The notes under the pieces are model-generated. The model made no database searches. It was not told where the DNA came from and worked only from the letters and a program-made list of their open reading frames with translations. Both the position numbers and the translations under genes were made by a program. A DNA stretch of 64,000 bases from Pedosphaera parvula Ellin514 (GTDB lineage: Bacteria > Verrucomicrobiota > Verrucomicrobiia > Limisphaerales > Pedosphaeraceae), in the NCBI RefSeq assembly GCF_000172555.1, contig NZ_ABOX02000030.1, positions 1 through 64,000 on the forward strand, read 5' to 3'. Positions 1-64,000 of this stretch are shown one piece after another (position 1 is the stretch's first letter; each line of letters begins with the position of its first letter).

Positions 1-395
1 GATTTGACCAGGTGCGCTTGAAGGCACTTTGCGAACTTACACCCACCAACACGCCGGAAACGTCAGTGCCCCTTTTGATACAAGGGCTGGCCGATCCGTC
101 GCCGATGAACCGGAGTATCGTTGCCTCCAAGCTTTGCAAATTTGGAACGAATGCGTTGCCGGCCGTTCCCGCTCTGGTGCCTTTGGCTGCGATGAGTGCG
201 ACGAACCCCGGTTATGGTCCCGCAAGACACGCGTTAATTGTGCTGGACCGGGCCACTGCGGCCAAGGTGCTGACGAATGGACCTTGGACGTATGAACGGT
301 TTACCAATCGGATGGGCATGATGAAAAATCGGAGACTGCAGGAATTTAAGAAAAGTGTTTCTCGAGGTTCGGTGGATGGGAGTCAGACGAACTGA
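1..395 (+). CDS. HEAT-repeat protein, 5' end outside the window
   Basis: The reading frame is open from the first base, so the gene begins upstream. The visible 130 or so residues hold two HEAT-like helical pairs: a segment around 'VPLLIQGLADPSPMNRSIVA' followed by 'FGTNALPAVPALVPL'. The second motif resembles the HEAT paralogues at 37786 and 38813 ('IGTNALPVYISWL', 'QPAIPALIQSL'), so this is probably another member of the same paralogous family. HEAT solenoids are protein-binding scaffolds; no catalytic residues are visible and no specific function can be given. A GTG at 12 is an internal codon, not a convincing start. Repeat-rich non-coding DNA follows. Confidence 0.6.
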   Translation, partial: FDQVRLKALCELTPTNTPETSVPLLIQGLADPSPMNRSIVASKLCKFGTNALPAVPALVPLAAMSATNPGYGPARHALIVLDRATAAKVLTNGPWTYERFTNRMGMMKNRRLQEFKKSVSRGSVDGSQTN

Positions 396-713
396 TGGGG
401 TGGCGAGTATCGGCAGTGCGTGACTATTTACGCTTGCTCGGGGAGAAGTTTGATCCGGCTCACCTCCTGATGCTACGAGGGTTAATTGCTGGCGCGGAGG
501 ATTGCATCGTTGGTCGCGTACGCGAATTGAGGTGGAGAGATGGATTGGAATCGTGGGCCGTGTCAGTGCGGCGCGGTAGGGACACCGCAGCCCTACCTGG
601 TAGAACGAGCCTGGCGGTGGGATTGTATCGCAGGTCGCGGGAGCGCTGGGGGTGATGAATTATTTGAGGGCGCTGATTTCGAGGCGAAAGCGAAACTGGT
701 TGGTTTGCCCGGC
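396..713. other. Gene-free stretch with dispersed repeats
   Basis: About 320 bases between two converging genes. Short open frames here have no recognisable protein character. The stretch holds one copy of a palindrome CGCGTACGCG (515-524), a block 541-627 that is repeated in diverged form at 2855-2937, and a block near 443-480 that resembles 2690-2740. Confidence 0.6.
541..627. repeat. Dispersed intergenic repeat, family B copy 1
   Basis: The order of short blocks (GATTGGAATC-GTGGGCCGTGTCA, then a CGCAG/CCCTACC block, then TAGAACG-GCCTGGCGGT-GGATTG) recurs in the same order at 2855-2937 with point changes and small length differences. The second copy also lies in non-coding DNA. No protein is encoded by either copy in a shared frame, so the similarity is at DNA level. 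Confidence 0.55.
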
Positions 714-2339
714 TTAGGGCGTTTTAAGGATGAAAAACCGGCGTGTGTCTGAAGCACCAGGGGCGATGGTGTTGGTGAAATGCCCTCCGGCTCCGAAGAG
801 TCCTGTTGTATTTGTCGTCCAAGTGGTCAGCGGGGCGTCCAAATTAGTTGAACTCAGCACGGAATAGGTGTCCCCGGCTGTACCGGTGACATTGGTGCCT
901 GACACGACCAGGTTGCCGCTGGTATCGAGGTAAGGAGGATAGAATGCCGTCGGCGAGGCATGGGCATTCCAGAAGCGAAATAAATCTCCGGTGCCGCCTT
1001 CCAAGTTCCAGTCCAGAAAGTACTGCGAGCCGGTCAGATGTGTCAGCGGGATCAATTCGATCTGGCCAGTATCGCGGCTGAGGAGTTGCAATGAGTCGAA
1101 GCCTGAGGTGCCGAAGTCGAAAGTGATATGATACCATTGTGACTGTCCCGCAGCGGTACCTGTCGATGCTCCGTTGACAATCATGAAATGCGTCCCATCG
1201 GCGAAAGGATAGGCACTATTGTTGGTCAGTAACGGTTCCAGGTAACCGATCAGGACATCGCCATAACTGGTGCTATTGTTTCCTCCCGGTGTTGTGATGG
1301 GTGTGATTGAAGTGATGTAGCTGTTGTTCCCGGCTCCTTGAGCCCAGGCAGAGATGCCGGTGGGCAGTGAGTGGCCGGTGCCGGGAATCATGCGGAGGTC
1401 TGTGCTGGTCAGCCGGATTAGCGCAGGGCCGAGATTGAGGCTTTGGCGGTTCGCTTCGGCGACTTCATTAAATATGACCGTGGGTTGATTGTCGCCATCG
1501 CTTGCAAAAAGAGCGGGATAGACGGTTGGGTTATTCGGCTTGTTGTAAACAAAGGCGGTGACAAACGTGTAGCCGAACGCCCAACTGGCGAATTCCTGCA
1601 GGCGCACAAAGGACTCATCCGGCAGGGAGGCGGTGTAGCTGGTGCGATACAGATCCAGATACTGGGCATAAGGAATCGGTTGCTGGCCGGTGCCATCAAT
1701 ACCGGCGAGTCCGGCGATACGGTACTTCTGCATCTCAGCATACCAGGTCGACAGCGTTACATACTGGCGAGGGTAAGCGTCGAACATGAGCATGTCAGGG
1801 TTCGTGGCCCGCATGTAGCTGGCGAGGCCGGCGGCGGTCATCGATTTCGATGCATTGTTGGCGCCAAAGTTTGAGTAAGCCAGAAAATTGCTGCCAAACT
1901 GAGTATGCCAGGTTGCGTAGTTTGTGGCCATGGTGCTTAACGTGGCGGCGTCGATCGTGCCGGTGCCATGCTGGTTCAGCTCGTCACCATATTGCAAGCT
2001 CACCAGATCGTTCGGGTGCTGAGTCTTCTCGTTATTGGTTAAGGGATTGCTGCCATCGGTTTTTATCCAACGGCTCCAAGGCATCGTCCACCCCAGCGTT
2101 TTTTCCGAGTTTGCATCATTCCAAGAATTGAAGGTGGTGAAGTTGGCACTGGCCCATACGGAATAGTTGGTGGGCGGGGCGGGAGTACTCGTGATAAAGG
2201 CCAGTGACTGAATCTGCAGACCACGGTTCAGTATGACCTGCCGTCCGTAGCCAAGACTTGCGCATGATGCATCCGTGGCGCCACCCCACAAGCTTAAGGC
2301 GCACAAAGCGCCGATGGAGAAAGTCTGGCTGAGTCTCAT
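714..2339 (-). CDS. Secreted protein with glycosidase-like barrel and C-terminal beta domain
   Basis: A protein of about 541 residues with an N-terminal signal peptide (MRLSQTF, then a hydrophobic stretch ending near 'GGATDASCA'). The start at 2339 is preferred over an in-frame one at 2366 because it places the signal peptide at the N terminus. The middle (residues about 60-330) reads like a TIM-barrel glycoside hydrolase: aromatic-rich strands, 'SLQYGDELN' with a possible catalytic acid, 'NPDMLMFDAYPR', and 'LQEFASWAFGYTFVTAF'. The last 70 residues form the short beta domain that ends many secreted verrucomicrobial proteins ('YSVLSSTNLDAPLTTWTT', ending R-R-F-F-I-L-K). The substrate and glycosidase activity are inference. 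It converges on the upstream HEAT gene. Confidence 0.6.
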   Translation of the reverse strand: MRLSQTFSIGALCALSLWGGATDASCASLGYGRQVILNRGLQIQSLAFITSTPAPPTNYSVWASANFTTFNSWNDANSEKTLGWTMPWSRWIKTDGSNPLTNNEKTQHPNDLVSLQYGDELNQHGTGTIDAATLSTMATNYATWHTQFGSNFLAYSNFGANNASKSMTAAGLASYMRATNPDMLMFDAYPRQYVTLSTWYAEMQKYRIAGLAGIDGTGQQPIPYAQYLDLYRTSYTASLPDESFVRLQEFASWAFGYTFVTAFVYNKPNNPTVYPALFASDGDNQPTVIFNEVAEANRQSLNLGPALIRLTSTDLRMIPGTGHSLPTGISAWAQGAGNNSYITSITPITTPGGNNSTSYGDVLIGYLEPLLTNNSAYPFADGTHFMIVNGASTGTAAGQSQWYHITFDFGTSGFDSLQLLSRDTGQIELIPLTHLTGSQYFLDWNLEGGTGDLFRFWNAHASPTAFYPPYLDTSGNLVVSGTNVTGTAGDTYSVLSSTNLDAPLTTWTTNTTGLFGAGGHFTNTIAPGASDTRRFFILKTP

Positions 2340-2689
2340 GCTGAGTTCTTTTTTTGGCGATGGCAAACGGTCGGGTCTGTCTTCAATCGGGGCGTGTCGT
2401 TCCTCCCTGTGGTGCCGGTTTGGTCGGCTCCCGCCTTCAGCATCACGGATTTTTTCTGTGTTGAATCAGGTGCCATATTGAAGATTTCAAATCGCAGAGT
2501 AAGGGGCTGTATTTCCATTAAAGCGTGATTAAAAGAGACGTTGCGATATTTGAGTGGGTTACAACGTTTTTCATACGGTTTGTGATGACTTTCATACGTT
2601 CTGGGGTACGTCTTGCGTGTGGAGAGATTTGATCAGGCTCACGCTGGGTGAATGGAATCATGGTTTTATTTATTAATTGTCGGTGAGGA

Positions 2690-2740
2690 AAAAGAAAAGT
2701 TAGATCCCGCTCATGCGGAGATGCTACGCAAGTGAACGTG
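2690..2740. repeat. Dispersed intergenic repeat, family C copy 1
   Basis: The core AGATCCCGCTCATGCGG followed by AGATGCTACGC and GTGAACG is found again in reverse orientation at 33508-33555, and in weaker form near 443-480. All copies lie outside genes. Confidence 0.6.
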
Positions 2741-2854
2741 CCTGGGGTTGGCTCCATGGGTCGCGTACTCGAGTTAAATTTAAAGAAGGTCTGAAATCAC
2801 GAACCTGACGGAAAATTTTTGCGGCGTTGGCCGCGTACGCGGGTAGAGGCAGCG

Positions 2855-2937
2855 GATTGATTAGAATCCCGGGCCATGTCACGGAATCGACGCAGCGAGT
2901 TCCCTACCGATTAGAACGTGCCTGGCGGTTGGATTGG
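2855..2937. repeat. Dispersed intergenic repeat, family B copy 2
   Basis: A diverged copy of the block at 541-627, in the same orientation and with the same order of sub-blocks, ending in TAGAACG-TGCCTGGCGGT-TGGATTG. It lies just downstream of the minus-strand gene ending at 2950. Confidence 0.55.
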
Positions 2938-2949
2938 GAGTTCGGAAGT

Positions 2950-3852
2950 TTATTTTATGGTGAAGGGGCAGGGGCCATTGGGGCCGAAGAGGTGGAGGTA
3001 TTCCCATTGGTTGGTGCGGTTGGGGACCTTGATGTAGGTTCGGGATTTCAAGGAGGCATCGCTGCCATCCGTGTAAACGTATCGGACGGTGAGGGCGCTT
3101 CCATTCTGGAGGAATTCGCGAGGGACAGAACCGAGGCAGTCGCCGCGCCCGTTGAAGAAGATTGCGGCTTGTTTTTCCAAGAGTTCGGTACGGGTGGTTC
3201 CGATTGTGGATTCCAGGGATTCATGGGCTTCTTTCCGCAACGGGGCGACTTCGGATTTGAGCGAGGGGATGCGGGCGAAGACATTGCCGGATTGGTCTGT
3301 TTGCGGTGGATCGACGCGTTGGATGTTTGCGGCTTCGAGGTCGCGGACTTTTTGGGTGAGGTTGTCATAGGTTTGTTCGACGGAGCTTTTTTCAGCTTCG
3401 GTGAAGCCGAGGAGTATGGCCATGTGTTCGTTGAGGTGATTGGTTTGGAACAAGCGATTTGAAATTGTGCGGAGGCGAGGCTGTCCGGGTTTGGGGTCTA
3501 TCCGCTCAGAGGTGAGATCACGAATACGAACTGTTTTCAGAAGGTCTTTGTGCAAATAGAAATAGGGTTTGTTCGTGGGCCACCAGCCTTCGGATTGTGG
3601 ATCGGGAAGCGGTGAGGCATCGGCGATGATGGTTGTGTCTGGCGTGCTTGAAATCGGATGAGCGTGGAGTTGGCGGAGGCGTTGCTTGAATTGGACGAGG
3701 CGGGTCTGGTCGCTCTCCAGAGCGGAACGTGTTTCGAGAATCTGGTGGGAGAGTTGGGCAATCTCCTGGTGCAGATTGCTGATGGATTGGCGTTGCCAGG
3801 CGGCGGCGCTGACAAGACCAACAACAGTGAAGAGAAAAAGGAGTGTTTTCAT
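2950..3852 (-). CDS. Membrane-anchored coiled-coil protein coupled to a sigma factor gene
   Basis: About 300 residues. The start at 3852 overlaps the stop of the upstream sigma factor gene as ATGA, which points to translational coupling; an in-frame codon at 3900 would place the start inside the sigma gene. An N-terminal hydrophobic helix (MKTLLFLFTVVGLVSAAAW) is followed by a heptad-rich coiled coil (residues about 20-60), then a soluble domain with 'KPYFYLHKDLL' and 'MAILLGFTEAEKSSVEQ'. The order of these features mimics the part of the upstream sigma factor that follows its own membrane helix ('SADYVRVPKKSL', 'LLKALGLDANGQSRL'). I infer that it is a stand-alone relative of that tail and probably works with it across the membrane. 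No named family is recognised. Confidence 0.7.
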   Translation of the reverse strand: MKTLLFLFTVVGLVSAAAWQRQSISNLHQEIAQLSHQILETRSALESDQTRLVQFKQRLRQLHAHPISSTPDTTIIADASPLPDPQSEGWWPTNKPYFYLHKDLLKTVRIRDLTSERIDPKPGQPRLRTISNRLFQTNHLNEHMAILLGFTEAEKSSVEQTYDNLTQKVRDLEAANIQRVDPPQTDQSGNVFARIPSLKSEVAPLRKEAHESLESTIGTTRTELLEKQAAIFFNGRGDCLGSVPREFLQNGSALTVRYVYTDGSDASLKSRTYIKVPNRTNQWEYLHLFGPNGPCPFTIK

Positions 3853-5564
3853 TTGTTCTTTGTGGGAGCATCCGGGATTTCGGGGTGAGCTTGTTGCCAT
3901 TGGCGGAGGTAATCAACCAGTTGCGGAGGCATGGGCCGATCGATAAAGCCGCGCATGGGATTGAACACGCCCTCAGGAGCGGAGTTGATGACTTCCGAGA
4001 TGCGAAGTTTGTCAATACTTTGCCACTGGGGGTGCTCGCCATTGTCAAATCTTCTGGCGAGGCTGACGCCTCCGGCTGGAAGAGGGGTGAGAACAATCAT
4101 AGGCTGTGTTTTGCCGAAATCCTGAAAGAGGAGGAACAAGCTGCGATCCTGACCCGCCTGGTGAAAAAGTGCCTCCGTCCGTTCTTCGCCGATGAGTTGC
4201 ACAACCCCTTCTACAAACTGATTTTTCAAGTTGGTATCAGCAGATTCGTCGAGCGTAGGGAGCGACCAGACACGGGTATCTGAGTTGGTTTTGACAAACG
4301 ATGGAGTATTGGCGGGGAGAGCCTCAGGACCTTGGATGTGGGCCAGGGAGTCTGCATGCAAGGAGTATTGTTGCACGCCGGCTTGAACATAGGATTGGAG
4401 ACGGGATTGTCCGTTGGCATCGAGTCCGAGGGCTTTCAGGAGAGTGGGGGAGAGATGGCCGTAGCCAGTAATGACCTTCTCTTCATCGCCTGGAATTGAG
4501 CCGAAGTCCCAGGAGGAATTGTGGCCGTCGAATGCGAGCCATGGGAGGCTCTTCTTTGGCACGCGGACGTAATCGGCGGATTCATCCCAGCTGAAGAGTC
4601 GGGGATCGAGATTGTTTGTGGAGATGAGAGCGCTGGGCGAAGTCGGTTGCGAATTGGCGCGGGCTAGGCGATTGGAAGCGGCTTTGAGTTGGCGCAGGAT
4701 TTCAGATTCCGAGGTGGCTGCAAGGTCGCGTGAGGATTGCAGGGAAGCGAGGAGTGTTCGCATGCGTTCCTGTTCCTGATGCAGAGAAAATAATTGTGCG
4801 CCCTGCCAGAGAAGCGGTGTGAGCAACAGGACGGCACCTGCGAGAGCGAGGTGCACGCGATTCATGCCGAGGAGTTTTGCGAGGGCTGCAGTAATAATTG
4901 GAAGAGTGCCTGCTGAAGCCTTGGCGAGGGCGAACTGAGCGGCGGTTGCGGAGAGTCCAGCGGGCGCGGCCTGGGATGCGGCGGTGAGTGAAGCGGCAAA
5001 GGCAGCGGTGGCACCGACCACGAGACCGCGTTTGCGGAGGATGCCGGAGAGTTGGTCGAGGGCCTTGTCGACCCGCTTGCGGGCGGCGTCTTCGCCAATG
5101 CCGAGGGCGAGGCCGACTTCGCGATGATTGCGTCCTTCGAAGAAGCGCAGCAGCAGGGCTTGCCGATCCCTCTCAGGCAATGCGAGAAGGGCTTCGTCGA
5201 GGGCATCGGAAAGTGCGTGCGAATCTGCCGCGGGAGTTTTCATGGTGGTTTCCAGGGCGATGGCGGTTTGTTCGCGGCGTTGACGACGGGATTCGCCGCG
5301 CCACCATTGGCGGGCTTCGAACAAGGTGGTGTGATGCAGCCAGGCGGCGAGAGAGGTGTGGGATTGGAGCCAGATGGCCTTGCGGGCGAGGATCAGGAAA
5401 ACGTTTTGGGTGATTTCCTCGGCAGCAGTGGCGTTGCCGGTACGGCGCAGGGCGGTGCCGAAGACAAGATTCGTATGCTGCTGAACGAGGGCGCGGAAGG
5501 CATCCTCCGAATGCTGATGGAGGTATTCCCTTAGCAGAGCTGAATCATTCATTTGAGTTGCCAT
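3849..5564 (-). CDS. ECF-type RNA polymerase sigma factor with C-terminal membrane/periplasmic tail
   Basis: 571 residues, far longer than the usual ECF factor of 180-200. Region 2 is at residues about 22-85 (LVFGTALRRTGNATAAEEIT, core-binding and -10 recognition) and region 4 at about 122-175 (ALPERDRQALLLRFFEGRNH, helix-turn-helix up to 'ARKRVDKALDQL'). There follow an Ala-rich hydrophobic segment (182-220), a strong membrane helix (about 236-254), a short coiled coil (260-305) and a 260-residue domain expected outside the cytoplasm. The start at 5564 has AGGA about seven bases upstream. Such tailed sigma factors are known from Verrucomicrobia and Planctomycetes; the tail may act as a built-in sensor or anti-sigma module, which is inference. 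The next gene overlaps by four bases. Confidence 0.85.
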   Translation of the reverse strand: MATQMNDSALLREYLHQHSEDAFRALVQQHTNLVFGTALRRTGNATAAEEITQNVFLILARKAIWLQSHTSLAAWLHHTTLFEARQWWRGESRRQRREQTAIALETTMKTPAADSHALSDALDEALLALPERDRQALLLRFFEGRNHREVGLALGIGEDAARKRVDKALDQLSGILRKRGLVVGATAAFAASLTAASQAAPAGLSATAAQFALAKASAGTLPIITAALAKLLGMNRVHLALAGAVLLLTPLLWQGAQLFSLHQEQERMRTLLASLQSSRDLAATSESEILRQLKAASNRLARANSQPTSPSALISTNNLDPRLFSWDESADYVRVPKKSLPWLAFDGHNSSWDFGSIPGDEEKVITGYGHLSPTLLKALGLDANGQSRLQSYVQAGVQQYSLHADSLAHIQGPEALPANTPSFVKTNSDTRVWSLPTLDESADTNLKNQFVEGVVQLIGEERTEALFHQAGQDRSLFLLFQDFGKTQPMIVLTPLPAGGVSLARRFDNGEHPQWQSIDKLRISEVINSAPEGVFNPMRGFIDRPMPPQLVDYLRQWQQAHPEIPDAPTKNK

Positions 5565-6058
5565 TTCATCCTAAAGACTGCCGGGAGGGGGAGCAAACCG
5601 GAATGATTGAAAGGGTTTCAGATTGAAAGCTGAGAGTTGAAAGGCAGGTCGGGCAGAATTGAGTGAATTGTCGCGGGTGATAAATGAGGATTTTGCAACG
5701 AGAATTAAGCTTATTAAAGATATTTATTGAAATAGTTAGACTTCTTGCATAAAAGTGAGTTGATTGAGAATGCTCGTGAAAGAGTGTAGCTAACAGCACC
5801 TAACGGGCAGTTAATGGTAATTTCGGAATATTAAAATTTATATAGAAAGAGGGCAAAGGACGGGCAAAAGCGCAGAGGTGAGCGATAAGCCTCTGGTTTT
5901 AAGGCATCTGACGGGTTGCCGTTGAAGGGTGAATATCGCAGAATGTTATCGAGTCTATTAGATATATAGCACACAATGCTTCTTCAAATGGGTGCAGCTT
6001 ATAGAGGAGTCTATGAGCGGGATCTGCCCTTAAAAAGAAGCAAACTAGCGAGCGATGT
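5565..6058. other. Gene-free AT-rich divergent promoter region
   Basis: Nearly 500 bases between two divergent genes, richer in A and T than its surroundings, particularly 5690-5850. It must hold the promoters of the sigma factor operon and of the DUF6600 gene. I see no convincing gene, long hairpin or named binding site in it. Confidence 0.5.
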
Positions 6059-8554
6059 ATGAAAAGCAGAAACTTTAGGAGGTGTCTTAAGCTTGGGGTG
6101 ATATTAACCGTGGTGCCTTTGTTTTTGGCGTTAAGTTTGCGGGGACGTCAAACCAACACCGACTCTACAGAGGCAGTAGCCGATCTTTCCACGACCGAAC
6201 CTGTAGTGTCGGTTAGCGACACGAATTCCAGCGACATGACAGTGGGGGTGGATGAGCCTGAGCCAGGCGAATTTCTGAGTGGCACGAACGCCGTGCCCGT
6301 TCCCGCGCCAAAACCTGCGGCGGCGAATGTGATGTTGAGTGGTGGCGCGGCAGAGGTGGCAAAGATGGCGCAATCGGGAGTGGATGAACAGGTGATGCTC
6401 GCCTTCGTGACGAATTATGCCAGCAAGTTCAATCTCGGTTCAGATCAAATCATTTACCTGAACGATTTGGGCGTGTCCGGGAATGTGGTGCGATCGATGA
6501 TCCAGCGGGATTCGGATTTAAACACCTTGATAGCGCAAGGGCAGACGAATTTGACGCCGCAGGTTGAGACGAATGATTACGCGGCAACTAATCCGACGAA
6601 TCTTTATTATCCGCCGAATTACACAGAGCAGCCGGCCACGCCGGTTGAGACTCCCCCCAATCCCGATTACGCGAACAACACCCCGGCTCCCTATGTGGAT
6701 GGCGGGGACAACAGTTATTTCGATGACTCGCTGCAGCCGTATGGCAACTGGGTTTATGTGAGTGGTTACGGTCGTTGCTGGCAGCCGACAGTGTGTGTTT
6801 CCAATCGCGGTTGGCAGCCGTATTGTGACCGGGGTCGGTGGTTATACACCGATTGTGGCTGGTATTGGCAATCGGATTATTCCTGGGGCTGGGCACCGTT
6901 TCATTATGGGCGGTGGTTCTGTGATAACAATCGCGGTTGGATGTGGTGCCCGGGGAGAACGTGGGGACCCGCATGGGTGAGTTGGAGAAATTCGTCAGAC
7001 TACTGTGGCTGGGCCCCATTGCCTCCGCAAGCGCATTGGTCAGGTCATGGGTTTCGTTATGGAAATCGGCCGGTGGGAGTGGGTTTCGAATTTGGTTTGC
7101 GCGCCAATCAGTATTGTTTCGTGCCCGTGGAGCGGTTTTGTGATTATGCGCCGTATCGTTACCGGGCTTCGGCGGGACAGTCGGCAAAATTTTACCACAA
7201 CACAACGGTGGTAAATAACTTCACCTTTAAGGACCACAAAATCATCAATCAGGGTATTGACCCGAAGCACGTGGCAGCGGTGTCGCATACACAAGTGCCC
7301 ACGGCCACGATCCAGGATACGCCTACGGGGCATGGTCAGCCGGCGCATGGGGAGCATTGGGCCAGAAATGGCGGGACGATTGAGGTGTTTCGTCCGCAGT
7401 TGCCGCCCAAGCCTGCCGGGCATCCAGCAAGCGGCGACGTGAAGGCTGGGGGAATTGTGCGTGGCGGGTTTGGATCGGGTCACACCGCAGCCGGTTCTGC
7501 AACGCAGCAACAGACTAAGCCAGTCATAGCTCCTCCGAAAGCCTGGGAAGCGCCGAGAACCGTGGTTGCCGGGAATCAACCAGCGACACCGGCAAAACCC
7601 ACAATCCCCAATACGGCAATGGACACGAAGCCTGAAGCGGAACACGGGCACCATGGCTTGCCATCAAAAGGAACCGTGCCGATTGTGGTGAAGAAGGATG
7701 ATCCAGCACCAACGACGGGTACCAGCGCTGGAACGAAAGCGCCAGTGCCATCTGCAAGCGCTCCGGCGAACCCAATTTACCTTAGCGGTGCAACCCATAA
7801 TTCGCACGAAACCGTGCCGCCGAATTCATTGGTAATGATTGGTAAGAAGGATGCAAATCCCACAATTCCTCCAGCTACGAAGCCGGCTTTGCCAGCATTG
7901 CCCAATATGAATTTGGCGAATCAAACGGCTAACAATAGCGCGAGTTCTCCGACTCCGACGTGGCATCAACCCAATTCCAGTTACCAGCCGAATGTGCGTT
8001 ATCATCCCAACACCGGATTGCCATCAACTGTAAATACGCTACCGAAGCCGACTGTTCCGCAGGCTTCTGCGAGTGCGAACCAGGCTGGCAATTATTACAA
8101 TCCCGGCAACCGTTTCAATGGTTCCTCTGCAGCCATCACTGCGCCAAACACTGCGGTCGCACAGAATCAATGGGGTTCGCTGCCGCAGGCGACGCGTGCC
8201 GATCCATCAAAGGGGCAGGATTTCGGCAGGCCTTCGGGGCCTGCTTTTGGCAAGCCGTATTCGGCTGACCATGCGGCACCGAGCGTACCCCAGTGGACAA
8301 TGCCAACGCGTCCTTCCACCAGTGTTTCCGGAGGAAATCATTCAGGAAATGGCTCTGCTGCGGCAGCCTCAACCTATCATGCCACGCCGTCCGCTCCAAC
8401 GGTCCACTCGGCCTCGGCGGAAAGTCACTCGGCCCCGGCATCCTCTCATTCCTCCCCGGCACCCAGTTACTCGGCCCCCGTGCAGCATGCCGCTCCAGCA
8501 AGCTCAGGATCATCCCAGTCATCATCTTCCTCCTCCGGGAAGTCGAAGCCCTGA
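6059..8554 (+). CDS. DUF6600 / YXWGXW-repeat exported protein
   Basis: 831 residues. An N-terminal signal sequence ('LGVILTVVPLFLALSL', residues about 12-27) precedes an acidic stretch, a helical segment (about 100-160, 'MAQSGVDEQVMLAFVTNYAS'), then at about 220-330 a dense Trp/Tyr repeat region: 'YGNWVYVSGYGRCW', 'GWYWQSDYSWGWAPFHYG', 'GWMWCPGRTWGPAWVSW', 'GWAPLPP'. This is the hallmark of the DUF6600 family, whose role is unknown. The remaining 450 residues are low-complexity, rich in Pro, Ala, Ser, Thr and Asn, ending in a Ser run. Several Cys in the W-rich part could pair if exported. The protein probably sits in the envelope; no enzyme activity is suggested. Confidence 0.8.
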   Translation: MKSRNFRRCLKLGVILTVVPLFLALSLRGRQTNTDSTEAVADLSTTEPVVSVSDTNSSDMTVGVDEPEPGEFLSGTNAVPVPAPKPAAANVMLSGGAAEVAKMAQSGVDEQVMLAFVTNYASKFNLGSDQIIYLNDLGVSGNVVRSMIQRDSDLNTLIAQGQTNLTPQVETNDYAATNPTNLYYPPNYTEQPATPVETPPNPDYANNTPAPYVDGGDNSYFDDSLQPYGNWVYVSGYGRCWQPTVCVSNRGWQPYCDRGRWLYTDCGWYWQSDYSWGWAPFHYGRWFCDNNRGWMWCPGRTWGPAWVSWRNSSDYCGWAPLPPQAHWSGHGFRYGNRPVGVGFEFGLRANQYCFVPVERFCDYAPYRYRASAGQSAKFYHNTTVVNNFTFKDHKIINQGIDPKHVAAVSHTQVPTATIQDTPTGHGQPAHGEHWARNGGTIEVFRPQLPPKPAGHPASGDVKAGGIVRGGFGSGHTAAGSATQQQTKPVIAPPKAWEAPRTVVAGNQPATPAKPTIPNTAMDTKPEAEHGHHGLPSKGTVPIVVKKDDPAPTTGTSAGTKAPVPSASAPANPIYLSGATHNSHETVPPNSLVMIGKKDANPTIPPATKPALPALPNMNLANQTANNSASSPTPTWHQPNSSYQPNVRYHPNTGLPSTVNTLPKPTVPQASASANQAGNYYNPGNRFNGSSAAITAPNTAVAQNQWGSLPQATRADPSKGQDFGRPSGPAFGKPYSADHAAPSVPQWTMPTRPSTSVSGGNHSGNGSAAAASTYHATPSAPTVHSASAESHSAPASSHSSPAPSYSAPVQHAAPASSGSSQSSSSSSGKSKP

Positions 8555-8568
8555 GCGCAGATAACCGC

Positions 8569-8655
8569 GTGGTTGCAAGCGAAAGCCTGTGTAAAACATC
8601 TGACAGGATATTGTGGCCAAAAGAAGTCTGAAACCGCTTTCTGCTTTGCAACCAC
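8569..8655. repeat. Long-armed inverted repeat between DUF6600 gene and ruvC
   Basis: Arm 1 at 8569-8586 (GTGGTTGCAAGC-GAAAGC) pairs with arm 2 at 8636-8655 (GCTTT-CTGCTTTGCAACCAC), with one short bulge and about 50 bases between them. It starts 14 bases after the DUF6600 stop. It could end transcription of that gene or fold in the ruvC leader; no clean T-run follows, so its role is open. Confidence 0.5.
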
Positions 8656-8678
8656 GGTCTCTGTGGCACTATTAAGGC

Positions 8679-9290
8679 GTGGGCATAAGTATCCAGCAAT
8701 TCAAGCAAATGAAGGAACGGGTGGACGGTTCCTCCAGTCGTGCGCCGTCGCCGGTCATGGGATCGGGGGTTCGCGGGCCAGCGAGCAAGCATCAAACAAT
8801 TCTTGGCGTCGATCCCTCCCTGCGTGGAACGGGGTTTGGAATTATTCGGCTGGCCAAGCCGTATCCACAGACGCTGGTTCATGGAACCATTTCGTGTCCG
8901 GCTACCTGGGAGCATTCACGGTGCCTGGTCAAAATTGCCCAAACTCTCCGTGATGTAATCAAGCAGCACCAACCAACAGTGTGCGCCATCGAAGGCTTGT
9001 TTTTTGCTCAAAATTTGCAAACGGCGCTGATCATGGGTGAGGCACGCGGAGCTGCCATGGCGACGATTGGCGAGGCGGGATTGGAAATATTTGAAATCGC
9101 ACCGCGGAAAGTGAAACAGGCGATCGTTGGTTATGGAGCGGCCCAAAAAATGGCCGTTGCCAAGATGGTCCAGCGCATGTTGCATTTGTCCGAACTGCCT
9201 GAACCCGATGCCGCAGATGCCCTGGCGCTGGCGCTCGCGCAAGCGCAGGATGGCGGTCGTTATGCCATCAACGCGCCAAAACGGATTTGA
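8679..9290 (+). CDS. ruvC: Crossover junction endodeoxyribonuclease RuvC
   Basis: RuvC cuts Holliday junctions symmetrically with the RuvAB motor. The four acidic metal-binding residues of the RNase H-like fold are in place (numbering from the GTG at 8679): D45 in 'ILGVDPSLRGTG', E105 in 'CAIEGLFFA', and D177/D180 in 'EPDAADALALA'. The length of 203 exceeds the usual 160-175 because of a 35-40 residue N-terminal extension rich in Ser, Gly and Pro. A later ATG at 8709 would trim ten residues; neither start has a clear ribosome site. It leads an operon with ruvA, an acyltransferase and a receiver gene. ruvB is not nearby. Confidence 0.92.
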   Translation: MGISIQQFKQMKERVDGSSSRAPSPVMGSGVRGPASKHQTILGVDPSLRGTGFGIIRLAKPYPQTLVHGTISCPATWEHSRCLVKIAQTLRDVIKQHQPTVCAIEGLFFAQNLQTALIMGEARGAAMATIGEAGLEIFEIAPRKVKQAIVGYGAAQKMAVAKMVQRMLHLSELPEPDAADALALALAQAQDGGRYAINAPKRI

Positions 9291-9327
9291 AAGCCGCCCT
9301 ACTTTCGGGTAGTCACCCTGCTGCACA

Positions 9328-9933
9328 ATGATCAATTTTTTACATGGCAAGTTAGTCGAGGCGCTGCCGACCCAGGTAACTGTCGACGTTAATGGCGTGG
9401 GCTATGAAGTGCTTATTCCGCTCTCATCGTTCGACAAACTCCCTCAGCCCGGCGGTGAAGTGAAGCTGCTGACGCATCTGGCCATTCGTGAAGATGCGCA
9501 CGTGCTTTATGGGTTCATGACTGCGGGTGAGCGGGAAATGTTCCGCTTGCTCATGAACACGGTTACCGGCATTGGCCCTAAACTGGCCCTGAACATTTTA
9601 AGCGGGATGAATGTCACCATGTTAAGGGGGGCTGTCTCCAACGGTGATGTTAAATCACTTTCGCAAATTTCCGGTGTGGGCAAGAAAACCGCCGAACGCA
9701 TTGTGGTGGAGTTGAAGGACAAGATGGGAGCCGCCGGCGCATGGGAGGCTGCCAGTGCACAACGCAGCCTGTCTGAGCCTGATCAACGGGTGAATGACGC
9801 GGTGCTTGCCTTGATGGCGCTCGGCTTTAAACAACCCGAGGCACATGACACTGTCCGGTCGGCCCAGGTTCTGTTGGGCCAGCAGGCGACAGTGGAAGAT
9901 TTGGTGCGAGCCAGTTTGAAGAAAGGGGCGTGA
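9328..9933 (+). CDS. ruvA: Holliday junction branch migration protein RuvA
   Basis: 201 residues, the normal size. The N-terminal OB fold starts 'MINFLHGKLVEALPTQVTVD' with 'GVGYEVLIPLSS'. The tandem helix-hairpin-helix region follows ('VTGIGPKLALNILSG' at about 90-105 and 'ISGVGKKTAERIVVELKDK' at about 110-128). The C-terminal domain that contacts RuvB is at 150-200 ('DAVLALMALGFKQPEAHDTV'). RuvA tetramers hold the four-way junction open and load RuvB. The gene lies 37 bases after ruvC and overlaps the next gene by four bases (ATGA), so the operon is tightly coupled. Confidence 0.95.
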   Translation: MINFLHGKLVEALPTQVTVDVNGVGYEVLIPLSSFDKLPQPGGEVKLLTHLAIREDAHVLYGFMTAGEREMFRLLMNTVTGIGPKLALNILSGMNVTMLRGAVSNGDVKSLSQISGVGKKTAERIVVELKDKMGAAGAWEAASAQRSLSEPDQRVNDAVLALMALGFKQPEAHDTVRSAQVLLGQQATVEDLVRASLKKGA

Positions 9934-10625
9934 TGACGAGGGTCGCGGTTAAATCCTCTGGTGTGGTGGTGCCTCATGCGCCCAAGTGGTATCAGCGGCT
10001 TGGGGCATTTATCGTGTACCTGCTTATCCGCGCTGTTTCATTAACCATCCGCTTCAAGCGCATTGATCGTTCCGAATATTACGAGGGCAAGGAACCAGGC
10101 CCCAGTATTTATTGTGTCTGGCACAATCGACTGCCACTTTCGATGTATTGTTATTATAGCTACATTAAAAAGTACAACCGTAGCGAAGGTTTGGCCTCGA
10201 TGGTGAGCGCGAGCAAGGATGGGGGATTTCTGGTGGGTGTGCTCGAATGCTACGGCGTTCAGCCCATTCGCGGCTCCAGCAGTCGGCGTGGCGCCCAAGC
10301 CTTGCGCGAACTCACATCGTGGGCGCGCAGAGGTTATGATTTGTCAATCACTCCCGATGGACCGCGCGGACCTTGTTACCAGGTACAGGAGGGGATCGTT
10401 GCATTGGCACAATTGACCGAATTTGCGATCATGCCGGTTACCTACAACCTAAGCTGGAAAATCACGTTGAATAGCTGGGATAGATTCCAAATACCGCTGC
10501 CATTCTCCCGTTGCGAAATCATTTACGAGAAACCGATTCGCGTTCCCCGCAGCGCCACCGAATCCGAGCGCGAAACTTATCGTCAACAATTGGAGCAGGT
10601 GCTCAGGGGCATATCAAAGGATTGA
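9930..10625 (+). CDS. DUF374-type lysophospholipid acyltransferase family protein
   Basis: 231 residues. A hydrophobic N-terminal segment (GAFIVYLLIRAVSLTIRF) suggests membrane association at the inner leaflet. The acyltransferase signature is the DUF374 variant: 'IYCVWHNRLPLS' carries the catalytic-type His, 'SASKDGGFLVGVLECYGV' and 'PIRGSSSRRGAQALREL' form the second block, and 'LSITPDGPRGPCYQVQEG' the third. Relatives take part in lipid A or phospholipid acylation, with the exact acceptor unknown here. The ATGA overlap with ruvA shows the same transcript, a common accident of operon layout rather than a functional link. Confidence 0.8.
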   Translation: MMTRVAVKSSGVVVPHAPKWYQRLGAFIVYLLIRAVSLTIRFKRIDRSEYYEGKEPGPSIYCVWHNRLPLSMYCYYSYIKKYNRSEGLASMVSASKDGGFLVGVLECYGVQPIRGSSSRRGAQALRELTSWARRGYDLSITPDGPRGPCYQVQEGIVALAQLTEFAIMPVTYNLSWKITLNSWDRFQIPLPFSRCEIIYEKPIRVPRSATESERETYRQQLEQVLRGISKD

Positions 10626-10634
10626 GTTCCCGAT

Positions 10635-10982
10635 ATGAAAATTCTCTATGTCGAAAATCATTCAATCTTTGCGCAGCAAGTTATAAATTTGTTTCTATCC
10701 GAACATAAGGTAACGGTCCGCCCCAGTCTGGCTCAAGCCAGGCAGGAACTCACGGAAGAGTCTTATGACCTGCTGCTAATTGATTACGATCTGGATGATG
10801 GCAAAGGAACAGAGCTGGTTATTGAGCTTCGCGAAAAAGCTTCGGCCCTGTTTATCATAGCAGGCTCTTCGCATGAGGCCGGAAACCAGGCCTTGCTTAA
10901 GGCCGGCGCCAATGCGGCCTGCAGCAAAATGGAATTCAACAAAATTGCCGAGGTGATTCGGCGTGTTCAGGCGCTAAATTAA
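10635..10982 (+). CDS. Stand-alone response-regulator receiver domain
   Basis: 115 residues, one CheY-like domain with no output domain. The phosphoacceptor is D50 in 'LLLIDYDLDDGKG', the switch residue is S78 or S79 in 'FIIAGSSHEAG', and the conserved Lys is K98 in 'NAACSKMEF'. The usual acidic pair after strand 1 is only half kept: the sequence is E7-N8 rather than E-D or D-D, which may weaken Mg2+ binding. It is nine bases downstream of the acyltransferase gene. No histidine kinase is nearby, so its partner is unknown. Confidence 0.8.
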   Translation: MKILYVENHSIFAQQVINLFLSEHKVTVRPSLAQARQELTEESYDLLLIDYDLDDGKGTELVIELREKASALFIIAGSSHEAGNQALLKAGANAACSKMEFNKIAEVIRRVQALN

Positions 10983-11012
10983 ATTAAAGAAGCTGTGAAG
11001 TGCTGCTTGATT

Positions 11013-11573
11013 CTATTTCGATGAAAATCCGGACCGGTAATGCTCGTAACGTTGCGTTACCGATTTGACATAATTTTTTGTGCTGGGAAAACCAATCTGC
11101 TCGATGAAGGCCTGGCTGTTCGTGGCGGCGGCACCGTGTCCCCATTTCAGGACATTGCTTCTTCCTGCATTATAGTCAGCCAAGGCATAAGGCAGAGGAT
11201 TGTCCGTCCTGGCATATCGTTTGAGCAGTTTCTGCAGATACCAGGTACCCGCGAGAGTATTGGTGACGGGATCAAAAAGATGCTCCGGGTTGAGGTTGCC
11301 CAAATGTTCAGCATCGGTCCAATCCTTGCCCGCGGCTTTCGGAATGATCTGCATCAAACCGATTTCTCCGGCCCGGCCGGTCAGTCCCGGATTGAAACAG
11401 CTTTCCCGCCATACCACCGCTTTAACAAGCGCCGGGTCAACGCCATAGTGCGCAGCGGCGCTAAAAATCGGCCCATCCTGGCTATGTTCACGCCAATTAA
11501 ACCAGCGCCAAAAGCCAATGAGCCCGCCCAAAAGCATTAGCAACGAAATTACGATGGCTGCAGGCCGTTTCAC
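11013..11573 (-). CDS. Membrane-anchored lytic transglycosylase (SLT domain)
   Basis: 186 residues. An N-terminal membrane anchor (residues 5-23) is followed by the soluble-lytic-transglycosylase-like domain. The catalytic Glu is E57 in 'AVVWRESCFNP', with the family motifs 'GEIGLMQIIPKAA' and 'ALADYNAGRSNVLKW'. These enzymes cleave the MurNAc-GlcNAc bond of peptidoglycan and leave a 1,6-anhydro end. It converges on the receiver gene at 10982 and diverges from priA. Confidence 0.9.
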   Translation of the reverse strand: MKRPAAIVISLLMLLGGLIGFWRWFNWREHSQDGPIFSAAAHYGVDPALVKAVVWRESCFNPGLTGRAGEIGLMQIIPKAAGKDWTDAEHLGNLNPEHLFDPVTNTLAGTWYLQKLLKRYARTDNPLPYALADYNAGRSNVLKWGHGAAATNSQAFIEQIGFPSTKNYVKSVTQRYEHYRSGFSSK

Positions 11574-11668
11574 CTCCCTCTTGTACCGAAGGCGGGGCGT
11601 GAACGGGAAGCGAAAAACGAACGCTTCCAGCCTTTGCGAATCCCTGTTTTTAAACTATCTTGGTGCCG

Positions 11669-13990
11669 ATGATCGCTCGCGTGACCTTGGAAATTGCCCT
11701 CCGCAAGGAATTCGACTACCTCATCCCCTCGGAATTGGCAAGCCAGGTGGATGTGGGAAGTCGTGTCCAGGTTCCGTTCGGTGCGCGCAAAGTTTTGGGC
11801 TGTGTGACGGCGATGGCGGAGGAATCGGCTCATGCGAATTTACGCCCCATCCTCAAAGTTATAGGAGCCCAAACACTGGTCACTCCCAAAATCCTCAAAC
11901 TGGCCCGCTGGATTGGTGAATACTATTGCTGTCCGCCCGAGATCGCCCTTAAGAGCGTCCTGCCTGACGCCGTCCGCAAGGAACAGGCCGGATGGCGCGA
12001 GCGTTTATTTGTAAGGGCTTTGCCTCAAACTGAGCCATTACCCAAGCTGCCCAAACGGCAGCAAGAAGTTTACCGGATACTGGAAGAGCGAAAGGAATTG
12101 CCGTTACAGGAACTCATTGATCTTGCTGAAACCACGGCAGCGACGGTGCGGAGTCTGGAGGACAAGGGCCTGGTTACGATCACCACGGAAATCTCGGAAC
12201 GCGACCCCTACGCACATGAGCATATTTTGCCTTCACAACCGCTGCCGCTGAATCCTCAGCAGGCCCGCGCGCTAGAGCGGATCATTGCCGCCATGGATGG
12301 CCAGCAAGCCAAGCCATCAACTGCCAGCGCCGGTGACATGACGCCGGTTTCCAGTTCAAATAATTTTCGGTTGCAGTCTGATGACGTCCCGCAGACGGAA
12401 CCGAAGAATGCCAGCTCTGTTTTTCTGCTGCATGGCGTAACCGGCAGCGGCAAGACCGAAGTGTATTTGCAAGCCCTGGCCCATGCGTTGGAGCAAGGGA
12501 AGGGCGCGATTGTGTTGGTGCCGGAGATTTCCCTCACGCCGCAAACGGTGGAGCGATTTAAAGCGCGCTTCAGTTCCGGCCCGCTGCAAACGTTGGTGGC
12601 CGTTTTGCACAGTCATCTCTCAGCCGGCGAGAGGCATGACGAATGGCATAAGATTCGCCAGGGGCGCGCACGGATTGTCATCGGCGCACGCTCGGCGATT
12701 TTTGCGCCGGTGGATCCGTTGGGCTTGATCATCGTTGATGAGGAGCATGAGCATACCTACAAACAGGAGGAGTCGCCGCGCTACCATGCGCGTGACGTGG
12801 CGATTGTTCGGGGTCGAATGGAAGGCGCCACAGTGGTGCTGGGTTCGGCGACGCCCTCCATGGAAAGTTTTTATAATTGCAGCCGGGGGAAGTACATTTT
12901 GTTGGAAATGCTGGAACGGGTGGACGCCAAAAAGATGCCTTTGGTACGCGTGGTCGATATGAGGCAGGCAATGCGCAAGGGCAAGAGCATTCCCATTTAC
13001 TCCCCGCAGTTAAAGGAAGCAATTCAGCAGCGCTTGGAACGCAAGGAGCAGACCATTTTGTTTTTGAATCGTCGGGGATATTCCACTTCACTCCAATGCC
13101 CTCTGTGCGGATTTGTAGCGCAATGCCCCAATTGCAGTGTTTCGTTGACCTATCATCGACGCGCGCAAATTCTTTGTTGTCATGTCTGTGGTCACACCGA
13201 GCCAGTTCCTTCCTTCTGCCCGGGGCCAAAGTGTGGCAATCCAGACATTCGTTATGCCGGCTTGGGCACCGAAAAGGTGGAAGACACATTGCTGAAGCTT
13301 TTCCCACACGCACGCATCAAGCGGATGGATTCCGACACGCTCAAGAAGAAGGATGATTACCGTCGAATTTTGGGAGACTTTCGGCTGGGTAAGATCGATA
13401 TCCTGGTCGGCACGCAAATGATTGCCAAGGGACTGCATTTTCCCAATGTGACTCTGGTAGGGATTGTTTATGCCGATATGGCGCTGCATCTTGCCGATTT
13501 TCGCGCCGGGGAACGCACGTTCCAACTGTTGACGCAGGTGGCTGGCCGCGCCGGGCGCGGAGACATTGAAGGGGAGGTGTTCGTGCAATCCTTTACGCCC
13601 TTTCATCCGGCGATCCAATATGCCCGGCGTCACGACTTTGCCGGATTTTACGAGCAGGAACTTGAGTTTCGCGAGCAGTTGAAATATCCGCCGGTAAGTC
13701 GTGTGGCAATGCTCACCTTGAAAGGTCGTAACGAAGAGAAGGTGAAACTATCTGCGGACCATTTGCGACGTGAGCTTGAAAAGGCATTGGCTGGAATCAA
13801 GGAGCTCATTATCGCCGGCCCTGCTCCCGCTCCGCTGGCGCGAGCAGAGTCGCTTTACCGTTATCAGATAATGCTGCGCGCGCGTCAGATGTCAGAAGTG
13901 AGCAAACGCCTCGCTGTGATGAATCAATCGCTGTCGCTGCCGGAGGACGTTTCACTGTCTATTGATATCGATCCGGTGAACCTCGCTTAA
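11669..13990 (+). CDS. priA: Primosomal replication restart helicase PriA
   Basis: About 773 residues from the ATG at 11669; upstream in-frame TTG and GTG codons at 11660-11663 are less likely starts. The order is the normal one: 3' DNA-binding domain ('RKEFDYLIPSELASQVDVG'), winged helix, helicase lobe 1 with Walker A 'LHGVTGSGKTEVYL' (residue about 252) and 'IIVDEEHEHTYKQEES' (about 353). Then come the Cys-rich zinc domain ('CPLCGFVAQCPNCS', 'CCHVCGHTEPVPSFCP', from about 476) and helicase lobe 2 with 'VGTQMIAKGLHFPNV' and 'QVAGRAGRGDIEG'. PriA reloads the replisome at collapsed forks. A linker of about 35 Ser/Thr-rich residues before Walker A is longer than usual. Confidence 0.95.
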   Translation: MIARVTLEIALRKEFDYLIPSELASQVDVGSRVQVPFGARKVLGCVTAMAEESAHANLRPILKVIGAQTLVTPKILKLARWIGEYYCCPPEIALKSVLPDAVRKEQAGWRERLFVRALPQTEPLPKLPKRQQEVYRILEERKELPLQELIDLAETTAATVRSLEDKGLVTITTEISERDPYAHEHILPSQPLPLNPQQARALERIIAAMDGQQAKPSTASAGDMTPVSSSNNFRLQSDDVPQTEPKNASSVFLLHGVTGSGKTEVYLQALAHALEQGKGAIVLVPEISLTPQTVERFKARFSSGPLQTLVAVLHSHLSAGERHDEWHKIRQGRARIVIGARSAIFAPVDPLGLIIVDEEHEHTYKQEESPRYHARDVAIVRGRMEGATVVLGSATPSMESFYNCSRGKYILLEMLERVDAKKMPLVRVVDMRQAMRKGKSIPIYSPQLKEAIQQRLERKEQTILFLNRRGYSTSLQCPLCGFVAQCPNCSVSLTYHRRAQILCCHVCGHTEPVPSFCPGPKCGNPDIRYAGLGTEKVEDTLLKLFPHARIKRMDSDTLKKKDDYRRILGDFRLGKIDILVGTQMIAKGLHFPNVTLVGIVYADMALHLADFRAGERTFQLLTQVAGRAGRGDIEGEVFVQSFTPFHPAIQYARRHDFAGFYEQELEFREQLKYPPVSRVAMLTLKGRNEEKVKLSADHLRRELEKALAGIKELIIAGPAPAPLARAESLYRYQIMLRARQMSEVSKRLAVMNQSLSLPEDVSLSIDIDPVNLA

Positions 13991-14245
13991 ATCAAAGTTC
14001 AAAGGGGACATCGCACATGTCACGCATCCGTCTCTCCTTTGCGCCCGGCATTGTATTGAAGAATATTAATTGCGCTTCGTTGATCTTAAACCAAATATCA
14101 GAGCTGACTTGAAACGATTTTGACTGGAGTGCCAGATCACAAGGAGGGTGAATGTTGAAAATGTAAGTAAAACGTTCCTCATCGCTCTTCAATCCTTTTC
14201 TGGATGCGTCGTTTCGTTCCATAATTCAAAAGCCTCAAACCATTA
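13991..14245. other. Short convergent gap, possible small minus-strand gene
   Basis: About 250 bases between converging priA and the SCO1-like gene. A minus-strand frame from 14222 to 13992 encodes 76 residues with a plausible composition ('FTYIFNIHPPCDL', ending 'MCDVPFEL') and lies 23 bases after the SCO1-like stop. I cannot support it as a gene. Confidence 0.25.
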
Positions 14246-15169
14246 CTAATTGACCTTCGCAGCTTTGACAATCTCTTCCACCAGCTCATCACTCGTCCAC
14301 TGATTGCCTGTAAAAATCTTTTGCACCTTGCCCTGGGTGTCGATGACGACGGTGCGGAGATTGTGAGTGATGCTGCCACCTTCATTGCCGAACTTTTCGC
14401 CTACCTGGTCGGCAATCGCCGTGGTTTCCACAATATCGCCGCTCACAAAATTCCAATAATTTGAATCGTGATAATAACGGTTGGCATAGGCCTGCAAAGT
14501 TGCTGGTGTGTCCGATTCAGGGTCGAAGGAAATAGAGAGCAAATGCCAGTTGGTGGGGGCATTAGGCGTGGAGAGCAATGTCCTTTGGGTTTGGGAAAAG
14601 TTTTTGGACATCAAAGGGCAGAAATTGGGGAGAGGGCACTTGGTAAAGATAAAAGTGAAGGCCAGCGCCTTGCCCTTGAAATCGGCAGTGCTGACAGCTT
14701 GCCCCATCTCGTTGGTAAAATGATAGGCGGGCAGGGGATCGCCTATATTCAAAGGCTCCACATCGCGAACGATGTGGAAGGTCGAAGCTCGGGACGGCAA
14801 TTCCGATGTCTTGGGAGCCACGTCCAGTTTCTTGACCTGATCGATCCACGCGTCGTCTCCGGCCACGACGAGGCGGAATGAGATAACGTCGCCCGATTTT
14901 AAGTCGTGCAGTTCGTTGGTATTTTTAACGTCAAACGGCATGGTCATCGCCGGCATATAGTTGGTGCCAGAACTAGTAACCGCTTCATGCTTGATGACGG
15001 CAGATTTGCCATCCGCCTTGATTTCCTTGATGACTCCTTTCACCTCATAAAACTGCTGATTGGTTGAAACGTTCACCGTTTCTTTTGTAGGTGCAGGGGC
15101 TTTCTCGCTGCACGAAGCGAGGGCGAGCGGCAACAGTGCGAAAATCAAAGTTTGTATCCAGCGAACCAT
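14246..15169 (-). CDS. CusF-like plus SCO1/SenC copper lipoprotein
   Basis: 307 residues, anchored as a lipoprotein ('ALLPLALASCSEKAP', lipid Cys at about 20). Residues about 40-120 match the copper-binding CusF-like fold ('YEVKGVIKEIKADGKSAVIKHE', 'YMPAMTMPFDVKN' with the Met pair, 'GDVISFRLVV'). Residues about 140-305 are SCO1/SenC, a thioredoxin fold with 'FTKCPLPNFCPLM' (Cys-x5-Cys rather than the usual CxxxC) and the partner His in 'SITHNLRTVVID'. SCO1 delivers copper to cytochrome oxidase or reduces the site. A fusion of the two domains is known in several phyla. It is divergent from a metal-type regulator gene 100 bases away. Confidence 0.85.
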   Translation of the reverse strand: MVRWIQTLIFALLPLALASCSEKAPAPTKETVNVSTNQQFYEVKGVIKEIKADGKSAVIKHEAVTSSGTNYMPAMTMPFDVKNTNELHDLKSGDVISFRLVVAGDDAWIDQVKKLDVAPKTSELPSRASTFHIVRDVEPLNIGDPLPAYHFTNEMGQAVSTADFKGKALAFTFIFTKCPLPNFCPLMSKNFSQTQRTLLSTPNAPTNWHLLSISFDPESDTPATLQAYANRYYHDSNYWNFVSGDIVETTAIADQVGEKFGNEGGSITHNLRTVVIDTQGKVQKIFTGNQWTSDELVEEIVKAAKVN

Positions 15170-15283
15170 AATAACGCTTTTATCTTCGTCAATAATCCCC
15201 GGACTGGCAAGGCCGACCCGCCGGATTCTGCAGACGCGCTTGCCAGAGCATAAGCTTTTGTGGTTTATTGCATAGGAATGCCG

Positions 15284-15721
15284 ATGTCATCTTCACCCAG
15301 CCAAAGCGCGGAAGATTATTTGGAGCGCATCCATGAGCTCATCGAGGAGAAGGGCTATGCCCGGGTCGTCGACATAGCCTCGTCCTTGAAGGTCAAGCAG
15401 GCTTCCGTCACCAGCATGGTGCAGAAGTTGGGCGAGCTCGGTTATCTGAAATATGAAAAATATCGCGGCTTGATTCTGACCGATAAAGGCCGTGAAGTGG
15501 CCTGCAAAATCCAAAACCGCCACGAAACTCTCTCCCGTTTCTTTTCGCTCTTTGGCCTGGATGCTGAAACCCAGAAACAGGACATTGAAGGGATCGAGCA
15601 CCATCTCAGCCCCGAGACGGTGGAGATGCTGGCAGACCTCGCCCAATTCTTCGAGGATGATCCCCAAATGCTCCGCATGTTTCGGCAGTTCCGCAGTGCG
15701 GCTAAACGCAAGGCTGGTTAA
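15284..15721 (+). CDS. DtxR/MntR-family metal-dependent transcriptional regulator
   Basis: About 145 residues from the ATG at 15284, which has AGGA eight bases upstream; an ATG at 15278 is possible. The N-terminal winged helix ('SAEDYLERIHELIEEKGYAR', recognition region 'LKVKQASVTSMVQKLGELGY', wing 'KYRGLILTDKGREVA') matches MntR. The metal-binding and dimerisation helices follow with 'IQNRHETLSRFFSLFGLD' and 'DIEGIEHHLSPETVEML'. There is no SH3-like third domain, as in MntR. It probably represses manganese or iron uptake genes when metal is bound. The targets are not obvious here. Confidence 0.85.
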   Translation: MSSSPSQSAEDYLERIHELIEEKGYARVVDIASSLKVKQASVTSMVQKLGELGYLKYEKYRGLILTDKGREVACKIQNRHETLSRFFSLFGLDAETQKQDIEGIEHHLSPETVEMLADLAQFFEDDPQMLRMFRQFRSAAKRKAG

Positions 15722-15770
15722 AAGACCCGTTTCGCAAACTTCAGTCTGTTGAAACCAGGGGCGCCTCCGC

Positions 15771-16355
15771 TCACCTCTCCCGCTTCTCCAGCGCACGCTC
15801 GATTCTACGGTCGGGAACAAACCACATCACGGCCACCAGCACGTATAGTGCGTCAGCCAACCATTGGTTAACGAATGCAAGACCGATGGCGAGGCTATAA
15901 AAAACGATCGAGAGCTTTCCTTTGCGGTCACGACCGAGTGCGCCGACCAACAGGGAGCCACGTCCCTGCTTGGCAATGATGGCGCGTTGCAGGATGAAAT
16001 AAGCAATGGCAGACATCAGCAGCACGAAGCCGTAGAGTGCGGTGGGCAGCGCAGCAAAGTGGTTCTCGCCCATCCAGCCTGTGACGAAGGGCACGAGTGA
16101 TTGCCAGAAAAGCAGGTGGAGATTCGCCCACATGATCGGTCCATTAACCTGCTGGGTGGCGTGGAGCAGATGATGGTGATTGTTCCAGTAAATGCCGACA
16201 TAGACGAAGCTCAACACATAGCTTAGAAAAACCGGCAGCAACGGTCGGAGCGCAGAGAAGTCAGCACCGTGCGGCACCTTCATTTCCAGCACCATGATGG
16301 TGATGATGATGGCGATTACTCCGTCACTGAACGCTTCCAGCCGATTTTTCTGCAT
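15771..16355 (-). CDS. TMEM175-family (DUF1211) potassium channel-like membrane protein
   Basis: About 194 residues with six likely membrane helices. The start at 16355 gives the family signature at the N terminus ('NRLEAFSDGVIAIIITIMVLEM'); the FSDG motif lines the pore in bacterial TMEM175 channels. Helix 2-3 carries 'GIYWNNHHHLLHATQQVNG' and 'WANLHLLFWQSLVPFVTGWMG', also typical of the family. The longer in-frame start at 16400 would overlap the dehydrogenase gene and lacks support. Function is likely K+ conductance, by family. Confidence 0.85.
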   Translation of the reverse strand: MQKNRLEAFSDGVIAIIITIMVLEMKVPHGADFSALRPLLPVFLSYVLSFVYVGIYWNNHHHLLHATQQVNGPIMWANLHLLFWQSLVPFVTGWMGENHFAALPTALYGFVLLMSAIAYFILQRAIIAKQGRGSLLVGALGRDRKGKLSIVFYSLAIGLAFVNQWLADALYVLVAVMWFVPDRRIERALEKRER

Positions 16356-16365
16356 GAACTCGTAG

Positions 16366-17622
16366 TTAAGGGAACAACCCGCGCATCTTCTTCGCCTCAC
16401 GGACGCGACTGACGCCCAAGCTCAACGCAGCCTGCCGCATGGACATCGTCTGCTTGCGGCTGAGATGCAAAGTTTGCGTGAAAGCGGTTTCCAAAATGCG
16501 GAACAATTTGTCCACCACTTCGGTTTCGGTCCAGAAGAAGCTCTGCAGGTCTTGCACCCACTCAAAGTAGGAAACAATCACGCCACCGGAATTACAGAGA
16601 ATGTCTGGAATGATAAAGATTTCCTCGCGTTGATCCAAAATGACGTCGGCCTCGGGCGTGGTGGGGCCATTGGCCGCCTCGGCGAGGATGCGACATTGAA
16701 TTTTGGCCGCATTCTTCTCGGTGATTTGACGTTCCAGCGCAGCAGGAACAAGGATGTCACAGGGCGTGGTCAATAATTGCTCGTTGGAAATCGGATCGGC
16801 TTCAGGGAAGCCGGCAACGGTATTATGCTCGGCCAGGTAGGTTTCCAATTTCCGCAGGTCGATTCCCTTCGCATTGTAAAGGCCGCCATTTACATCGCTG
16901 AGAGCAATGACTTTCGCTCCATATTTGGCGAGGGAATAGGCAGTGACAGAACCGACGTTGCCGAATCCTTGAACCACGGCAGTGCATTTGGTGATGTCGA
17001 GATTGACGGTATCGGTCGCACGATTCACGAGATAGGCGACTCCGCGACCGGTCGCTTCGCGCCGCCCAACTGAGCCTCCCAGATTAACAGGCTTTCCAGT
17101 GACGATGCTGGGAACCGTGTAACCCATGTGCATGGAATAACTGTCCATCATCCAGGCCATGACCTGCTCGTTCGTGCCCATGTCGGGCGCCATGATATCC
17201 ACCTGCGGCCCGATAAAGGGAATCATCTCTTGCGTGTACCGGCGGGTAAGGCGTTCCAATTCCTTATTGGAAAGCTTGCGCGTATCAACTGCGATGCCAC
17301 CTTTGGCACCGCCATAAGGCAGGCCGGTAAGAGCGCATTTCCAACTCATCCACATGGCCAAAGCCGCGACTTCACCGAGGGTAACATCGGGATGGTATCG
17401 CAAGCCTCCCTTGGTGGGGCCGAGGGTGAGATGATGTTGAACGCGGTAACCTTCAAAAACCTGAACCGAGCCGTCATCGCGATGGATCGGCAGGGCCACG
17501 GTCATGGAACGCTTGGGATATTTCAAGCGGTCGCGTTCGTCATGAGATATTTGCAGGCGGTCTGCCACCAGGTCGAACTGCTGGCAGGCCATCCGAAATA
17601 CAGGATGGTCGTAGATTTGCAC
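16366..17622 (-). CDS. gdhA: Glutamate dehydrogenase (Glu/Leu/Phe/Val dehydrogenase family)
   Basis: 418 residues, the hexameric GDH length. Substrate domain: 'GPTKGGLRYHPDVTLGEVAALAMWMSWK' region split as K71 in 'PTKGGLRYH' and K95 in 'SWKCAL', with the catalytic-type Lys K107 in 'PYGGAKGGI' and 'DIMAPDMGTNEQVMAW'. The nucleotide domain has the Rossmann motif 'AVVQGFGNVGSVTAY'. It interconverts glutamate with 2-oxoglutarate and ammonia; NAD or NADP use cannot be settled by eye. It lies 10 bases upstream of the TMEM175-like gene on the same strand and is divergent from queE. Confidence 0.92.
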   Translation of the reverse strand: MQIYDHPVFRMACQQFDLVADRLQISHDERDRLKYPKRSMTVALPIHRDDGSVQVFEGYRVQHHLTLGPTKGGLRYHPDVTLGEVAALAMWMSWKCALTGLPYGGAKGGIAVDTRKLSNKELERLTRRYTQEMIPFIGPQVDIMAPDMGTNEQVMAWMMDSYSMHMGYTVPSIVTGKPVNLGGSVGRREATGRGVAYLVNRATDTVNLDITKCTAVVQGFGNVGSVTAYSLAKYGAKVIALSDVNGGLYNAKGIDLRKLETYLAEHNTVAGFPEADPISNEQLLTTPCDILVPAALERQITEKNAAKIQCRILAEAANGPTTPEADVILDQREEIFIIPDILCNSGGVIVSYFEWVQDLQSFFWTETEVVDKLFRILETAFTQTLHLSRKQTMSMRQAALSLGVSRVREAKKMRGLFP

Positions 17623-17733
17623 GGGCCAAAGATAGCCGCACGCCCAGGGTAAGTGAATAGTGAAATTAGTAGAAGAAACTCAAGCCGAGGAATTCCTATT
17701 CACTAATCGCGAATCAGCCGTTAAGTTGGTTGA

Positions 17734-18468
17734 ATGTCAGAGACGCTGGTCGTAAACGAGATTTATTTGAGCCTGCAGGGCGAAAGCACCTTTGCGGGGC
17801 TGCCTTGCATTTTTGTTCGGCTTACAGCCTGCAACCTGCGTTGTTCCTATTGTGATACCGCCTACGCCTTTACTGAAGGTGCGAAGCAGGGGATGGCCGA
17901 AATGTTGGCTGAAATCAGGACATTGGCCGCTTCTTATTCCCAAACTGTGGGCGGTCATAAAATGCCCTTGATCGAACTCACCGGTGGAGAACCGTTGCTA
18001 CAGCCCAATTCACTGCCGCTGATGAAAACCCTCTGCGATGAGGGTTTTACCGTGTTGATCGAAACGAGTGGCGCGCATGATATTTCCAAGATAGATTCAC
18101 GGGTTCGGCGTATTATGGATTTGAAATGTCCCAGCAGCGGGGAAGTGCTGCGCAATCGCCGGGAGAATTTGCGTTATCTCAAGAATTCAGATGAAATTAA
18201 GTTTGTGATTGGCACCGAACAGGATTATGAGTGGGCCAAACAGCAGATTGTCGAACACAAGCTGGATGCCATTTGTCCGCTGCTCTTCTCATGGGTGCAG
18301 CCCTTGACCCCGGAACAGCAGGACAAAGCTTTGAAAAAAGTGCCGGCGGGGCAAACGCCAATCACACGGCTGCAACTAGTGGAGAGGATTATCGCGGATG
18401 CGCTGCCAGTGCGTTTCCAGTTGCAGATGCACAAAATCATTTGGTCTCCGGACCAGCGAGGGGTTTAG
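17734..18468 (+). CDS. queE: 7-carboxy-7-deazaguanine synthase QueE
   Basis: 244 residues. A radical-SAM enzyme of the queuosine pathway: it makes 7-carboxy-7-deazaguanine from 6-carboxytetrahydropterin. The CxxxCxxC cluster motif is C33-C37-C40 in 'TACNLRCSYCDTAY', preceded by the family opening 'VNEIYLSLQGESTFAGLPC'. 'IELTGGEPLLQ' is the GGE motif. Length and order match the family. The aminotransferase gene begins one base after its stop codon. Confidence 0.93.
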   Translation: MSETLVVNEIYLSLQGESTFAGLPCIFVRLTACNLRCSYCDTAYAFTEGAKQGMAEMLAEIRTLAASYSQTVGGHKMPLIELTGGEPLLQPNSLPLMKTLCDEGFTVLIETSGAHDISKIDSRVRRIMDLKCPSSGEVLRNRRENLRYLKNSDEIKFVIGTEQDYEWAKQQIVEHKLDAICPLLFSWVQPLTPEQQDKALKKVPAGQTPITRLQLVERIIADALPVRFQLQMHKIIWSPDQRGV

Positions 18469-18469
18469 G

Positions 18470-19783
18470 GTGAAGCAAACGAAAAAAATTCTAAATGAAT
18501 TGCGCGCTTATGAATCGCGCAATGTCACTTTCATGGAGTCGGATGGTTCCTGGCCCATCGTCTGGGAAAGGGCAAAAGGGGTTCACGTTTGGGACGTGGA
18601 AGGCAGGAAATATCTCGATTTGACCGCGGCGTTCGGAGTAGCCGCCGCCGGGCATGCCAATCCGCGAGTCGTCAGGGCAGGCCAAAGGCAGATGGGCAAG
18701 CTGCTACACGCCATGGGTGATGTGCATCCACACCCGCTTAAGGCGCAATTGGCACGTCAATTGAGCTTGTTGACCTTTGAACGGTGGACGAGAAGCAGGC
18801 GCGTGAGTTCGACCGGAAAGGTGATTTTTTGCAATTCCGGCTTTGAGGCTGTCGAAGCAGCATTAAAAACCGCTGTGCTCGCGACCAGCAAGCCTGGGGT
18901 GATTGCGTTTCAAAAGGGTTATCATGGACTCGGCTATGGCGCGTTGAATGCCACACATCGCGATCATTTCCGCTGGCCGTTTCGTTCACAACTTTCTGGT
19001 TTTGGTAATTTCGTTGAGTTTCCCACCAGGCCAGAACAGTTGAAGAAAGTTGAGCGGGCGATCTGCGAGCTGATGCGGGCCAAGGAAATTGGCGCCATTG
19101 TAATTGAACCGATCCAGGCACGCGGTGGAATCAACGTCCCTCCGCCCAGGTTTCTCAATCTGCTGCGCGATCTATGCGATGAGTTTGGGGCATTACTTAT
19201 TTTGGATGAGGTTTATACCGGATTTGGTCGGACAGGGAAGTGGTTTGCCTGCGAGCATTGGAATACCATTCCTGATCTTATATGTCTTGGCAAAGCCATG
19301 AGCGGAGGCTTTCCAATTTCAGCCTGCGTGGGCCGTGCCGACTTGATGGATGCCGCCTGGCCGGTCTCGAGTGGAGAGGCGATTCATACGAGCACGTTCC
19401 TTGGTCACCCGGTCGGCTGCGCCATGGCACTGGCGCAAATTGAAGAGATCCGGAAACAGGGGCTCGTAAAAAGAAGCGAGCAGTTGGGTAATTATCTCTT
19501 GAAGATGTTGCGCGGTAAAATTAAAAATCCCCAATTTGAAATCAATGTGCGCGGCATGGGTTTGATGGTTGGGGTTGATCTATGCCTGGCCGAAGGTGTG
19601 CCAGCCACGATCGTGTCGCTGCGGATCATCAAGGAAATGCTCCATCGCGGCTTCGTCATGCTCCCGGAAGGAGAGCATGCCAATGTGATCAGTTTTACGC
19701 CCCCGTTGACCATCACGCGGGAACAGCTCGCAGAAACAGTGAAGGCGCTGCAATCTCTTTTGAGCCACGAGAAGACTTCATGA
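18470..19783 (+). CDS. Class III PLP-dependent aminotransferase
   Basis: About 437 residues from a GTG at 18470, immediately after the queE stop; an earlier ATG lies inside queE and encodes nonsense. Fold-type I motifs are present: 'FCNSGFEAVEAALKTA', 'GYHGLGYGALNATH', the PLP-ring Asp D246 in 'LLILDEVYTGFGRTG', and the Schiff-base Lys K275 in 'ICLGKAMSGGFPI'. The family covers ornithine, acetylornithine, 4-aminobutyrate and glutamate-semialdehyde enzymes, and the substrate cannot be told by eye. Its stop overlaps the rsmA start (ATGA). Confidence 0.85.
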   Translation: MKQTKKILNELRAYESRNVTFMESDGSWPIVWERAKGVHVWDVEGRKYLDLTAAFGVAAAGHANPRVVRAGQRQMGKLLHAMGDVHPHPLKAQLARQLSLLTFERWTRSRRVSSTGKVIFCNSGFEAVEAALKTAVLATSKPGVIAFQKGYHGLGYGALNATHRDHFRWPFRSQLSGFGNFVEFPTRPEQLKKVERAICELMRAKEIGAIVIEPIQARGGINVPPPRFLNLLRDLCDEFGALLILDEVYTGFGRTGKWFACEHWNTIPDLICLGKAMSGGFPISACVGRADLMDAAWPVSSGEAIHTSTFLGHPVGCAMALAQIEEIRKQGLVKRSEQLGNYLLKMLRGKIKNPQFEINVRGMGLMVGVDLCLAEGVPATIVSLRIIKEMLHRGFVMLPEGEHANVISFTPPLTITREQLAETVKALQSLLSHEKTS

Positions 19784-20616
19784 AGCTTACGGAAATGAAA
19801 CAGATCCTGGCCTCGGGCCAGATTCAATTGACCAAGTCGCTCGGGCAAAACTTCCTGCATGACCAGAATCAATTGCGTCGCATCGCGGATGGGGCGGAGC
19901 TTTCCAAAAGCGACAAAGTCCTGGAGATCGGCCCGGGTTTGGGGCCGCTCACTGAACTGCTGATTGAGCGGGCGGGAGAAGTTCTCGCCATCGAGAAGGA
20001 CAGGCGGTTGGTGGATTTCCTTGAGAAGCGTTACGCAAATACCGCCGGTTTTACTCTCCTTCACCAGGACGCTCTCGAATATATTCGGCGTGAGCCGCAG
20101 GATTGGAGCAGTTGGAAACTTGTAGCCAATCTTCCTTACTCGGTTGCTTCACCAATATTGGTTGACCTGGCACAGTCAAAGGGTTGCCCGCGGATGATGG
20201 TGGTCACGTTGCAGTTGGAAGTCGCGCGCCGGCTCGTGGCGCAAACCGACGATGATGATTATGGTGTGCTGTCATTGCTGATCCAGCTCTACTACGAGCC
20301 GCAGGGCCATTTCAAAATTCCCTCTGACTGTTTCTTTCCTGCGCCCGATGTTGATTCCGCATGCGTGGTCCTGAAGCGCCGTGAGCAACCATTGCTGACT
20401 TCGGAGTTGAATGATGCATTCGCGCGGTTGGTGAAGCTGGCCTTGTCGCAGAGACGAAAAATGATGCTGAAGCTCCTCAAACAGAACTGGCCAGTCGAGA
20501 AGTTGACGGCTGCTTTTGAAGAACTCCAGCTTTCGCCGCAGATCAGGGCGGAGAAAGTTTCATTGGAGCAGTTTGTTCGATTAACTCAAATTCTTGACGG
20601 GAGCTCCACGACCTGA
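19780..20616 (+). CDS. rsmA: 16S rRNA dimethyladenosine transferase RsmA (KsgA)
   Basis: 278 residues from the ATG at 19780. It dimethylates two adjacent adenosines in the 3'-terminal hairpin of 16S rRNA. The opening 'KSLGQNFLHDQNQLRRI' and the SAM motif 'VLEIGPGLGPLTELLIERAG' are standard, the catalytic motif is N-L-P-Y in 'LVANLPYSVASPILVDL', and 'FFPAPDVDSACVVLKRR' is the family motif before the C-terminal helical domain. The gene is coupled on both sides: ATGA with the aminotransferase, and TGA-GTG with the exonuclease-like gene. Confidence 0.95.
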   Translation: MKLTEMKQILASGQIQLTKSLGQNFLHDQNQLRRIADGAELSKSDKVLEIGPGLGPLTELLIERAGEVLAIEKDRRLVDFLEKRYANTAGFTLLHQDALEYIRREPQDWSSWKLVANLPYSVASPILVDLAQSKGCPRMMVVTLQLEVARRLVAQTDDDDYGVLSLLIQLYYEPQGHFKIPSDCFFPAPDVDSACVVLKRREQPLLTSELNDAFARLVKLALSQRRKMMLKLLKQNWPVEKLTAAFEELQLSPQIRAEKVSLEQFVRLTQILDGSSTT

Positions 20617-21186
20617 GTGAAAGAGATCTACATCAGCACTGACGTCGAAACCGATGGCCCAATTCCCGGGCCGCATTCGATGTTGAGTTTCGGTTCGGCG
20701 GCTTATCGGCCGGACAAAACTCTGGTGGATACTTTTAGCGCGAACCTCGAAACCTTGCCGGGGGCAGAAGGCGCGCCGGAGACAATGAACTGGTGGAAAA
20801 CGCAACCCGATGCCTGGGCCGCTTGTCGCAAGGATTTGCAATCTCCGGAAGTGGCCATGAAGAACTACGTGGCGTGGATCAAGCAATTGCCGGGAAAGCC
20901 TGTTTTCGTTGCCTATCCTGCGGGGTTCGATTTTCTCTTCGTGTACTGGTATTTGATTCGCTTCGCCGGGGAGAGTCCGTTTTCACATTCAGCCATCGAT
21001 ATAAAGACCTATGCCATGGCGATGCTAAAAACAGGATATCGCGATTCCACAAAGCGACAGATGCCAAGGCATTGGTTCGACAAGTTGCCGCACACACATT
21101 GTGCATTGGACGACGCCATTGAACAGGGAGCGTTGTTCTGTAATATGTTGGCGGAAAATTTAAAGTCTGGAACAAAGCAGAAATAA
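20617..21186 (+). CDS. DnaQ/DEDD-type 3'-5' exonuclease-like protein
   Basis: 189 residues from a GTG directly after the rsmA stop. The first acidic motif is D9-x-E11 in '[17 protein letters not shown]'. '[17 protein letters not shown]' would be motif II with its Asp, and '[19 protein letters not shown]' motif III with His and Asp spaced as in DEDDh nucleases. '[11 protein letters not shown]' is a family-specific insert. It probably trims RNA or DNA 3' ends; the actual substrate is unknown. Position after rsmA fits an RNA-processing role but does not prove it. Confidence 0.75.
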
Positions 21187-21238
21187 TGAACGGGCCTTAA
21201 CTCAAGACGTTGCGGCCAAGCTTTAACTGAAAGGAAAA

Positions 21239-21772
21239 ATGGGTCTGGGACAAAGAGCAGATGAGATTTTTGATGTAGTGAATGAATTTGATGAAGTCGT
21301 TGGCCGGGAAAAGCGGGGCGAGGTTCATCGTTTAGGCTTGCGCCATCGCGCCGTGCATGTGCTGGTGTTTAATTCACGAGGTGAAGTTTTCCTGCAAAAG
21401 CGGTCCATGAAAAAGGATACGTTTCCCGGCGTTTGGGATTCTTCATCCTCCGGTCATCTGGATTCCGGGGAAGATTACGACTCTTGCGCAGTGAGGGAGT
21501 TGTGGGAAGAGATTGGTTTAAAGCTGGATAATGCTCCGGCCCGCCTGTTCAAGATCAGCGCCTGTCTGGAAACAGGCGAGGAATTCGTCTGGGTTTATCA
21601 TTGCGAGGCAGAAGGGCCTTTTAACCTTCACCCGGACGAAATTGAAGAGGGGAGATGGTTTGCGCCTCAAGCGGTAAACCGCTGGCTGGCAGAGCGCCCG
21701 CAGGATTTCGCCCGGGCGTTTTTGCTAATCTGGTCGAAGGCGGCTCCGACTCTGGCAAAAGGCGCTGAATAG
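21239..21772 (+). CDS. NUDIX hydrolase, isopentenyl-diphosphate isomerase-like subgroup
   Basis: 177 residues. The Nudix box is complete: G-x5-E-x7-R-E-L-x-E-E-x-G-L in 'GHLDSGEDYDSCAVRELWEE' and the following 'IGL'. The N-terminal 'EIFDVVNEFDEVVGREKRGE' and 'HRAVHVLVFNSRGEVFLQKR' are typical of the YfcD/Idi-like subgroup, whose substrates are mostly undefined. A short gap (52 bases) separates it from the exonuclease gene, so it may be on the same transcript. Confidence 0.85.
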   Translation: MGLGQRADEIFDVVNEFDEVVGREKRGEVHRLGLRHRAVHVLVFNSRGEVFLQKRSMKKDTFPGVWDSSSSGHLDSGEDYDSCAVRELWEEIGLKLDNAPARLFKISACLETGEEFVWVYHCEAEGPFNLHPDEIEEGRWFAPQAVNRWLAERPQDFARAFLLIWSKAAPTLAKGAE

Positions 21773-21797
21773 CCTCGCCGCCAGCCGAGTGTTGGCG

Positions 21798-22196
21798 TTA
21801 GTGGCGGAAGATGGAGTCCTTGGGCCGGTCTACAAAATGTAACAGATTGCCTTCACCATCCCGGAAAAAGAGCACCCTTCCACCACCGGCAGCAGGTTTA
21901 ATCTGCTCTGTGAAGATCACTCCTTTTTTCTCCAACTCGGACTTGGCTTGTTCAATCGACTCAACCTGTAGAGCCAAATGTCGAAAACCCGCCAACGTAT
22001 TGTGGCCGGTTACAGGGTTGACAGACTCACACTGATAAATTTCCAGCATGAGCCCACCGGGAAATTGCACGAAAAAGGCTGGAGGTATCTGGCCGCTTTC
22101 GAAAACGACTTTTGCTCCCAGTACGTTCACGTACCAATCTTTAAGTTGTGTCGGATTGCTGGCAGGCAAGCCCAAATGTTCAACTGTTCTAATCAT
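21798..22196 (-). CDS. VOC-family (glyoxalase/dioxygenase-fold) protein
   Basis: About 132 residues from the ATG at 22196; upstream in-frame codons run into the divergent promoter region. It has two beta-alpha-beta-beta-beta units: 'VEHLGLPASNPTQLKDWYVN' to 'GGLMLEIYQCE', and 'FRHLALQVESIEQAKSELEK' to 'GEGNLLHFVDRPKD'. The metal-ligand pattern (H7, E near 56, H near 75, and a late E or H) looks kept. The family ranges from glyoxalase I to fosfomycin resistance enzymes, and the substrate is unknown. Confidence 0.8.
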   Translation of the reverse strand: MIRTVEHLGLPASNPTQLKDWYVNVLGAKVVFESGQIPPAFFVQFPGGLMLEIYQCESVNPVTGHNTLAGFRHLALQVESIEQAKSELEKKGVIFTEQIKPAAGGGRVLFFRDGEGNLLHFVDRPKDSIFRH

Positions 22197-22338
22197 TTTT
22201 TTAGAAATTAATGGAAATCCCCGCGGGAAGCACCACAATAAAAGTGTGTCGCAAGCGATCATGCCATGATGTGCCTGCGCTTGACGCATGGTTATACGTC
22301 CGTTACGTTGCGCCACTGAATCAATGAGAGATAATAAT

Positions 22339-22971
22339 ATGCAAAATTTTCTTGTTCCAATGGTGGTCGAGCAGACCGGGCGGGGCGAACGTGGGTATGA
22401 CATTTATTCCCGGTTGCTGGTGGACCGCATTGTGTTTTTGGGTACGCCAGTGGATGACATGGTGGCCAACCTGATTATTGCACAGTTGCTGTTCCTGCAA
22501 ATGAGCGACCCCAAGAAGGACATTCATCTTTATATCAATTCTCCCGGTGGCAGTGTGACTGCCGGCCTGGCGATTTATGATACCATGCAATTCCTGACCT
22601 GCGATGTGAATACCTATTGCATCGGCCAGGCAGCGAGCATGGGCGCCGTCCTGCTCTGTGGCGGCACCAAAGGCAAGCGTTATGCGCTGCCGAACGCCAA
22701 TATCATGATCCACCAGGTTCTGGGCGGTGCTGAAGGCCAGGCCAGCGATGTGGAGATCCGCGTCAAGTATATGTTGCGCCTTAAGCAGCGCTTGAATGGT
22801 ATTATTTCAAAGCATACCGGCAAACCGATTGAACAAGTGGAAAAGGATTGTGATCGCGATAATTTCATGACCTCTGATGAGGCAAAAGCCTATGGTCTCG
22901 TGGATGAAGTGGTGCAATCCCGCAAGGAGATTCACACCCTGGTGGCTGGACAGGTTGATAAAAAGGACTAG
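22339..22971 (+). CDS. clpP: ATP-dependent Clp protease proteolytic subunit ClpP
   Basis: 210 residues from the ATG at 22339; an in-frame ATG at 22324 is also possible. The Ser-His-Asp triad is S100 ('[12 protein letters not shown]'), H125 ('[11 protein letters not shown]') and D174 ('[13 protein letters not shown]'). '[20 protein letters not shown]' and '[20 protein letters not shown]' are standard. ClpP forms the double heptameric chamber that degrades substrates fed by ClpX. clpX begins five bases after the stop, so the two are co-transcribed. Confidence 0.97.
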
Positions 22972-22976
22972 TTCTC

Positions 22977-24275
22977 ATGGCGCGGCCGACCAATATTACG
23001 TTGTGCAGCTTTTGCGGGAAGTCTCATGCGGAAGTCAAGAAGCTGATTGCTGGACCAGGTGTTTACATCTGTGACAACTGCGTAGTCCTCTGCAAAAGCG
23101 TGCTCGACAAGGAAATGTCGGCACAGGCGAAAAAAGCCAGGCCCCAGTTTAACATTCCCAAGCCAATCGATATCAAGCGCCAGCTTGACCGGCATTGTAT
23201 TGGCCAGGATCACGCCAAGAAAACCCTGGCCGTCGCAGTTCATAATCATTACAAACGCATTCTGCACGAACCCGGCGCTCAGGCGAATGAAACCGAAGGT
23301 GCTGAGGACTTAGCCGCCGATCGCCACGCCGAGGTGGAGATTGAAAAAAGCAACATCCTGATGGTCGGCCCAACCGGTTCCGGCAAGACATTGCTTGCCC
23401 GCACCCTGGCTCAAATCCTGGACGTTCCTTTTGCGATAGCTGATGCCACCACGTTGACCGAAGCTGGTTATGTGGGCGAAGACGTGGAAAATATTATCCT
23501 GCGTCTGCTGCAAAATGCGGATTACGACGTGAAACGCGCGCAACGCGGCATTGTTTACATCGACGAGATTGACAAGATCGCCCGCAAGACGGAGAACGTT
23601 TCGATCACGAGGGATGTTTCCGGCGAGGGAGTGCAACAGGCTTTGCTGAAGATTTTGGAAGGCACCATTTGCAATGTTCCTCCGCAAGGTGGGCGCAAGC
23701 ATCCACAACAGGAATACATCCGCGTGGATACCAGCCATATCCTTTTCATTTGTGGCGGAGCGTTCGTGGGTTTGGAGAAGGTCATTCACCGCCGCCTCGG
23801 CAAGCATGTCATGGGTTTTAACGCGGTGGAGCAGGGACATAAGGCAGCTTCAGTGGATCGCCTGCAAATTTTGCAGCATATTGAACCGGAAGATTTGTTA
23901 TCCTTCGGCTTCATTCCTGAATTCATCGGCCGCCTGCCCATGATGACCGTGCTCTCCGAGCTTACGGAAGATCAACTGGTCTCCATTCTTACAGACCCCA
24001 AGAACGCACTGGTGAAACAGTTTGGAAAACTTCTGGCAATGGAGGGTGTGGAGCTGGAATTCTCCGAGGATGCTTTGCGGGAATTGTCCTTTCAGGCTCT
24101 CAAAAAGGGGACTGGCGCGCGCGCGTTGCGTGGTCTGCTGGAAAGAATCATGCTCGATGTGATGTACGATATCCCCGGCAGTGATGACGTGCTTTCCGTG
24201 ACGATCACCAGGCCTGTCGTGCGCAACGAGAGCAAGCCCCTCATCCGTCGCAAGCAGGACCAGGCGGCAGCCTGA
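22977..24275 (+). CDS. clpX: ATP-dependent Clp protease ATPase subunit ClpX
   Basis: 432 residues. The N-terminal zinc finger is C10-C13-C32-C35 ('[12 protein letters not shown]', '[11 protein letters not shown]'). Walker A is '[18 protein letters not shown]' (about residue 128), Walker B '[14 protein letters not shown]' (about 190), the pore loop region '[10 protein letters not shown]', and sensor '[17 protein letters not shown]'. The IGF-type loop for ClpP docking corresponds to '[13 protein letters not shown]'. ClpX unfolds tagged proteins into ClpP. It follows clpP by five bases and converges on the PQQ-propeller gene. Confidence 0.97.
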
Positions 24276-24293
24276 TCCCAATCAACAGCGACT

Positions 24294-26735
24294 CTACAGG
24301 CTGAGAAATTTCAGCACCTGCAACTCATCCCTGAACTCGATGAGTATCCAGTTTTGATTGGCTTCGGCTCTCATGCCGGGTTTGGTCTGAAAATAATTCC
24401 ACATGATTTTGCCGTTGGACGGGTCCAGGCGATAGAAGTTGTAATGGTAATCTGGGCCCTCTTCCAGGCGCAACGCAACCATCATGGTTGAAACCTTGCC
24501 GATGTAGATGTATTTGCCGGAAATCAGGAGTTGCTCGCCGATTTTGACGACTTCCCAAAGTTTTTTGCCCGTCTTCGGATCCACCTTCAACATCACACTT
24601 TCCGGCCTGTTCTTGAGATTAACCTGCTTGGAGTATTGGATTGAGTCCGGGCTGGCCGTTGTGCTCGTCAGGTAAATATTTCCTTTCTCATCGAGCTGAA
24701 TCTTGGAAATTCCCACACTGGTCAGGCGCCAGCGCACTGCGCCGTTCGCCAAATCGAAGCACGTGAGCATGCCTTGATCTGCAAAATAGACGGCATCGCC
24801 GGTTTCAATGGCCGGAGCCTGGGAATCTCCGCCAAACTCGAAATCATATCCGTAATGCGACCCGGCGGAATACGTCAGCTTGGCGTCCCAAAGCTTTTTA
24901 TTATTCTTATCCAAAACCACGAGCGATTTCCCCGCCGCGACCACATCCACGGTCTTTAACGGGAAAATAGTTGGTGCTCCCACGACCTCGCCCGTCCAAT
25001 CCGGCGTGCCTTTTGCCAGCCAACGATGCACCGTAACCTGATAACGGCTCACATCCTCCTGCACGCTGCTGCCGCCATTTTCGCGTTGCATATCATTCAG
25101 CAACTCCTCCGATGCATCCAGGCTCTGGGAAGCGGTCATATTGCCACTATCCAGAATGGATTTCTTTTTGGCTTTCATGGCCTCATGCACTTCAACCTTA
25201 TGTTCCAAAAGCTTCACCTTCATTTCGGCCACGTTCGCGCCGGCCGAAATAAAGTTGTTTTGCGCGTACGGGCTGAAATCAAAATTCTCATCCAGAGCAC
25301 TGGCCGTTGTTTGTGTCGTAGTTGGGGTGACCGCCTTCCTGGCAACCACACCCGTTACTTTGTTGGTTTTCGAACCGGCGCCTGTTTTCGCGGTTGCAGC
25401 CGTGGCACTGGCTGGCTGTGCCTTCGCCGGAGAGAGATCAACCTCTTCCGTTTGCATGGTGCCACTCGGCAATGAAATTTGGGTCAACACCCGATGCATT
25501 CGATCCGGCATCGAAACTGCCAGTATCCCATTCTCATCATGACTGAGATGAATGACTTCGGATTTGAGGTCGACATCCGGTTTCGCACTGCCGGTCTGGC
25601 GATCAAAGCGCGCGATGCGGTTATTAAACAGTATCCAAATGTCGGTTTCTGTCGGAATCACTTCCTTAATGTTGAATTCATCACGATAAGAAAAGCTCAG
25701 GTCATCATCCGATGAACTGCTGTTTTCTTCGGCAGTGGGCACCTTTTTCTTGACGATTTCCGCCGCTGCCTCCGCCTTCATCAATTCCGGATCAGAAGTG
25801 CGGATTTTATTATTGCTGTTCGTTTTTCCGGCTGGTTTCGGCCGCGGAGCGGGCACGCTGGCTTCAGTATTGAGTGGTGTGGCCCACAATTGCTTCTGCT
25901 GCGCCACATCGAAAAGACTGATTTGCTTTTCTTTAATCGAGAGCAATTGTCCCGGTCCAATCAACTTGTAATATCCCCGTGGTTGCTTTTGGACAAACGC
26001 AACCGAATAAACCTTCTTCGGCATGGAGCCAAACCACTCATACCAAATCCATCCGCCCAAGAGCAGCAACAGCACGCCCACGATGGCATAGGCAATCAGG
26101 CGCGCTTTTCCGCTCTCCTTTGCCTGCACCGCACTGCGTTGCTGGGCGTAAACAGGAATACTCATCTTCTTCGAGTTCGCCTGGTTGCGACAATAGACGG
26201 AGCAAACGTAGCCGAACATCTCCATGCATTTTAAGCACATCGGCTTGCCGCAAACGCGACACGTCTCCACCGGATCATCCGTGGGATGTTTCGGGCATTT
26301 GTTCGCGGCAACTGCCGGGGCCGAAGCCGCTGCCGTCGCTGCCGGAGCGGCATGACTCACCGCCGGTTTGGAAATGCGCAATCCCCCTTGCGACGGAGCG
26401 GGTGGTGTCGGTGCTGCGGGTACAGCCGCTGCTGTCGCCGGACTGGCTGCTGGAATCGCGGGCTGTGCAGAAATGGCAGGCACAGGCGCTGAACTCGATT
26501 GTGCCGTTGGCAGGCTGGGAATTTTAATCGCGGGAATGCCGGGGTTGGCAGAAGCAGCGGGCGTGGCAGGTGCCGGTTTCGCTGCTGCGAGTTGCTGCTT
26601 GATCACCTCGTTTGCCAACCCGGTCGCATCGGAATTGCAGCTGGGACAATTGATCGGCACCGGCATCCGTTCATTGACCGGTTCGACCTCAAATTCAAAA
26701 CGCGTTCCGCACGTGCACTGGACTTTTACTTTCAT
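24294..26735 (-). CDS. Zinc-ribbon / B-box-like membrane protein with PQQ-type propeller
   Basis: 813 residues. An N-terminal zinc ribbon (C-x-C in 'VQCTCGTRFEFEVE', C-x2-C in 'INCPSCNSDA') is followed by an Ala/Pro-rich linker (about 65-145), a second Cys/His cluster at about 147-183 resembling a B-box finger ('CPKHPTDDPVETCRVCGKPM', 'CLKCMEMFGYVCSVYC'), and one membrane helix ('LIAYAIVGVLLLLLGGWIWY', about 212-231). The rest is a beta-propeller with PQQ-like strands ('GAVRWRLTSVGISKIQLDEK', 'DPKTGKKLWEVVKIG'). Cytoplasmic zinc domains plus an outside propeller suggest a sensor or scaffold; this is inference. It starts two bases after the pseudopilin stop. Confidence 0.7.
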   Translation of the reverse strand: MKVKVQCTCGTRFEFEVEPVNERMPVPINCPSCNSDATGLANEVIKQQLAAAKPAPATPAASANPGIPAIKIPSLPTAQSSSAPVPAISAQPAIPAASPATAAAVPAAPTPPAPSQGGLRISKPAVSHAAPAATAAASAPAVAANKCPKHPTDDPVETCRVCGKPMCLKCMEMFGYVCSVYCRNQANSKKMSIPVYAQQRSAVQAKESGKARLIAYAIVGVLLLLLGGWIWYEWFGSMPKKVYSVAFVQKQPRGYYKLIGPGQLLSIKEKQISLFDVAQQKQLWATPLNTEASVPAPRPKPAGKTNSNNKIRTSDPELMKAEAAAEIVKKKVPTAEENSSSSDDDLSFSYRDEFNIKEVIPTETDIWILFNNRIARFDRQTGSAKPDVDLKSEVIHLSHDENGILAVSMPDRMHRVLTQISLPSGTMQTEEVDLSPAKAQPASATAATAKTGAGSKTNKVTGVVARKAVTPTTTQTTASALDENFDFSPYAQNNFISAGANVAEMKVKLLEHKVEVHEAMKAKKKSILDSGNMTASQSLDASEELLNDMQRENGGSSVQEDVSRYQVTVHRWLAKGTPDWTGEVVGAPTIFPLKTVDVVAAGKSLVVLDKNNKKLWDAKLTYSAGSHYGYDFEFGGDSQAPAIETGDAVYFADQGMLTCFDLANGAVRWRLTSVGISKIQLDEKGNIYLTSTTASPDSIQYSKQVNLKNRPESVMLKVDPKTGKKLWEVVKIGEQLLISGKYIYIGKVSTMMVALRLEEGPDYHYNFYRLDPSNGKIMWNYFQTKPGMRAEANQNWILIEFRDELQVLKFLSL

Positions 26736-26737
26736 GG

Positions 26738-27385
26738 CTAGGGTTTGGGATTGAGCAAAACAACTCCAGGCGCATTCGTCAACGTAAAGGCGGACTGCGC
26801 CGGGCTCGATTGCACATTGCCATCACAAAACATCACGTTGCCGCCGTATTTATTGTGATTCGCTCCGGGCGGTTTTCCATCCGCGGAAAACAAAGGTTGA
26901 CCCGGCAACTTCGAGTTTGTGTTCACCTGCCGGTCAGACATCAGCGGTTGATCGGCTCCATCCTTGCTGGTATGACCCATGTAATAGGCATAGCTGATCT
27001 TGCGATCAATGAACGGTTGCGCATCGGGCAATGGCTTGTCCTTGGTGCCCGGGCAGGTGAAATACTCCGTGCCCGTCGTCGAACGCGGCACCAACTGGCT
27101 CAGCGGAGCCTCGGAGGTTTGCGCATTGACCAGCGTGGGAAATTTATCGTTGTTGTCCATGCTGTAGGTTTTCAAGCCCACATACGTATTCATCAAGTTC
27201 TTCTCACACGCCGCGATCTGCTTCATCTGATAAGACTTCGAACCCCCGCTGAAGTAGAGCGTGAACATGATGATGATGATGACCATCACGATGAGCAATT
27301 CCAACAGCGAGAAGCCGCGATCTCGCCCTTTAAAAGAGGCGCGTCTGTTTCGTTCTGTGCACATGGGATGTAAGCTCATTCTCAT
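26738..27385 (-). CDS. Type II secretion-like pseudopilin with G/F prepilin cleavage site
   Basis: About 215 residues. A short basic leader ends at the prepilin peptidase site G|F in 'DRGFSLLELLIVMVIIIIMF', with the conserved Glu at +5. The C-terminal globular part has the pattern common in Verrucomicrobia and Planctomycetes ('YMDNNDKFPTL'-like 'SMDNNDKFPTLVNA', 'GNVMFCDGNVQSS'). Starts at 27385 and 27364 are both possible. These lone pseudopilins occur in large numbers in this phylum and need not belong to a full secretion system. It lies between the deaminase and the propeller gene on one strand. Confidence 0.8.
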   Translation of the reverse strand: MRMSLHPMCTERNRRASFKGRDRGFSLLELLIVMVIIIIMFTLYFSGGSKSYQMKQIAACEKNLMNTYVGLKTYSMDNNDKFPTLVNAQTSEAPLSQLVPRSTTGTEYFTCPGTKDKPLPDAQPFIDRKISYAYYMGHTSKDGADQPLMSDRQVNTNSKLPGQPLFSADGKPPGANHNKYGGNVMFCDGNVQSSPAQSAFTLTNAPGVVLLNPKP

Positions 27386-27424
27386 TATGCGCCAGAAGAA
27401 AAGGCGTGGCAACTCTTTACCGCG

Positions 27425-27862
27425 CTACACGCCAATATCTTCGTTCCAAAGCTCCGGACGCGCCGCGATGAAATCCCGCATCAGCTTGATGCACTCCTCG
27501 TTCTGCAAAATCTCCACCTTCACCCCTTGCGACCGCACATAAGCCTCCGGCCCTTGGAAAGTCACATTCTCACCCACGATTACATGCGGGATTTTGTAGA
27601 GCAACGCCGCCCCACTGCACATGGGGCAGGGGGACAGCGTCGAATACAACGTGCACTTCTGATAAACCGAAGCCTTCTGCCGCCCCGAATTCTCCAGACA
27701 ATTCATCTCGGCGTGGTGAATCACGCTGCCGTGCTGGACGCGCTGATTGTGGCCGCGCCCGATGATCTTGCCTTCATACACCAGCACCGAGCCAATCGGA
27801 ATCCCGCCCGCCGCCAGACCCTTTTTGGCTTCCTCAATTGCTGCCTGGAGAAATGTATCCAT
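27425..27862 (-). CDS. Cytosine/nucleoside deaminase (yeast FCY1-like)
   Basis: 145 residues with the zinc deaminase signature: H-A-E in 'VIHHAEMNCLENSGRQK' (His ligand, catalytic Glu) and P-C-x2-C in 'LSPCPMCSGAALLYKIP'. The C-terminal 'RDFIAARPELWNEDIGV' resembles the end of fungal cytosine deaminase, where 'EDIG' closes over the active site. Cytosine to uracil is therefore the likely reaction, with guanine or other bases as alternatives. It begins nine bases after the leuB stop and is probably in its operon. Confidence 0.8.
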   Translation of the reverse strand: MDTFLQAAIEEAKKGLAAGGIPIGSVLVYEGKIIGRGHNQRVQHGSVIHHAEMNCLENSGRQKASVYQKCTLYSTLSPCPMCSGAALLYKIPHVIVGENVTFQGPEAYVRSQGVKVEILQNEECIKLMRDFIAARPELWNEDIGV

Positions 27863-27871
27863 AGTTAAGTT

Positions 27872-28999
27872 TTATATCGCCGCTGCGATGGCATCGCCCA
27901 TTTCGGTCGTGCCAACCTTGCGGGCATTCGTTTCACTCGCGCTGAAAATATCACCAGTGCGCAGGCCGTCCGAAATGACCTTGCCCACCGCGTTTTCAAT
28001 CGCCAACGCCGCGTCATTCAAGTTGAAGGTGTAACGCAGCATCAACGCTGTCGACAAAATCTGCGCAATCGGATTCGCCAGATTCTTCCCGGCAATGTCC
28101 GGTGCCGTGCCACCTGCTGGCTCGTAAAAACCAAACTGCCCTGTGCTCCCTGCCGAACCCAAGCTTGCGCTCGGCAACATCCCCAGCGAACCACCCAATG
28201 CCGCCGCCTCATCGCTCAGGATGTCGCCGAACATGTTCTCGCACAACATCACATCGAACTGCGTCGGCTTCAGCACCAATTGCATCGCGCCGTTATCGAC
28301 GAACATATGTTCCAGTTGGACATCCGGATATTCCTTCGCCACCGTGGTTACCACATCTCGCCAGAGCACTCCGTTTTCCAGCACATTCGCCTTGTCGATG
28401 CTCGTTACTTTCTTGCGACGCAGCCGCGCCGTCTTGAACGCCACATGCGCAATCCGCTCAATCTCCGGCGTCGTATACACCATCGTATCGATCGCGCGCA
28501 GGATCGTCGCCTTGCTCGCCCCCGCCGAAATCTGCTCCGTCTTCTTCGGTTGCCCGAAATACATCCCGCCCGTCAACTCCCGCACCACCAAAATATCAAT
28601 GCCTGTTCCTTGACGTTCCTTCGCCAGCGGACACGCGTGCGACAATTCCTTCGGCAATTTCACTGGCCGCAAATTCGCGAACAGGCTGAATTCCTTCCGC
28701 AACCGCAGCAACGCCGCCCGCTCCGGACGTTCCTCCTTCGGAATCGTCGGATCACGATCCGGCAATCCCACCGAGCCGAACAGGATGCAATCCGATTCCT
28801 TGCACAGCTTCAACGTCGCATCCGGCAACGCCTTCCCCGCCGCATCGATGCCCGCCCAACCCACCGGCGCCTCCGTGATGTTAATCGTCAGCGCGAACTT
28901 CTTCTCCACCGCGCGCAATACCTTGATTGCTTCCCGCATCACTTCCGGCCCGATACCATCGCCCGCGAGGGCGGCAATTTTCAAAGTCTTAGAACTCAT
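27872..28999 (-). CDS. leuB: 3-isopropylmalate dehydrogenase LeuB
   Basis: About 375 residues from the ATG at 28999; an in-frame codon further upstream encodes no family sequence. It oxidatively decarboxylates 3-isopropylmalate in leucine synthesis. Motifs: 'IAALAGDGIGPEVMREAIKV', the substrate Arg cluster 'LRLRKEFSLFANLRPVK', 'VVRELTGGMYFGQPKK', the metal Asp residues in 'FDVMLCENMFGDILSDEAA', and 'GSAGSTGQFGFYEPAGGTAP' for the nucleotide. The deaminase, pseudopilin and propeller genes follow on the same strand. Confidence 0.95.
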   Translation of the reverse strand: MSSKTLKIAALAGDGIGPEVMREAIKVLRAVEKKFALTINITEAPVGWAGIDAAGKALPDATLKLCKESDCILFGSVGLPDRDPTIPKEERPERAALLRLRKEFSLFANLRPVKLPKELSHACPLAKERQGTGIDILVVRELTGGMYFGQPKKTEQISAGASKATILRAIDTMVYTTPEIERIAHVAFKTARLRRKKVTSIDKANVLENGVLWRDVVTTVAKEYPDVQLEHMFVDNGAMQLVLKPTQFDVMLCENMFGDILSDEAAALGGSLGMLPSASLGSAGSTGQFGFYEPAGGTAPDIAGKNLANPIAQILSTALMLRYTFNLNDAALAIENAVGKVISDGLRTGDIFSASETNARKVGTTEMGDAIAAAI

Positions 29000-29288
29000 A
29001 TTTGTGCGGAAGACTACGGCTCTCCCCGTTTCCCGAAAAGCAGATTTTCTCCCAGCCCCTTCGGCCCTCATTCGCAATTCGAAATTCGCCCTCCGAGATT
29101 TTCCTGACCTTCCGATACCTACCGATGGCTTCCGATACCTTCCGAACCCCCTAACACGTATCAATTTCCCAGTGCGACCAAAGACCAGCGCCTCAGAACG
29201 GTCCCCCGACCAATTCGTATCCCACCAGCTTGTAATCGCTGAGTTCATTCAAAAATCCAAAATCAAAATCCAAAAATAAAAAAGATGT

Positions 29289-29332
29289 CCCGTTAACTCA
29301 CGTTAGCTCCCGATAACTCCCGTTAACTCACG
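29289..29332. repeat. Four-unit short tandem repeat
   Basis: Four imperfect units of 10-12 bases based on CCCGTTAACTCA / CGTTAGCTC / CCGATAACTC / CCGTTAACTCA follow one another directly. It is a likely slippage-prone spot with no evident function. Confidence 0.75.
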
Positions 29333-29370
29333 GTTTGCGAATGGAACACCCTGCGCTGCCCCACCCAGAT

Positions 29371-29430
29371 GCCCTCCTCCCCACGCGAACACTTGAACGG
29401 GGAGAGGATGTCCGGAGGACCGGTGAGGGG
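29371..29430. repeat. REP-like intergenic element, copy 1
   Basis: Pattern GCCCTC-CTCCCC-(spacer)-TTGAACGGGGAGAGG-(spacer)-GGTGAGGGG can fold on itself. The same layout recurs at 33880-33917 and 54711-54760. Confidence 0.5.
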
Positions 29431-29712
29431 CTTCCTAACTTGATCACTGAGGACTTCAATCACCATGCATCCTCCAAAATAACTTTAATTGTTGTCTGCC
29501 GTTAAACTCTCCATTCAAAACTCGAAATTCTTTTGTCCCCTCCACAATAACAAAGGGGTTGGACATACGCTGTCCAGCCCCCTCAACAATCTTTCATTGT
29601 CCACCAACCACTTACAAAATGATCGCGAAAATAAGTGTTCCCTTACTCAAGAAAACTATCCCGAAAGGCCCCTGTAATCTCCAAACACAGAAGCCTCTGA
29701 TGCAGCTGGATT

Positions 29713-31293
29713 CTATTTCCTTAGTCGGAAGTACCGCTCTCCTCCCGCCGTCGGCACCGTTACCCGGATCAACCCATTATTCGTCGTGCTTGTGTAACTC
29801 AACGACGCAAACGATTGGCTCAGATTTGGCGTGGCTTCCAAAACGTAATCCCATGCCACCAGTGGCCATGACAATTGCACTGCATTTGGCCCTGGGATCA
29901 ACATCAACGCTGGCATCCCTGTCGCCAACTTTGCCACGAAGACGTCGCTCCCACCCACGCTCAACCGATTAATGGTATCAAACGAAGCACTGCCGGTGAA
30001 ACGACCGGTCAGATACAATCCGCCGATCGCATCATGCGTTATATTCCGGCCATAATCCGCGGAAATGCTTCCTGCCTGCTTCACCCAAAGCAAGTCACCC
30101 CCTCCGCTATACTTGGCTACGAAGATATCTGTCGAGGAACCACCTGCGGCACCCAGATGATTCGTGCCAAAAGTCGCCGAACCTGTAAACCATCCGGTCA
30201 CCACCGCATTTCCATCCGGATCAACTGTCAGATCATAACCCTCATCATCGCCCGTACCGCCACCCTGTCGAATCCAGAGCAGATTGCCCGATGGATCAAA
30301 CTTCGCCAGGTACATGTCCATTGAACCGCTGCTGATGAGTTGTGTTCCGGAGAAAGTCGCCGTTCCACTGAAATAGCCGGTCACAAAACTATTGCCGGAC
30401 TTATCCGTCGCCACCGCCCAGCCCCAATCACTGCCTGTTCCACCACCGCTTCGAGCCCACAACACGTTTCCTGAGCTGTCATACTTCGTCACGAACAGAT
30501 CATGACTGCCGTTGCTTACCAGCATGGTGGTCCCAAAAGTGATCGAGTCATCAAAATATCCAGTCACGAATAGATTTCCCACACCATCTCGCGCAAGGCC
30601 GTACGCTTCACTATAAAAGCCGGGATCGCCACTATGCTTGGCCCAGATGAAATTGCCCGCGCTATCGTACTTCGCGAGAAGAGTATCTCCACTACCCACC
30701 GGGTTGATAGTGTTGCTGTTGAAGGTTATAGGATGCTGAAATGCTCCAGCCAAATAAACACCCCCACTCTCATCCAATACGATCCTGCGCGCGAATTCAT
30801 ACCCAGTCCCACTTGCCTGCCTGGCCCAGAGAACATTTCCCGCGCCGTCATACTTAGCCAGGAACAAATTCTGAGTGCCCAAACTGGTCAAAGTATTTGT
30901 TCCGAAAGTGGCTGTTCCCCCAAATCGTCCTGCCACATATACATTGTTGCCGGTGCCATCCGCCGCCACGGCATAAGCCGCGTCCGTTGATGCTCCGCCT
31001 GCCTGTCTGGCCCAAAGAGCATTTCCAGCATTATCAAACTTGGCCACGCAAACATCCAAACCGCCCTGCGTGTTCAGGTTGGTCCCCGCCAGTGTCATGC
31101 TACCGCTAAAATAACCGGCTACATAAATGTTTCCTGCCTTGTCCACATCCAAACCAAATGCATCGTCATCAGTTGCAGCTCCGAAACTTTTCGCCCAGTC
31201 AAAGCCTGGATTGATCTGCGCCGATGCGAGCGATGCCGCCGCCATCAGGGCACAACCTGCCCATGCCGACATCTTGATTGTAAATTTCCTCAT
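29713..31293 (-). CDS. Secreted SBBP-type beta-propeller protein
   Basis: 526 residues. A signal peptide ('AGCALMAAASLASAQ') precedes about eight repeats of roughly 50 residues, each like 'DKAGNIYVAGYFSGSMTLAG' followed by 'VAKFDNAGNALWARQAGG'. This is the SBBP (seven-bladed beta-propeller) repeat. The last 65 residues are the verrucomicrobial C-terminal beta domain ('VQLSWPLVAWDYVLEATPNL', ending E-R-Y-F-R-L-R-K). The role is probably binding or display outside the inner membrane. It lies 180 bases downstream of the second tailed sigma factor gene, on the same strand. Confidence 0.8.
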   Translation of the reverse strand: MRKFTIKMSAWAGCALMAAASLASAQINPGFDWAKSFGAATDDDAFGLDVDKAGNIYVAGYFSGSMTLAGTNLNTQGGLDVCVAKFDNAGNALWARQAGGASTDAAYAVAADGTGNNVYVAGRFGGTATFGTNTLTSLGTQNLFLAKYDGAGNVLWARQASGTGYEFARRIVLDESGGVYLAGAFQHPITFNSNTINPVGSGDTLLAKYDSAGNFIWAKHSGDPGFYSEAYGLARDGVGNLFVTGYFDDSITFGTTMLVSNGSHDLFVTKYDSSGNVLWARSGGGTGSDWGWAVATDKSGNSFVTGYFSGTATFSGTQLISSGSMDMYLAKFDPSGNLLWIRQGGGTGDDEGYDLTVDPDGNAVVTGWFTGSATFGTNHLGAAGGSSTDIFVAKYSGGGDLLWVKQAGSISADYGRNITHDAIGGLYLTGRFTGSASFDTINRLSVGGSDVFVAKLATGMPALMLIPGPNAVQLSWPLVAWDYVLEATPNLSQSFASLSYTSTTNNGLIRVTVPTAGGERYFRLRK

Positions 31294-31473
31294 ACCTCTT
31301 TGTTGGTTGAATGTTCGCTTTGAAACTCCGCCATCCCCACAGACAATGGAACTTCAAGGCCCGCTATTCATACGCCTCTTCCTCCCCGCCTACAATTAAA
31401 AATACTTCATCCTTCGAAGCACCGAGCCTCGGCAAAATTCAAAATTCAAAATCCGCAATTTCCTCGCGCACGC

Positions 31474-33099
31474 CTACTGCAACTTTTTAACAACCGTCTG
31501 TAGTCGTGTTCCAGGCGGCATCGGCCACGCTTTATAAATTTCCTGAGGCGTCAATTCTTGGAACTTCGCATTATCCGGCATTCGATCTGGATTGGGCCGC
31601 AACCGCGCATCAAAATCCAAAACACCTGTGACACTGCCGGCCAATACCTGCTGTGTCTCCGGCGGCAGGACATCACTCAACTGCTGCAGTGTTCTCTGAT
31701 CAAGAGCCTTCCACCGCTCGCGAGTTTGCGCCACTTTCTCCGGGTCTGCGGTCTGCGCGGGCTGCGTGTCTCCCATCAACCCGTCATCGTACGCTCTTAT
31801 CCAACTCAGCCCTTTGAAACGTTCTTCATCCCGCGCCTGCTCCAAAATTTGACGCATCCGCCAAATGGTATCCTTGTCCTTGATATCCAGCAGTGATGCG
31901 AGATAACTCGACTGGAAATGCGCGAACTGATCCGGCTCTGCAACGCTTTTGCCCAGGTAAGGCCATGCTTTCGCGAGATGATATTCCTCTGCAGGACTGA
32001 TTTTTCCCGAAACAAGTTTCTTGACGAGTTGGCTATAAGCCCAGGCATCTGGTGCCGGGTTCGGACTTCGGATCGGCGGCATTTGATCAGGCAACAAACC
32101 ATAAGTGTTCTTCGTATTGGCAACCCGGTTCGACAACGAACCGACACTCGCCTGCAACCGCGTCACTTCTCCCCTTAACCTCAACAACTCACGATGCTCC
32201 CCCCGCAGCCGCTCCAGCTCGGCCATGTCTGGACTCACATTCGTGGACACCTTCAGCTTTTGCTCCGCCAGACTTGCCAGCTTTCGATTCTCCTGTTGCA
32301 TGGCGGCATTTTCCGTCGACAAACGCGCCAACGACCGCTGTTGCCCCACGAAACCGGCAACCAACCCCACCCCCACCAAGGCGCTCACGCCAAGTTTAAC
32401 TTTGCTCACGCTCATAATTTTAGAAATGATTGTTCCCATCCCCGTTTGATTCGCCATAAGGGCAGACGACGACTCAATAACCGCCTTCGCCAACCCAGCC
32501 GGCACCGCACTCGTGCTTTGACTGGCCAATCCCGCTGCCAGAGCCGTGCCGGTGAGGACAATTCCCCGGCCGGTCAGCAGATTCCTCAATTTCTCCAGCG
32601 CACGTTCCACCCGCATCCGCGCTGCGTTCTCACTGACTCCAAGACTGGTTCCCACCTCGGCAAAAGGTCTGTCTTCGAAATAGCGTAACAATATGGCTTC
32701 GCGATCTCCCTCTTTGAGTTGGTGCATCAGTTCATCCAACACCCGGCTCGTCGCCGACCAATCCACCTCCGACTCGGATTTTGATAACTCTTGCATCCTA
32801 TGGGCCTCCTGTTCGCGTTCCCGCCTTCGTGATTCGCCCCGCACTGCTTTTGCCGCCGCATAATGCGTGCTCGTATAAAGCCAGCCTGTGATGGAAACCC
32901 GATTCTTCAGCCCCGAAGCCTTGCGTGCCAGGTCAATAAACACCGATTGCGTAACATCCTGGGCCAGGCCGGAATCCCCATTAAGCTGTCTCAACGCAGT
33001 CGAATAAACCAACGGGATATGCCGCCGCACCAGCTCGGCAAACGCCTCACTGGAATTTTCATCGGCAAACCGCCGCAACATTTCACAATCGGATGTCAT
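31474..33099 (-). CDS. Second ECF-type sigma factor with membrane/coiled-coil tail
   Basis: 541 residues with the same plan as the protein at 3849: region 2 (about 20-85, 'YSTALRQLNGDSGLAQDVTQ'), region 4 (about 120-172, 'KEGDREAILLRYFEDRPFAE', 'SENAARMRVERALEKL'), an Ala-rich segment, a membrane helix (about 234-252, 'LGVSALVGVGLVAGFVGQQ'), then a long coiled coil (255-328) and a 210-residue outer domain with no similarity I can see to the tail of the first factor. Tail diversity on a conserved sigma core suggests that each responds to its own signal. The secreted propeller gene downstream is a possible target. Confidence 0.82.
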   Translation of the reverse strand: MTSDCEMLRRFADENSSEAFAELVRRHIPLVYSTALRQLNGDSGLAQDVTQSVFIDLARKASGLKNRVSITGWLYTSTHYAAAKAVRGESRRREREQEAHRMQELSKSESEVDWSATSRVLDELMHQLKEGDREAILLRYFEDRPFAEVGTSLGVSENAARMRVERALEKLRNLLTGRGIVLTGTALAAGLASQSTSAVPAGLAKAVIESSSALMANQTGMGTIISKIMSVSKVKLGVSALVGVGLVAGFVGQQRSLARLSTENAAMQQENRKLASLAEQKLKVSTNVSPDMAELERLRGEHRELLRLRGEVTRLQASVGSLSNRVANTKNTYGLLPDQMPPIRSPNPAPDAWAYSQLVKKLVSGKISPAEEYHLAKAWPYLGKSVAEPDQFAHFQSSYLASLLDIKDKDTIWRMRQILEQARDEERFKGLSWIRAYDDGLMGDTQPAQTADPEKVAQTRERWKALDQRTLQQLSDVLPPETQQVLAGSVTGVLDFDARLRPNPDRMPDNAKFQELTPQEIYKAWPMPPGTRLQTVVKKLQ

Positions 33100-33382
33100 G
33101 TTCTAGTGATTAACACCCGCAAAAAAGAAAAGCGCACAAAAAATCTGCTTTCCCAAAATTCGCGTAAGCGCCCCACGACCTTACGTTGTCCACCGTTTAC
33201 GGTGCCTATGCTCCAATCTCTCCCTCAACCCATCCGCGCATGCGCCCCATGCTGCTGATCCCACCGTCAGGCATCAATCATTGCGTTGGTAGGGCTGTGC
33301 TGCGCCGCAGCCCTGATCTCTCTCGCGATCCAATCCAATTCATCGTGCCAACCGCGTAGGCGGTCAGCGACTCCCGATCATG

Positions 33383-33440
33383 CGCGAGCAATCAATTAAA
33401 TGGTGGAATGAGACTCAGTCGAATTCTAACCCCGTCGGTG
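33383..33440. repeat. 58-base dispersed repeat, family A copy 1
   Basis: GCGAGCAATCAA-TTAAATGGTGGAATGAGAC-TCAGTCGAATTCTAACC-CCGTCGG is repeated almost base for base at 35512-35568 in the same orientation. Such high identity in non-coding DNA shows recent copying or selection. Confidence 0.85.
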
Positions 33441-33507
33441 ATCCGGCCAATTTCCATCGAGCCTACACGCGCACGCGGCCCACGATCCAAAAGTTCACAG
33501 CATCCAT

Positions 33508-33555
33508 CGTTCATTGGGTAGCATCGCCGCGTGAGCGGGATCTAATTTTTCTTTT
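33508..33555. repeat. Family C repeat, inverted copy
   Basis: Reverse complement of the block at 2690-2740: CGTTCA, GTAGCATCGCCGC, GTGAGCGGGATCTAATTTTT. Mismatches are few in the core. Confidence 0.65.
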
Positions 33556-33879
33556 AACTCCAATTCGCGCACGCGGTTCACAACTCAACCGAACCCACAC
33601 CCATCCTGGTTGGGAGTCCCGCATTCATGCGGTGCAATTTGCATTCAATTGCTCTCACTCCACAAATGGGGACCGCGCAATAATCCCAAGCACCTCCAAC
33701 CACTTCAGCCGTACGATTCCCTCCTCGGGAGGGAACACAAGGGAGGGGGACCGAGATGCAAACCAACCAACGATTCGACGCGGCAAGCCCCACCACATCC
33801 CACCACCCCCCGCGCGCAACTCACCCAGGACAGCAACCGTGCCGCAATTCCAAATCAATCAAACCATGCCAGACGGTTC

Positions 33880-33917
33880 ACCCTCGCCCCTTGAAATGGG
33901 AGAGGGCAGGGTGAGGG
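33880..33917. repeat. REP-like hairpin element, copy 2
   Basis: ACCCTCGCCCCTTGAAATGG followed by GAGAGGGCAGGGTGAGGG can form a two-part stem. The pattern matches 29371-29430 and 54711-54760. Confidence 0.6.
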
Positions 33918-34093
33918 AAGATGCGCCTGGGCTTTCCACTACTCCGGGGCCACCCGCGATCGGTGCAATTTACTTCGTCCAATTGCCTTTGTGCCTTTTT
34001 GCGCCTCTTCGTGGCATCAGCCCAACTCGAAACTAGCACTTAAAAATGACGCTTGTAATTCCTCACCCGCCTTGCTTTTCTCATGGGCAGAAA

Positions 34094-35299
34094 ATGGAGA
34101 TGAAAAAAATCCTTATCATTTTTCTGTTGGTGATCTTCACCACCCTGCCCGGCATGGAATGCCGGTTATCAGCCCAAACCACACCTACACTAACTGGTTT
34201 CATTCCGGTTGTCCCCGCTTCTGCGGTGGCCATTTCAGGCAACTACGCTTTTCTGGCCAATAACACCAACGGCCTTTTTATATATTCCATTTCCAACAAA
34301 GCCGCCCCCGTTCTTATCAGTCACACCAACAACGCGCGTCCCGCTACTCTGGACGCCGCGCATGATGTTGCTGTCGCCGGGAACTTTGCCTTCCTTGCCA
34401 ACGGCACGGATGGCATGCGGATATACAATATTTCCAATCCAACAAACCCCATCAACGTCGGTCATACCATCACCAACTACGGTGGCGCGGCCAATGGCAT
34501 AGCCGTTTCCGGCAACTATGCCTATCTTGCCAATGATAGCGACGGCCTGCGAATCTTTGATGTATCGAACCCCACCAATCCCATCAGTGTCGGTCATATC
34601 TTCGATGGCCAGGCAAATGGCTTGGCGATGAAGGTCGCAGTCTCGGGTAATTTCGCCTATGTCGCCAAGTCAAAGGACGGTTTGTTCGTTTATAACATTG
34701 CCAACCCGGCCAACCCGGTCGGAATCTCAAATCATAAGGTGGGCCCCGGTGCCTTCGGCGCCGCTGTTTCCGGCAACCATGTCTGCACCGCTAATGTCAC
34801 CGGGGGCTTGTGCACTTATGACATCTCCAATCCAACAAACCTGACTTTTCTCAGCTGTACCGCTACGAATACCACCGCGTATGCGTATTCCGTGGCCATG
34901 GCGGGCAATAATGTTTATCTGGGCGACACCTTGGGTGGATTGCGCGTTTACGACATTTCGAATCCATCAAACCCTGTCATTGTTGGTACCTATAGCAATG
35001 GGGGAAGTGCCGCTGCCTACGGTATCGCTGTCTCTGATAACTATGCCTATGCCGCGTGTTGGACCTCAGGGACGTACATTTACTCTCTCGATCTCAAACT
35101 GACCACAATGAGCACCGCCACCAACACCTTTGTGTTCACCTGGCCCACCAACTCCGCCAGCGTCGTTTTGCAACAAAGCGGCAACCTTGCCAGCCCCGCC
35201 TGGGTGAACGTGACGAATATTCCCGTATTAATCGGACCACAGAAACGCGTAATACTACCCAAACCAACCACCAACGTTTTCTACCGTCTGAAACTCTGA
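34094..35299 (+). CDS. Secreted LVIVD-repeat beta-propeller protein
   Basis: About 401 residues from the ATG at 34094 (34100 also possible). A signal peptide ('MKKILIIFLLVIFTTLPGME') is followed by seven LVIVD-like repeats, each with 'VAVSGNYAYLAND'-type and 'GLRIFDVSNPTNPISVGH'-type strands. The C terminus carries a short beta domain ending 'NVFYRLKL', as in other secreted proteins of this window. LVIVD propellers are cell-surface domains of unknown ligand. Repeat-rich DNA flanks it on both sides. Confidence 0.82.
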   Translation: MEMKKILIIFLLVIFTTLPGMECRLSAQTTPTLTGFIPVVPASAVAISGNYAFLANNTNGLFIYSISNKAAPVLISHTNNARPATLDAAHDVAVAGNFAFLANGTDGMRIYNISNPTNPINVGHTITNYGGAANGIAVSGNYAYLANDSDGLRIFDVSNPTNPISVGHIFDGQANGLAMKVAVSGNFAYVAKSKDGLFVYNIANPANPVGISNHKVGPGAFGAAVSGNHVCTANVTGGLCTYDISNPTNLTFLSCTATNTTAYAYSVAMAGNNVYLGDTLGGLRVYDISNPSNPVIVGTYSNGGSAAAYGIAVSDNYAYAACWTSGTYIYSLDLKLTTMSTATNTFVFTWPTNSASVVLQQSGNLASPAWVNVTNIPVLIGPQKRVILPKPTTNVFYRLKL

Positions 35300-35855
35300 T
35301 CGGCTCTCAACCACCAAACCGATCCGGTCCCGCATCGACGATTCTGACCAGCCCATCGAGCTTATCCGCGGACGCGGTGGGCGATGCAGCCCTCGCGCCA
35401 GCAATCAATTATTGGGGTAGGGAAAAGCTGCCGCTTTCTCCGTGACATTGCCAGGGATGATAGACTTTTCCTTGCCTCCATCGCGTAAGCGAACTGCGAC
35501 TCCACCAACTCGCGAGCAATCAATAAAATGGTGGAATGAGACTCAGTCGAATTCTAATCCCGTCGGCGACTCTACAGAGCCCATCAAGCCAATCCGCGTA
35601 CGCGACTCACGACTTAATCCCACCACCAGGCACGTTTTAAAAGGTAAGGACGCGTTGCCGCGCGTTCCCTGACAAAGCCATGGAGGCTATACCACCATAT
35701 GCTTCAACTCGCGTACGCGACCCACATCTCAGCCAACACCACTCTCCCCTTTGTGCTTTTTGCGCCTTTTTGTGGCCCCAATCCGTGTTGAATCCGTGTT
35801 CCCTCTGTGGCTAAACTCCTCCCAATAGATCACCCATCACTTGCCACACTTCACC
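35300..35855. other. Gene-free stretch with family A repeat and CGCGTACGCG palindromes
   Basis: About 550 bases. It contains the second family A copy (35512-35568) and exact CGCGTACGCG palindromes at 35595-35604 and 35710-35719, plus related CGCGGACGCG (near 35365) and CGCGTAAGCG (near 35490). No gene is visible. Confidence 0.6.
35512..35568. repeat. Family A repeat, copy 2
   Basis: Near-identical to 33383-33440: the two differ by one or two bases in the first third and one (C to T) in the TTCTAA-CCCGTCGG part. Confidence 0.85.
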
Positions 35856-36245
35856 ATGCCTCCTCCTACTGACTTCTGGCGCGCCTGGCAATCCTCCCCC
35901 GAAATTCGCACCCACGCCGAATCCTGGCTCACCCGCAACCCCGTCGACTGGACCGACGACGACAGTCGCCTCTCCACCCTCATCCACGAAAACCCCGACC
36001 TCGCCCTGTCCATCCTCTTCGCCATCATGCAACTCACCGACGACCCAAAACTTCTCGGCCCACTCGGCGCCGGCCCCATGGAAGACTTCCTCGGCCTCCA
36101 CGGCCAAACCTACATCGACACCATCCACACCCTTGCCCTGCGTGAACGCCGCCTCCGCGAAGTCCTCAACCACGTCTGGCAAGGCTCCATGCCCAAATCC
36201 GTCTGGCACCGCATCGAAATCCTCAAACAAAGCCGCTTCACCTAA
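35856..36245 (+). CDS. DUF6869-like small protein
   Basis: About 129 residues, acidic and Trp-rich, cytoplasmic (no signal or membrane segment). 'TDFWRAWQSSPEIRTHAESW' opens it and 'PDLALSILFAIMQLTDDPKL' with 'LGAGPMEDFLGLHGQTYID' form the conserved centre; these fit the DUF6869 family, often found near toxin or immunity genes but without a proven role. Codon use is strongly C-ending, which gives long open frames on the other strand that should be ignored. Confidence 0.7.
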   Translation: MPPPTDFWRAWQSSPEIRTHAESWLTRNPVDWTDDDSRLSTLIHENPDLALSILFAIMQLTDDPKLLGPLGAGPMEDFLGLHGQTYIDTIHTLALRERRLREVLNHVWQGSMPKSVWHRIEILKQSRFT

Positions 36246-36253
36246 CCCGTAGC

Positions 36254-36293
36254 GCAGGCTTGCAGCCTGCCGTATCGCCGATTTGCAATCGGC
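36254..36293. repeat. Doublet of 17-base hairpins (REP-like)
   Basis: Two hairpins lie in tandem: GCAGGCT-TGC-AGCCTGC (36254-36270) and GCCGATT-TGC-AATCGGC (36277-36293). Each has perfect 7-base arms and the same TGC loop. The pair begins nine bases after the DUF6869 stop, between converging genes, and could also end transcription. Confidence 0.8.
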
Positions 36294-36359
36294 ACTGCCT
36301 CAACCCAACCCGAACCGCCAAACGAAGATCTCCAAAACTCGCCATTCTCGATTTCCAAC

Positions 36360-37658
36360 TCATTCTCCTGCCGCCCTGCGAACAGGTTTGTGCTGTTCAA
36401 TTACTTTCAGATCCTCCTCCATTTCCTTGCGCTGTTTCTCGGTGACTCCCTCGAGGGTCAGCGCCTGCTTGGCATATTTAAGCGCTTCGTCAAAATTTCC
36501 TGCCTCAGCATAGGCAGCTGAGAGTGTTCCAACACAGTATCCCTTCTTCCACTCTGCCAGTTCGCAAGCTTTCTTGGCGTTCTTCACCGCCTCTTCTCCA
36601 TTGCGAAATGATGCATTTTCACAAGTAGCTTGTAACCATGCGAGATTATTATACGAAAGCGAATCTGTCGGTTTGCGCTTGATCGCTTCCCGATAATCTT
36701 CAATTACTCGGTCGAATTTTCCTTGCTTGTGATACGCTGCGGCTCTGGCGTGTAGAGCGATCACGTTCGTCGGGTTGAGTTTAATTCCCCTACTGTAATC
36801 AGCAATGGCCTTCTCCAACTCGCCGCTTTTTTCGTACGCAAGTCCGCGGCTGCCATATGCGGCGGATTCCGCTGGGTTCAATTGAATGGCGCTGCTGTAA
36901 TCGCTGATTGCCTTTTCATATGCCCCTGATTTGTAGTAGGCCCACCCTCGGTATTCGTAGCTTAGTTCATTCGTCGGATTCAGATCAGTCGATTTGGTGA
37001 AGTCACGGATGGCTAGCGGATAGTCTTTCTTGTCAAGATATAGCTGTCCGCGGAATGCATAAGCTACTTCATCATTCGGGTTAAGACGAAGAGCTTCTGC
37101 AAAGTCTTTCAGCGCGTCCTGCTCGGCCTTGTTGTACCAATGTGCCCGGCCACGTCTTGTGTAATAATCCCCTTCACTTGGTTTAATCTGAATGGCAATC
37201 GTGTAATTGGTGATCGCTTGACTATAATTCTTCAGGGAAACATAGGCCATGCCCAGTTGGTAATGCGCCTCCGCATACGTGGGCTTAAGATCAATGACTT
37301 CGTTTAGATCGTTGATTTGGTTTTGAACATCTCCTTTCAGCCGATAAACCAGGGCACGCGCTGCGTAGGACCAAGGGTTGCTTGGATCGAGCTTCACGAG
37401 TTTATCCATATCCGCAAGAGCGTGGAGGAAATCTCCTTTTCTCGAAAAAGCCCAACCACGATGTCTATAAGCATACGAGTCCTGCGGATCTAATTCCAAA
37501 ATTGCCGAACACCGTTCAATTGTTAGATCATAATCATGATGCTTCCACGCCTCCTCGATGGCTTGGTGCATGTTATCCGCGCTCCACCCATTCTCGGACC
37601 ACAGGATTCCCATCCCGAGAACAACCAGGAGCATCAATCTTTGTAAACTGAGTTTCAT
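36360..37658 (-). CDS. Exported TPR-repeat protein
   Basis: 432 residues. An N-terminal signal or anchor ('LMLLVVLGMGILWSENGWSA') is followed by about eleven tetratricopeptide repeats of 34 residues, for example 'AYRHRGWAFSRKGDFLHALA', 'AYGSRGLAYEKSGELEKAIA', 'SYEYRGWAYYKSGAYEKAIS', covering residues about 35-420. TPR arrays bind partner proteins; no partner is suggested by the neighbours. The basic C-terminal tail is short. Confidence 0.85.
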   Translation of the reverse strand: MKLSLQRLMLLVVLGMGILWSENGWSADNMHQAIEEAWKHHDYDLTIERCSAILELDPQDSYAYRHRGWAFSRKGDFLHALADMDKLVKLDPSNPWSYAARALVYRLKGDVQNQINDLNEVIDLKPTYAEAHYQLGMAYVSLKNYSQAITNYTIAIQIKPSEGDYYTRRGRAHWYNKAEQDALKDFAEALRLNPNDEVAYAFRGQLYLDKKDYPLAIRDFTKSTDLNPTNELSYEYRGWAYYKSGAYEKAISDYSSAIQLNPAESAAYGSRGLAYEKSGELEKAIADYSRGIKLNPTNVIALHARAAAYHKQGKFDRVIEDYREAIKRKPTDSLSYNNLAWLQATCENASFRNGEEAVKNAKKACELAEWKKGYCVGTLSAAYAEAGNFDEALKYAKQALTLEGVTEKQRKEMEEDLKVIEQHKPVRRAAGE

Positions 37659-37785
37659 ATTATCGCCGGAACCGACTATTTATGACCTTACGCGGAAAGT
37701 CCAGAACAGTAGCTATCGTCCCGTAGAGCAGCATGCTTGTACACGTGATTGACTTCCTCCTGTTATCAGATGCAAATTTAAAGCC

Positions 37786-38622
37786 ATGAGGCGCCGGACC
37801 ATCATCATTCCTCTGTTGCTCATTTTCGCAACGGCGATTGGTTTGTCCCTGCGCAACTATCACCCCGAACCGGAATATCAAAACCATCCGCTGAGTTATT
37901 GGCTGGACTACAATCCACGCGAAGAAAACCATATCGCTGCTGAATTGCGTTACAAGGCGATCCAAACCATCGGCACGAATGCGTTGCCGGTGTATATCTC
38001 TTGGTTGCGTTCCAAAGACTCATATCCAAAGCAATTGATAATGAAATTGCTGGCTCTAATACACATTCATGTTCGCTCTGCGGTAGAACGTCGAGACCTG
38101 GCCATGCTTGGATGGCAAGTCGCACAGTTATCACATGAGGTGATCAATCCAAATGTTTGGGAGGAACTCTCCTGGCTCGAAATCGGCGGCTGTGGGCTCG
38201 AGTCTGAAGGACAGGAACAGCGTACGATTAACTCCTTGCTGCATGGAACTCCGGAACAAAGAGAGAGCGCAGCCCGCGTAATGCACAGATATTTCTACTC
38301 ACCTGAATCCATCGACGCCCTCACCTCAGCTCTCAAAGACCCGTCCTCGAGAGTCCGCTATTTCGCTGCACGCTCTCTTGCTTTATCCAGCGAAAACTCC
38401 AAACCCGCCATTCCCGCCCTCATTCAATCCCTTCAGGACAAAAATGAATTCGTCCGCATGACCGCCGCCTTCGCCTTGGGCAAATTCGGTCGAGGCGCAA
38501 CCAGCGCCAGAACCTCCCTCCAGCCATTGTTAAAAGACCCCAACATCGATGTCCGCGCCTGTGCAAAACTCGCGCTCCAACAAATCGACGCGAAGGAAAT
38601 TGTCATACAGGCGAAAAAATGA
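37786..38622 (+). CDS. HEAT-repeat protein, tandem paralogue 1
   Basis: 278 residues. An N-terminal hydrophobic anchor ('TIIIPLLLIFATAIGLSL') precedes 'NYHPEPEYQNHPLSYWLDYN'. HEAT-like helices occupy the C-terminal half: 'PSSRVRYFAARSLALSSENS', 'KPAIPALIQSLQDKNEFVRM', 'TAAFALGKFGRGATSARTSL', 'DVRACAKLALQQID'. Compared with the next gene (38813), residues 1-70 and the last 90 are almost the same while the middle differs a lot, which points to duplication followed by divergence or gene conversion. The 40 bases before the start are also shared. Function unknown; probably a scaffold on the outer face of the inner membrane. Confidence 0.75.
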   Translation: MRRRTIIIPLLLIFATAIGLSLRNYHPEPEYQNHPLSYWLDYNPREENHIAAELRYKAIQTIGTNALPVYISWLRSKDSYPKQLIMKLLALIHIHVRSAVERRDLAMLGWQVAQLSHEVINPNVWEELSWLEIGGCGLESEGQEQRTINSLLHGTPEQRESAARVMHRYFYSPESIDALTSALKDPSSRVRYFAARSLALSSENSKPAIPALIQSLQDKNEFVRMTAAFALGKFGRGATSARTSLQPLLKDPNIDVRACAKLALQQIDAKEIVIQAKK

Positions 38623-38662
38623 CGGCTGACTCTGGAAACCACTGGCCTTTGCCAATTCTTCA

Positions 38663-38766
38663 CTAAAACTTAATCCCCAAAGTCGAATGAATCTGCACCT
38701 CATCCGGCGTCACCCCCGTCGCTGATCTGGCATCATATGAATCTACCAGGCTCATCCGCTCTGAAA
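38663..38766 (-). pseudogene. 3' relic of a DUF481-like outer-membrane protein gene, copy 1
   Basis: On the minus strand the sequence reads 'MSLVDSYDARSATGVTPDEV' then 'QIHSTLGIKF' and a stop. This is the last beta strand and terminal Phe typical of an outer-membrane barrel, with no gene in front of it. Better-kept copies at 39710 and 48732 show its origin. Confidence 0.7.
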
Positions 38767-38812
38767 GAGACATGATTGACTTCCCTCCATCATCAAGTGC
38801 AAATTAAAAACC

Positions 38813-39658
38813 ATGAGGCGCCGGACCGTCATCATTCCTCTGTTGCTCATTTTCGCAACAGCGATTGGTTTGTCCCTGCGCAACTACCACCCCGAACCGG
38901 AATATCAAAACCATCCGCTGAGTTATTGGTTGGACTACAATCCTCGGGAAGAAGACCACATCGCTGATGAATTGCGTTACAAAGCGATCCAAACCATCGG
39001 CACGAATGCCCTTCCATTTTATACCGCTTGGGCAAGTGCCAAAGACTCTGCTCCGAAGAAAGAGTTGATCAGATTGTTGGCCTTATTCAACATCCACCTC
39101 CGCTCGGCTGAGGGTTATCAGGAAATGGCCGAAACTGGATGGCACACCGCAAATCTGTCACGCGAGATGTTAAGTCCAATCGTTTGGGAAACACTCTCCC
39201 GTTTCGATGTCGGCGTATGCGGTCTTATCACCAAGGAGGACGAACAAGACTGCTGTCGTCGCTTGCTAAACGGAGCTCCCGAAGTAAGAGAGGGCGCGGC
39301 ACGTGAGATGCCAGAATATTTTTTCAATGCACCCGATTCGATCAATACTCTCACTCTGGCCCTCAAGGATGGTTCACCCCGAGTGCGCTATTTCGCCGCT
39401 CGCTCGCTGGTGCTCGCAAAAAATTATACAAACTCCCAACCTGCCATTCCCGCCCTCATCCAATCGCTTCAGGACACAAACGAATTCGTCCGCATGACCG
39501 CCGCCTTTGCCTTGGGCAAATTCGGCAAAGCCGCAGCCAGCGCCAAAACCGCCCTCCTGCCATTGTTGAAAGACTCCAACACCGACGTCCGTGCCTGCGC
39601 CAAGCTCGCTCTCCAGCAAATCGACTCGGACAAGATTGTCATACAGGCAAAAAAGTGA
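38813..39658 (+). CDS. HEAT-repeat protein, tandem paralogue 2
   Basis: 281 residues, same plan as the gene at 37786: anchor, 'NYHPEPEYQNHPLSYWLDYN', variable middle, and four HEAT-like helical pairs at the end ('GSPRVRYFAARSLVLAKNYT', 'QPAIPALIQSLQDTNEFVRM', 'TAAFALGKFGKAAASAKTAL'). It is followed by a second copy of the DUF481-like relic, so the duplicated unit included both the gene and the broken 3' end. Confidence 0.75.
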   Translation: MRRRTVIIPLLLIFATAIGLSLRNYHPEPEYQNHPLSYWLDYNPREEDHIADELRYKAIQTIGTNALPFYTAWASAKDSAPKKELIRLLALFNIHLRSAEGYQEMAETGWHTANLSREMLSPIVWETLSRFDVGVCGLITKEDEQDCCRRLLNGAPEVREGAAREMPEYFFNAPDSINTLTLALKDGSPRVRYFAARSLVLAKNYTNSQPAIPALIQSLQDTNEFVRMTAAFALGKFGKAAASAKTALLPLLKDSNTDVRACAKLALQQIDSDKIVIQAKK

Positions 39659-39709
39659 CGGCTAACTCTGGAACCCATCCGCGCCACCACCTGCTCTCCG
39701 TGGCTTCTG

Positions 39710-39869
39710 CTAAAACTTAATCCCCAAAGTCGAATGAATCTGCACCTCATTCGGCGTCACGCCCGCTGCCGGCCGGGTGTCATATAAATCAATGAGACTC
39801 AGGTTCAGCGAAAGGTTTTTTATCAAGGCCTGGGAAAAAGTGGATTCGAAGCGGATGCGGTAATGGGCG
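39710..39869 (-). pseudogene. 3' relic of a DUF481-like outer-membrane protein gene, copy 2
   Basis: Reads in one frame on the minus strand as 'HYRIRFESTFSQALIKNLSL', 'NLSLIDLYDTRPAAGVTPNE', 'VQIHSTLGIKF' and stop. Alternating hydrophobic residues and the final Phe fit the C-terminal strands of a DUF481-type barrel. Upstream sequence is missing, so the gene is dead. Confidence 0.75.
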
Positions 39870-40181
39870 GGTTATTCCCCATGGTTCGACGTTCCAAAAG
39901 CCTATAATATCTGCGAGACAGTAGACCATGCTGCCATAATTGAGGGCCTGTACAATGGATTTTCCCACCGACAGAACCTCTTTTAACCGCTGTCGCTGTC
40001 AAAAGCATGAATTACCACATGCTGGCTAAAGCATGGTAAGCGGGTTGCTCCCAAGTAGCCCGCTTTTTTCATTTTCAAGATTGATTTGCGCGCCACATGA
40101 GCCGTCCAGTTCTGTTCCTGGCGAGCTCCTGCTTCAGATGCGAGTATGAACGAAGTGGCTGTCGGTAGCCGTAAGGCTGCC
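39870..40181. other. Gene-free gap holding a terminator
   Basis: About 310 bases between the DUF481 relic and phaC. Apart from the hairpin at 40039-40069 I see no structure in it. Confidence 0.5.
40039..40069 (+). terminator. Rho-independent terminator, plus strand
   Basis: AGCGGG (40039-40044) pairs with CCCGCT (40059-40064), with further partial pairing inside, followed by a run of six T (40064-40069). It ends transcription coming from the left, before the minus-strand PHA genes. Confidence 0.75.
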
Positions 40182-41276
40182 TTAGCTGCTTCGCTCCGCC
40201 AACCATCGATACGCCTCAGGCCAGGACTCTTTCTGCGCCTTGCCACCCACGGCCAGCCCGATGTGCCCCGCTGGCACGACGATAGTCTTGCGGTCCTTCG
40301 AACTAACCAGGTCGTTGAAGGGCAAGCTTTGTGCGCAGGGCACCAGATCATCGTTTTTGGCCATGATATTTAACACCGGACAAGTGATATTCTTGAGGTT
40401 AATGGTGTGCTTGCCTACGGGCATCCGGCCTTTAATCAATAAATTTTTCTGATAGAGTCCCTTCACAAACTCCCGGAATACCTCGCCGGGAACCGCAATG
40501 TTATCGTTCAGCCAGGTTTCCATCGTGAGATAGTCGTCCACAAACTTTTCGTCCCCCATTTTCTCATAGAAGTTGATGGGCTTCTCAATCAGGTTTTGCA
40601 CCGGCTTGAGCATCTGGAAAGTCGCCTGAAGATACTCCGCAGGGACGTTGCCAAAGGCATCCACGAATTTATCCACGTCAAAATAGTCGGGGTCCGTCCA
40701 GAGGTTCAGCAACCCATCGCGTGGGGCAAAGTCAATGCCAGCGGCCAGCAACATCAGGTTTTTGACCTTTTCCTGGTGCAGGGAAGTATACATGGCGCTC
40801 ATTGTTCCACCCATGCAATAAGCCAGCAGGTTCACCTGGGGGGAACCGGTCCGTTCGCAGACATAATCCACGACATTCGACAGATAACCGTTGATGTAAT
40901 CATCCAGCGTGAGATGCCGATCCGCAAGAGTTGGCGCGCCCCAATCAATTAGATAGGTGTCAAAGCCGCCCTTCACAAAATGGCTGACGACACTCCGGCC
41001 TTCTTTCAGATCCAGAATGTACGGCCGGTTGACCAGCGCAAAAACGAAGATCAGTGGTGTCTTATGGCGCGGTTTAGTATCACTCAAATAATGGAGGAGC
41101 TTGAGGTCGCCCTCTTCATAAACCACCTCCGAGGGACTGGCGCCTTTTTTTACCGCCTTGGATTTCTGCAAAAGAAAGGGCAGTTGCGACATGCGGCGCA
41201 TATGGGCAAATCCTTCGTCCAGCATGGCATGCTGCCATTGAAACCAGGGATTACTAGTAGTAGTATTCTCAGTCAT
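40182..41276 (-). CDS. phaC: Class III-type polyhydroxyalkanoate synthase subunit PhaC
   Basis: 364 residues, the short class III/IV length (class I and II are near 560-590). It polymerises 3-hydroxyacyl-CoA on the granule surface. The lipase-like box has the catalytic Cys, C154 in 'LLAYCMGGTMSAMY', with D310 in 'IMAKNDDLVPC' and H338 in 'VVPAGHIGLAVGG'. 'TYLIDWGAPTLADRHLTLDD' and 'LVNRPYILDL' are also family blocks. The phaE-like gene lies 32 bases upstream on the same strand, as expected for a two-subunit enzyme. Confidence 0.93.
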   Translation of the reverse strand: MTENTTTSNPWFQWQHAMLDEGFAHMRRMSQLPFLLQKSKAVKKGASPSEVVYEEGDLKLLHYLSDTKPRHKTPLIFVFALVNRPYILDLKEGRSVVSHFVKGGFDTYLIDWGAPTLADRHLTLDDYINGYLSNVVDYVCERTGSPQVNLLAYCMGGTMSAMYTSLHQEKVKNLMLLAAGIDFAPRDGLLNLWTDPDYFDVDKFVDAFGNVPAEYLQATFQMLKPVQNLIEKPINFYEKMGDEKFVDDYLTMETWLNDNIAVPGEVFREFVKGLYQKNLLIKGRMPVGKHTINLKNITCPVLNIMAKNDDLVPCAQSLPFNDLVSSKDRKTIVVPAGHIGLAVGGKAQKESWPEAYRWLAERSS

Positions 41277-41308
41277 ATAGCTCGTTCAACAGATTAGTTG
41301 GTTGTGAT

Positions 41309-41824
41309 TCACTTGCTCTTTGTTTGAACCTTTTTGGCCGTGGCCTTGGGTTTCCTCGCCGCTGCTCCCCGCGAGACTTTCGGATTGCCATTCTGGACCG
41401 CGCCAGCGACTTTGCCTTCCAACTGCTCCAGGCGTTCTGCCATTGCTTCCAGGCGATTCAGGACACGGTCTTCCGCCTGCCTGATCGCCGCCAACACATT
41501 GTCAATGTCCTCCCGCGCTGTTCCCTGGACGGCATGTTGTGCCTGGGTGAAGAAGTCATTGTTCGCTTTGCGAAAGGCAATGGCATTGTCCATCATCGTC
41601 TTCATCGATTCCTTAAATTGAGGGGAGCGCATGTAATCCTCCCAGGATTCGGAGAGTGCATTAAATATGCTCCCGCGCAACTGGCGGAGCGATTCCGGAG
41701 GGGGTGTCCCCGGCGTGAGCCCAATAGAGCCCGCCTGGACCAGCTTGGTGAAGCTATCCATCCAGATCTTCTGGAACGCGGAAGCTTGGTCGTATGTTTT
41801 CTGAAACGAATCGTTCATCGTCAT
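41309..41824 (-). CDS. phaE: PHA synthase accessory subunit, PhaE-like
   Basis: 171 residues, mostly helical. 'FQKIWMDSFTKLVQAG', 'NALSESWEDYMRSPQFKESM' and a C-terminal coiled coil ('AIRQAEDRVLNRLEAMAERL') resemble PhaE/PhaR-type subunits that pair with short PhaC proteins. It is shorter than classical PhaE (about 350), closer to the Bacillus PhaR subunit. The tail is basic ('RKPKATAKKVQTKSK'). The family call rests mostly on position next to phaC. A phasin is the alternative. Confidence 0.65.
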   Translation of the reverse strand: MTMNDSFQKTYDQASAFQKIWMDSFTKLVQAGSIGLTPGTPPPESLRQLRGSIFNALSESWEDYMRSPQFKESMKTMMDNAIAFRKANNDFFTQAQHAVQGTAREDIDNVLAAIRQAEDRVLNRLEAMAERLEQLEGKVAGAVQNGNPKVSRGAAARKPKATAKKVQTKSK

Positions 41825-41930
41825 GCCTGATTTAAAAAAGTTAAATTGGTTTGCTGCTAATTTGCGCTAAAGCTAAAGATCCCAAATTGTCCGGGCTGCG
41901 CGAATCGTTTCCCGCATGCCCGGGTGGTCA

Positions 41931-41960
41931 GGATATGCTGGCCGCACTGCCAGCATATCC
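41931..41960 (-). repeat. Intercistronic hairpin between phaA and phaE
   Basis: GGATATGCTGGC (41931-41942) and GCCAGCATATCC (41949-41960) form a perfect 12-base stem with a six-base loop, ten bases after the phaA stop. No T-run follows on either strand, so it may act as a processing or RNA-stability site rather than a full terminator. Confidence 0.75.
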
Positions 41961-41970
41961 GGCCAGAAAC

Positions 41971-43149
41971 TCAGCAAAGTTCCACGGCCATGGCGACCGC
42001 TTCACCGCCTCCGATACAGAGGGCGTTAATGCCGATTTTTGCTCCACGCTCTTTCATCGCGTTGAGAAGTGTTACCAGCGTCCGCGCGCCACTGGCGCCA
42101 ATGGGATGGCCCAGGGCAATCGCTCCGCCGTGAACGTTCACCTTATCGTGAGGAATATTCAGGTCCTTCATCGCGGCCATCGTCACCACGGCAAAAGCCT
42201 CGTTGATTTCAAAAAGATCCACATCCTGCACCTTCAACGAAAGCCTCTCCAGTAACCGGCTGATGGCACTGACCGGAGCGATGGTGAACAACTCGGGCTC
42301 ACGGGAAAAGGTGGCGTAACCCAGAATTTTCGCCTGGGGTTTGACGCCCAGTTCCTTCATTTTCTCCTCCGAAAGGACCGCGATCGCCGCCGCGCCATCG
42401 TTGATGCTGGAGGCGTTGCCGGCAGTGATGGTTCCTTCCTTGCCGAAAGCCGGTCGCAGTTTGCGAAGCTTTTCTTCATTAAACTTTTTCGGTGTTTCGT
42501 CCTCCTTGACAGTGACCGTTTCCTTCCCGGCCGTGACCGCCACCGGAACTATTTCCGATGCGAAGCTGCCGCGGGCACTGGCTGCGACGGCCCGCTTGAA
42601 GCTTTCCACCGCATAGTCATCCTGTTGCTGACGGGAAAAGGCATACTTCTCCGCGCAACGATCACCGCACGTGCCCATGTGGAGGTTGTTGTATACATCC
42701 CACAAACCGTCCTTGATCAATGAATCGATGAGTTCGCCATTGCCCATGCGATAGCCATTCCTGGCTTTTTCCAAAAGATAGGGAGCCCGCGACATGTTCT
42801 CCGTGCCCCCCGCAATCACCACGCGCGCATCACCGCACTGAATGGCCTGTGCCGCCAGCATGACAGACTTAAGGCTGGAACCACAAACCTTGTTCACCGT
42901 GGTCGCGCCGACATCCGGGGCCAACCCCGCACCCATGCCCGCCTGCCGCGCCACGTTCTGGCCTAACCCGGCGCTAAGCACGTTTCCAAAGATTACCTCA
43001 TCCACCTGATTCGCTGGAATGCCGGCACGCTCCAGCGCCGCATGAATGGTAATGCTGCCCAATGCCGGTGCCGGCATGCTCTCAAAAGCACCCCCAAAAC
43101 TTCCAACCGCGGTGCGCGCTCCACCTGCCAGATAAACGTTTCTTAACAT
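41971..43149 (-). CDS. phaA: Acetyl-CoA C-acetyltransferase (beta-ketothiolase) PhaA
   Basis: 392 residues, exactly the usual size, from the ATG at 43149. It condenses two acetyl-CoA to acetoacetyl-CoA, the first step to polyhydroxybutyrate. Nucleophile C89 is in '[18 protein letters not shown]', the second motif is '[17 protein letters not shown]', and the deprotonating Cys is in '[16 protein letters not shown]'. It sits between the phasin and phaE genes on the same strand. Confidence 0.93.
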
Positions 43150-43215
43150 AGAATTAATTGTCCTTTCGCATTGCATGACCCCAAACAAACAGAATCATCC
43201 TCGCGGTATCTTTCT

Positions 43216-43707
43216 TCATTTCGCCGCGGCGGATGCAGCCGAGGCCGCTCCTTTTCGCATGAACTCAGTCCAGGATTGCATTGCCTTCGTCTGCGTTTCC
43301 GCGAGCGACTGCAGATTCGATTGCATCACATTCAGGGAGGATTGCCACAATCGCTGCACCTCCGGTTGCACATCCGCCGCCGCAGTGGCAGGCTGGCCAT
43401 TTGTGGTTCTCTTCAGGAGATTCAAAGTCGTCTTGTTGCCCAGATCAATCAGTCTCAGTGACTCCTCCATGTTTCGCTGTATCGCGGGGATGGCTTGAGA
43501 CACGACTGAATGCATCTGCTTTTGCAACTCCTGCGTCCACGTCGTTTGCTGACAAATGTTCGTCCACCATTTGGCCGTATCCTCTTGCAGTTTCACACTG
43601 GTGCGCAAAGCCTGTTCATAGCTCTTCATCGCTTGACTGAACATTTCAGTTCCAGCCGGCGCCGATTTTTGCGAATGCTGAGAATGCTCTTTTGCTTTAT
43701 CTTGCAT
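43216..43707 (-). CDS. Phasin-family granule-associated protein
   Basis: 163 residues. The start at 43707 is set by a strong AAGGAG eight bases upstream; an in-frame codon at 43758 has none. The protein is almost entirely amphipathic helix ('EMFSQAMKSYEQALRTSVKL', 'LWQSSLNVMQSNLQSLAETQ'), with an Ala-rich end, as in phasins that coat PHA granules. Two likely PhaR operators lie 114 and 274 bases upstream, which supports the assignment because phasin genes are classical PhaR targets. Confidence 0.75.
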   Translation of the reverse strand: MQDKAKEHSQHSQKSAPAGTEMFSQAMKSYEQALRTSVKLQEDTAKWWTNICQQTTWTQELQKQMHSVVSQAIPAIQRNMEESLRLIDLGNKTTLNLLKRTTNGQPATAAADVQPEVQRLWQSSLNVMQSNLQSLAETQTKAMQSWTEFMRKGAASAASAAAK

Positions 43708-43820
43708 ATTTTTACTCCTTTTCAATGCTTGCGGAGTCAGATGGTTCATCGGGTCCAAATCATTTATTTACCTGGGCGCTTCACCGTTCAGCCGGGACCG
43801 TTAAGCTTGTTCACTCACTA

Positions 43821-43836
43821 TTGTGCCTCTGCACAA
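43821..43836. promoter_or_regulatory. Candidate PhaR operator 1
   Basis: Perfect inverted repeat TTGTGC-CTCT-GCACAA. It contains the TGC-N4-GCA core related to the TGC-rich sites reported for PhaR proteins. It lies 114 bases upstream of the phasin start. Confidence 0.7.
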
Positions 43837-43980
43837 TCACAATCCTGATACTGTTATGGTCCACTTGCCGGGAAACGCTTCAGTTGTCAGAAGGCTTGAA
43901 AAATCGATCTTATACCCAAGCCTGCATCAGAATTGCCTTCCCACCTTAATGGCAGGTAATACCTCTTGTCAAGAACGGCG

Positions 43981-43996
43981 TTGTGCACTTGCACTA
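43981..43996. promoter_or_regulatory. Candidate PhaR operator 2
   Basis: TTGTGC-ACTT-GCACTA, one mismatch from a perfect palindrome and with the same spacing as operator 1. It lies just past the phaR stop, upstream of the phasin gene. Confidence 0.65.
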
Positions 43997-44023
43997 CGTT
44001 CCAGTCTCTTCAGAACTGCGCGT

Positions 44024-44641
44024 TTATCGTGTTCTCCGCCTGGGTTTTGCCTTTGGTCGTTTTGCAGCCGCTGCCAGTTTCGCCTCCAGATTGGCGATTT
44101 GTTGCTCCAGATCTCTCACCTTGTCCTGAAGGTCCGGAGCCTCCTTGCTGGCTGAAGCTTCGCCCGCCGCGGCCCCCGGGTTTCGCCCCGGCAGCCCCAT
44201 AAATTGCATCGCAAATGGATTCAGCATGGCCCGATTCCAGTTGGCCAGGGAAGAGTATATGGCCCCTAATCCGTCGCCACCCTGCAACTGCTCGGCAAAC
44301 TGCTTGCGATACTCAAGAAACATAGACAGAGCTTGATCAAAATAGCGTTCCAAAAAGTCTTTCGCCATCTGGTCATTAACCCGAATCAAACGCATCAGGA
44401 GCGCCACTGGAAACATGTCGATTTTTTGGGAATCCAGCTCGAGAATAATCTGCGCCAGCACCTTGGCGGTAATATTTGCTGAGGTTTTTGAATCGGTCAC
44501 GCGGATGTCAGATCCCTCGCGCACCAGGGAACGAATGTCCTCCAAGGTCAAATGCTTGCTGCGGGTAACATCGTAGTACCTGCGGTTGGGGTACTTACGA
44601 ATTTCGATGTGTTTCGGATTATTTTCAGCGTTGTCCGGCAT
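44024..44641 (-). CDS. phaR: Polyhydroxyalkanoate synthesis repressor PhaR
   Basis: 205 residues. The N-terminal DNA-binding domain is typical: 'IEIRKYPNRRYYDVTRSKHL', 'LEDIRSLVREGSDIRVTDSK', 'ILLELDSQK'-like 'AQIILELDSQKIDMFPV'. A helical PHA-binding domain follows (residues 80-150), then a coiled coil ('LQDKVRDLEQQIANLEAKLA') and a basic end ('KRPKAKPRRRTR'). PhaR represses phasin and its own gene until granules titrate it away. Candidate operators lie on both sides of the gene. Confidence 0.92.
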   Translation of the reverse strand: MPDNAENNPKHIEIRKYPNRRYYDVTRSKHLTLEDIRSLVREGSDIRVTDSKTSANITAKVLAQIILELDSQKIDMFPVALLMRLIRVNDQMAKDFLERYFDQALSMFLEYRKQFAEQLQGGDGLGAIYSSLANWNRAMLNPFAMQFMGLPGRNPGAAAGEASASKEAPDLQDKVRDLEQQIANLEAKLAAAAKRPKAKPRRRTR

Positions 44642-44661
44642 ATGAGAATAGATGCAGCATA

Positions 44662-44677
44662 TAGTGCAAGTGCATTA
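44662..44677. promoter_or_regulatory. Candidate PhaR operator 3
   Basis: TAGTGC-AAGT-GCATTA, the same 6-4-6 layout with the TGC-N4-GCA core. It is 20 bases upstream of the phaR start, where it would give autoregulation. Confidence 0.6.
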
Positions 44678-44817
44678 CCATATACAAACTATACACGGTT
44701 ATCGCCTTGGCAGTCAATAGCTATACTCAGTGTTAGCAGATTAGAAGTGGCTAACAATCAATGGATTGCATCGAAGCGTGAAGTTGTTTCCCATGCGGAA
44801 AGCGGAAATCTTTGGTG

Positions 44818-44833
44818 TAGTGCAGACGCACAA
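44818..44833. promoter_or_regulatory. Candidate PhaR operator 4
   Basis: TAGTGC-AGAC-GCACAA, 97 bases upstream of the SDR start at 44930, in the phaR/SDR divergent gap. Same spacing and half-site as operators 1-3. Confidence 0.65.
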
Positions 44834-44929
44834 TATTTGCTTGATAACATAATTGGTTCCATTTACTTTTTAATATTAACAATTATCGATTGGCTCCTCG
44901 GTCAATCGGCCAAACGAAAGAAACCTAGC

Positions 44930-45745
44930 ATGAACATCAAAGGCAAAGTTGCGGTAATTACAGGGGCCGCAGGGGGCATTGGTCGCGCTGTGGCGAATGA
45001 AATGGCAAACCGCCAGGTCGGGTCTCTGGCTTTGGTTGACAAAACCGAAGCCGTGCATGAGCTGGCGAAGGAAATCAACCAACTCGCAGGTCGAACGGTG
45101 GCCACCGGATATCCCGGCGACGTCACGGAAGACTCCTTCCGCAGTTTCGTCTATCGGGATGTGCATGAGAAGCATGGGGTTGTAAACATCTGCGTGCCTG
45201 CCGCGGGCATCACCCGGGACAGTTTATCGGTTAAAGTCGACAAGCAGACCGACTCGGTGGTGATCTATCCCGGCAAGACCTTCCGGTTGGTGACGGAAGT
45301 CAATCTAATCGCTCCAATTTATTGGGCCTTGGAGTTGGTGGCTGGCATTGCGGACGATCGCCGCAAGAATGGACTCAAGCGCTGGCATCACACTGAGGGC
45401 GTGCAAGGCACAATTATTTTCATCGGCTCGGTTTCTTCCCAGGGTAACAAGGGGCAACTGAGTTATTCGGCCACCAAGGCGGGGTTGGAGGGGGCCGCGT
45501 CAACCATGAACGCAGAAGCCATTTTCCATGGTGTCCGCTGCGGTATCATCCATCCCGGTTTCACGGATACCCCGATGGTTCGGGCGCTGGGGGAAGAATA
45601 TATCGAGCAGAATATCATTCCTCAGACTCAACTGCGCCGATTGATCAAGCCGGAGGAAATCGCTGATGCCATCTGTTTCATGATCTCGAATCCTGCCGTT
45701 AGCGGCTCAATTTGGGCGGATGCGGGTTGGCGTCCAGCGGCGTAA
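44930..45745 (+). CDS. SDR-family NAD(P)-dependent oxidoreductase in the PHA locus
   Basis: 271 residues from the ATG at 44930; the open frame continues upstream through the promoter region but without family sequence. The cofactor motif is 'VAVITGAAGGIGRAVANEMA', the Ser of the active site is in 'IIFIGSVSSQGNKGQLSYSA', and Tyr/Lys are Y-x3-K in 'SYSATKAGLEG'. 'KPEEIADAICFMISNPAVSG' is the FabG-like end. A 3-oxoacyl reductase role in making 3-hydroxyacyl-CoA is likely from context. It is divergent from phaR with a putative operator in front. Confidence 0.82.
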   Translation: MNIKGKVAVITGAAGGIGRAVANEMANRQVGSLALVDKTEAVHELAKEINQLAGRTVATGYPGDVTEDSFRSFVYRDVHEKHGVVNICVPAAGITRDSLSVKVDKQTDSVVIYPGKTFRLVTEVNLIAPIYWALELVAGIADDRRKNGLKRWHHTEGVQGTIIFIGSVSSQGNKGQLSYSATKAGLEGAASTMNAEAIFHGVRCGIIHPGFTDTPMVRALGEEYIEQNIIPQTQLRRLIKPEEIADAICFMISNPAVSGSIWADAGWRPAA

Positions 45746-45769
45746 AAACGCACTTTTTGATTGCTTTTT

Positions 45770-45800
45770 CCTCGTAACTTTGGTATTCAAAGTTACGAGG
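45770..45800. repeat. Perfect 13-base inverted repeat between two SDR genes
   Basis: CCTCGTAACTTTG (45770-45782) and CAAAGTTACGAGG (45788-45800) with a five-base loop. A T-run stands before, not after, the hairpin on the plus strand. It may attenuate the first SDR transcript or mark a processing site. Confidence 0.75.
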
Positions 45801-45894
45801 AACCTGATGCTCACTCACCTTTCGGCAAGCCATCGAACGTGCAGATAGGGCTTAACGCCAGCTTTGCACTTTTACCACGAAAGAGAGCAATCAA

Positions 45895-46641
45895 ATGAAA
45901 CAGTTACAAGGGAAGGTTTGTCTGGTTACTGGGGGAACACGAGGCATTGGCCGCGCCATCGCTTTAAGCATGGCTGAAGCCGGTGCCGATATTGCGTTTA
46001 ATTATGAGCGTTCCAGCGAAAAGGCGGAGGAAATTTGTCACGAGGTCACTGCCCTGGGAGTTCGCTGCCGTGCCTTTGCGGTGAATGTGACTTCGGTCGA
46101 GGAAGTGAACCGGATGGTTCAGGAGGTCAATGACTCGCTGGGACCGATCAGTATCGTAATCAACAACGCAGGCATTACGCGTGACCGTACTTTTTTGAAG
46201 ATGACCAAGGAACAATGGGATGAAGTGATGCACGTCAATTTAGATGGGGTGTTTAACGTCACGCACGCGGCTCTTCCCTTCATGATCAACCTCGGCTGGG
46301 GACGAATCATCAACATCTCCTCTTTCGTCGGTCTTACCGGCAACTTTGGCCAGACCAATTACGCCGTGACGAAGGGTGGCATCAATTCTTTCACCATGGC
46401 TCTGGCCCGCGAAACCGCGCGCAAAGGTATTACGGTCAATTCGGTCGCCCCTGGCTTCATTGCCACCGACATGACAAAAGAGGTTCCTCCTTCCGTGCTG
46501 GACCAAGTCAGAGCCATGACTCCTGTGGGTCGCCTTGGCAACCCGGAGGAAGTTGCGGATGCGGTGGCCTTCCTCGCCAGTCCGCGCGCGGGCTATATCA
46601 CCGGCCAGGTTCTCTCAGTGAACGGTGGCATCTATATGTAA
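45895..46641 (+). CDS. phaB: Acetoacetyl-CoA / 3-oxoacyl reductase (PhaB/FabG type)
   Basis: 248 residues. It reduces 3-oxoacyl groups to the (R)-3-hydroxy form with NADPH. Cofactor motif 'VCLVTGGTRGIGRAIALSMA', structural 'VINNAGITRDRTFLKM', Ser in 'IINISSFVGLTGNFGQ', Tyr-x3-Lys in 'NYAVTKGGINSFTMA', and the end 'YITGQVLSVNGGIYM', close to PhaB proteins. Beside phaA and phaC the natural substrate is acetoacetyl-CoA, though FabG proteins look the same. GAGAG lies about nine bases before the ATG. Confidence 0.85.
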   Translation: MKQLQGKVCLVTGGTRGIGRAIALSMAEAGADIAFNYERSSEKAEEICHEVTALGVRCRAFAVNVTSVEEVNRMVQEVNDSLGPISIVINNAGITRDRTFLKMTKEQWDEVMHVNLDGVFNVTHAALPFMINLGWGRIINISSFVGLTGNFGQTNYAVTKGGINSFTMALARETARKGITVNSVAPGFIATDMTKEVPPSVLDQVRAMTPVGRLGNPEEVADAVAFLASPRAGYITGQVLSVNGGIYM

Positions 46642-46669
46642 CGTCCGCTCACGCCTGGACACCGGAATC

Positions 46670-46707
46670 ATGCCATGGCGGCAGCTTAAGACCTGCAGCC
46701 ATGGCAT
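46670..46707. terminator. Bidirectional terminator between phaB and patatin gene
   Basis: ATGCCATGGCGGCAG (46670-46684) pairs with CTGCAGCCATGGCAT (46693-46707) with one mismatch and an eight-base loop. It lies between converging genes, and a T-rich stretch follows on the plus strand. Confidence 0.8.
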
Positions 46708-46728
46708 TTCTAATTCAGCGCCTCCAAG

Positions 46729-48045
46729 CTATCTTCTTGAGCGCGAACGCTCAGTACGTGAATGGCGCGTTTTAGTCCTGTGACGCGAATGGCGTGCTGC
46801 GGAAACGCTGTGCGAACGATGTGCTGAAGTTCCATTACCCAAATGGCGCTGTGACTCGCCGTTGTGCGAACGGCGCGCTGGCGGCTCGACTCCTTTCTCC
46901 AGTTCCGGCTCTTCATGCGATTTCGGTTTTGAGCTCGAAGGTTCAGGCGGCAGATCATAAATGGTGGCTACCGAACCGTAGGTAGTCGGCTTCATCGTTG
47001 AAATGCTTCGTATCGAATGCCGGACATCTTCGAGTCCGGTTGCCCACAACTCCTCCACTGTGGCGCGCGAGAACTCATAATCCTTCGAATAGCCGGCATG
47101 TGACAGACCACGATTGGTCAGGCGCGCGATCGTCATCTCCCCGATATCGCGTACTGGCAGAAGAGCTTTTACGTCCGGATCATTCTTGAGCGAAGCTGGC
47201 AGCTTGCCCAGCAACCGTTTCAGTGCCAGGTGCATTTCAGCCAGTTTCCTGATCCGATCGCTACTGAAGGGTACCCGGCTCGCATAACGAATGTCCAAGT
47301 CCCGCCTCAGCACCTCATCAATATCCTTCGGCAGGTCTCCGTCCGCTTTGAAGATGTCGACTTGCAGCACCAACGCCTTCTCCCGCGGCAAGTGCTCCAA
47401 TACATACCAGAGCGGCGAATTGGACACGACACCACCATCCCAATAGTACTCCCCGTCAATCCCCACCGGAGGAAGCCCTGGCGGCAATGCACCGCTCGCC
47501 CGCACGTGGTCCGGAGTTATCTGTGTCTCGTGATTGTCAAAATAGACGGATTTGCCAGTGCTTACGTTGACCGTGCCGAGCGAAAGGCGCACCTTATGGC
47601 GGTTGATCAGGTCGAAGTCGGCCAGTTCTTCGAGCGTAGCTGTGAGCATTTCCGTGTCATAGTAGCTCAGGCGTTCCGGCACTTCGTCCGGAATGGAAAA
47701 GGAAGGCGGCGGCACGCGCGGAATGAAAAAACCCGGCACCCCGTTTATGATGGAGGCGGAAGCGCTCAGTTGGTTTAGCGCGGGACGTATCGGGTCAAGC
47801 CATGGTGGCGGAATCAGCGGAACATGCGCCGAAACTCGCTCCCAGAATGCTCGCAATCGTTCCACCCTTCGCCCGGGCGGATTGCCGGCGATCAAAGCTG
47901 CATTCATCCCGCCAATTGATATGCCCACCACCCAGTCCGGCACGATGCCCGCTTCCACCAAGCCCTCGTACGCGCCAGCCTGATACGCCCCCAGCGCTCC
48001 GCCACCCTGCAACAGGAGGATAGTGTGATCAAATTTTCCATTCAT
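46729..48045 (-). CDS. Patatin-like phospholipase with basic C-terminal tail
   Basis: About 438 residues from the ATG at 48045, which has GAGAAGG upstream; a longer frame to 48285 has no family sequence. The oxyanion loop is G-G-G in 'LLLQGGGALGAYQAGAYEGL', the nucleophile Ser is in G-I-S-I-G ('VVGISIGGMNAALIAG'), and the catalytic Asp in D-G-G ('YYWDGGVVSNSPLW'). The C-terminal 45 residues are Arg/His/Ser-rich ('ARHSRHRTKTRHSRTERSRS'), a possible nucleic-acid or granule-binding tail. Patatin-fold proteins next to PHA genes may act on granule lipids or polymer; this is inference. Confidence 0.85.
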   Translation of the reverse strand: MNGKFDHTILLLQGGGALGAYQAGAYEGLVEAGIVPDWVVGISIGGMNAALIAGNPPGRRVERLRAFWERVSAHVPLIPPPWLDPIRPALNQLSASASIINGVPGFFIPRVPPPSFSIPDEVPERLSYYDTEMLTATLEELADFDLINRHKVRLSLGTVNVSTGKSVYFDNHETQITPDHVRASGALPPGLPPVGIDGEYYWDGGVVSNSPLWYVLEHLPREKALVLQVDIFKADGDLPKDIDEVLRRDLDIRYASRVPFSSDRIRKLAEMHLALKRLLGKLPASLKNDPDVKALLPVRDIGEMTIARLTNRGLSHAGYSKDYEFSRATVEELWATGLEDVRHSIRSISTMKPTTYGSVATIYDLPPEPSSSKPKSHEEPELEKGVEPPARRSHNGESQRHLGNGTSAHRSHSVSAARHSRHRTKTRHSRTERSRSRR

Positions 48046-48362
48046 ACTCTTAGCCTTCTCAGTGATTGAATTTAATTGTGCTTTAACCGTCGCCCGGGCG
48101 TTGTCTCCATGCTGCGACCGCTCCTTATAAACAAAAGAGCCTAAGCCTGAGGTCAGACCACGACCACGTAGGTGAAACCCTACAACCCGGAAACCCGCGG
48201 CGAGGCACGTGAAAGCGGCATAAGCCCTCACGACGTTGTCATTCTGGCCGGTAACCGAACCATTATTTGGCATCTCTCCCTTCAAATACAGCGGCCGGGT
48301 TCAGTTCTGATTAGAAGGAGACATGCTTACTTCTTCATGATGTCAGGTGCAAATTCAAAGCC
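48046..48362. other. Gene-free divergent gap
   Basis: 317 bases between the patatin gene and the HEAT pseudogene. The last 45 bases match the conserved flank found before the HEAT genes at 37786 and 38813. Nothing else is recognised. Confidence 0.5.
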
Positions 48363-48691
48363 ATGAGGCGCCGGACCGTAGCCATTGCATTGTTAACCAT
48401 CTTTGGGATGGTGACCGCCAAGGTGCGATACTTCGCCGCTCGCTCTCTCGCTGAGCCTAATGGAAATTCCCAACCCGCCATTCCCGCCCTCATCCAATCT
48501 CTTCAGGACAAAAATGAATTTGTCCGCATGGCTGCTGCCTTTGCCTTGGGCAAATTCGGCAGAGGCGCAGCAAGCACCAGATCTGCCCTCTTGCCGCTGT
48601 TAAAAGACCCTAACACTGACGTCCGCGCCTGTGCAAACTCGCCCTCCAACAAATCGACGCAGACGAAATTGTCATACAGGCGAAAAAATGA
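48363..48691 (+). pseudogene. HEAT-repeat gene, third copy, deleted and frameshifted
   Basis: Starts like the intact copies ('MRRRTVAIALLTIFGM') but jumps after about 20 residues to the C-terminal HEAT part ('KVRYFAARSLAEPNGNSQPA', 'AAAFALGKFGRGAAS'), so roughly 170 codons of the middle are gone. Near 48635 one A is missing from the run GCAAAACTCGC of the intact copies (GCAAACTCGC here), which shifts the frame; the ancestral stop is at 48689. The reading frame runs on to 48809 as nonsense. Confidence 0.85.
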
Positions 48692-48731
48692 CGGCTGGCT
48701 CTGGAAACCACTGGCCTTTGCCAATTCTTTA

Positions 48732-49079
48732 CTAAAACTTAATCCCCAAAGTGGAATGAATCTGCAATTCATTCGGTGTTACCCCCGCCGCTGGCCGGGT
48801 GTCATATAAATCAATCAGGCTTAGATTCAGCGAAAGGTTTTTATCAAGGCCTCTGAGAAGGTGGATTCAAAACGGATGCGATAATGGTCGATGTTGTTTA
48901 CCTGATGAAAATTCGAACTTTTCCACCAGGCTCATTCGTTGATTGATTTTCCAATTAACATTTTCGGCCAGGCGCGCGCGTAAAAATTCAGGCTCCTGGT
49001 GTTGTCCACTCAAGCGTTGGCTGCACCGGCCAGATGGGGCGTTCACCCCCATGTCACGGTTTTGGTTGTAGGATAGCAT
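48732..49079 (-). pseudogene. DUF481-like outer-membrane protein relic, copy 3 (longest)
   Basis: On the minus strand the relic reads 'EPEFLRARLAENVNWKINQR', 'MSLVEKFEF', then after a frameshift 'HYRIRFESTFSEAL', and after a second one (an A lost from a run) 'DLYDTRPAAGVTPNELQIHS', 'TLGIKF', stop. This matches the C-terminal barrel strands of DUF481 proteins. The N-terminal part is absent. It explains the shorter copies at 38663 and 39710. Confidence 0.8.
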
Positions 49080-49156
49080 GAAGGCGGGCGAGTTCCGTGA
49101 GGTCAGGATGCGCCATCAAACATCAGGCCCGAGCCCGCCATTTGACAGGGATTAAT

Positions 49157-51622
49157 ATGGCCGACAATACTACCGATGTGTTCCAGGAAAACCGGGTTGA
49201 TGCCCAGCACTGGCCCAAGGAAAATCAATGGCAACAAACCGAAGCTGACAGGCAGGAGATGTTAAAGACCTGCAAGGAGAACGCCGCGGGTGATCCTGAG
49301 TTACGGCGGGCGCAATCCCCTGAAGAAAGAACAAAAGCCAGAATCGGTCACCACTCTGAAGCTGCCGCCGGAATTCCCGCAATTCTCAAGACTATGCAGT
49401 ACGGCGTTGACGAAATGGGCGTGGATCACACTGTCAAAACGCTCCTTAAAATAAATCAAAAGGATGGCTTTGACTGTCAAAGCTGTGCGTGGCCAAGCCC
49501 GGATGGGAAGCGTCACATGGCTGAATTCTGCGAGAATGGGGCCAAGGCAGTCGCATCAGAGGCAACGACACGCCGGGTCACGCCGGAGTTCTTTCAAAAA
49601 TGGTCGCTGGATCAACTGGCCGGGCAATCCGATCACTGGCTTAACGAGCAGGGGCGCATCACACATCCAATGATTCTGCGGGCAGGCCGGCGTTACTATG
49701 AACCGATCGAGTGGACCGATGCCTTTGCGCTCATTGGGGAGGAATTAAACCGGTTGGCTTCACCGGATGAGGCCGCCTTCTACACTTCGGGGCGCACGAG
49801 CAACGAAGCCGCTTTTCTCTACCAGCTCTTTGCCCGCCAGTTTGGCACGAACAATCTGCCGGACTGTTCCAACATGTGCCATGAGTCCTCCGGGACTGCC
49901 CTGGTTGAGAGCATCGGCGTGGGGAAGTCCACGGTGACGTTCAGCGATTTCGACAAAACGGACCTGATCTTCATCATCGGCCAAAACCCGGGCACCAACC
50001 ATCCACGCATGTTGACCACGCTTGAACACGCGAAGCGGAACGGTGCAAAAATCATTGCGATCAATCCATTGCCGGAAGTCGGGTTGATGCGTGTCAAGAA
50101 CCCCAACCCCCAGGAATATCCCAATCCGCTGACCTATCCCGTGGACCTCGTAGTGGGAAAAGGCTTCAAGCTTGCCGACCTTTTCCTGCAAGTGCGCGTC
50201 AATGGCGACGTCGCAGTGCTTAAGGGCATCATGAAAGGGATATTGGAAGAGGAGGATCGGCGTCCGGGACAGGTTCTCGCTCATGAGTTCATCAAGCAAT
50301 ATACGGCTGGGTTCGACGACTTTGCCGCCGATCTAAGGCGCACGAACTGGGAGGAGATTGTGGAGCAAGGCGGAGTTCCAAAAGATAGGATTGTTGAGGC
50401 GGCTCAAATGATGGCAGCTGCAAAACGCATGATTGGCTGCTGGGCCATGGGGTTGACCCAGCACAAGAACGGTGTCGACAACGTGCAGGCAGCCATCAAC
50501 CTGCTGCTGCTGGGCGGCCATATGGGAAGGCCGGGTGCTGGTGCTTGTTGCATACGCGGACATTCCAATGTGCAGGGCGACCGGACCATGGGCGTCTGGG
50601 AGCGGATGCCCAAGGGATTTCTTGATGTTCTGGGACGGGAGTTCAACTTCACACCGCCATCAAAGCATGGATGCGACACGGTGGATACGATCAAGGCGAT
50701 GCACCACCGCGCGGTCAAGGTATTCTTTGCCATGGGTGGAAACTTTCTCTCCGCCACACCGGACACCTGTTACACCGCCGAGGCGTTGCGCCGCTGCCGC
50801 CTCACGGCCCATGTTTCGATAAAACTGAACCGTGCGCACCTGGTTACCGGAGAACAGGCGCTGATCCTGCCATGCCTTGGCCGGTCGGAGAAGGATCGCC
50901 AGGCTGCGGGCGAACAGTTCGTGACGGTCGAGGACGCGTTGAACGTCATCAGTTCATCCCGCGGGGTGATCGAGCCCGCCTCACCCCATCTGCTGAGTGA
51001 ACCAGCCATCGTGGCCGGATTGGCGAAAGCCACGCTGGGCAAGCGGAGCACCGTGGACTGGGATGCCCTGGTGGCGAATTATGACCGCATCCGTGACCAT
51101 ATCTCGCATGTGATTCCCGGCTTCGAGAATTTCAACCAGCGAATTCACGCTGATATTTTTTACCTGCCCAACGCGGCACGCAATCGCGTGTTCAAAACCA
51201 AAACCGGAAAGGCAAATTTTGTCGTGCACCAGATTCCGCACCACAATCTCAAACCGGGTGAGTTCCTGATGACCACAATTCGAAGCCATGACCAATTTAA
51301 CACCACCATTTACGGGCTCAACGACCGGTACCGTGGAGTCTATGGCGGACGGCGCGTGGTCTTTCTAAATGCGGAGGATCTCAAGGAGGCCGGTCTGAGC
51401 TCGGGACAATTGGTCGATATCATCAGCCGCTTCAACGACGAGCAACGAATTGCCTGCCATTTTCAAGTGGTGCCCTACGAAATCCCCAGGCGATGCGCGG
51501 CGACCTACTACCCGGAAACGAATGTTCTGGTGCCGGTCAGCAGTGTTGCCGACAAGAGCAACACGCCCGTCTATAAATCAATCCGTGTTGTTTTAAGATC
51601 CTCGCAACAACAATCTGCTTGA
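49157..51622 (+). CDS. YdeP/FdhF-family molybdopterin oxidoreductase
   Basis: About 821 residues from the ATG at 49157 with AGGG upstream. A possible iron-sulphur motif is C-x2-C in 'GFDCQSCAWPSPDGKRHMAE' followed by 'FCENGAK', as in YdeP proteins rather than the CxxC-x3-C of classical formate dehydrogenase. 'YTSGRTSNEAAFLYQLFARQ', 'NMCHESSGTALVESIGVGKS' and 'IIGQNPGTNHPRML' are molybdopterin-binding blocks, and the C-terminal dinucleotide domain has 'YYPETNVLVPVSSVADKSNT'. Substrate unknown; YdeP is linked to acid resistance in E. coli. No fdhD or cofactor genes are nearby, and the DNA just upstream is full of broken genes. Confidence 0.88.
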   Translation: MADNTTDVFQENRVDAQHWPKENQWQQTEADRQEMLKTCKENAAGDPELRRAQSPEERTKARIGHHSEAAAGIPAILKTMQYGVDEMGVDHTVKTLLKINQKDGFDCQSCAWPSPDGKRHMAEFCENGAKAVASEATTRRVTPEFFQKWSLDQLAGQSDHWLNEQGRITHPMILRAGRRYYEPIEWTDAFALIGEELNRLASPDEAAFYTSGRTSNEAAFLYQLFARQFGTNNLPDCSNMCHESSGTALVESIGVGKSTVTFSDFDKTDLIFIIGQNPGTNHPRMLTTLEHAKRNGAKIIAINPLPEVGLMRVKNPNPQEYPNPLTYPVDLVVGKGFKLADLFLQVRVNGDVAVLKGIMKGILEEEDRRPGQVLAHEFIKQYTAGFDDFAADLRRTNWEEIVEQGGVPKDRIVEAAQMMAAAKRMIGCWAMGLTQHKNGVDNVQAAINLLLLGGHMGRPGAGACCIRGHSNVQGDRTMGVWERMPKGFLDVLGREFNFTPPSKHGCDTVDTIKAMHHRAVKVFFAMGGNFLSATPDTCYTAEALRRCRLTAHVSIKLNRAHLVTGEQALILPCLGRSEKDRQAAGEQFVTVEDALNVISSSRGVIEPASPHLLSEPAIVAGLAKATLGKRSTVDWDALVANYDRIRDHISHVIPGFENFNQRIHADIFYLPNAARNRVFKTKTGKANFVVHQIPHHNLKPGEFLMTTIRSHDQFNTTIYGLNDRYRGVYGGRRVVFLNAEDLKEAGLSSGQLVDIISRFNDEQRIACHFQVVPYEIPRRCAATYYPETNVLVPVSSVADKSNTPVYKSIRVVLRSSQQQSA

Positions 51623-51894
51623 GATGAACACCTCAGCAGGAAACACGCTGTGGCAACAACGACGATGCATTTCGCATCGTTTCATCACTTCCTCCTCACC
51701 ACATCCTCTGGATTCACCATGAACTCAAACGGCAGCGGCTGGTTGCCGACAATCTAAACCGATAGCGACTTTACCCCTCAGGCACAGTAAGACCAGGTTT
51801 TCCTTTTCGCGTCCTGCTGCTGCTGTCATCATTCAGGAAAGGCAACCTATGACATGAGCAGCTGCTCCGATGTGAGTTGAACCCTCAAAACTGG

Positions 51895-52857
51895 ATGCGA
51901 ATGCAAATTAGTATTGAACTTAAGGAGCAAGTCCGCACTGTCTGGCTGGCCATTCGTTTTCTCATCTTCGGCCTACTCGGATTTTGGTTTGCCACCGCAT
52001 GCAGTTCGGCGTTTCTCAGCACTGTTTATGATTCCCCAGTTTCCGAGTCGGGCGCCTTGATTTTCATGCCGATCTTCATCTGCCTCGGTGCGCTCATGAT
52101 GCTGTTTGGTTTTAATGCCTGGCGACGCTGGGATTGCTTTTGGGTTTTTCTCAGTCTCCACGTTTCTTTTTTATATGCCATATGGGCTTATGAGAGGACG
52201 GAATCTGATAAAGCAAAGATGCTCGGCTCAATGCTCATCGTGGCTGCTGGTGTCCTGCTTGCCTGGATTAAATCTCGAAGCCACCACCAACAACAGGCCA
52301 GTCAGCAGCCACCAGACAAAAACGAAGTTTTGCGGCGACGCATTCGGCTCGGAGTTTCAGTGGCGCTGGCCGGAATTATCTTTTTCCTGGCCCTTCCTCA
52401 TCGACCGGACATTTCCGGCATAAAGGTTGTTGGCTCTCTATCGCCCGCTGCCGTCCGGGAGATCATGGGCAATTATGAAATAAGTCAAAACTTTCAGATG
52501 CGTCGCAAAATATTGGCTGATCTTCATCAGCGGGAGATTAAGAAAGCCTTCTCCGATTGGCGCAAGGTCAGATATACAAGGGTGGACCGGATCATTGACA
52601 ATCCTGACGGCACCGTCACGCTCATGTCTGCCATCTCCATACCCGGTGAACCTCTCGTCTTTCTGCCTCCCACTTTAATGAGCGGATGGACTTGCCCATT
52701 GGTCCAGCACCCGGAAAAATACCAATTCAACAGCCAAATAAAGTTCCTGCGCCCTGAACCGCCTCTCACGTCTGCTCCAGATCAATCCATTTATCCAAAT
52801 CAGGCAGTCTTGCCTCGGTCAATAAATCCAACAACTTCTCCGGATCTTTTTCCGTGA
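51895..52857 (+). CDS. Membrane protein of unknown function
   Basis: About 320 residues. Four or five hydrophobic helices: 'FLIFGLLGFWFATACSSAFL', 'LIFMPIFICLGALMMLFGF', 'CFWVFLSLHVSFLYAIWAY', 'MLGSMLIVAAGVLLAWI', and 'LGVSVALAGIIFFLALP'. A hydrophilic C-terminal domain follows (about 190-320, 'YTRVDRIIDNPDGTVTLMSA'). Starts at 51877 (TTG), 51895 and 51901 are all possible. The 3' end overlaps the converging LOG-type gene by 92 bases, which is unusual; the true end or the LOG end may differ. I do not recognise the family. Confidence 0.6.
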   Translation: MRMQISIELKEQVRTVWLAIRFLIFGLLGFWFATACSSAFLSTVYDSPVSESGALIFMPIFICLGALMMLFGFNAWRRWDCFWVFLSLHVSFLYAIWAYERTESDKAKMLGSMLIVAAGVLLAWIKSRSHHQQQASQQPPDKNEVLRRRIRLGVSVALAGIIFFLALPHRPDISGIKVVGSLSPAAVREIMGNYEISQNFQMRRKILADLHQREIKKAFSDWRKVRYTRVDRIIDNPDGTVTLMSAISIPGEPLVFLPPTLMSGWTCPLVQHPEKYQFNSQIKFLRPEPPLTSAPDQSIYPNQAVLPRSINPTTSPDLFP

Positions 52858-53353
52858 TCACCAGCTCCCGATGCACGGAGCGGATAAACTTCTCCGTCAC
52901 CGCATGATCCAGGAATTTAAGAAAGCCATCATAAAATCCATCCACATTTAATAATCCATGCGGGTTGCGATGCTCTCCAAGTTGCGCCCAGGTCAGCACT
53001 TCGCAAAATTCCTCCAATGTTCCAAACCCTCCCGGCAACGCGATGAAGGCATCGGATAGGTTTACCATCACCGCCTTTCGTTCGTGCATCGATTGCACCA
53101 CGCGCAAGTCCTTTAGCCCAAGGTGCGCCACTTCTTTGGCTACGAGCGCCTCCGGGATGACACCAATAACATTTCCGCCCGCTTCCAAAACCGCATTGGC
53201 AATCGTTCCCATCAGGCCAACCCTTCCGCCGCCGTAAACCAGTTCTATTCCCCGTCCCGCCAGTGCTTTACCCATCGCCTCGGCGGCATGCTCGTAGGAT
53301 TGCCGTGCCCCGCTGCTCGACCCGCAATAGACGCAAACCCGTTTGAAGTCCAT
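52766..53353 (-). CDS. LOG-family (TIGR00730) nucleotide phosphoribohydrolase
   Basis: 195 residues. The Rossmann-like fold opens 'VCVYCGSSSGARQSYEHAAE', with 'LVYGGGRVGLMGTIANAVLE', the catalytic R-x-x-M in 'SMHERKAVMVNLSDAFIALP' and the family signature 'PGGFGTLEEFCEVLTWAQLG'. The enzymes release the base from cytokinin or AMP-type 5'-monophosphates; the bacterial physiological role is usually unclear. It follows the CBM9-like gene on the minus strand. Confidence 0.9.
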   Translation of the reverse strand: MDFKRVCVYCGSSSGARQSYEHAAEAMGKALAGRGIELVYGGGRVGLMGTIANAVLEAGGNVIGVIPEALVAKEVAHLGLKDLRVVQSMHERKAVMVNLSDAFIALPGGFGTLEEFCEVLTWAQLGEHRNPHGLLNVDGFYDGFLKFLDHAVTEKFIRSVHRELVITEKDPEKLLDLLTEARLPDLDKWIDLEQT

Positions 53354-53420
53354 AATGCATCTGTACCACCAAGTGTCGATTCGGGCAAAGAAGAAGCGTT
53401 ACAGAATGGCAACCTTTGAA

Positions 53421-54515
53421 TTAATAACCTGTCGTCATGTTCACGCTCATCATGCGTGGCGCGACGCGGCCCAGCTCCTTGCCCGATTTGTCATAAACCA
53501 TTCCAAGAAGTTGATACGCTCCGGGCGCTGCAAGGTCATACGACCATTCTGCCCTGGCCCGTTGGAAATTTCCTATTCTCTCAATGGTTTCCACCGTGCC
53601 AGGAAACTCGCCTAATTTCCTGCCGTCCAAACCCATGACGCGAAACATTACCTTGCCGATTTCTTCACAATTCGGCGGCAAAGCCATGTAACCGGTCACC
53701 ATGGGACGCGCAGGCTGGCCCCACGCCACGTCGCAACGGATGGGCATCTGAACCGCAGCGCATTGTTTCCAATACTGCGGCTCCATTTTCTCAACGAACT
53801 GAATTTTGCCCAGGCTCGCCGGTTGTTGCACCGAAAGCGGGCTGCCATAAGCAAAGGCGCGATACAACCGCTTCCCGCCATCGCTATAACAAGCTTCCGC
53901 GTCCAATGCGATTACCGTGCCTATCTTTGGTTTGAATCCCGGAAAATTCGTCCACGGCAGCTTGAATTCCACATCCATCCCCACACTGGTACGTTTCGCG
54001 GCGACTTCCACGCCGATCTTTTTGATCGCATCCAAATAGCCGGGGCGCAGGCAGAAGCGACCCTGCACATTCGTTCCCTTCAATCCGGTCCAATAGCAAT
54101 GCACCGCACCTTGTTCCCACTTCGTGCTGCGAGCGTTCTCGTCCTGGCGAGGGTCGAAATACCATTCCACCGCATCGCCTTCCCACAAATGGGCGTCATC
54201 GGCAATGTTGGCCGGATGCTCATCCAAGGTTCTCAGCGCGGCATAAAAAGCCTCGTCATCCCACATGTAAAAGAACTGCGCGGGTCGATTCTTCTGGTCG
54301 GCATTGAAATATTCCACCGGCGTGCAGAAGGCATCCTTGAACTCCGAAAGATCGCCATCAATTTTCATCTCCTTCGGCGCGCGCGTCGCCAGGCCGCGCA
54401 CGCCCTCAGCTAGTTTGATGGGCGAGTCAGCAGCGTGGGTTAAGGTTGAGCCGAGGGCAAATCCGGCGATGAGAAGTGAATACACAACGCCCCTATAAAA
54501 GAGATTCGTGTTCAT
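53421..54515 (-). CDS. Secreted protein with CBM9/DOMON-like sugar-binding domain
   Basis: 364 residues with a signal peptide ('VVYSLLIAGFALGSTLTHAA'). Residues about 40-215 resemble the family 9 carbohydrate-binding fold: 'PKEMKIDGDLSEFKDAFCTP', 'FFYMWDDEAFYAALRTLDEH', 'LWEGDAVEWYFDPRQDENA', 'GMDVEFKLPWTNFPGFKPKI'. The C-terminal 120 residues form another beta domain. No catalytic motif is seen. It probably binds a glycan outside the cell. Confidence 0.72.
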   Translation of the reverse strand: MNTNLFYRGVVYSLLIAGFALGSTLTHAADSPIKLAEGVRGLATRAPKEMKIDGDLSEFKDAFCTPVEYFNADQKNRPAQFFYMWDDEAFYAALRTLDEHPANIADDAHLWEGDAVEWYFDPRQDENARSTKWEQGAVHCYWTGLKGTNVQGRFCLRPGYLDAIKKIGVEVAAKRTSVGMDVEFKLPWTNFPGFKPKIGTVIALDAEACYSDGGKRLYRAFAYGSPLSVQQPASLGKIQFVEKMEPQYWKQCAAVQMPIRCDVAWGQPARPMVTGYMALPPNCEEIGKVMFRVMGLDGRKLGEFPGTVETIERIGNFQRARAEWSYDLAAPGAYQLLGMVYDKSGKELGRVAPRMMSVNMTTGY

Positions 54516-54710
54516 GGCTTCAGGTGATTGACGTCCATAGAACGCCTGTCATTCAATCCATGCAAGCCCAAAGTGCAGGGCGAAAAAACACGCATCACCA
54601 ATCAAGGCATCCTGAGCCAAAATGTTTCAGACAAACCGGTCATGACAAATAACCATCACCAAAAAGAATCTCATTTATTGAGCCCGTCGTGGGAGGCTCC
54701 CGGCGCGCTA

Positions 54711-54760
54711 TCTTCTCTTTCTCTCCGTCAAATCAAAATGGGAGAAGGTTGGGATGAGGG
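54711..54760. repeat. REP-like intergenic element, copy 3
   Basis: CTTCTCTTTCTCTCC-GTCAAATCAAAATGGGAGAAGG-TTGGGATGAGGGG shares layout with 29371-29430 and 33880-33917 (arms joined by TTGAA or TCAAA, then GGGAGA-GG and a closing GATGAGGGG or GGTGAGGG). Confidence 0.55.
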
Positions 54761-54813
54761 GTATAATCGCTCGCTCCGTTTCCGACATTCATTTTGAAGG
54801 ACATTATAAACTA

Positions 54814-54851
54814 AAACTACCCGCATTGAAAACGGGCAATGCGGGTAGTTT
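54814..54851. terminator. Terminator downstream of the serpin cluster
   Basis: Perfect 15-base stem AAACTACCCGCATTG / CAATGCGGGTAGTTT with an eight-base loop. On the minus strand it is followed by TTTTAG, so it would stop transcripts from the serpin genes. Confidence 0.85.
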
Positions 54852-54970
54852 AAAATGATCGGACTCCGTGTCGAGAGAAATTGTGTGGCGGCTAAAATTC
54901 TGAGGGTGGAACGCATTTATATGCGTCCGCCTTGGCTCAATGCCTTGGTTCCTAAAGAATTATCGGTCTC

Positions 54971-56179
54971 CTATTTCATTGGGTCCATCACCCGACCCAT
55001 GAACAGAATGCTGCCTGTTCCGTTATCGCGAATCACAAACAAGAAGGGGTGATCGGCAAAGAATCCCTTGGGCCCTGGCTTTCCAGTATTGCCAAATGCA
55101 ACACCGGCCATCGTAACCGCTGCCGCTTCGGTCTCTGTCTCGTTCACCTCCACGAATGATTTGTGCAGCACCTTCGAAAGGTGAAGTTCGCCAGAACTCA
55201 TCATTCCCCTAAAGTCCGCCTTGGAACAAAAGGCATCGTGCAACCCCATCTCTCCCAGCGTGCTGTTTAGATCAAACTCTTCATCCATTTTGAATTTTGG
55301 TAGTTGAATGGCTACCTCTTGATCGTGCATCTGGCTTATCCAAGAGGAAAGACTTTGCGTTGTGATGAAGGATTCAAGGTCCGGAAGCCCATCTCTGGCG
55401 CTAGGAAGCAGAATTACCATGGACAGCTTGCGACCGGCATACGGCAGCTTAAGGGCTTTTAGCTTTGGATTTTCATAATAGTCGAAGTGTTCCTGCTGAT
55501 ACATCATTTGTGCGGTTACGGAGCCTTTCTTTCCAAAATAGAATGGATTTGGCATGGTCACTTCCTTAGAGAAAGGAGTTGCCCATGCTCCTTTAAAGTA
55601 AACCGCGTTGACCAGTACTAATGCCACTGCCCGGTCGAGTGCTTCCGGTTGCAAAATTGTCTGAATTCTGCCCTCGGTCTTTTTGGCCACCCAACCGTTT
55701 AGCTCATCACTGGCGAGCTGTGCTTGCGTGCCGAAATCAAACCGCATTGCGTCCGCTTGATATGTTTTATTGAGGCAATCCAGGAATTCCTTGCTAAAAG
55801 GCATTCCTTTTTGGGCGAGCAGGGCATTGGCAACCTTTAGGGTAACGCCCGGTTTTTTGTTCAACTCCTTTTGCAATTCACCAAAGCCTGTATGCAACGC
55901 GGCTTGATTCGTGCTGAAATGCAGGGTCTTTGCCATTTGCTTCTCGGTCTCACCGCGCGCACCGGCATAGGCCATTCCTAAACAGGTCGATACGCTGTAG
56001 GGGGAAAAGAAGAGATTGCCTTCCTTCGATTTGAGTTTGCCATAAAGCTCCAGGGCAAACGCATTATTCTCCTGAACTAATTCCGGAATGGCATTGGTGG
56101 TTTCTGATTTTACCGGGACGCTGGCGAACATTACACCAGTCAAAATCCCTAGCAGGGTTAGGTTCTTATACATTGACAT
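54971..56179 (-). CDS. Secreted serpin 1
   Basis: 402 residues, serpin family (suicide inhibitors of serine or cysteine proteases). A signal peptide ('LTLLGILTGVMFASVPVKS') precedes the fold: 'GNLFFSPYSVSTCLGMAYAG', 'LVLVNAVYFKGAWATPFSKE' and the C-terminal 'HPFLFVIRDNGTGSILFMGR'. The hinge reads 'VNETETEAAAVTMAG', which keeps the small residues at P12-P10 needed for loop insertion, so it is probably inhibitory. Counting 13 residues on from the hinge Thr puts P1-P1' near G-N in 'AGVAFGNTGK'. It is last in the operon, 12 bases after serpin 2. Confidence 0.93.
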   Translation of the reverse strand: MSMYKNLTLLGILTGVMFASVPVKSETTNAIPELVQENNAFALELYGKLKSKEGNLFFSPYSVSTCLGMAYAGARGETEKQMAKTLHFSTNQAALHTGFGELQKELNKKPGVTLKVANALLAQKGMPFSKEFLDCLNKTYQADAMRFDFGTQAQLASDELNGWVAKKTEGRIQTILQPEALDRAVALVLVNAVYFKGAWATPFSKEVTMPNPFYFGKKGSVTAQMMYQQEHFDYYENPKLKALKLPYAGRKLSMVILLPSARDGLPDLESFITTQSLSSWISQMHDQEVAIQLPKFKMDEEFDLNSTLGEMGLHDAFCSKADFRGMMSSGELHLSKVLHKSFVEVNETETEAAAVTMAGVAFGNTGKPGPKGFFADHPFLFVIRDNGTGSILFMGRVMDPMK

Positions 56180-56191
56180 TGTTTTCGTGGT

Positions 56192-57421
56192 TTACTTCGT
56201 AGGATCAATGACCCGGCCCATGAACAAAATGCTGCCGGATTTCCTCTCACGGATCAGGAATATAAAGGGATGATCGGCTCGAAAAGTCGGCGGAGGATCT
56301 AAATCCATTCCGTTTGACATCATATGAACAGACGAAGCGGCGGCTTCGGTTCCGTCTTCGTTTACATCGGCGACCGCCTTGTGAAATACAGCGGAAATAT
56401 GAAGATCTCTGGCTCCATCCATGCCTGAGAAATCGGCATCATGTGCGCTAAAGGCCTTTTGCATGCCCATGGTTTTTAAGCATTCAGAAAGTTCTGCCCC
56501 AAAACTCAGTTTGAATTTAGGAATGAATACATCCACATGTCGCCCTCGCATGCCGGAGGTGAGATGCATCAACGTTTCGGCGCTCAGCTTTGCTTCCAAT
56601 GCCTTGAGACCATCTTGCTTCCGGGGCAGTAAGATGAGCATCGAGAACTGTCCTTCCGTATAAAACAGTTCCGTTGCCTGAAGGTCTTCGTCCTGGTAGT
56701 AGGGAAAGCCCTCATTTTTATGCATCATTCTCACGTCCTTGCTTTCGCCTTGAGCAATGGTGAAGGGCTGTTGAGTGGTTGAGGCTGGATAGAACCGAAA
56801 CATCCACCCACCTTTGAAGTGAACGGTGTTAACGAGGGCGATTTGCGTCAAATCGTCCAAGTCTCGGGGTTGTACTATTTCTCTAATTTTGCCCGAGGTT
56901 TTGTCCGAAACCCATTCGTTGATTTCCTTGCAGGCAGAGACCTTTTCGGTGCGGAAATCTACCTGTTTGACGAAGGCATGGTATGATTGGGTAACGATAT
57001 TCTGAAATCCTTGGGAAAGTGGCTGGCCCTTTTGGACATAAATCGCGTTGGCAATCTGTGCATCCTCTGGTGTTGAGTTTCTCAGCAGCTTTTCCAAACC
57101 CTTTTCGTCAAAGTCACTCAGCAGTTGGCTGAACTGTGCATGAAGCTGGTTCTGATTTGTACCAAAGTGCAACGTCTGTGCCATTTGCTTTTCGGTTTCG
57201 CCACGAGCGCCGGCATAGGCCATTCCCAAAGATGTTGAAATGCTGAGGGGCGAGAAGAAGAGATTGCCATCGCGGGACTTTAGTTTCCCATACAGATCGA
57301 AGGCAAAGGCGTTGTTTCCTCGCACGAGGTCCGGAACAGCATTCGTGGGTTCAGATTTGATCGGCAAACTGGCGAACATCAAACCAGTCAAAATCCCTAG
57401 CAGGGTTAGGTTCTTATACAT
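56192..57421 (-). CDS. Secreted serpin 2
   Basis: 409 residues. The signal peptide ('NLTLLGILTGLMFASLPIKS') is nearly the same as in serpin 1, so these two are recent duplicates at the 5' end. Fold motifs: 'GNLFFSPLSISTSLGMAYAG', 'IALVNTVHFKGGWMFRFYPA', 'HPFIFLIRERKSGSILFMGR'. The hinge is 'VNEDGTEAAASSVHMM', and P1-P1' falls near G-M in 'MMSNGMDLDPPP'. Small residues at P12-P9 suggest it can inhibit. The spacing to its neighbours is 12 bases on both sides, which argues for one transcript. Confidence 0.93.
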   Translation of the reverse strand: MYKNLTLLGILTGLMFASLPIKSEPTNAVPDLVRGNNAFAFDLYGKLKSRDGNLFFSPLSISTSLGMAYAGARGETEKQMAQTLHFGTNQNQLHAQFSQLLSDFDEKGLEKLLRNSTPEDAQIANAIYVQKGQPLSQGFQNIVTQSYHAFVKQVDFRTEKVSACKEINEWVSDKTSGKIREIVQPRDLDDLTQIALVNTVHFKGGWMFRFYPASTTQQPFTIAQGESKDVRMMHKNEGFPYYQDEDLQATELFYTEGQFSMLILLPRKQDGLKALEAKLSAETLMHLTSGMRGRHVDVFIPKFKLSFGAELSECLKTMGMQKAFSAHDADFSGMDGARDLHISAVFHKAVADVNEDGTEAAASSVHMMSNGMDLDPPPTFRADHPFIFLIRERKSGSILFMGRVIDPTK

Positions 57422-57433
57422 CTTTTTCGTGGT

Positions 57434-58657
57434 TTACTTCGTGGGATCAGTGACCCGGCCCATGAACAAAATGCTGCCGGATTTCATGTCACGAATGAGA
57501 AAAAGAAACGGATGATCGGCGCGGAAGGTGGGTGGCGCGTGCACTGCTGCGGTTCTCGACATCGTGATGCCAGTTGCTGCCGCGGCTTCGGTTCCCTCTT
57601 CATTGACCTCCACAAAGGCTTTATGAATCACCGAGGAAATAAAAAGATCGCGGGTGCCATCCATGCCCGAGAAATCGGCTTTGGCGGTAAAAGCATCGGT
57701 CATGCCCATGGCCGCAAGCGGTTGACCAAGCTCGAATCCTGCGTTGATTTTGAATTTGGGCAGGAACACATTGACCTCCGGGCTTGCGGCTTGAGACAGC
57801 CAATCGCTCAGCTCCTTCGGATGCAGCATGGATTCCAACTTCTGAGTCCCTTCGACCTCCTTGGGCAATAAAACCACCATCGAAAGTTCATTTCCTTTGT
57901 AAGGCATTTCCAAAAGCTGGAAGTTGCCGCGGTCAGCGAATTTGAACCGGGATTTCAGGTTCATCAGCTGTGCCTGAACTTTTTGGCTGGATGAAATCGA
58001 AAAATCAGCCGGGGCCGTCCTGCTCTTGTTAAACTGCGTTGCCCATTGACCTTTGAAGTAAATGGCGTTTACAAGGACCAGCTTCGTCATTGCGTCCAGC
58101 GCACCGGAGGGGATGATCTCCTCAATCTTGCCGTTGGTTTTTTTGGAGACCCAATCGTTGATTTCCTTGCGGGCGGATTCACTTTGGGTGCGAAAATCAA
58201 CTTGGTTCACCCGTGCATCATAGTTTTGCTGCGCGATTTGGAGAAAAGCCGGAAGGAAAGGATGCCCCTGTTGCGCCCACAAGGCATTGGCCACATTCAA
58301 TTTGATGCCTTGCTGCTTCTCCGCTTCGTTCAATTGCTTCTGAAGAGTCGCAAATCCAGCGTGGAGTTGAGCCTGATTGGTGGTGAAATGAAGGGCTTTG
58401 GCCATCTGTAGTTCCGTTTCCCCACGCGCTCCCGCGTAAGTCATGGCCAGGCAGGTGGAAATGCTATACGGAGAGAAGCAGAGATTTTCATTTTCCTTGC
58501 CGGCATTGACGCGGGAGTAAAGGTCAAAGGCAAAAGTGTTGTTTCCTTGGACGAGCTTCGGAACGTTGTTTGTGGATTCTGCTTTGATTGGTAAAGCCAT
58601 GATGAGCGCTCCTGTGGTTACCAAGACATTGAATAGGCTTTTAAAAGCATTCTTCAT
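57434..58657 (-). CDS. Secreted serpin 3
   Basis: 407 residues from the ATG at 58657; an in-frame codon at 58750 lies in the relic of another serpin and is not used. Signal peptide 'LFNVLVTTGALIMALPIKA'. Fold motifs 'NLCFSPYSISTCLAMTYAGA', 'LVLVNAIYFKGQWATQFNKS', 'HPFLFLIRDMKSGSILFMGR'. The hinge 'VNEEGTEAAAATGITM' is the textbook inhibitory form (E-E-G-T-E-A-A-A-A-T). P1 is the T or R of 'TMSRTAAVHAPP'; an Arg there would suit a trypsin-like target. Confidence 0.93.
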   Translation of the reverse strand: MKNAFKSLFNVLVTTGALIMALPIKAESTNNVPKLVQGNNTFAFDLYSRVNAGKENENLCFSPYSISTCLAMTYAGARGETELQMAKALHFTTNQAQLHAGFATLQKQLNEAEKQQGIKLNVANALWAQQGHPFLPAFLQIAQQNYDARVNQVDFRTQSESARKEINDWVSKKTNGKIEEIIPSGALDAMTKLVLVNAIYFKGQWATQFNKSRTAPADFSISSSQKVQAQLMNLKSRFKFADRGNFQLLEMPYKGNELSMVVLLPKEVEGTQKLESMLHPKELSDWLSQAASPEVNVFLPKFKINAGFELGQPLAAMGMTDAFTAKADFSGMDGTRDLFISSVIHKAFVEVNEEGTEAAAATGITMSRTAAVHAPPTFRADHPFLFLIRDMKSGSILFMGRVTDPTK

Positions 58658-58673
58658 ATTTGTTGTTAAGTTT

Positions 58674-58722
58674 ATTGGATCCATCACCGGCCTATAAGCA
58701 AAATGCTCCTCCTCGCCAGGCA
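58674..58722 (-). pseudogene. 3' relic of a fifth serpin gene
   Basis: On the minus strand the end of a serpin is readable: 'RSILLIGR', then after a one-base deletion 'VMDPIN'. It matches 'GSILFMGRVMDP' of the intact genes, and the DNA GGATCCATCACC is identical to that of serpin 4. The rest of the gene is gone and the small ORF at 58747 takes its place. Confidence 0.75.
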
Positions 58723-58746
58723 TCCCTTCCAGCAAACCATAAAAGC

Positions 58747-58896
58747 TCAAGCTCCCTCGCCAAAATCGACTTCATAATCGGTTAGACGAAAAGCGTGCTC
58801 CAATACTCCCGATTTTTCAGTCTTAGGACGGATCGACACAATTTCAGCACCCTTTTCCTGGTGGCTGTCAGGAACTGCATCAGCGAAAGTAGACAT
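58747..58896 (-). CDS. Putative 49-residue protein between serpins 3 and 4
   Basis: An ATG at 58896 is preceded by AAGGA nine bases upstream and lies 13 bases after the stop of serpin 4. The product is 49 residues, acidic ('MSTFADAVPDSHQEKGAEIV', 'LEHAFRLTDYEVDFGEGA'), with no signal peptide or membrane segment. I do not recognise it. The good ribosome site and operon position support translation, but its size and the relic beside it leave room for chance. Confidence 0.45.
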   Translation of the reverse strand: MSTFADAVPDSHQEKGAEIVSIRPKTEKSGVLEHAFRLTDYEVDFGEGA

Positions 58897-58909
58897 TCTT
58901 ATCCTTGGA

Positions 58910-60007
58910 CTAGTTGCCTGGATCCATCACTCTGCCCATGAACAAAATGCTTCCCGTTCCACAATCACGCACAAGGAAAATGAAAGGATGGTCGGCTCGG
59001 AGTATGGCTGGGCCAACATGTTCAACCATCGACTGCGCGGTATAGGCGAGGCGTGTGATAAAGGATGCCTCAGTCCCTTGTTCGTCAACCTTCACAAAAG
59101 ACTTATGGAGAGCTGTGGATATCCGTAGCATTTTTGTTCCGTCAATCCCTGAAAAGTTGGCCACCCCAGTAAAAGCGTCCATTATCCCTAGCTTTTTGAG
59201 CTCTGGAGCCAGTTCAAGGCCGGATTCGAATTTAAAACGGGGCAAAAACAGTTCCACCTCAAGATATTCAGCATCGTGTTCCCATTTCGAAAGACTCTTT
59301 GTGTTCACCGCCGCTTCCAATTTGGCCAATCCATTAACATCTTTAGGTAATAGGATGAGCATGGATAATTTGTAATTCGTGTACGACAGCTCAACGAGTT
59401 GCACCGTGTCATCCTCAAAGAAGTGGTAGCGATGTTTATTCTTCTGATGCATCATCTGAACATCTTTTGTCCTTCCGTCAGCCAGGTGAAAAGCAGCGGT
59501 TTTGGTTTCCTTGGCATCAAATGGGACCTCCCAATGGCTGTTTAGATAGAGGACATTCACCAGCACTAGTGATGTTAATGAATCTAGTTCTCCTTCGGCC
59601 AAAATGTTGGTGATCGTGCCTCTCGTTTGTTGGCCAGCCCAGCCGTTGATTTGTTGGCGTGCAGCTTCTGACTGAGTAGCAAAATCAACCTGTTTTATGC
59701 TGGTCTCGTAATTCGTCGCGTGTTCAAGGAACGATGGAAGAAATGGGTGCCCTTTCTGAGTCCAGAGAATATTGGCCATGTGTAGATCGATGCCCTTCTG
59801 TTGCTCTGCGGAGGTTAATTTTTTTTGTAATTCACCAAACAAGGAGTGCAGCTTGCTTTGGTCGGAGTTGAAATGAAGCACTTGGGCTATCTGTCGTTCC
59901 GTTTCCCCATGTGCACCGGCATAGGCCATGGCGAAGGCGGTAGAGATGCTGTAAGGAGAGAAACAAATATTACCATCCCTGGATTTCAGTTTGCCATAGA
60001 GCTCCAA
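58910..60007 (-). CDS. Serpin 4, lacking signal peptide (5'-truncated)
   Basis: 365 residues from a TTG at 60007. Serpin similarity continues upstream in frame ('EQVNGNNTFALELYGKLKS') to about 60028, where it meets the stop of the di-haem gene, and no ATG or signal peptide is available. The fold is otherwise complete: 'NICFSPYSISTAFAMAYAGA', 'LVLVNVLYLNSHWEVPFDAK', 'HPFIFLVRDCGTGSILFMGR'. The hinge 'VDEQGTEASFITRLAY' has a Phe at P10 and Ile at P9, poor for insertion, so it may be non-inhibitory. It may be read by coupling with the upstream gene, or be dying. Confidence 0.75.
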   Translation of the reverse strand: MELYGKLKSRDGNICFSPYSISTAFAMAYAGAHGETERQIAQVLHFNSDQSKLHSLFGELQKKLTSAEQQKGIDLHMANILWTQKGHPFLPSFLEHATNYETSIKQVDFATQSEAARQQINGWAGQQTRGTITNILAEGELDSLTSLVLVNVLYLNSHWEVPFDAKETKTAAFHLADGRTKDVQMMHQKNKHRYHFFEDDTVQLVELSYTNYKLSMLILLPKDVNGLAKLEAAVNTKSLSKWEHDAEYLEVELFLPRFKFESGLELAPELKKLGIMDAFTGVANFSGIDGTKMLRISTALHKSFVKVDEQGTEASFITRLAYTAQSMVEHVGPAILRADHPFIFLVRDCGTGSILFMGRVMDPGN

Positions 60008-60027
60008 TGCAAACGTGTTGTTCCCGT

Positions 60028-61809
60028 TTACTTGTTCGGAAAGGAAATGACAAGAGCTTTTTTGTCGGCTGGACTTAAAGGAACGCCGCCATCGGGATGC
60101 TTCGCGAGATTGGGGTCCAAGGTGACGCTCCGTTGCATTCCCGTGCTGTAGTGTTCGATCACTTCTTCCAGAGTTTTGAAGCGACCGTCGTGCATGTATG
60201 GCCCGGTGAGTTCGACGTTGCGGAGAGAGGGAACAGCGAACCTGGCTTTATCGGCTTCATTATGAGTCACTTCGTAACGGCCAAGGTCCTGGAAGGTTGA
60301 ATCCAGGCCATTGTTGGCAAAGCCGTGCGTGGAAAAGAACGGGCCGCTGTGGCAATGGAAACAATCGGCTCCGAACTGGCCCCGCCGCGGATCGTATTCC
60401 GTCATGAACAATTCGAAGCCTCGTTTCTCTTCGTCAGTAAAAGTTTCCTTTCCTTCCAAGGCCCGATCAAACCGGGAGTTGAATGAAACCTGGGAAAGGA
60501 GAAATTGCTCGAAGGCGCGTGCCAGGCGGTCACTGGTGATTTCAGGAGTACCGAATGCGCGCTCGAAGAGCAGCGGATAGAGCCTGGTGCTGGCGAGTTT
60601 TTTAACAGCGTTGGCTGCAGATTCGTGCATTTCGATTGGATTCTCAATCGGCTTGAGGGCCTGCTCACGGAGCGAAGCGGCGCGGCCATCCCAAAAAAAA
60701 GATTTTTTCCAGGCAAGATTGAAAATGGGCATGGCGTTGCGAGTTCCCATTTTGCCCTCGGCACCGGCGCTGGCGCGCTGGCCGCGATCGGCAAAGGCAG
60801 CTTCCGCCCGATGACACGAGGCACAGGATTGCGAGTTGTTGATGGAGAGCAGTTTCTCGTTGAACAGTTGATGGCCGAGTTCAACGCCTTCTTCCGTAAG
60901 TGGATTATCATGCGGAAGATCTGGAATGGGAAATTGGGAAGAGATCGTGAAACGATAGGGAGTGGCTTTCGAGGCAGTTTGGCCATCGGGAGCAGGGTTG
61001 ACGGCAGCAACGGGTGCGGGAGCAGGGTTGTGAGCCGGGCCTTTCGTAATCGATGCGGTGAAGGCACCTTCCATTTTTTGCTTCAACCGGGCTGCCAATT
61101 CGTCTCCAGCGCGCGAATGTGTGGTGGAGGTGTCTTCCGACATTTTGAAGTTCAGCAGGTCATTTAAATTAAAGGCAAGGGTCAGATTTTGATCCTGCTC
61201 TAAACTTAGATTTACGGGGACCTCGGCCGTCATCAGCATGGGATCATTGCCGAGGTGAAACGAATAACCGCTGAGTTTGCCATCAGAGGTTTGCCAAGCA
61301 CCTTCCCAGGCAAAGAAGACATAACCGCCGGTCCAGCCCCAATGCATTCCATTTAGGTTGGGATTGAGGGGATGATGGGGAGCATACTGGGCCGGGTTGG
61401 AATGATTGATCGCCGGGTGGAGGCCGATGTGAAAGCGGATGCGGTCGTAAGTGCCGGTCGGAAGATTTTTGAGTTCAAAGTCCGAAAGATTCTCGTGAAG
61501 ACTGATGAAGGCTTGGGAATTGGTTGGTTGAACCCAGGTTCCATCGACGCCACGGAAAGCAAAATCTGAGAGCAGCAAATCCAGTCGCGTTACTGACAGC
61601 GTTTGGCCGCTGGCATTGGTCAGGGAGAAGGAGTCGAAAGAGAGTGGCAGTGAGTTGTAGCTGGGGCTGATTTGGATGTGCAAATTGCGGGTGGGATTTG
61701 GAGCCGAGGCGACGTAGCCAAGGCTCCAGATGAACAGGAGGCATCCGGAAAGGAAGGTGGCAAAACTTCTTACTGCGTTACTTATTTGAGATGACGGCGG
61801 TTTTTTCAT
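60028..61809 (-). CDS. Fused MbnP-like and di-haem MbnH/cytochrome c peroxidase-like protein
   Basis: 593 residues. A signal or anchor (residues 15-35) is followed by an MbnP-like domain (about 40-235: 'LHIQISPSYNSLPLSFDSFS', 'DLLLSDFAFRG', 'YDRIRFHIGLHPAINHSNPA', 'MHWGWTGGYVFFAWEGAW') and, after an Ala/Pro linker, a di-haem peroxidase-like domain (about 290-590) with CxxCH in 'NNSQSCASCHRAEAAF' and 'GADCFHCHSGPFFSTHGF'. In methanotrophs MbnH and MbnP are separate, adjacent genes, and MbnH oxidises a Trp of MbnP for copper binding. The Trp-rich loop here could be the target. The C terminus ('SPADKKALVISFPNK') ends where related proteins carry several more residues. Confidence 0.82.
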   Translation of the reverse strand: MKKPPSSQISNAVRSFATFLSGCLLFIWSLGYVASAPNPTRNLHIQISPSYNSLPLSFDSFSLTNASGQTLSVTRLDLLLSDFAFRGVDGTWVQPTNSQAFISLHENLSDFELKNLPTGTYDRIRFHIGLHPAINHSNPAQYAPHHPLNPNLNGMHWGWTGGYVFFAWEGAWQTSDGKLSGYSFHLGNDPMLMTAEVPVNLSLEQDQNLTLAFNLNDLLNFKMSEDTSTTHSRAGDELAARLKQKMEGAFTASITKGPAHNPAPAPVAAVNPAPDGQTASKATPYRFTISSQFPIPDLPHDNPLTEEGVELGHQLFNEKLLSINNSQSCASCHRAEAAFADRGQRASAGAEGKMGTRNAMPIFNLAWKKSFFWDGRAASLREQALKPIENPIEMHESAANAVKKLASTRLYPLLFERAFGTPEITSDRLARAFEQFLLSQVSFNSRFDRALEGKETFTDEEKRGFELFMTEYDPRRGQFGADCFHCHSGPFFSTHGFANNGLDSTFQDLGRYEVTHNEADKARFAVPSLRNVELTGPYMHDGRFKTLEEVIEHYSTGMQRSVTLDPNLAKHPDGGVPLSPADKKALVISFPNK

Positions 61810-61977
61810 CGGTGTAATGATTAACGCTTCAGAGCAATATGCACCGGGTTTGTGAGGGGATTGTTTCGCGGGAGGAGAAGAATTGTTAAGAGATTGTAAA
61901 GGTTGGCAGGTTTAAAGGCAAAAGTCGGAACTCTTTTGTTGATTAAGCTGCGGATTGGGACGAAAAAAGGAGGGTTT

Positions 61978-62412
61978 ATGAATGAAGTTCGCGGGCGGAA
62001 AATATTCAGCGGCACCTTTTGGATTTTGCTGCTGACCCTGTGCGGTGGCTGTAGTGCGTTTTGGAAGCGCGACCGACAGATGGTTGATTTTATAAAGCCC
62101 GGAATCACCACCAAAGCCGAGGTGTTGGAAAATCTGGGACAGCCGCTCTGGGTGGAAGAAGGGGGGCTGGCTTACCTGTGGAATCCTTCGTGGGGTGCCT
62201 ATCCGCATCGCAGAGCGAGCAGCAGGTCGAACTATAAGAGGTCTACACAGAGTGGCAGTCAGCACGAGGGAAGACATAATGTGGATCGTGAGTATGCGGT
62301 TTTTTGCGTGGCGTTTGATTCGCGCGATCACGTTTCGGAGAGTGAATTCCTGCAAGTCGGTGATGGTTCAGCAGATGATGAGGTAGCCGCCTGGTTTCAT
62401 AAATCGCCATAA
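61978..62412 (+). CDS. BamE/SmpA-like lipoprotein
   Basis: 144 residues from the ATG at 61978 with a strong AGGAGGG ribosome site. The signal peptide ends in a lipobox 'LLTLCGGC', lipid Cys at 25. 'FIKPGITTKAEVLENLGQPL' is the G-x-T-K-x-E-V-x-x-x-L-G-x-P motif of the SmpA/OmlA fold, found in BamE and many small lipoproteins. It probably sits at the outer membrane; a role in barrel assembly is possible but not shown. The acetyltransferase gene follows by eight bases. Confidence 0.75.
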   Translation: MNEVRGRKIFSGTFWILLLTLCGGCSAFWKRDRQMVDFIKPGITTKAEVLENLGQPLWVEEGGLAYLWNPSWGAYPHRRASSRSNYKRSTQSGSQHEGRHNVDREYAVFCVAFDSRDHVSESEFLQVGDGSADDEVAAWFHKSP

Positions 62413-62420
62413 ATTTCGAA

Positions 62421-62978
62421 ATGGAAAAATCAGAACTGCAAAAAATGCTGGATGGGGAGCTCTACGTGGCGAACGATCCGCAGCTAATCGAAATGCGGTT
62501 GCAGGCGAGGGAATTGTTTACGCGATATAATCAGATGAGGTATGCGGACAAGGCGGGAAGGCAGGAGCTATTGGCGGAGCTTTTTGGTGAGGTGGGTGAG
62601 AGCACGGATATTCAGGCGCCATTCTACTGCGATTATGGCTGCCACATCTTTGCAGGGCCAAATCTGTTTATGAATTTTGGCTGTGTGGTGCTGGATTGCG
62701 CGAGGGTCACGTTGGGAAGGAATGTGTCGATGGGGCCGAATGTGCAGATCTACACGGCTTATCATCCTTTGAATGCGGCTGAGCGAATCAAGGGGCCGGA
62801 ACTCGCTGCGCCGATCTGGATTGGAGACAATGTCTGGATCGGTGGAAGCTCGATTATTTGTCCGGGAGTTAAGATTGGCGAAAACACCACAATTGGTGCG
62901 GGAAGCGTGGTGACGAAAGATATGCCAGCAAACGTGTTTGTAGCGGGGAATCCTTGTCGGGTGATCAGGGAGATTTGA
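62421..62978 (+). CDS. Maltose/galactoside O-acetyltransferase-like hexapeptide protein
   Basis: 185 residues. The N-terminal helical part ('MLDGELYVANDPQLIEMRLQ', 'LFTRYNQMRY') is that of the LacA/Maa group. A left-handed beta-helix follows ('PFYCDYGCHIFAGPNLFMNF', 'VVLDCARVTLGRNVSMGPNV'), with the catalytic His in 'YTAYHPLNAAERIKGPELA' and 'IWIGDNVWIGGSSIICPGVK'. It transfers acetyl from acetyl-CoA to a sugar. The natural acceptor is unknown. Confidence 0.9.
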   Translation: MEKSELQKMLDGELYVANDPQLIEMRLQARELFTRYNQMRYADKAGRQELLAELFGEVGESTDIQAPFYCDYGCHIFAGPNLFMNFGCVVLDCARVTLGRNVSMGPNVQIYTAYHPLNAAERIKGPELAAPIWIGDNVWIGGSSIICPGVKIGENTTIGAGSVVTKDMPANVFVAGNPCRVIREI

Positions 62979-63033
62979 TTTTAAGGAAAGCCGTGAGCTG
63001 CAGGAAGTCGGGAATAAAGAGTGGAAAAGGGAG

Positions 63034-63267
63034 TTACGGTAGAAAAGTTGGGTCCTGGGCCTGAAGATCGGCAGCGCTCATCAACGTGGCTTTTTTAATC
63101 AGGTTGCAGAACTCCTTTTTGCTGGCATGATGACGAGTTCCCTCCCGGACAAGGAGATCCGTCAGGATTTTATATTCCACAGCCAGCCGTTCGAGCACGA
63201 CGATGCGGATGTATTGATCACCGAGTTTCCAGGTCTGGCCTTGTCGCAACTTCATTCGGTTTAACAT
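63034..63267 (-). CDS. Small hypothetical protein
   Basis: About 77 residues from the ATG at 63267 (63255 also possible). Beta-rich start ('LRQGQTWKLGDQYIRIVVLE') then helices ('VEYKILTDLL', 'KKEFCNLIKKATLMSA'). No signal peptide. I cannot name the family. Composition and a clean reading frame support it modestly. Confidence 0.5.
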   Translation of the reverse strand: MLNRMKLRQGQTWKLGDQYIRIVVLERLAVEYKILTDLLVREGTRHHASKKEFCNLIKKATLMSAADLQAQDPTFLP

Positions 63268-63477
63268 ACGACTTTGGTTTGCAACTGGCGAGTGATTGTT
63301 GTTCAAACTGGTCACTAACTCCCAGAATTCACCTGTTTCTGCTCAAGGAGCCGTTCAGCCGAATGAATGGGGCAGGAACAAACCATGCGCGAATTGGACT
63401 GTCCCTGGTTTCTGCCGAGTTCAACCCTGCCGGTGTTTCGGGAAGCGGTGAAGCCCCTGGTGTTGAACAAAAAGTGA

Positions 63478-63735
63478 GGGCCGGGAAAGGAACCTATCAT
63501 CACGGAAAATCCTGTCCAATCAGGCAAGGCAATCATTTTCCGGGATTCATTCTCGGCGGCCTTGATTCCGTTCATCGGTTATCACTTTAACAAGGTCACA
63601 TATTTATGGCAGGACTATTGGGACGTGGCCTTCCTAGAGAAGGAGAAGCCCGATGTGGTAATCGATGAGATGCTCGAGCGCTTTTTCTGCCGGGCGGAGC
63701 CGCAGGAGTTGAAAGTGGCCGATGGACTCAAATGA
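63478..63735 (+). pseudogene. C-terminal relic of an AlgX/AlgJ-like SGNH-fold protein
   Basis: The frame reads 'KAIIFRDSFSAALIPFIGYH', 'FNKVTYLWQDYWDVAFLEKE', 'KPDVVIDEMLERFFCR' and stops at 63733. 'FRDSF' and the 'Y-x-W-Q-D-Y-W' block are typical of the end of AlgX/AlgJ-related proteins in polysaccharide acetylation. An in-frame TGA at 63475 cuts it off, no start codon is suitable, and the remaining 80% of the gene is missing. Confidence 0.75.
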
Positions 63736-63813
63736 GATTGCCTGGATAGCCTCTGGCTTTCATTGCCAGTGTGCCTCCGTTTGAGTATGCTTACGGCCAT
63801 ACACTGTTATCCT

Positions 63814-64000
63814 ATGAAACGCCTGTTTGCCAGTTTGGTGATCGTAATTTCAGCATTGTCGCTACGTGCGGCGGAACCGGTCTTCATCGAAGCAGAGTCT
63901 TTTGCGGAGCAGGGAGGATGGTCGCTGGACACTCAATTCATTGTGGGGATGGGTTCGCCTTATTTGATCGCGCACGGGGTGGGAAAACCAGTGGCAGATG
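63814..64000 (+). CDS. Secreted FAD-dependent oxidoreductase-like protein, 3' end outside the window
   Basis: The first 62 residues are visible. A signal peptide ('MKRLFASLVIVISALSLRAA') is followed by 'VFIEAESFAEQGGWSLDTQF' and 'MGSPYLIAHGVGKPVAD'. This opening is characteristic of a group of large secreted FAD-dependent oxidoreductases in Verrucomicrobia and Planctomycetes. The fold cannot be checked because the rest is not in the window. Confidence 0.6.
   Translation, partial: MKRLFASLVIVISALSLRAAEPVFIEAESFAEQGGWSLDTQFIVGMGSPYLIAHGVGKPVAD

Follow-up and report, generated by a model that had tools for sequence, protein, structure and literature searches.

Does a row of serpin genes in a bacterium form a repertoire of protease inhibitors with different baits, or the worn copies of a single one? 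The question is raised by the window analysed here, a stretch of 64,000 nucleotides from Pedosphaera parvula Ellin514 (contig NZ_ABOX02000030.1, positions 1 to 64,000), which harbors four such genes side by side. Serpins are trap-like inhibitors: when a protease cleaves the bait loop, the hinge slips into sheet A and the enzyme stays covalently bound. The role of bacterial serpins was called enigmatic by Spence et al. (2021, section 12; PMC8233489), and a cell whose tandem paralogs carry different baits offers a way to test it, since knowing which proteases each copy traps would separate a defence against outside proteases from the tuning of the cell's own. We favor, with a probability of about 0.6, a paralogous family of exported serpins that would have arisen by tandem duplication, with S2 and S3 acting as traps, differing baits and selection behind part of the loop change.

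The four frames lie on the minus strand at 54971-60037 and belong to Pfam family PF00079, with scores far above the 27-bit cut-off. They are S1 (54971..56179; 402 aa, starting at ATG 56179 or 56173; E = 1.8e-123), S2 (56192..57421; 409 aa; E = 2.1e-120), S3 (57434..58657; 407 aa from ATG 58657; E = 4.8e-132, computed on a longer frame from a TTG) and S4 (58910..60037; E = 1.8e-110), stop-free over 365 to 409 codons. The profile is covered from 2 to 370 in S1, S2 and S3, and in S4 from 9 to 370 when read from a TTG or from 2 to 370 in the open frame. For S3, the ATG at 58657 is a more likely start than the TTG at 58750. The preliminary description had thus placed the four serpins correctly, and its 12-base gaps between the first three are found at 57422-57433 (S3/S2) and 56180-56191 (S2/S1). 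The three signal peptides that it mentioned correspond, as judged by eye, to the N-termini of S1 (MYKNLTLLGILTGVMFASVPVKS), S2 and S3, which begin with a basic start followed by a hydrophobic stretch and an xKS/xKA cleavage-like site. A terminator-like stem-loop of 15 pairs (7 GC) with a T-rich tail lies 120 nt past S1 (54814..54851, minus strand) and has the longest stem of the 10 such sites found, against 7.8 expected from shuffles. S3, S2 and S1 would probably be co-transcribed as a single unit ending at this strong terminator.

S4 has neither a native start nor, by eye, a signal peptide. Its frame is open upstream and overlaps, in a different reading frame, the 3' end of a gene that encodes an MbnP plus di-haem peroxidase (CCP_MauG) protein according to Pfam (60028..61809, minus strand) and whose 3' end is cut at the joint; the first listed in-frame start of S4 is TTG at 60007, and the two genes meet at 60048/60049. 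The best matches of the peroxidase in six relatives stop at its residue 588/593. The joint is suspect because a second contig of the same genome (C48:1-275) carries the stretch 60049..60324 (minus strand), one base shorter and with the joint as its lower edge, and these 275 bases continue there into an intact peroxidase 3' end. Neither a serpin nor MarC, the neighbor on C48, adjoins the peroxidase in the six relatives examined (G001, G002, G003, G005, G006 and G007). The joint is probably a misassembly or a rearrangement, and the front end of S4 is possibly missing through an assembly error. A plain pseudogene, as the sole reading of S4, was not adopted, the frame running without a stop over 375 codons. 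It is very improbable that, this joint set aside, the entire cluster is an assembly artefact. The intact peroxidase of C48 and the peroxidases of relatives without an adjoining serpin would fit such an artefact, but the C48 evidence concerns the S4/peroxidase joint alone, and the congeneric genome G001 also has an S4-type serpin in the same surroundings (see below). Moreover, S1-S4 differ at 42-46% of their core nucleotides and are therefore not false repeats of one gene.

The junctions between the genes probably keep a trace of duplication. The S3/S2 junction (57369..57484, minus strand), which spans the end of S3, the 12-nt gap and the signal-peptide-like start of S2, has almost the same sequence as the S2/S1 junction (56121..56242, minus strand). 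The alignment reaches 76% across all 572 nt and is far higher within the S3/S2 junction part. Similarly, S1 and S2 start almost identically, with an identity of 0.96 over the first 20 codons versus 0.56 in the core, and the longest exact shared blocks measure 39 nt, at the starts of S1 and S2, and 35 nt, at the ends of S2 and S3. The fifth relic announced in the preliminary description is at best a weak match of about 50 nt directly upstream of S3 (58659..58707, minus strand), possibly a remnant of a further serpin gene's 3' end (74% over 50 nt, E = 0.001, to the end of the S2 gene plus gap; 72%, E = 0.017, to the end of S3).

In a tree of 63 rows, of which the bootstrap had not settled, S1 groups with S2 (99/84) and S4 with a fragment of G001 (100/99), both joining S3 weakly (60/87) in a clade that sits within a 15-row verrucomicrobial set (89/89). 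The end branch of S3 is the shortest of the four. Pfam and the near-identical junctions support a small serpin family formed by local duplication and probably exported, so that the family in the small inhibitor repertoire first proposed stands, with the common clade of all four weakly supported. The neighborhood is shared with relatives. Downstream of S1 come a CBM9-like protein gene (53421..54515) and a LOG-type (Lysine_decarbox) gene (52766..53353), both on the minus strand and identified by Pfam, and in G001 an S4-type serpin is followed by CBM9 and LOG in turn. In G002 (contig C19) and G007 (C549), a single serpin, 56-59% identical to S3 and sharing with it a signal-peptide-like start (by eye) and a canonical hinge, is directly followed by the same LOG-type gene; these loci differ from the window by their one copy and the lack of a CBM9 gene in between, the G007 contig being only 3.5 kb long. 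Both genomes have a second serpin elsewhere. No LOG gene was found within 1.5 kb flanking the serpins of G004 and G005, and G003 and G006, of the same family, had no serpin match. A single secreted ancestor located close to the LOG gene was probably duplicated in tandem within the lineage of the window's genus.

The ability of the copies to inhibit was judged on the hinge (P17-P9 of the ExGTEAAAA kind, with Gly at P15 and small residues at P12-P9), which is given as a mark of inhibitory prokaryotic serpins in passages of Spence et al. (2021; PMC8233489) and is present in 115 of 123 other serpins. S2 (EDGTEAAAS) and S3 (EEGTEAAAA, with the loop TGITMSRTAAVHA) fall within this pattern, which suggests hinges able to insert. 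S1 (ETETEAAAV, with Glu at P15 and Val at P9) and S4 (EQGTEASFI, with Phe at P10 and Ile at P9) fall outside it, and their hinge insertion is in doubt; the conserved NAIYFKG motif also reads NVLYLNS in S4. Departures from 97 conserved columns, a count that pools all family-wide conserved residues, number 4 in S3, 12 in S1, 13 in S2 and 18 in S4, against a median of 3 in the 123 others, of which 7 have at least as many as S4. The fold, described as well kept, is so in S3, the most conserved copy and near the family norm, less so in S1 and S2 and least in S4, as far as sequence can tell. Predicted structures of S3 and S4 (six- and eight-row alignments) had a mean pLDDT of 40 and 47 and were too poor for use. 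Among the four genes, second codon positions are far more alike (0.70-0.76 identical) than third ones (0.31-0.41), which points to long-lasting constraint on all four proteins. On these grounds, S2 and S3 look like working inhibitors, S1 doubtful and S4 worn.

Such wear could also reflect birth and death of copies without adaptive diversification, in which unequal crossing-over between near-identical junctions makes duplicates and most of these then drift under relaxed constraint, S3 alone keeping the ancestral job and inhibition being irrelevant in S1, S2 or S4. We consider this unlikely, if the most serious of the alternatives. The departures in S1, S2 and S4, their end branches longer than that of S3 and the absence of a start in S4 all fit, as do a frame break in the G001 orthologue of S4 (near L041 219-230, possibly an assembly error) and a serpin relic near a lipoprotein-like serpin on contig C18; but none of the four frames contains a stop, S2 has retained a good hinge, and the loops diverge more than the core-matched background, which relaxation of the whole protein alone would not yield. 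Indeed, loop identity among S1-S4 is 0.10 versus 0.31 in quartets of matched core identity, 20 of 20000 random quartets being as low; the excess is weaker for S1-S3 without S4 (83 to 208 of 10000 as low, by three measures).

The four loop strings first quoted are present in the four serpins. That they differ completely is slightly overstated: the loops of S2 and S3 have 7 of 17 residues in common, five being the distal PPTFR. Across the family, loop variability lies only somewhat above that of the core (2.18 vs 1.85 bits), and 152 of 354 core columns reach the loop median. As third positions are saturated among S1-S4, dN/dS was not used as a selection test, and the conserved residues lost by S4, S1 and S2 imply that relaxed constraint explains some of the loop difference. 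Of the diversifying selection initially proposed, the divergence over background stands and the rest is tempered by saturation and residue loss: adaptive diversification of the loops is plausible, decay accounting for part.

The preliminary description called serpins rare in bacteria and usually single. In Verrucomicrobiota, the phylum of the window, 109 of 387 sampled genomes had a match, at most four candidates per genome being scored, and 27 of these 109 had more than one, some being pieces of one gene. The idea that the cluster is unique in bacteria was rejected, since tandem serpins occur in other prokaryote bins: three in a Methanogenium bin, two in a Bacillota bin and two in Zixibacteria DG_27, and the planctomycete bin B1Sed10_114 (G446) has six serpin matches, two of them partial, on three contigs. 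Like the window cluster, these are head-to-tail copies with unlike loops, but the hinges seen are canonical or nearly so, and cores 0.67-0.91 identical indicate that they are younger. Among the open-licence titles and abstracts surveyed, none dealt with loop diversification in tandemly arrayed serpins of bacteria or archaea.

These arrays bear on whether outside proteases of predators or host drive positive selection on the loops, an arms race that we regard as improbable, more so than birth and death. The signal-peptide-like starts agree with it, and six tandem pairs from four arrays combine core identities of 0.68-0.84 with loop identities of 0.15-0.31, against a mean loop identity of 0.59 across the 77 non-tandem pairs whose core identity is at least 0.66; with whole aligned loops, however, the contrast narrows to 0.47 vs 0.64. 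In L120ab, L115 and L067, dN is higher in the loop than dS is in the core, and the same holds for 9 of 10 loop-containing G446 comparisons (L067 among them), in which only some pairs are shown to be adjacent. The opposite is seen in L053, L120ac, L120bc, the saturated G107 pair and the most similar pair of G446, which still shares 15 of 18 loop residues; the adjacent G174 and G288 pairs yielded no result in this codon test, as the hinge pattern used did not match them. The loops hold only about 34-40 nonsynonymous sites, so that no formal pairwise selection test is possible, and change towards the cell's own proteases would give the same pattern. The comparison of tandem and non-tandem copies suggests a prokaryotic pattern that deserves a proper survey. 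Tentatively, and short of even odds, tandem duplication may be a recurrent prokaryotic route to a bait-loop repertoire, with loops that evolve at several times the rate of the body; the window would hold an old, partly decayed example, with its near-identical junctions as recombination sites for new copies.

In the reading that we prefer, that of a duplicated family of exported serpins, S3 and S2 would most likely be suicide-substrate traps: a protease would cleave the bait loop, the hinge would enter sheet A and the protease would be covalently held. Trapping may persist in S1 at a lower efficiency, and in S4 inhibition is probably being lost or gone. As the loop changes give the copies different baits, S1-S3 would meet different proteases.

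The best solved chain by sequence for S3 is 8gxv ('Proteinase inhibitor I4 serpin', E = 2e-92), which we take to be chloropin. According to passages of two papers (PMC8233489; PMC10090351), miropin, siropins, the Bifidobacterium serpin, tengpin, thermopin and chloropin are of the same family as S1-S4, and these characterised prokaryotic serpins have the inhibitory hinge in common with S2 and S3. Unlike for the window cluster, no tandem arrangement was met in those passages, and the word 'tandem' occurs 0 times in PMC8233489. On the animal side, 17 of 29 Drosophila serpin genes lie in 6 clusters, as given in PMC2770083. Although eukaryotic and in an unrelated place, such clusters are, like that of the window, tandem and include some members without an inhibitory hinge.

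Four frames on the minus strand of the window match the Pfam Serpin profile over nearly its whole length, in agreement with the four tandem serpins announced in the preliminary description. In order of transcription, they are S4 (58910 to about 60037), S3 (57434-58657), S2 (56192-57421) and S1 (54971-56179). The S3/S2 and S2/S1 spacers indeed measure 12 bases each, and 252 bases separate S4 from the ATG of S3. A fifth, relic serpin had also been proposed; about 50 nucleotides of similarity do precede S3, but this evidence is weak. A strong stem-loop followed by a T-rich tail (54851-54814, minus strand) lies 120 bases past S1. No promoter-like site was listed between the serpin genes on the minus strand and, because such sites were no commoner in the scan than in shuffled sequences (total of 5 versus 5.5), we would only infer co-transcription of the serpin genes.

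The front of S4 has to be read together with its neighbor. The similarity to serpins starts a few codons at most from 60037, and upstream of it the frame stays open into a peroxidase gene that is read in another frame. This gene (60028-61809) combines, in one protein, an MbnP and a MauG-like di-haem cytochrome c peroxidase domain, with near-full-length matches in the congeneric genome G001 and in four relatives of the same family (G003, G005, G006, and G007); MbnP and di-haem peroxidase are usually separate partner proteins. In six relatives, the best matches of the window peroxidase stop at residue 588 of 593. Its stretch 60049-60324 is repeated at the very start of another contig of the genome, C48 (G000:C48:1-344), with one base missing there and 275 bases in common; past this stretch, the peroxidase of C48 extends to a complete C-terminus like that of G001, whereas the same stretch on the window's contig (C30) runs into the serpin instead. 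The window peroxidase is therefore cut at the S4 joint (60048/60049). We favor a false joint made by assembly as the probable explanation over a real rearrangement or duplication. Signal peptides had been claimed for three of the four serpins; as the joint may be false, it is unsafe to state that S4 lacks one.

The loops had been described as diversified. Family-wide, the reactive-centre loop is more variable than the core (2.18 versus 1.85 bits), but only somewhat, 152 of 354 core columns reaching the loop median; the hinge (P17-P9) is very constant (0.29 bits). Among S1-S4, mean identity is 0.48 in the core and 0.10 in the loop, measured over 13 residues starting at P8. Quartets drawn at random from the other serpins at comparable core identity have a loop identity of 0.31 (sd 0.07) and were as low as S1-S4 in 20 of 20000 draws, in 9 of 10000 when rerun, in 0 and 1 of 10000 with two other loop measures and, without S4, in 208, 83, and 85 per 10000 with the three measures, figures that are not strict probabilities since quartets have sequences and ancestry in common. 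Viewed pairwise, loop identities as low as in the S1-S4 pairs occur in 2% to 24% of background pairs. The loop excess is real, but in part due to S4, which is identical to a G001 fragment at 89 of 154 core positions and, by hand count of the strings, at 7 of 20 loop positions.

Inhibition was considered on an alignment of S1-S4 with 123 other serpins, 97 columns of which are conserved in 85% or more of those others. Departures from these columns number 4 in S3, 12 in S1, 13 in S2, and 18 in S4 (median 3), and as many or more are found in 60, 15, 12, and 7 of the 123 others, respectively, so that erosion alone is no proof of lost inhibition. S2 and S3 fit the inhibitory hinge pattern and, judging from sequence, would be two good inhibitor candidates; counting from P15 would make Thr the P1 residue of S3 and Arg its P2 residue, a provisional count as loop lengths vary. 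S1 carries Glu at P15 and is doubtful as an inhibitor. The hinge of S4 (SFI at P11-P9) and its altered FKG residues speak against inhibition, its G001 orthologue having partly the same odd hinge (EASGI); S4 is decaying or cut.

At the S3/S2 and S2/S1 junctions, about 120 nucleotides covering gene end, gap and next signal peptide are nearly identical. They are embedded in a 572-nt alignment of 76% overall identity; the cores of S1, S2, and S3 are 56-58% identical. The longest exact block in common is 39 nt at the start of S1 and S2, and 35 nt at the end of S2 and S3. These junctions and blocks are consistent with recent gene conversion or unequal crossing-over. In a tree of 63 rows, which we selected from a collection of 127 serpins together with the G001 fragment (44% filled), and whose bootstrap had not settled, S1 and S2 are sisters (99/84), S4 pairs with the G001 fragment (100/99), and these form one group with S3 at weak support (60/87), nested in a 15-row verrucomicrobial set (89/89). 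The named loci grouping with S1-S4 come from bins of Limisphaerales and other Verrucomicrobiota; the end branch of S3 is the shortest of the four, and S3 is nearest to serpins of other genera. In the relatives G002 and G007, a serpin of this group is directly followed by a LOG-type gene, which in the window lies two genes down from S1. In G001, an S4-type serpin precedes a CBM9-like gene and LOG, without S1-S3 in between; this serpin is interrupted by a frame change as well as by the start of its contig. The array therefore occupies an old serpin place, and S1-S3 were either lost from G001 or never present there. LOG was absent within about 1.5 kb on each side of four other family loci (L009, L011, L021, and L022), and no serpin match was found in G003 and G006.

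The 7.41 Mb genome (102 contigs) holds a fifth complete serpin on contig C18, likely a lipoprotein from an LCGC box judged by eye. A relic with hinge NERGTEAAAA and an early stop lies 1.6 kb away (G000:C18:43989-44138; L006 about 1460-1680, minus strand), and the two are perhaps a second, decayed pair. A published tree shows two serpins under Pedosphaera parvula (PMC6050375). Elsewhere in the window, neighboring HEAT-repeat proteins of like size (37786-38622 and 38813-39658, plus strand) are perhaps another tandem pair, and two long proteins (3849-5564 and 31474-33099, minus strand) start with sigma-70 regions 2 and 4, followed by several hundred residues without Pfam match.

Among 80 named loci, many of them cut by contig ends, five harbor a second serpin (L053, L067, L085 with a partial one, L115, and L120 with three). 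The planctomycete bin B1Sed10_114 (G446), source of L067, has six serpin matches, of which two are truncated at contig ends, on three contigs (C224, C161, and C282; L183, L184, and L178); each contig has a serpin at or near its end, and these are perhaps one longer array split by assembly. In the sample of the window's phylum, 109 of 387 genomes have a serpin match, and adjacent pairs occur in at least three further genomes among the matches listed (G107, G174, and G288; up to four candidates scored per genome). Six tandem pairs from four arrays show loop identities of 0.15-0.31 with cores of 0.68-0.84, compared to a mean loop identity of 0.59 in 77 non-tandem pairs with cores of at least 0.66, five of which are at or below the top tandem value; with aligned whole loops, the contrast is smaller (0.47 versus 0.64; 29 of 77). 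Loop dN is above core dS in L120ab, L115, L067, and 9 of 10 G446 comparisons having a loop, but not in L053, L120ac, L120bc, the G107 pair, and the closest G446 pair. An inhibitor repertoire would be a reasonable reading of the S1-S4 loops, somewhat supported by these other arrays. The papers drawn on, besides PMC6050375, are PMC8233489, PMC10090351, PMC5127057, PMC9296628, PMC6718151, and PMC2770083. S1-S4 are a genuine array of bacterial serpins, of an ordinary kind but with an unusual number of copies.
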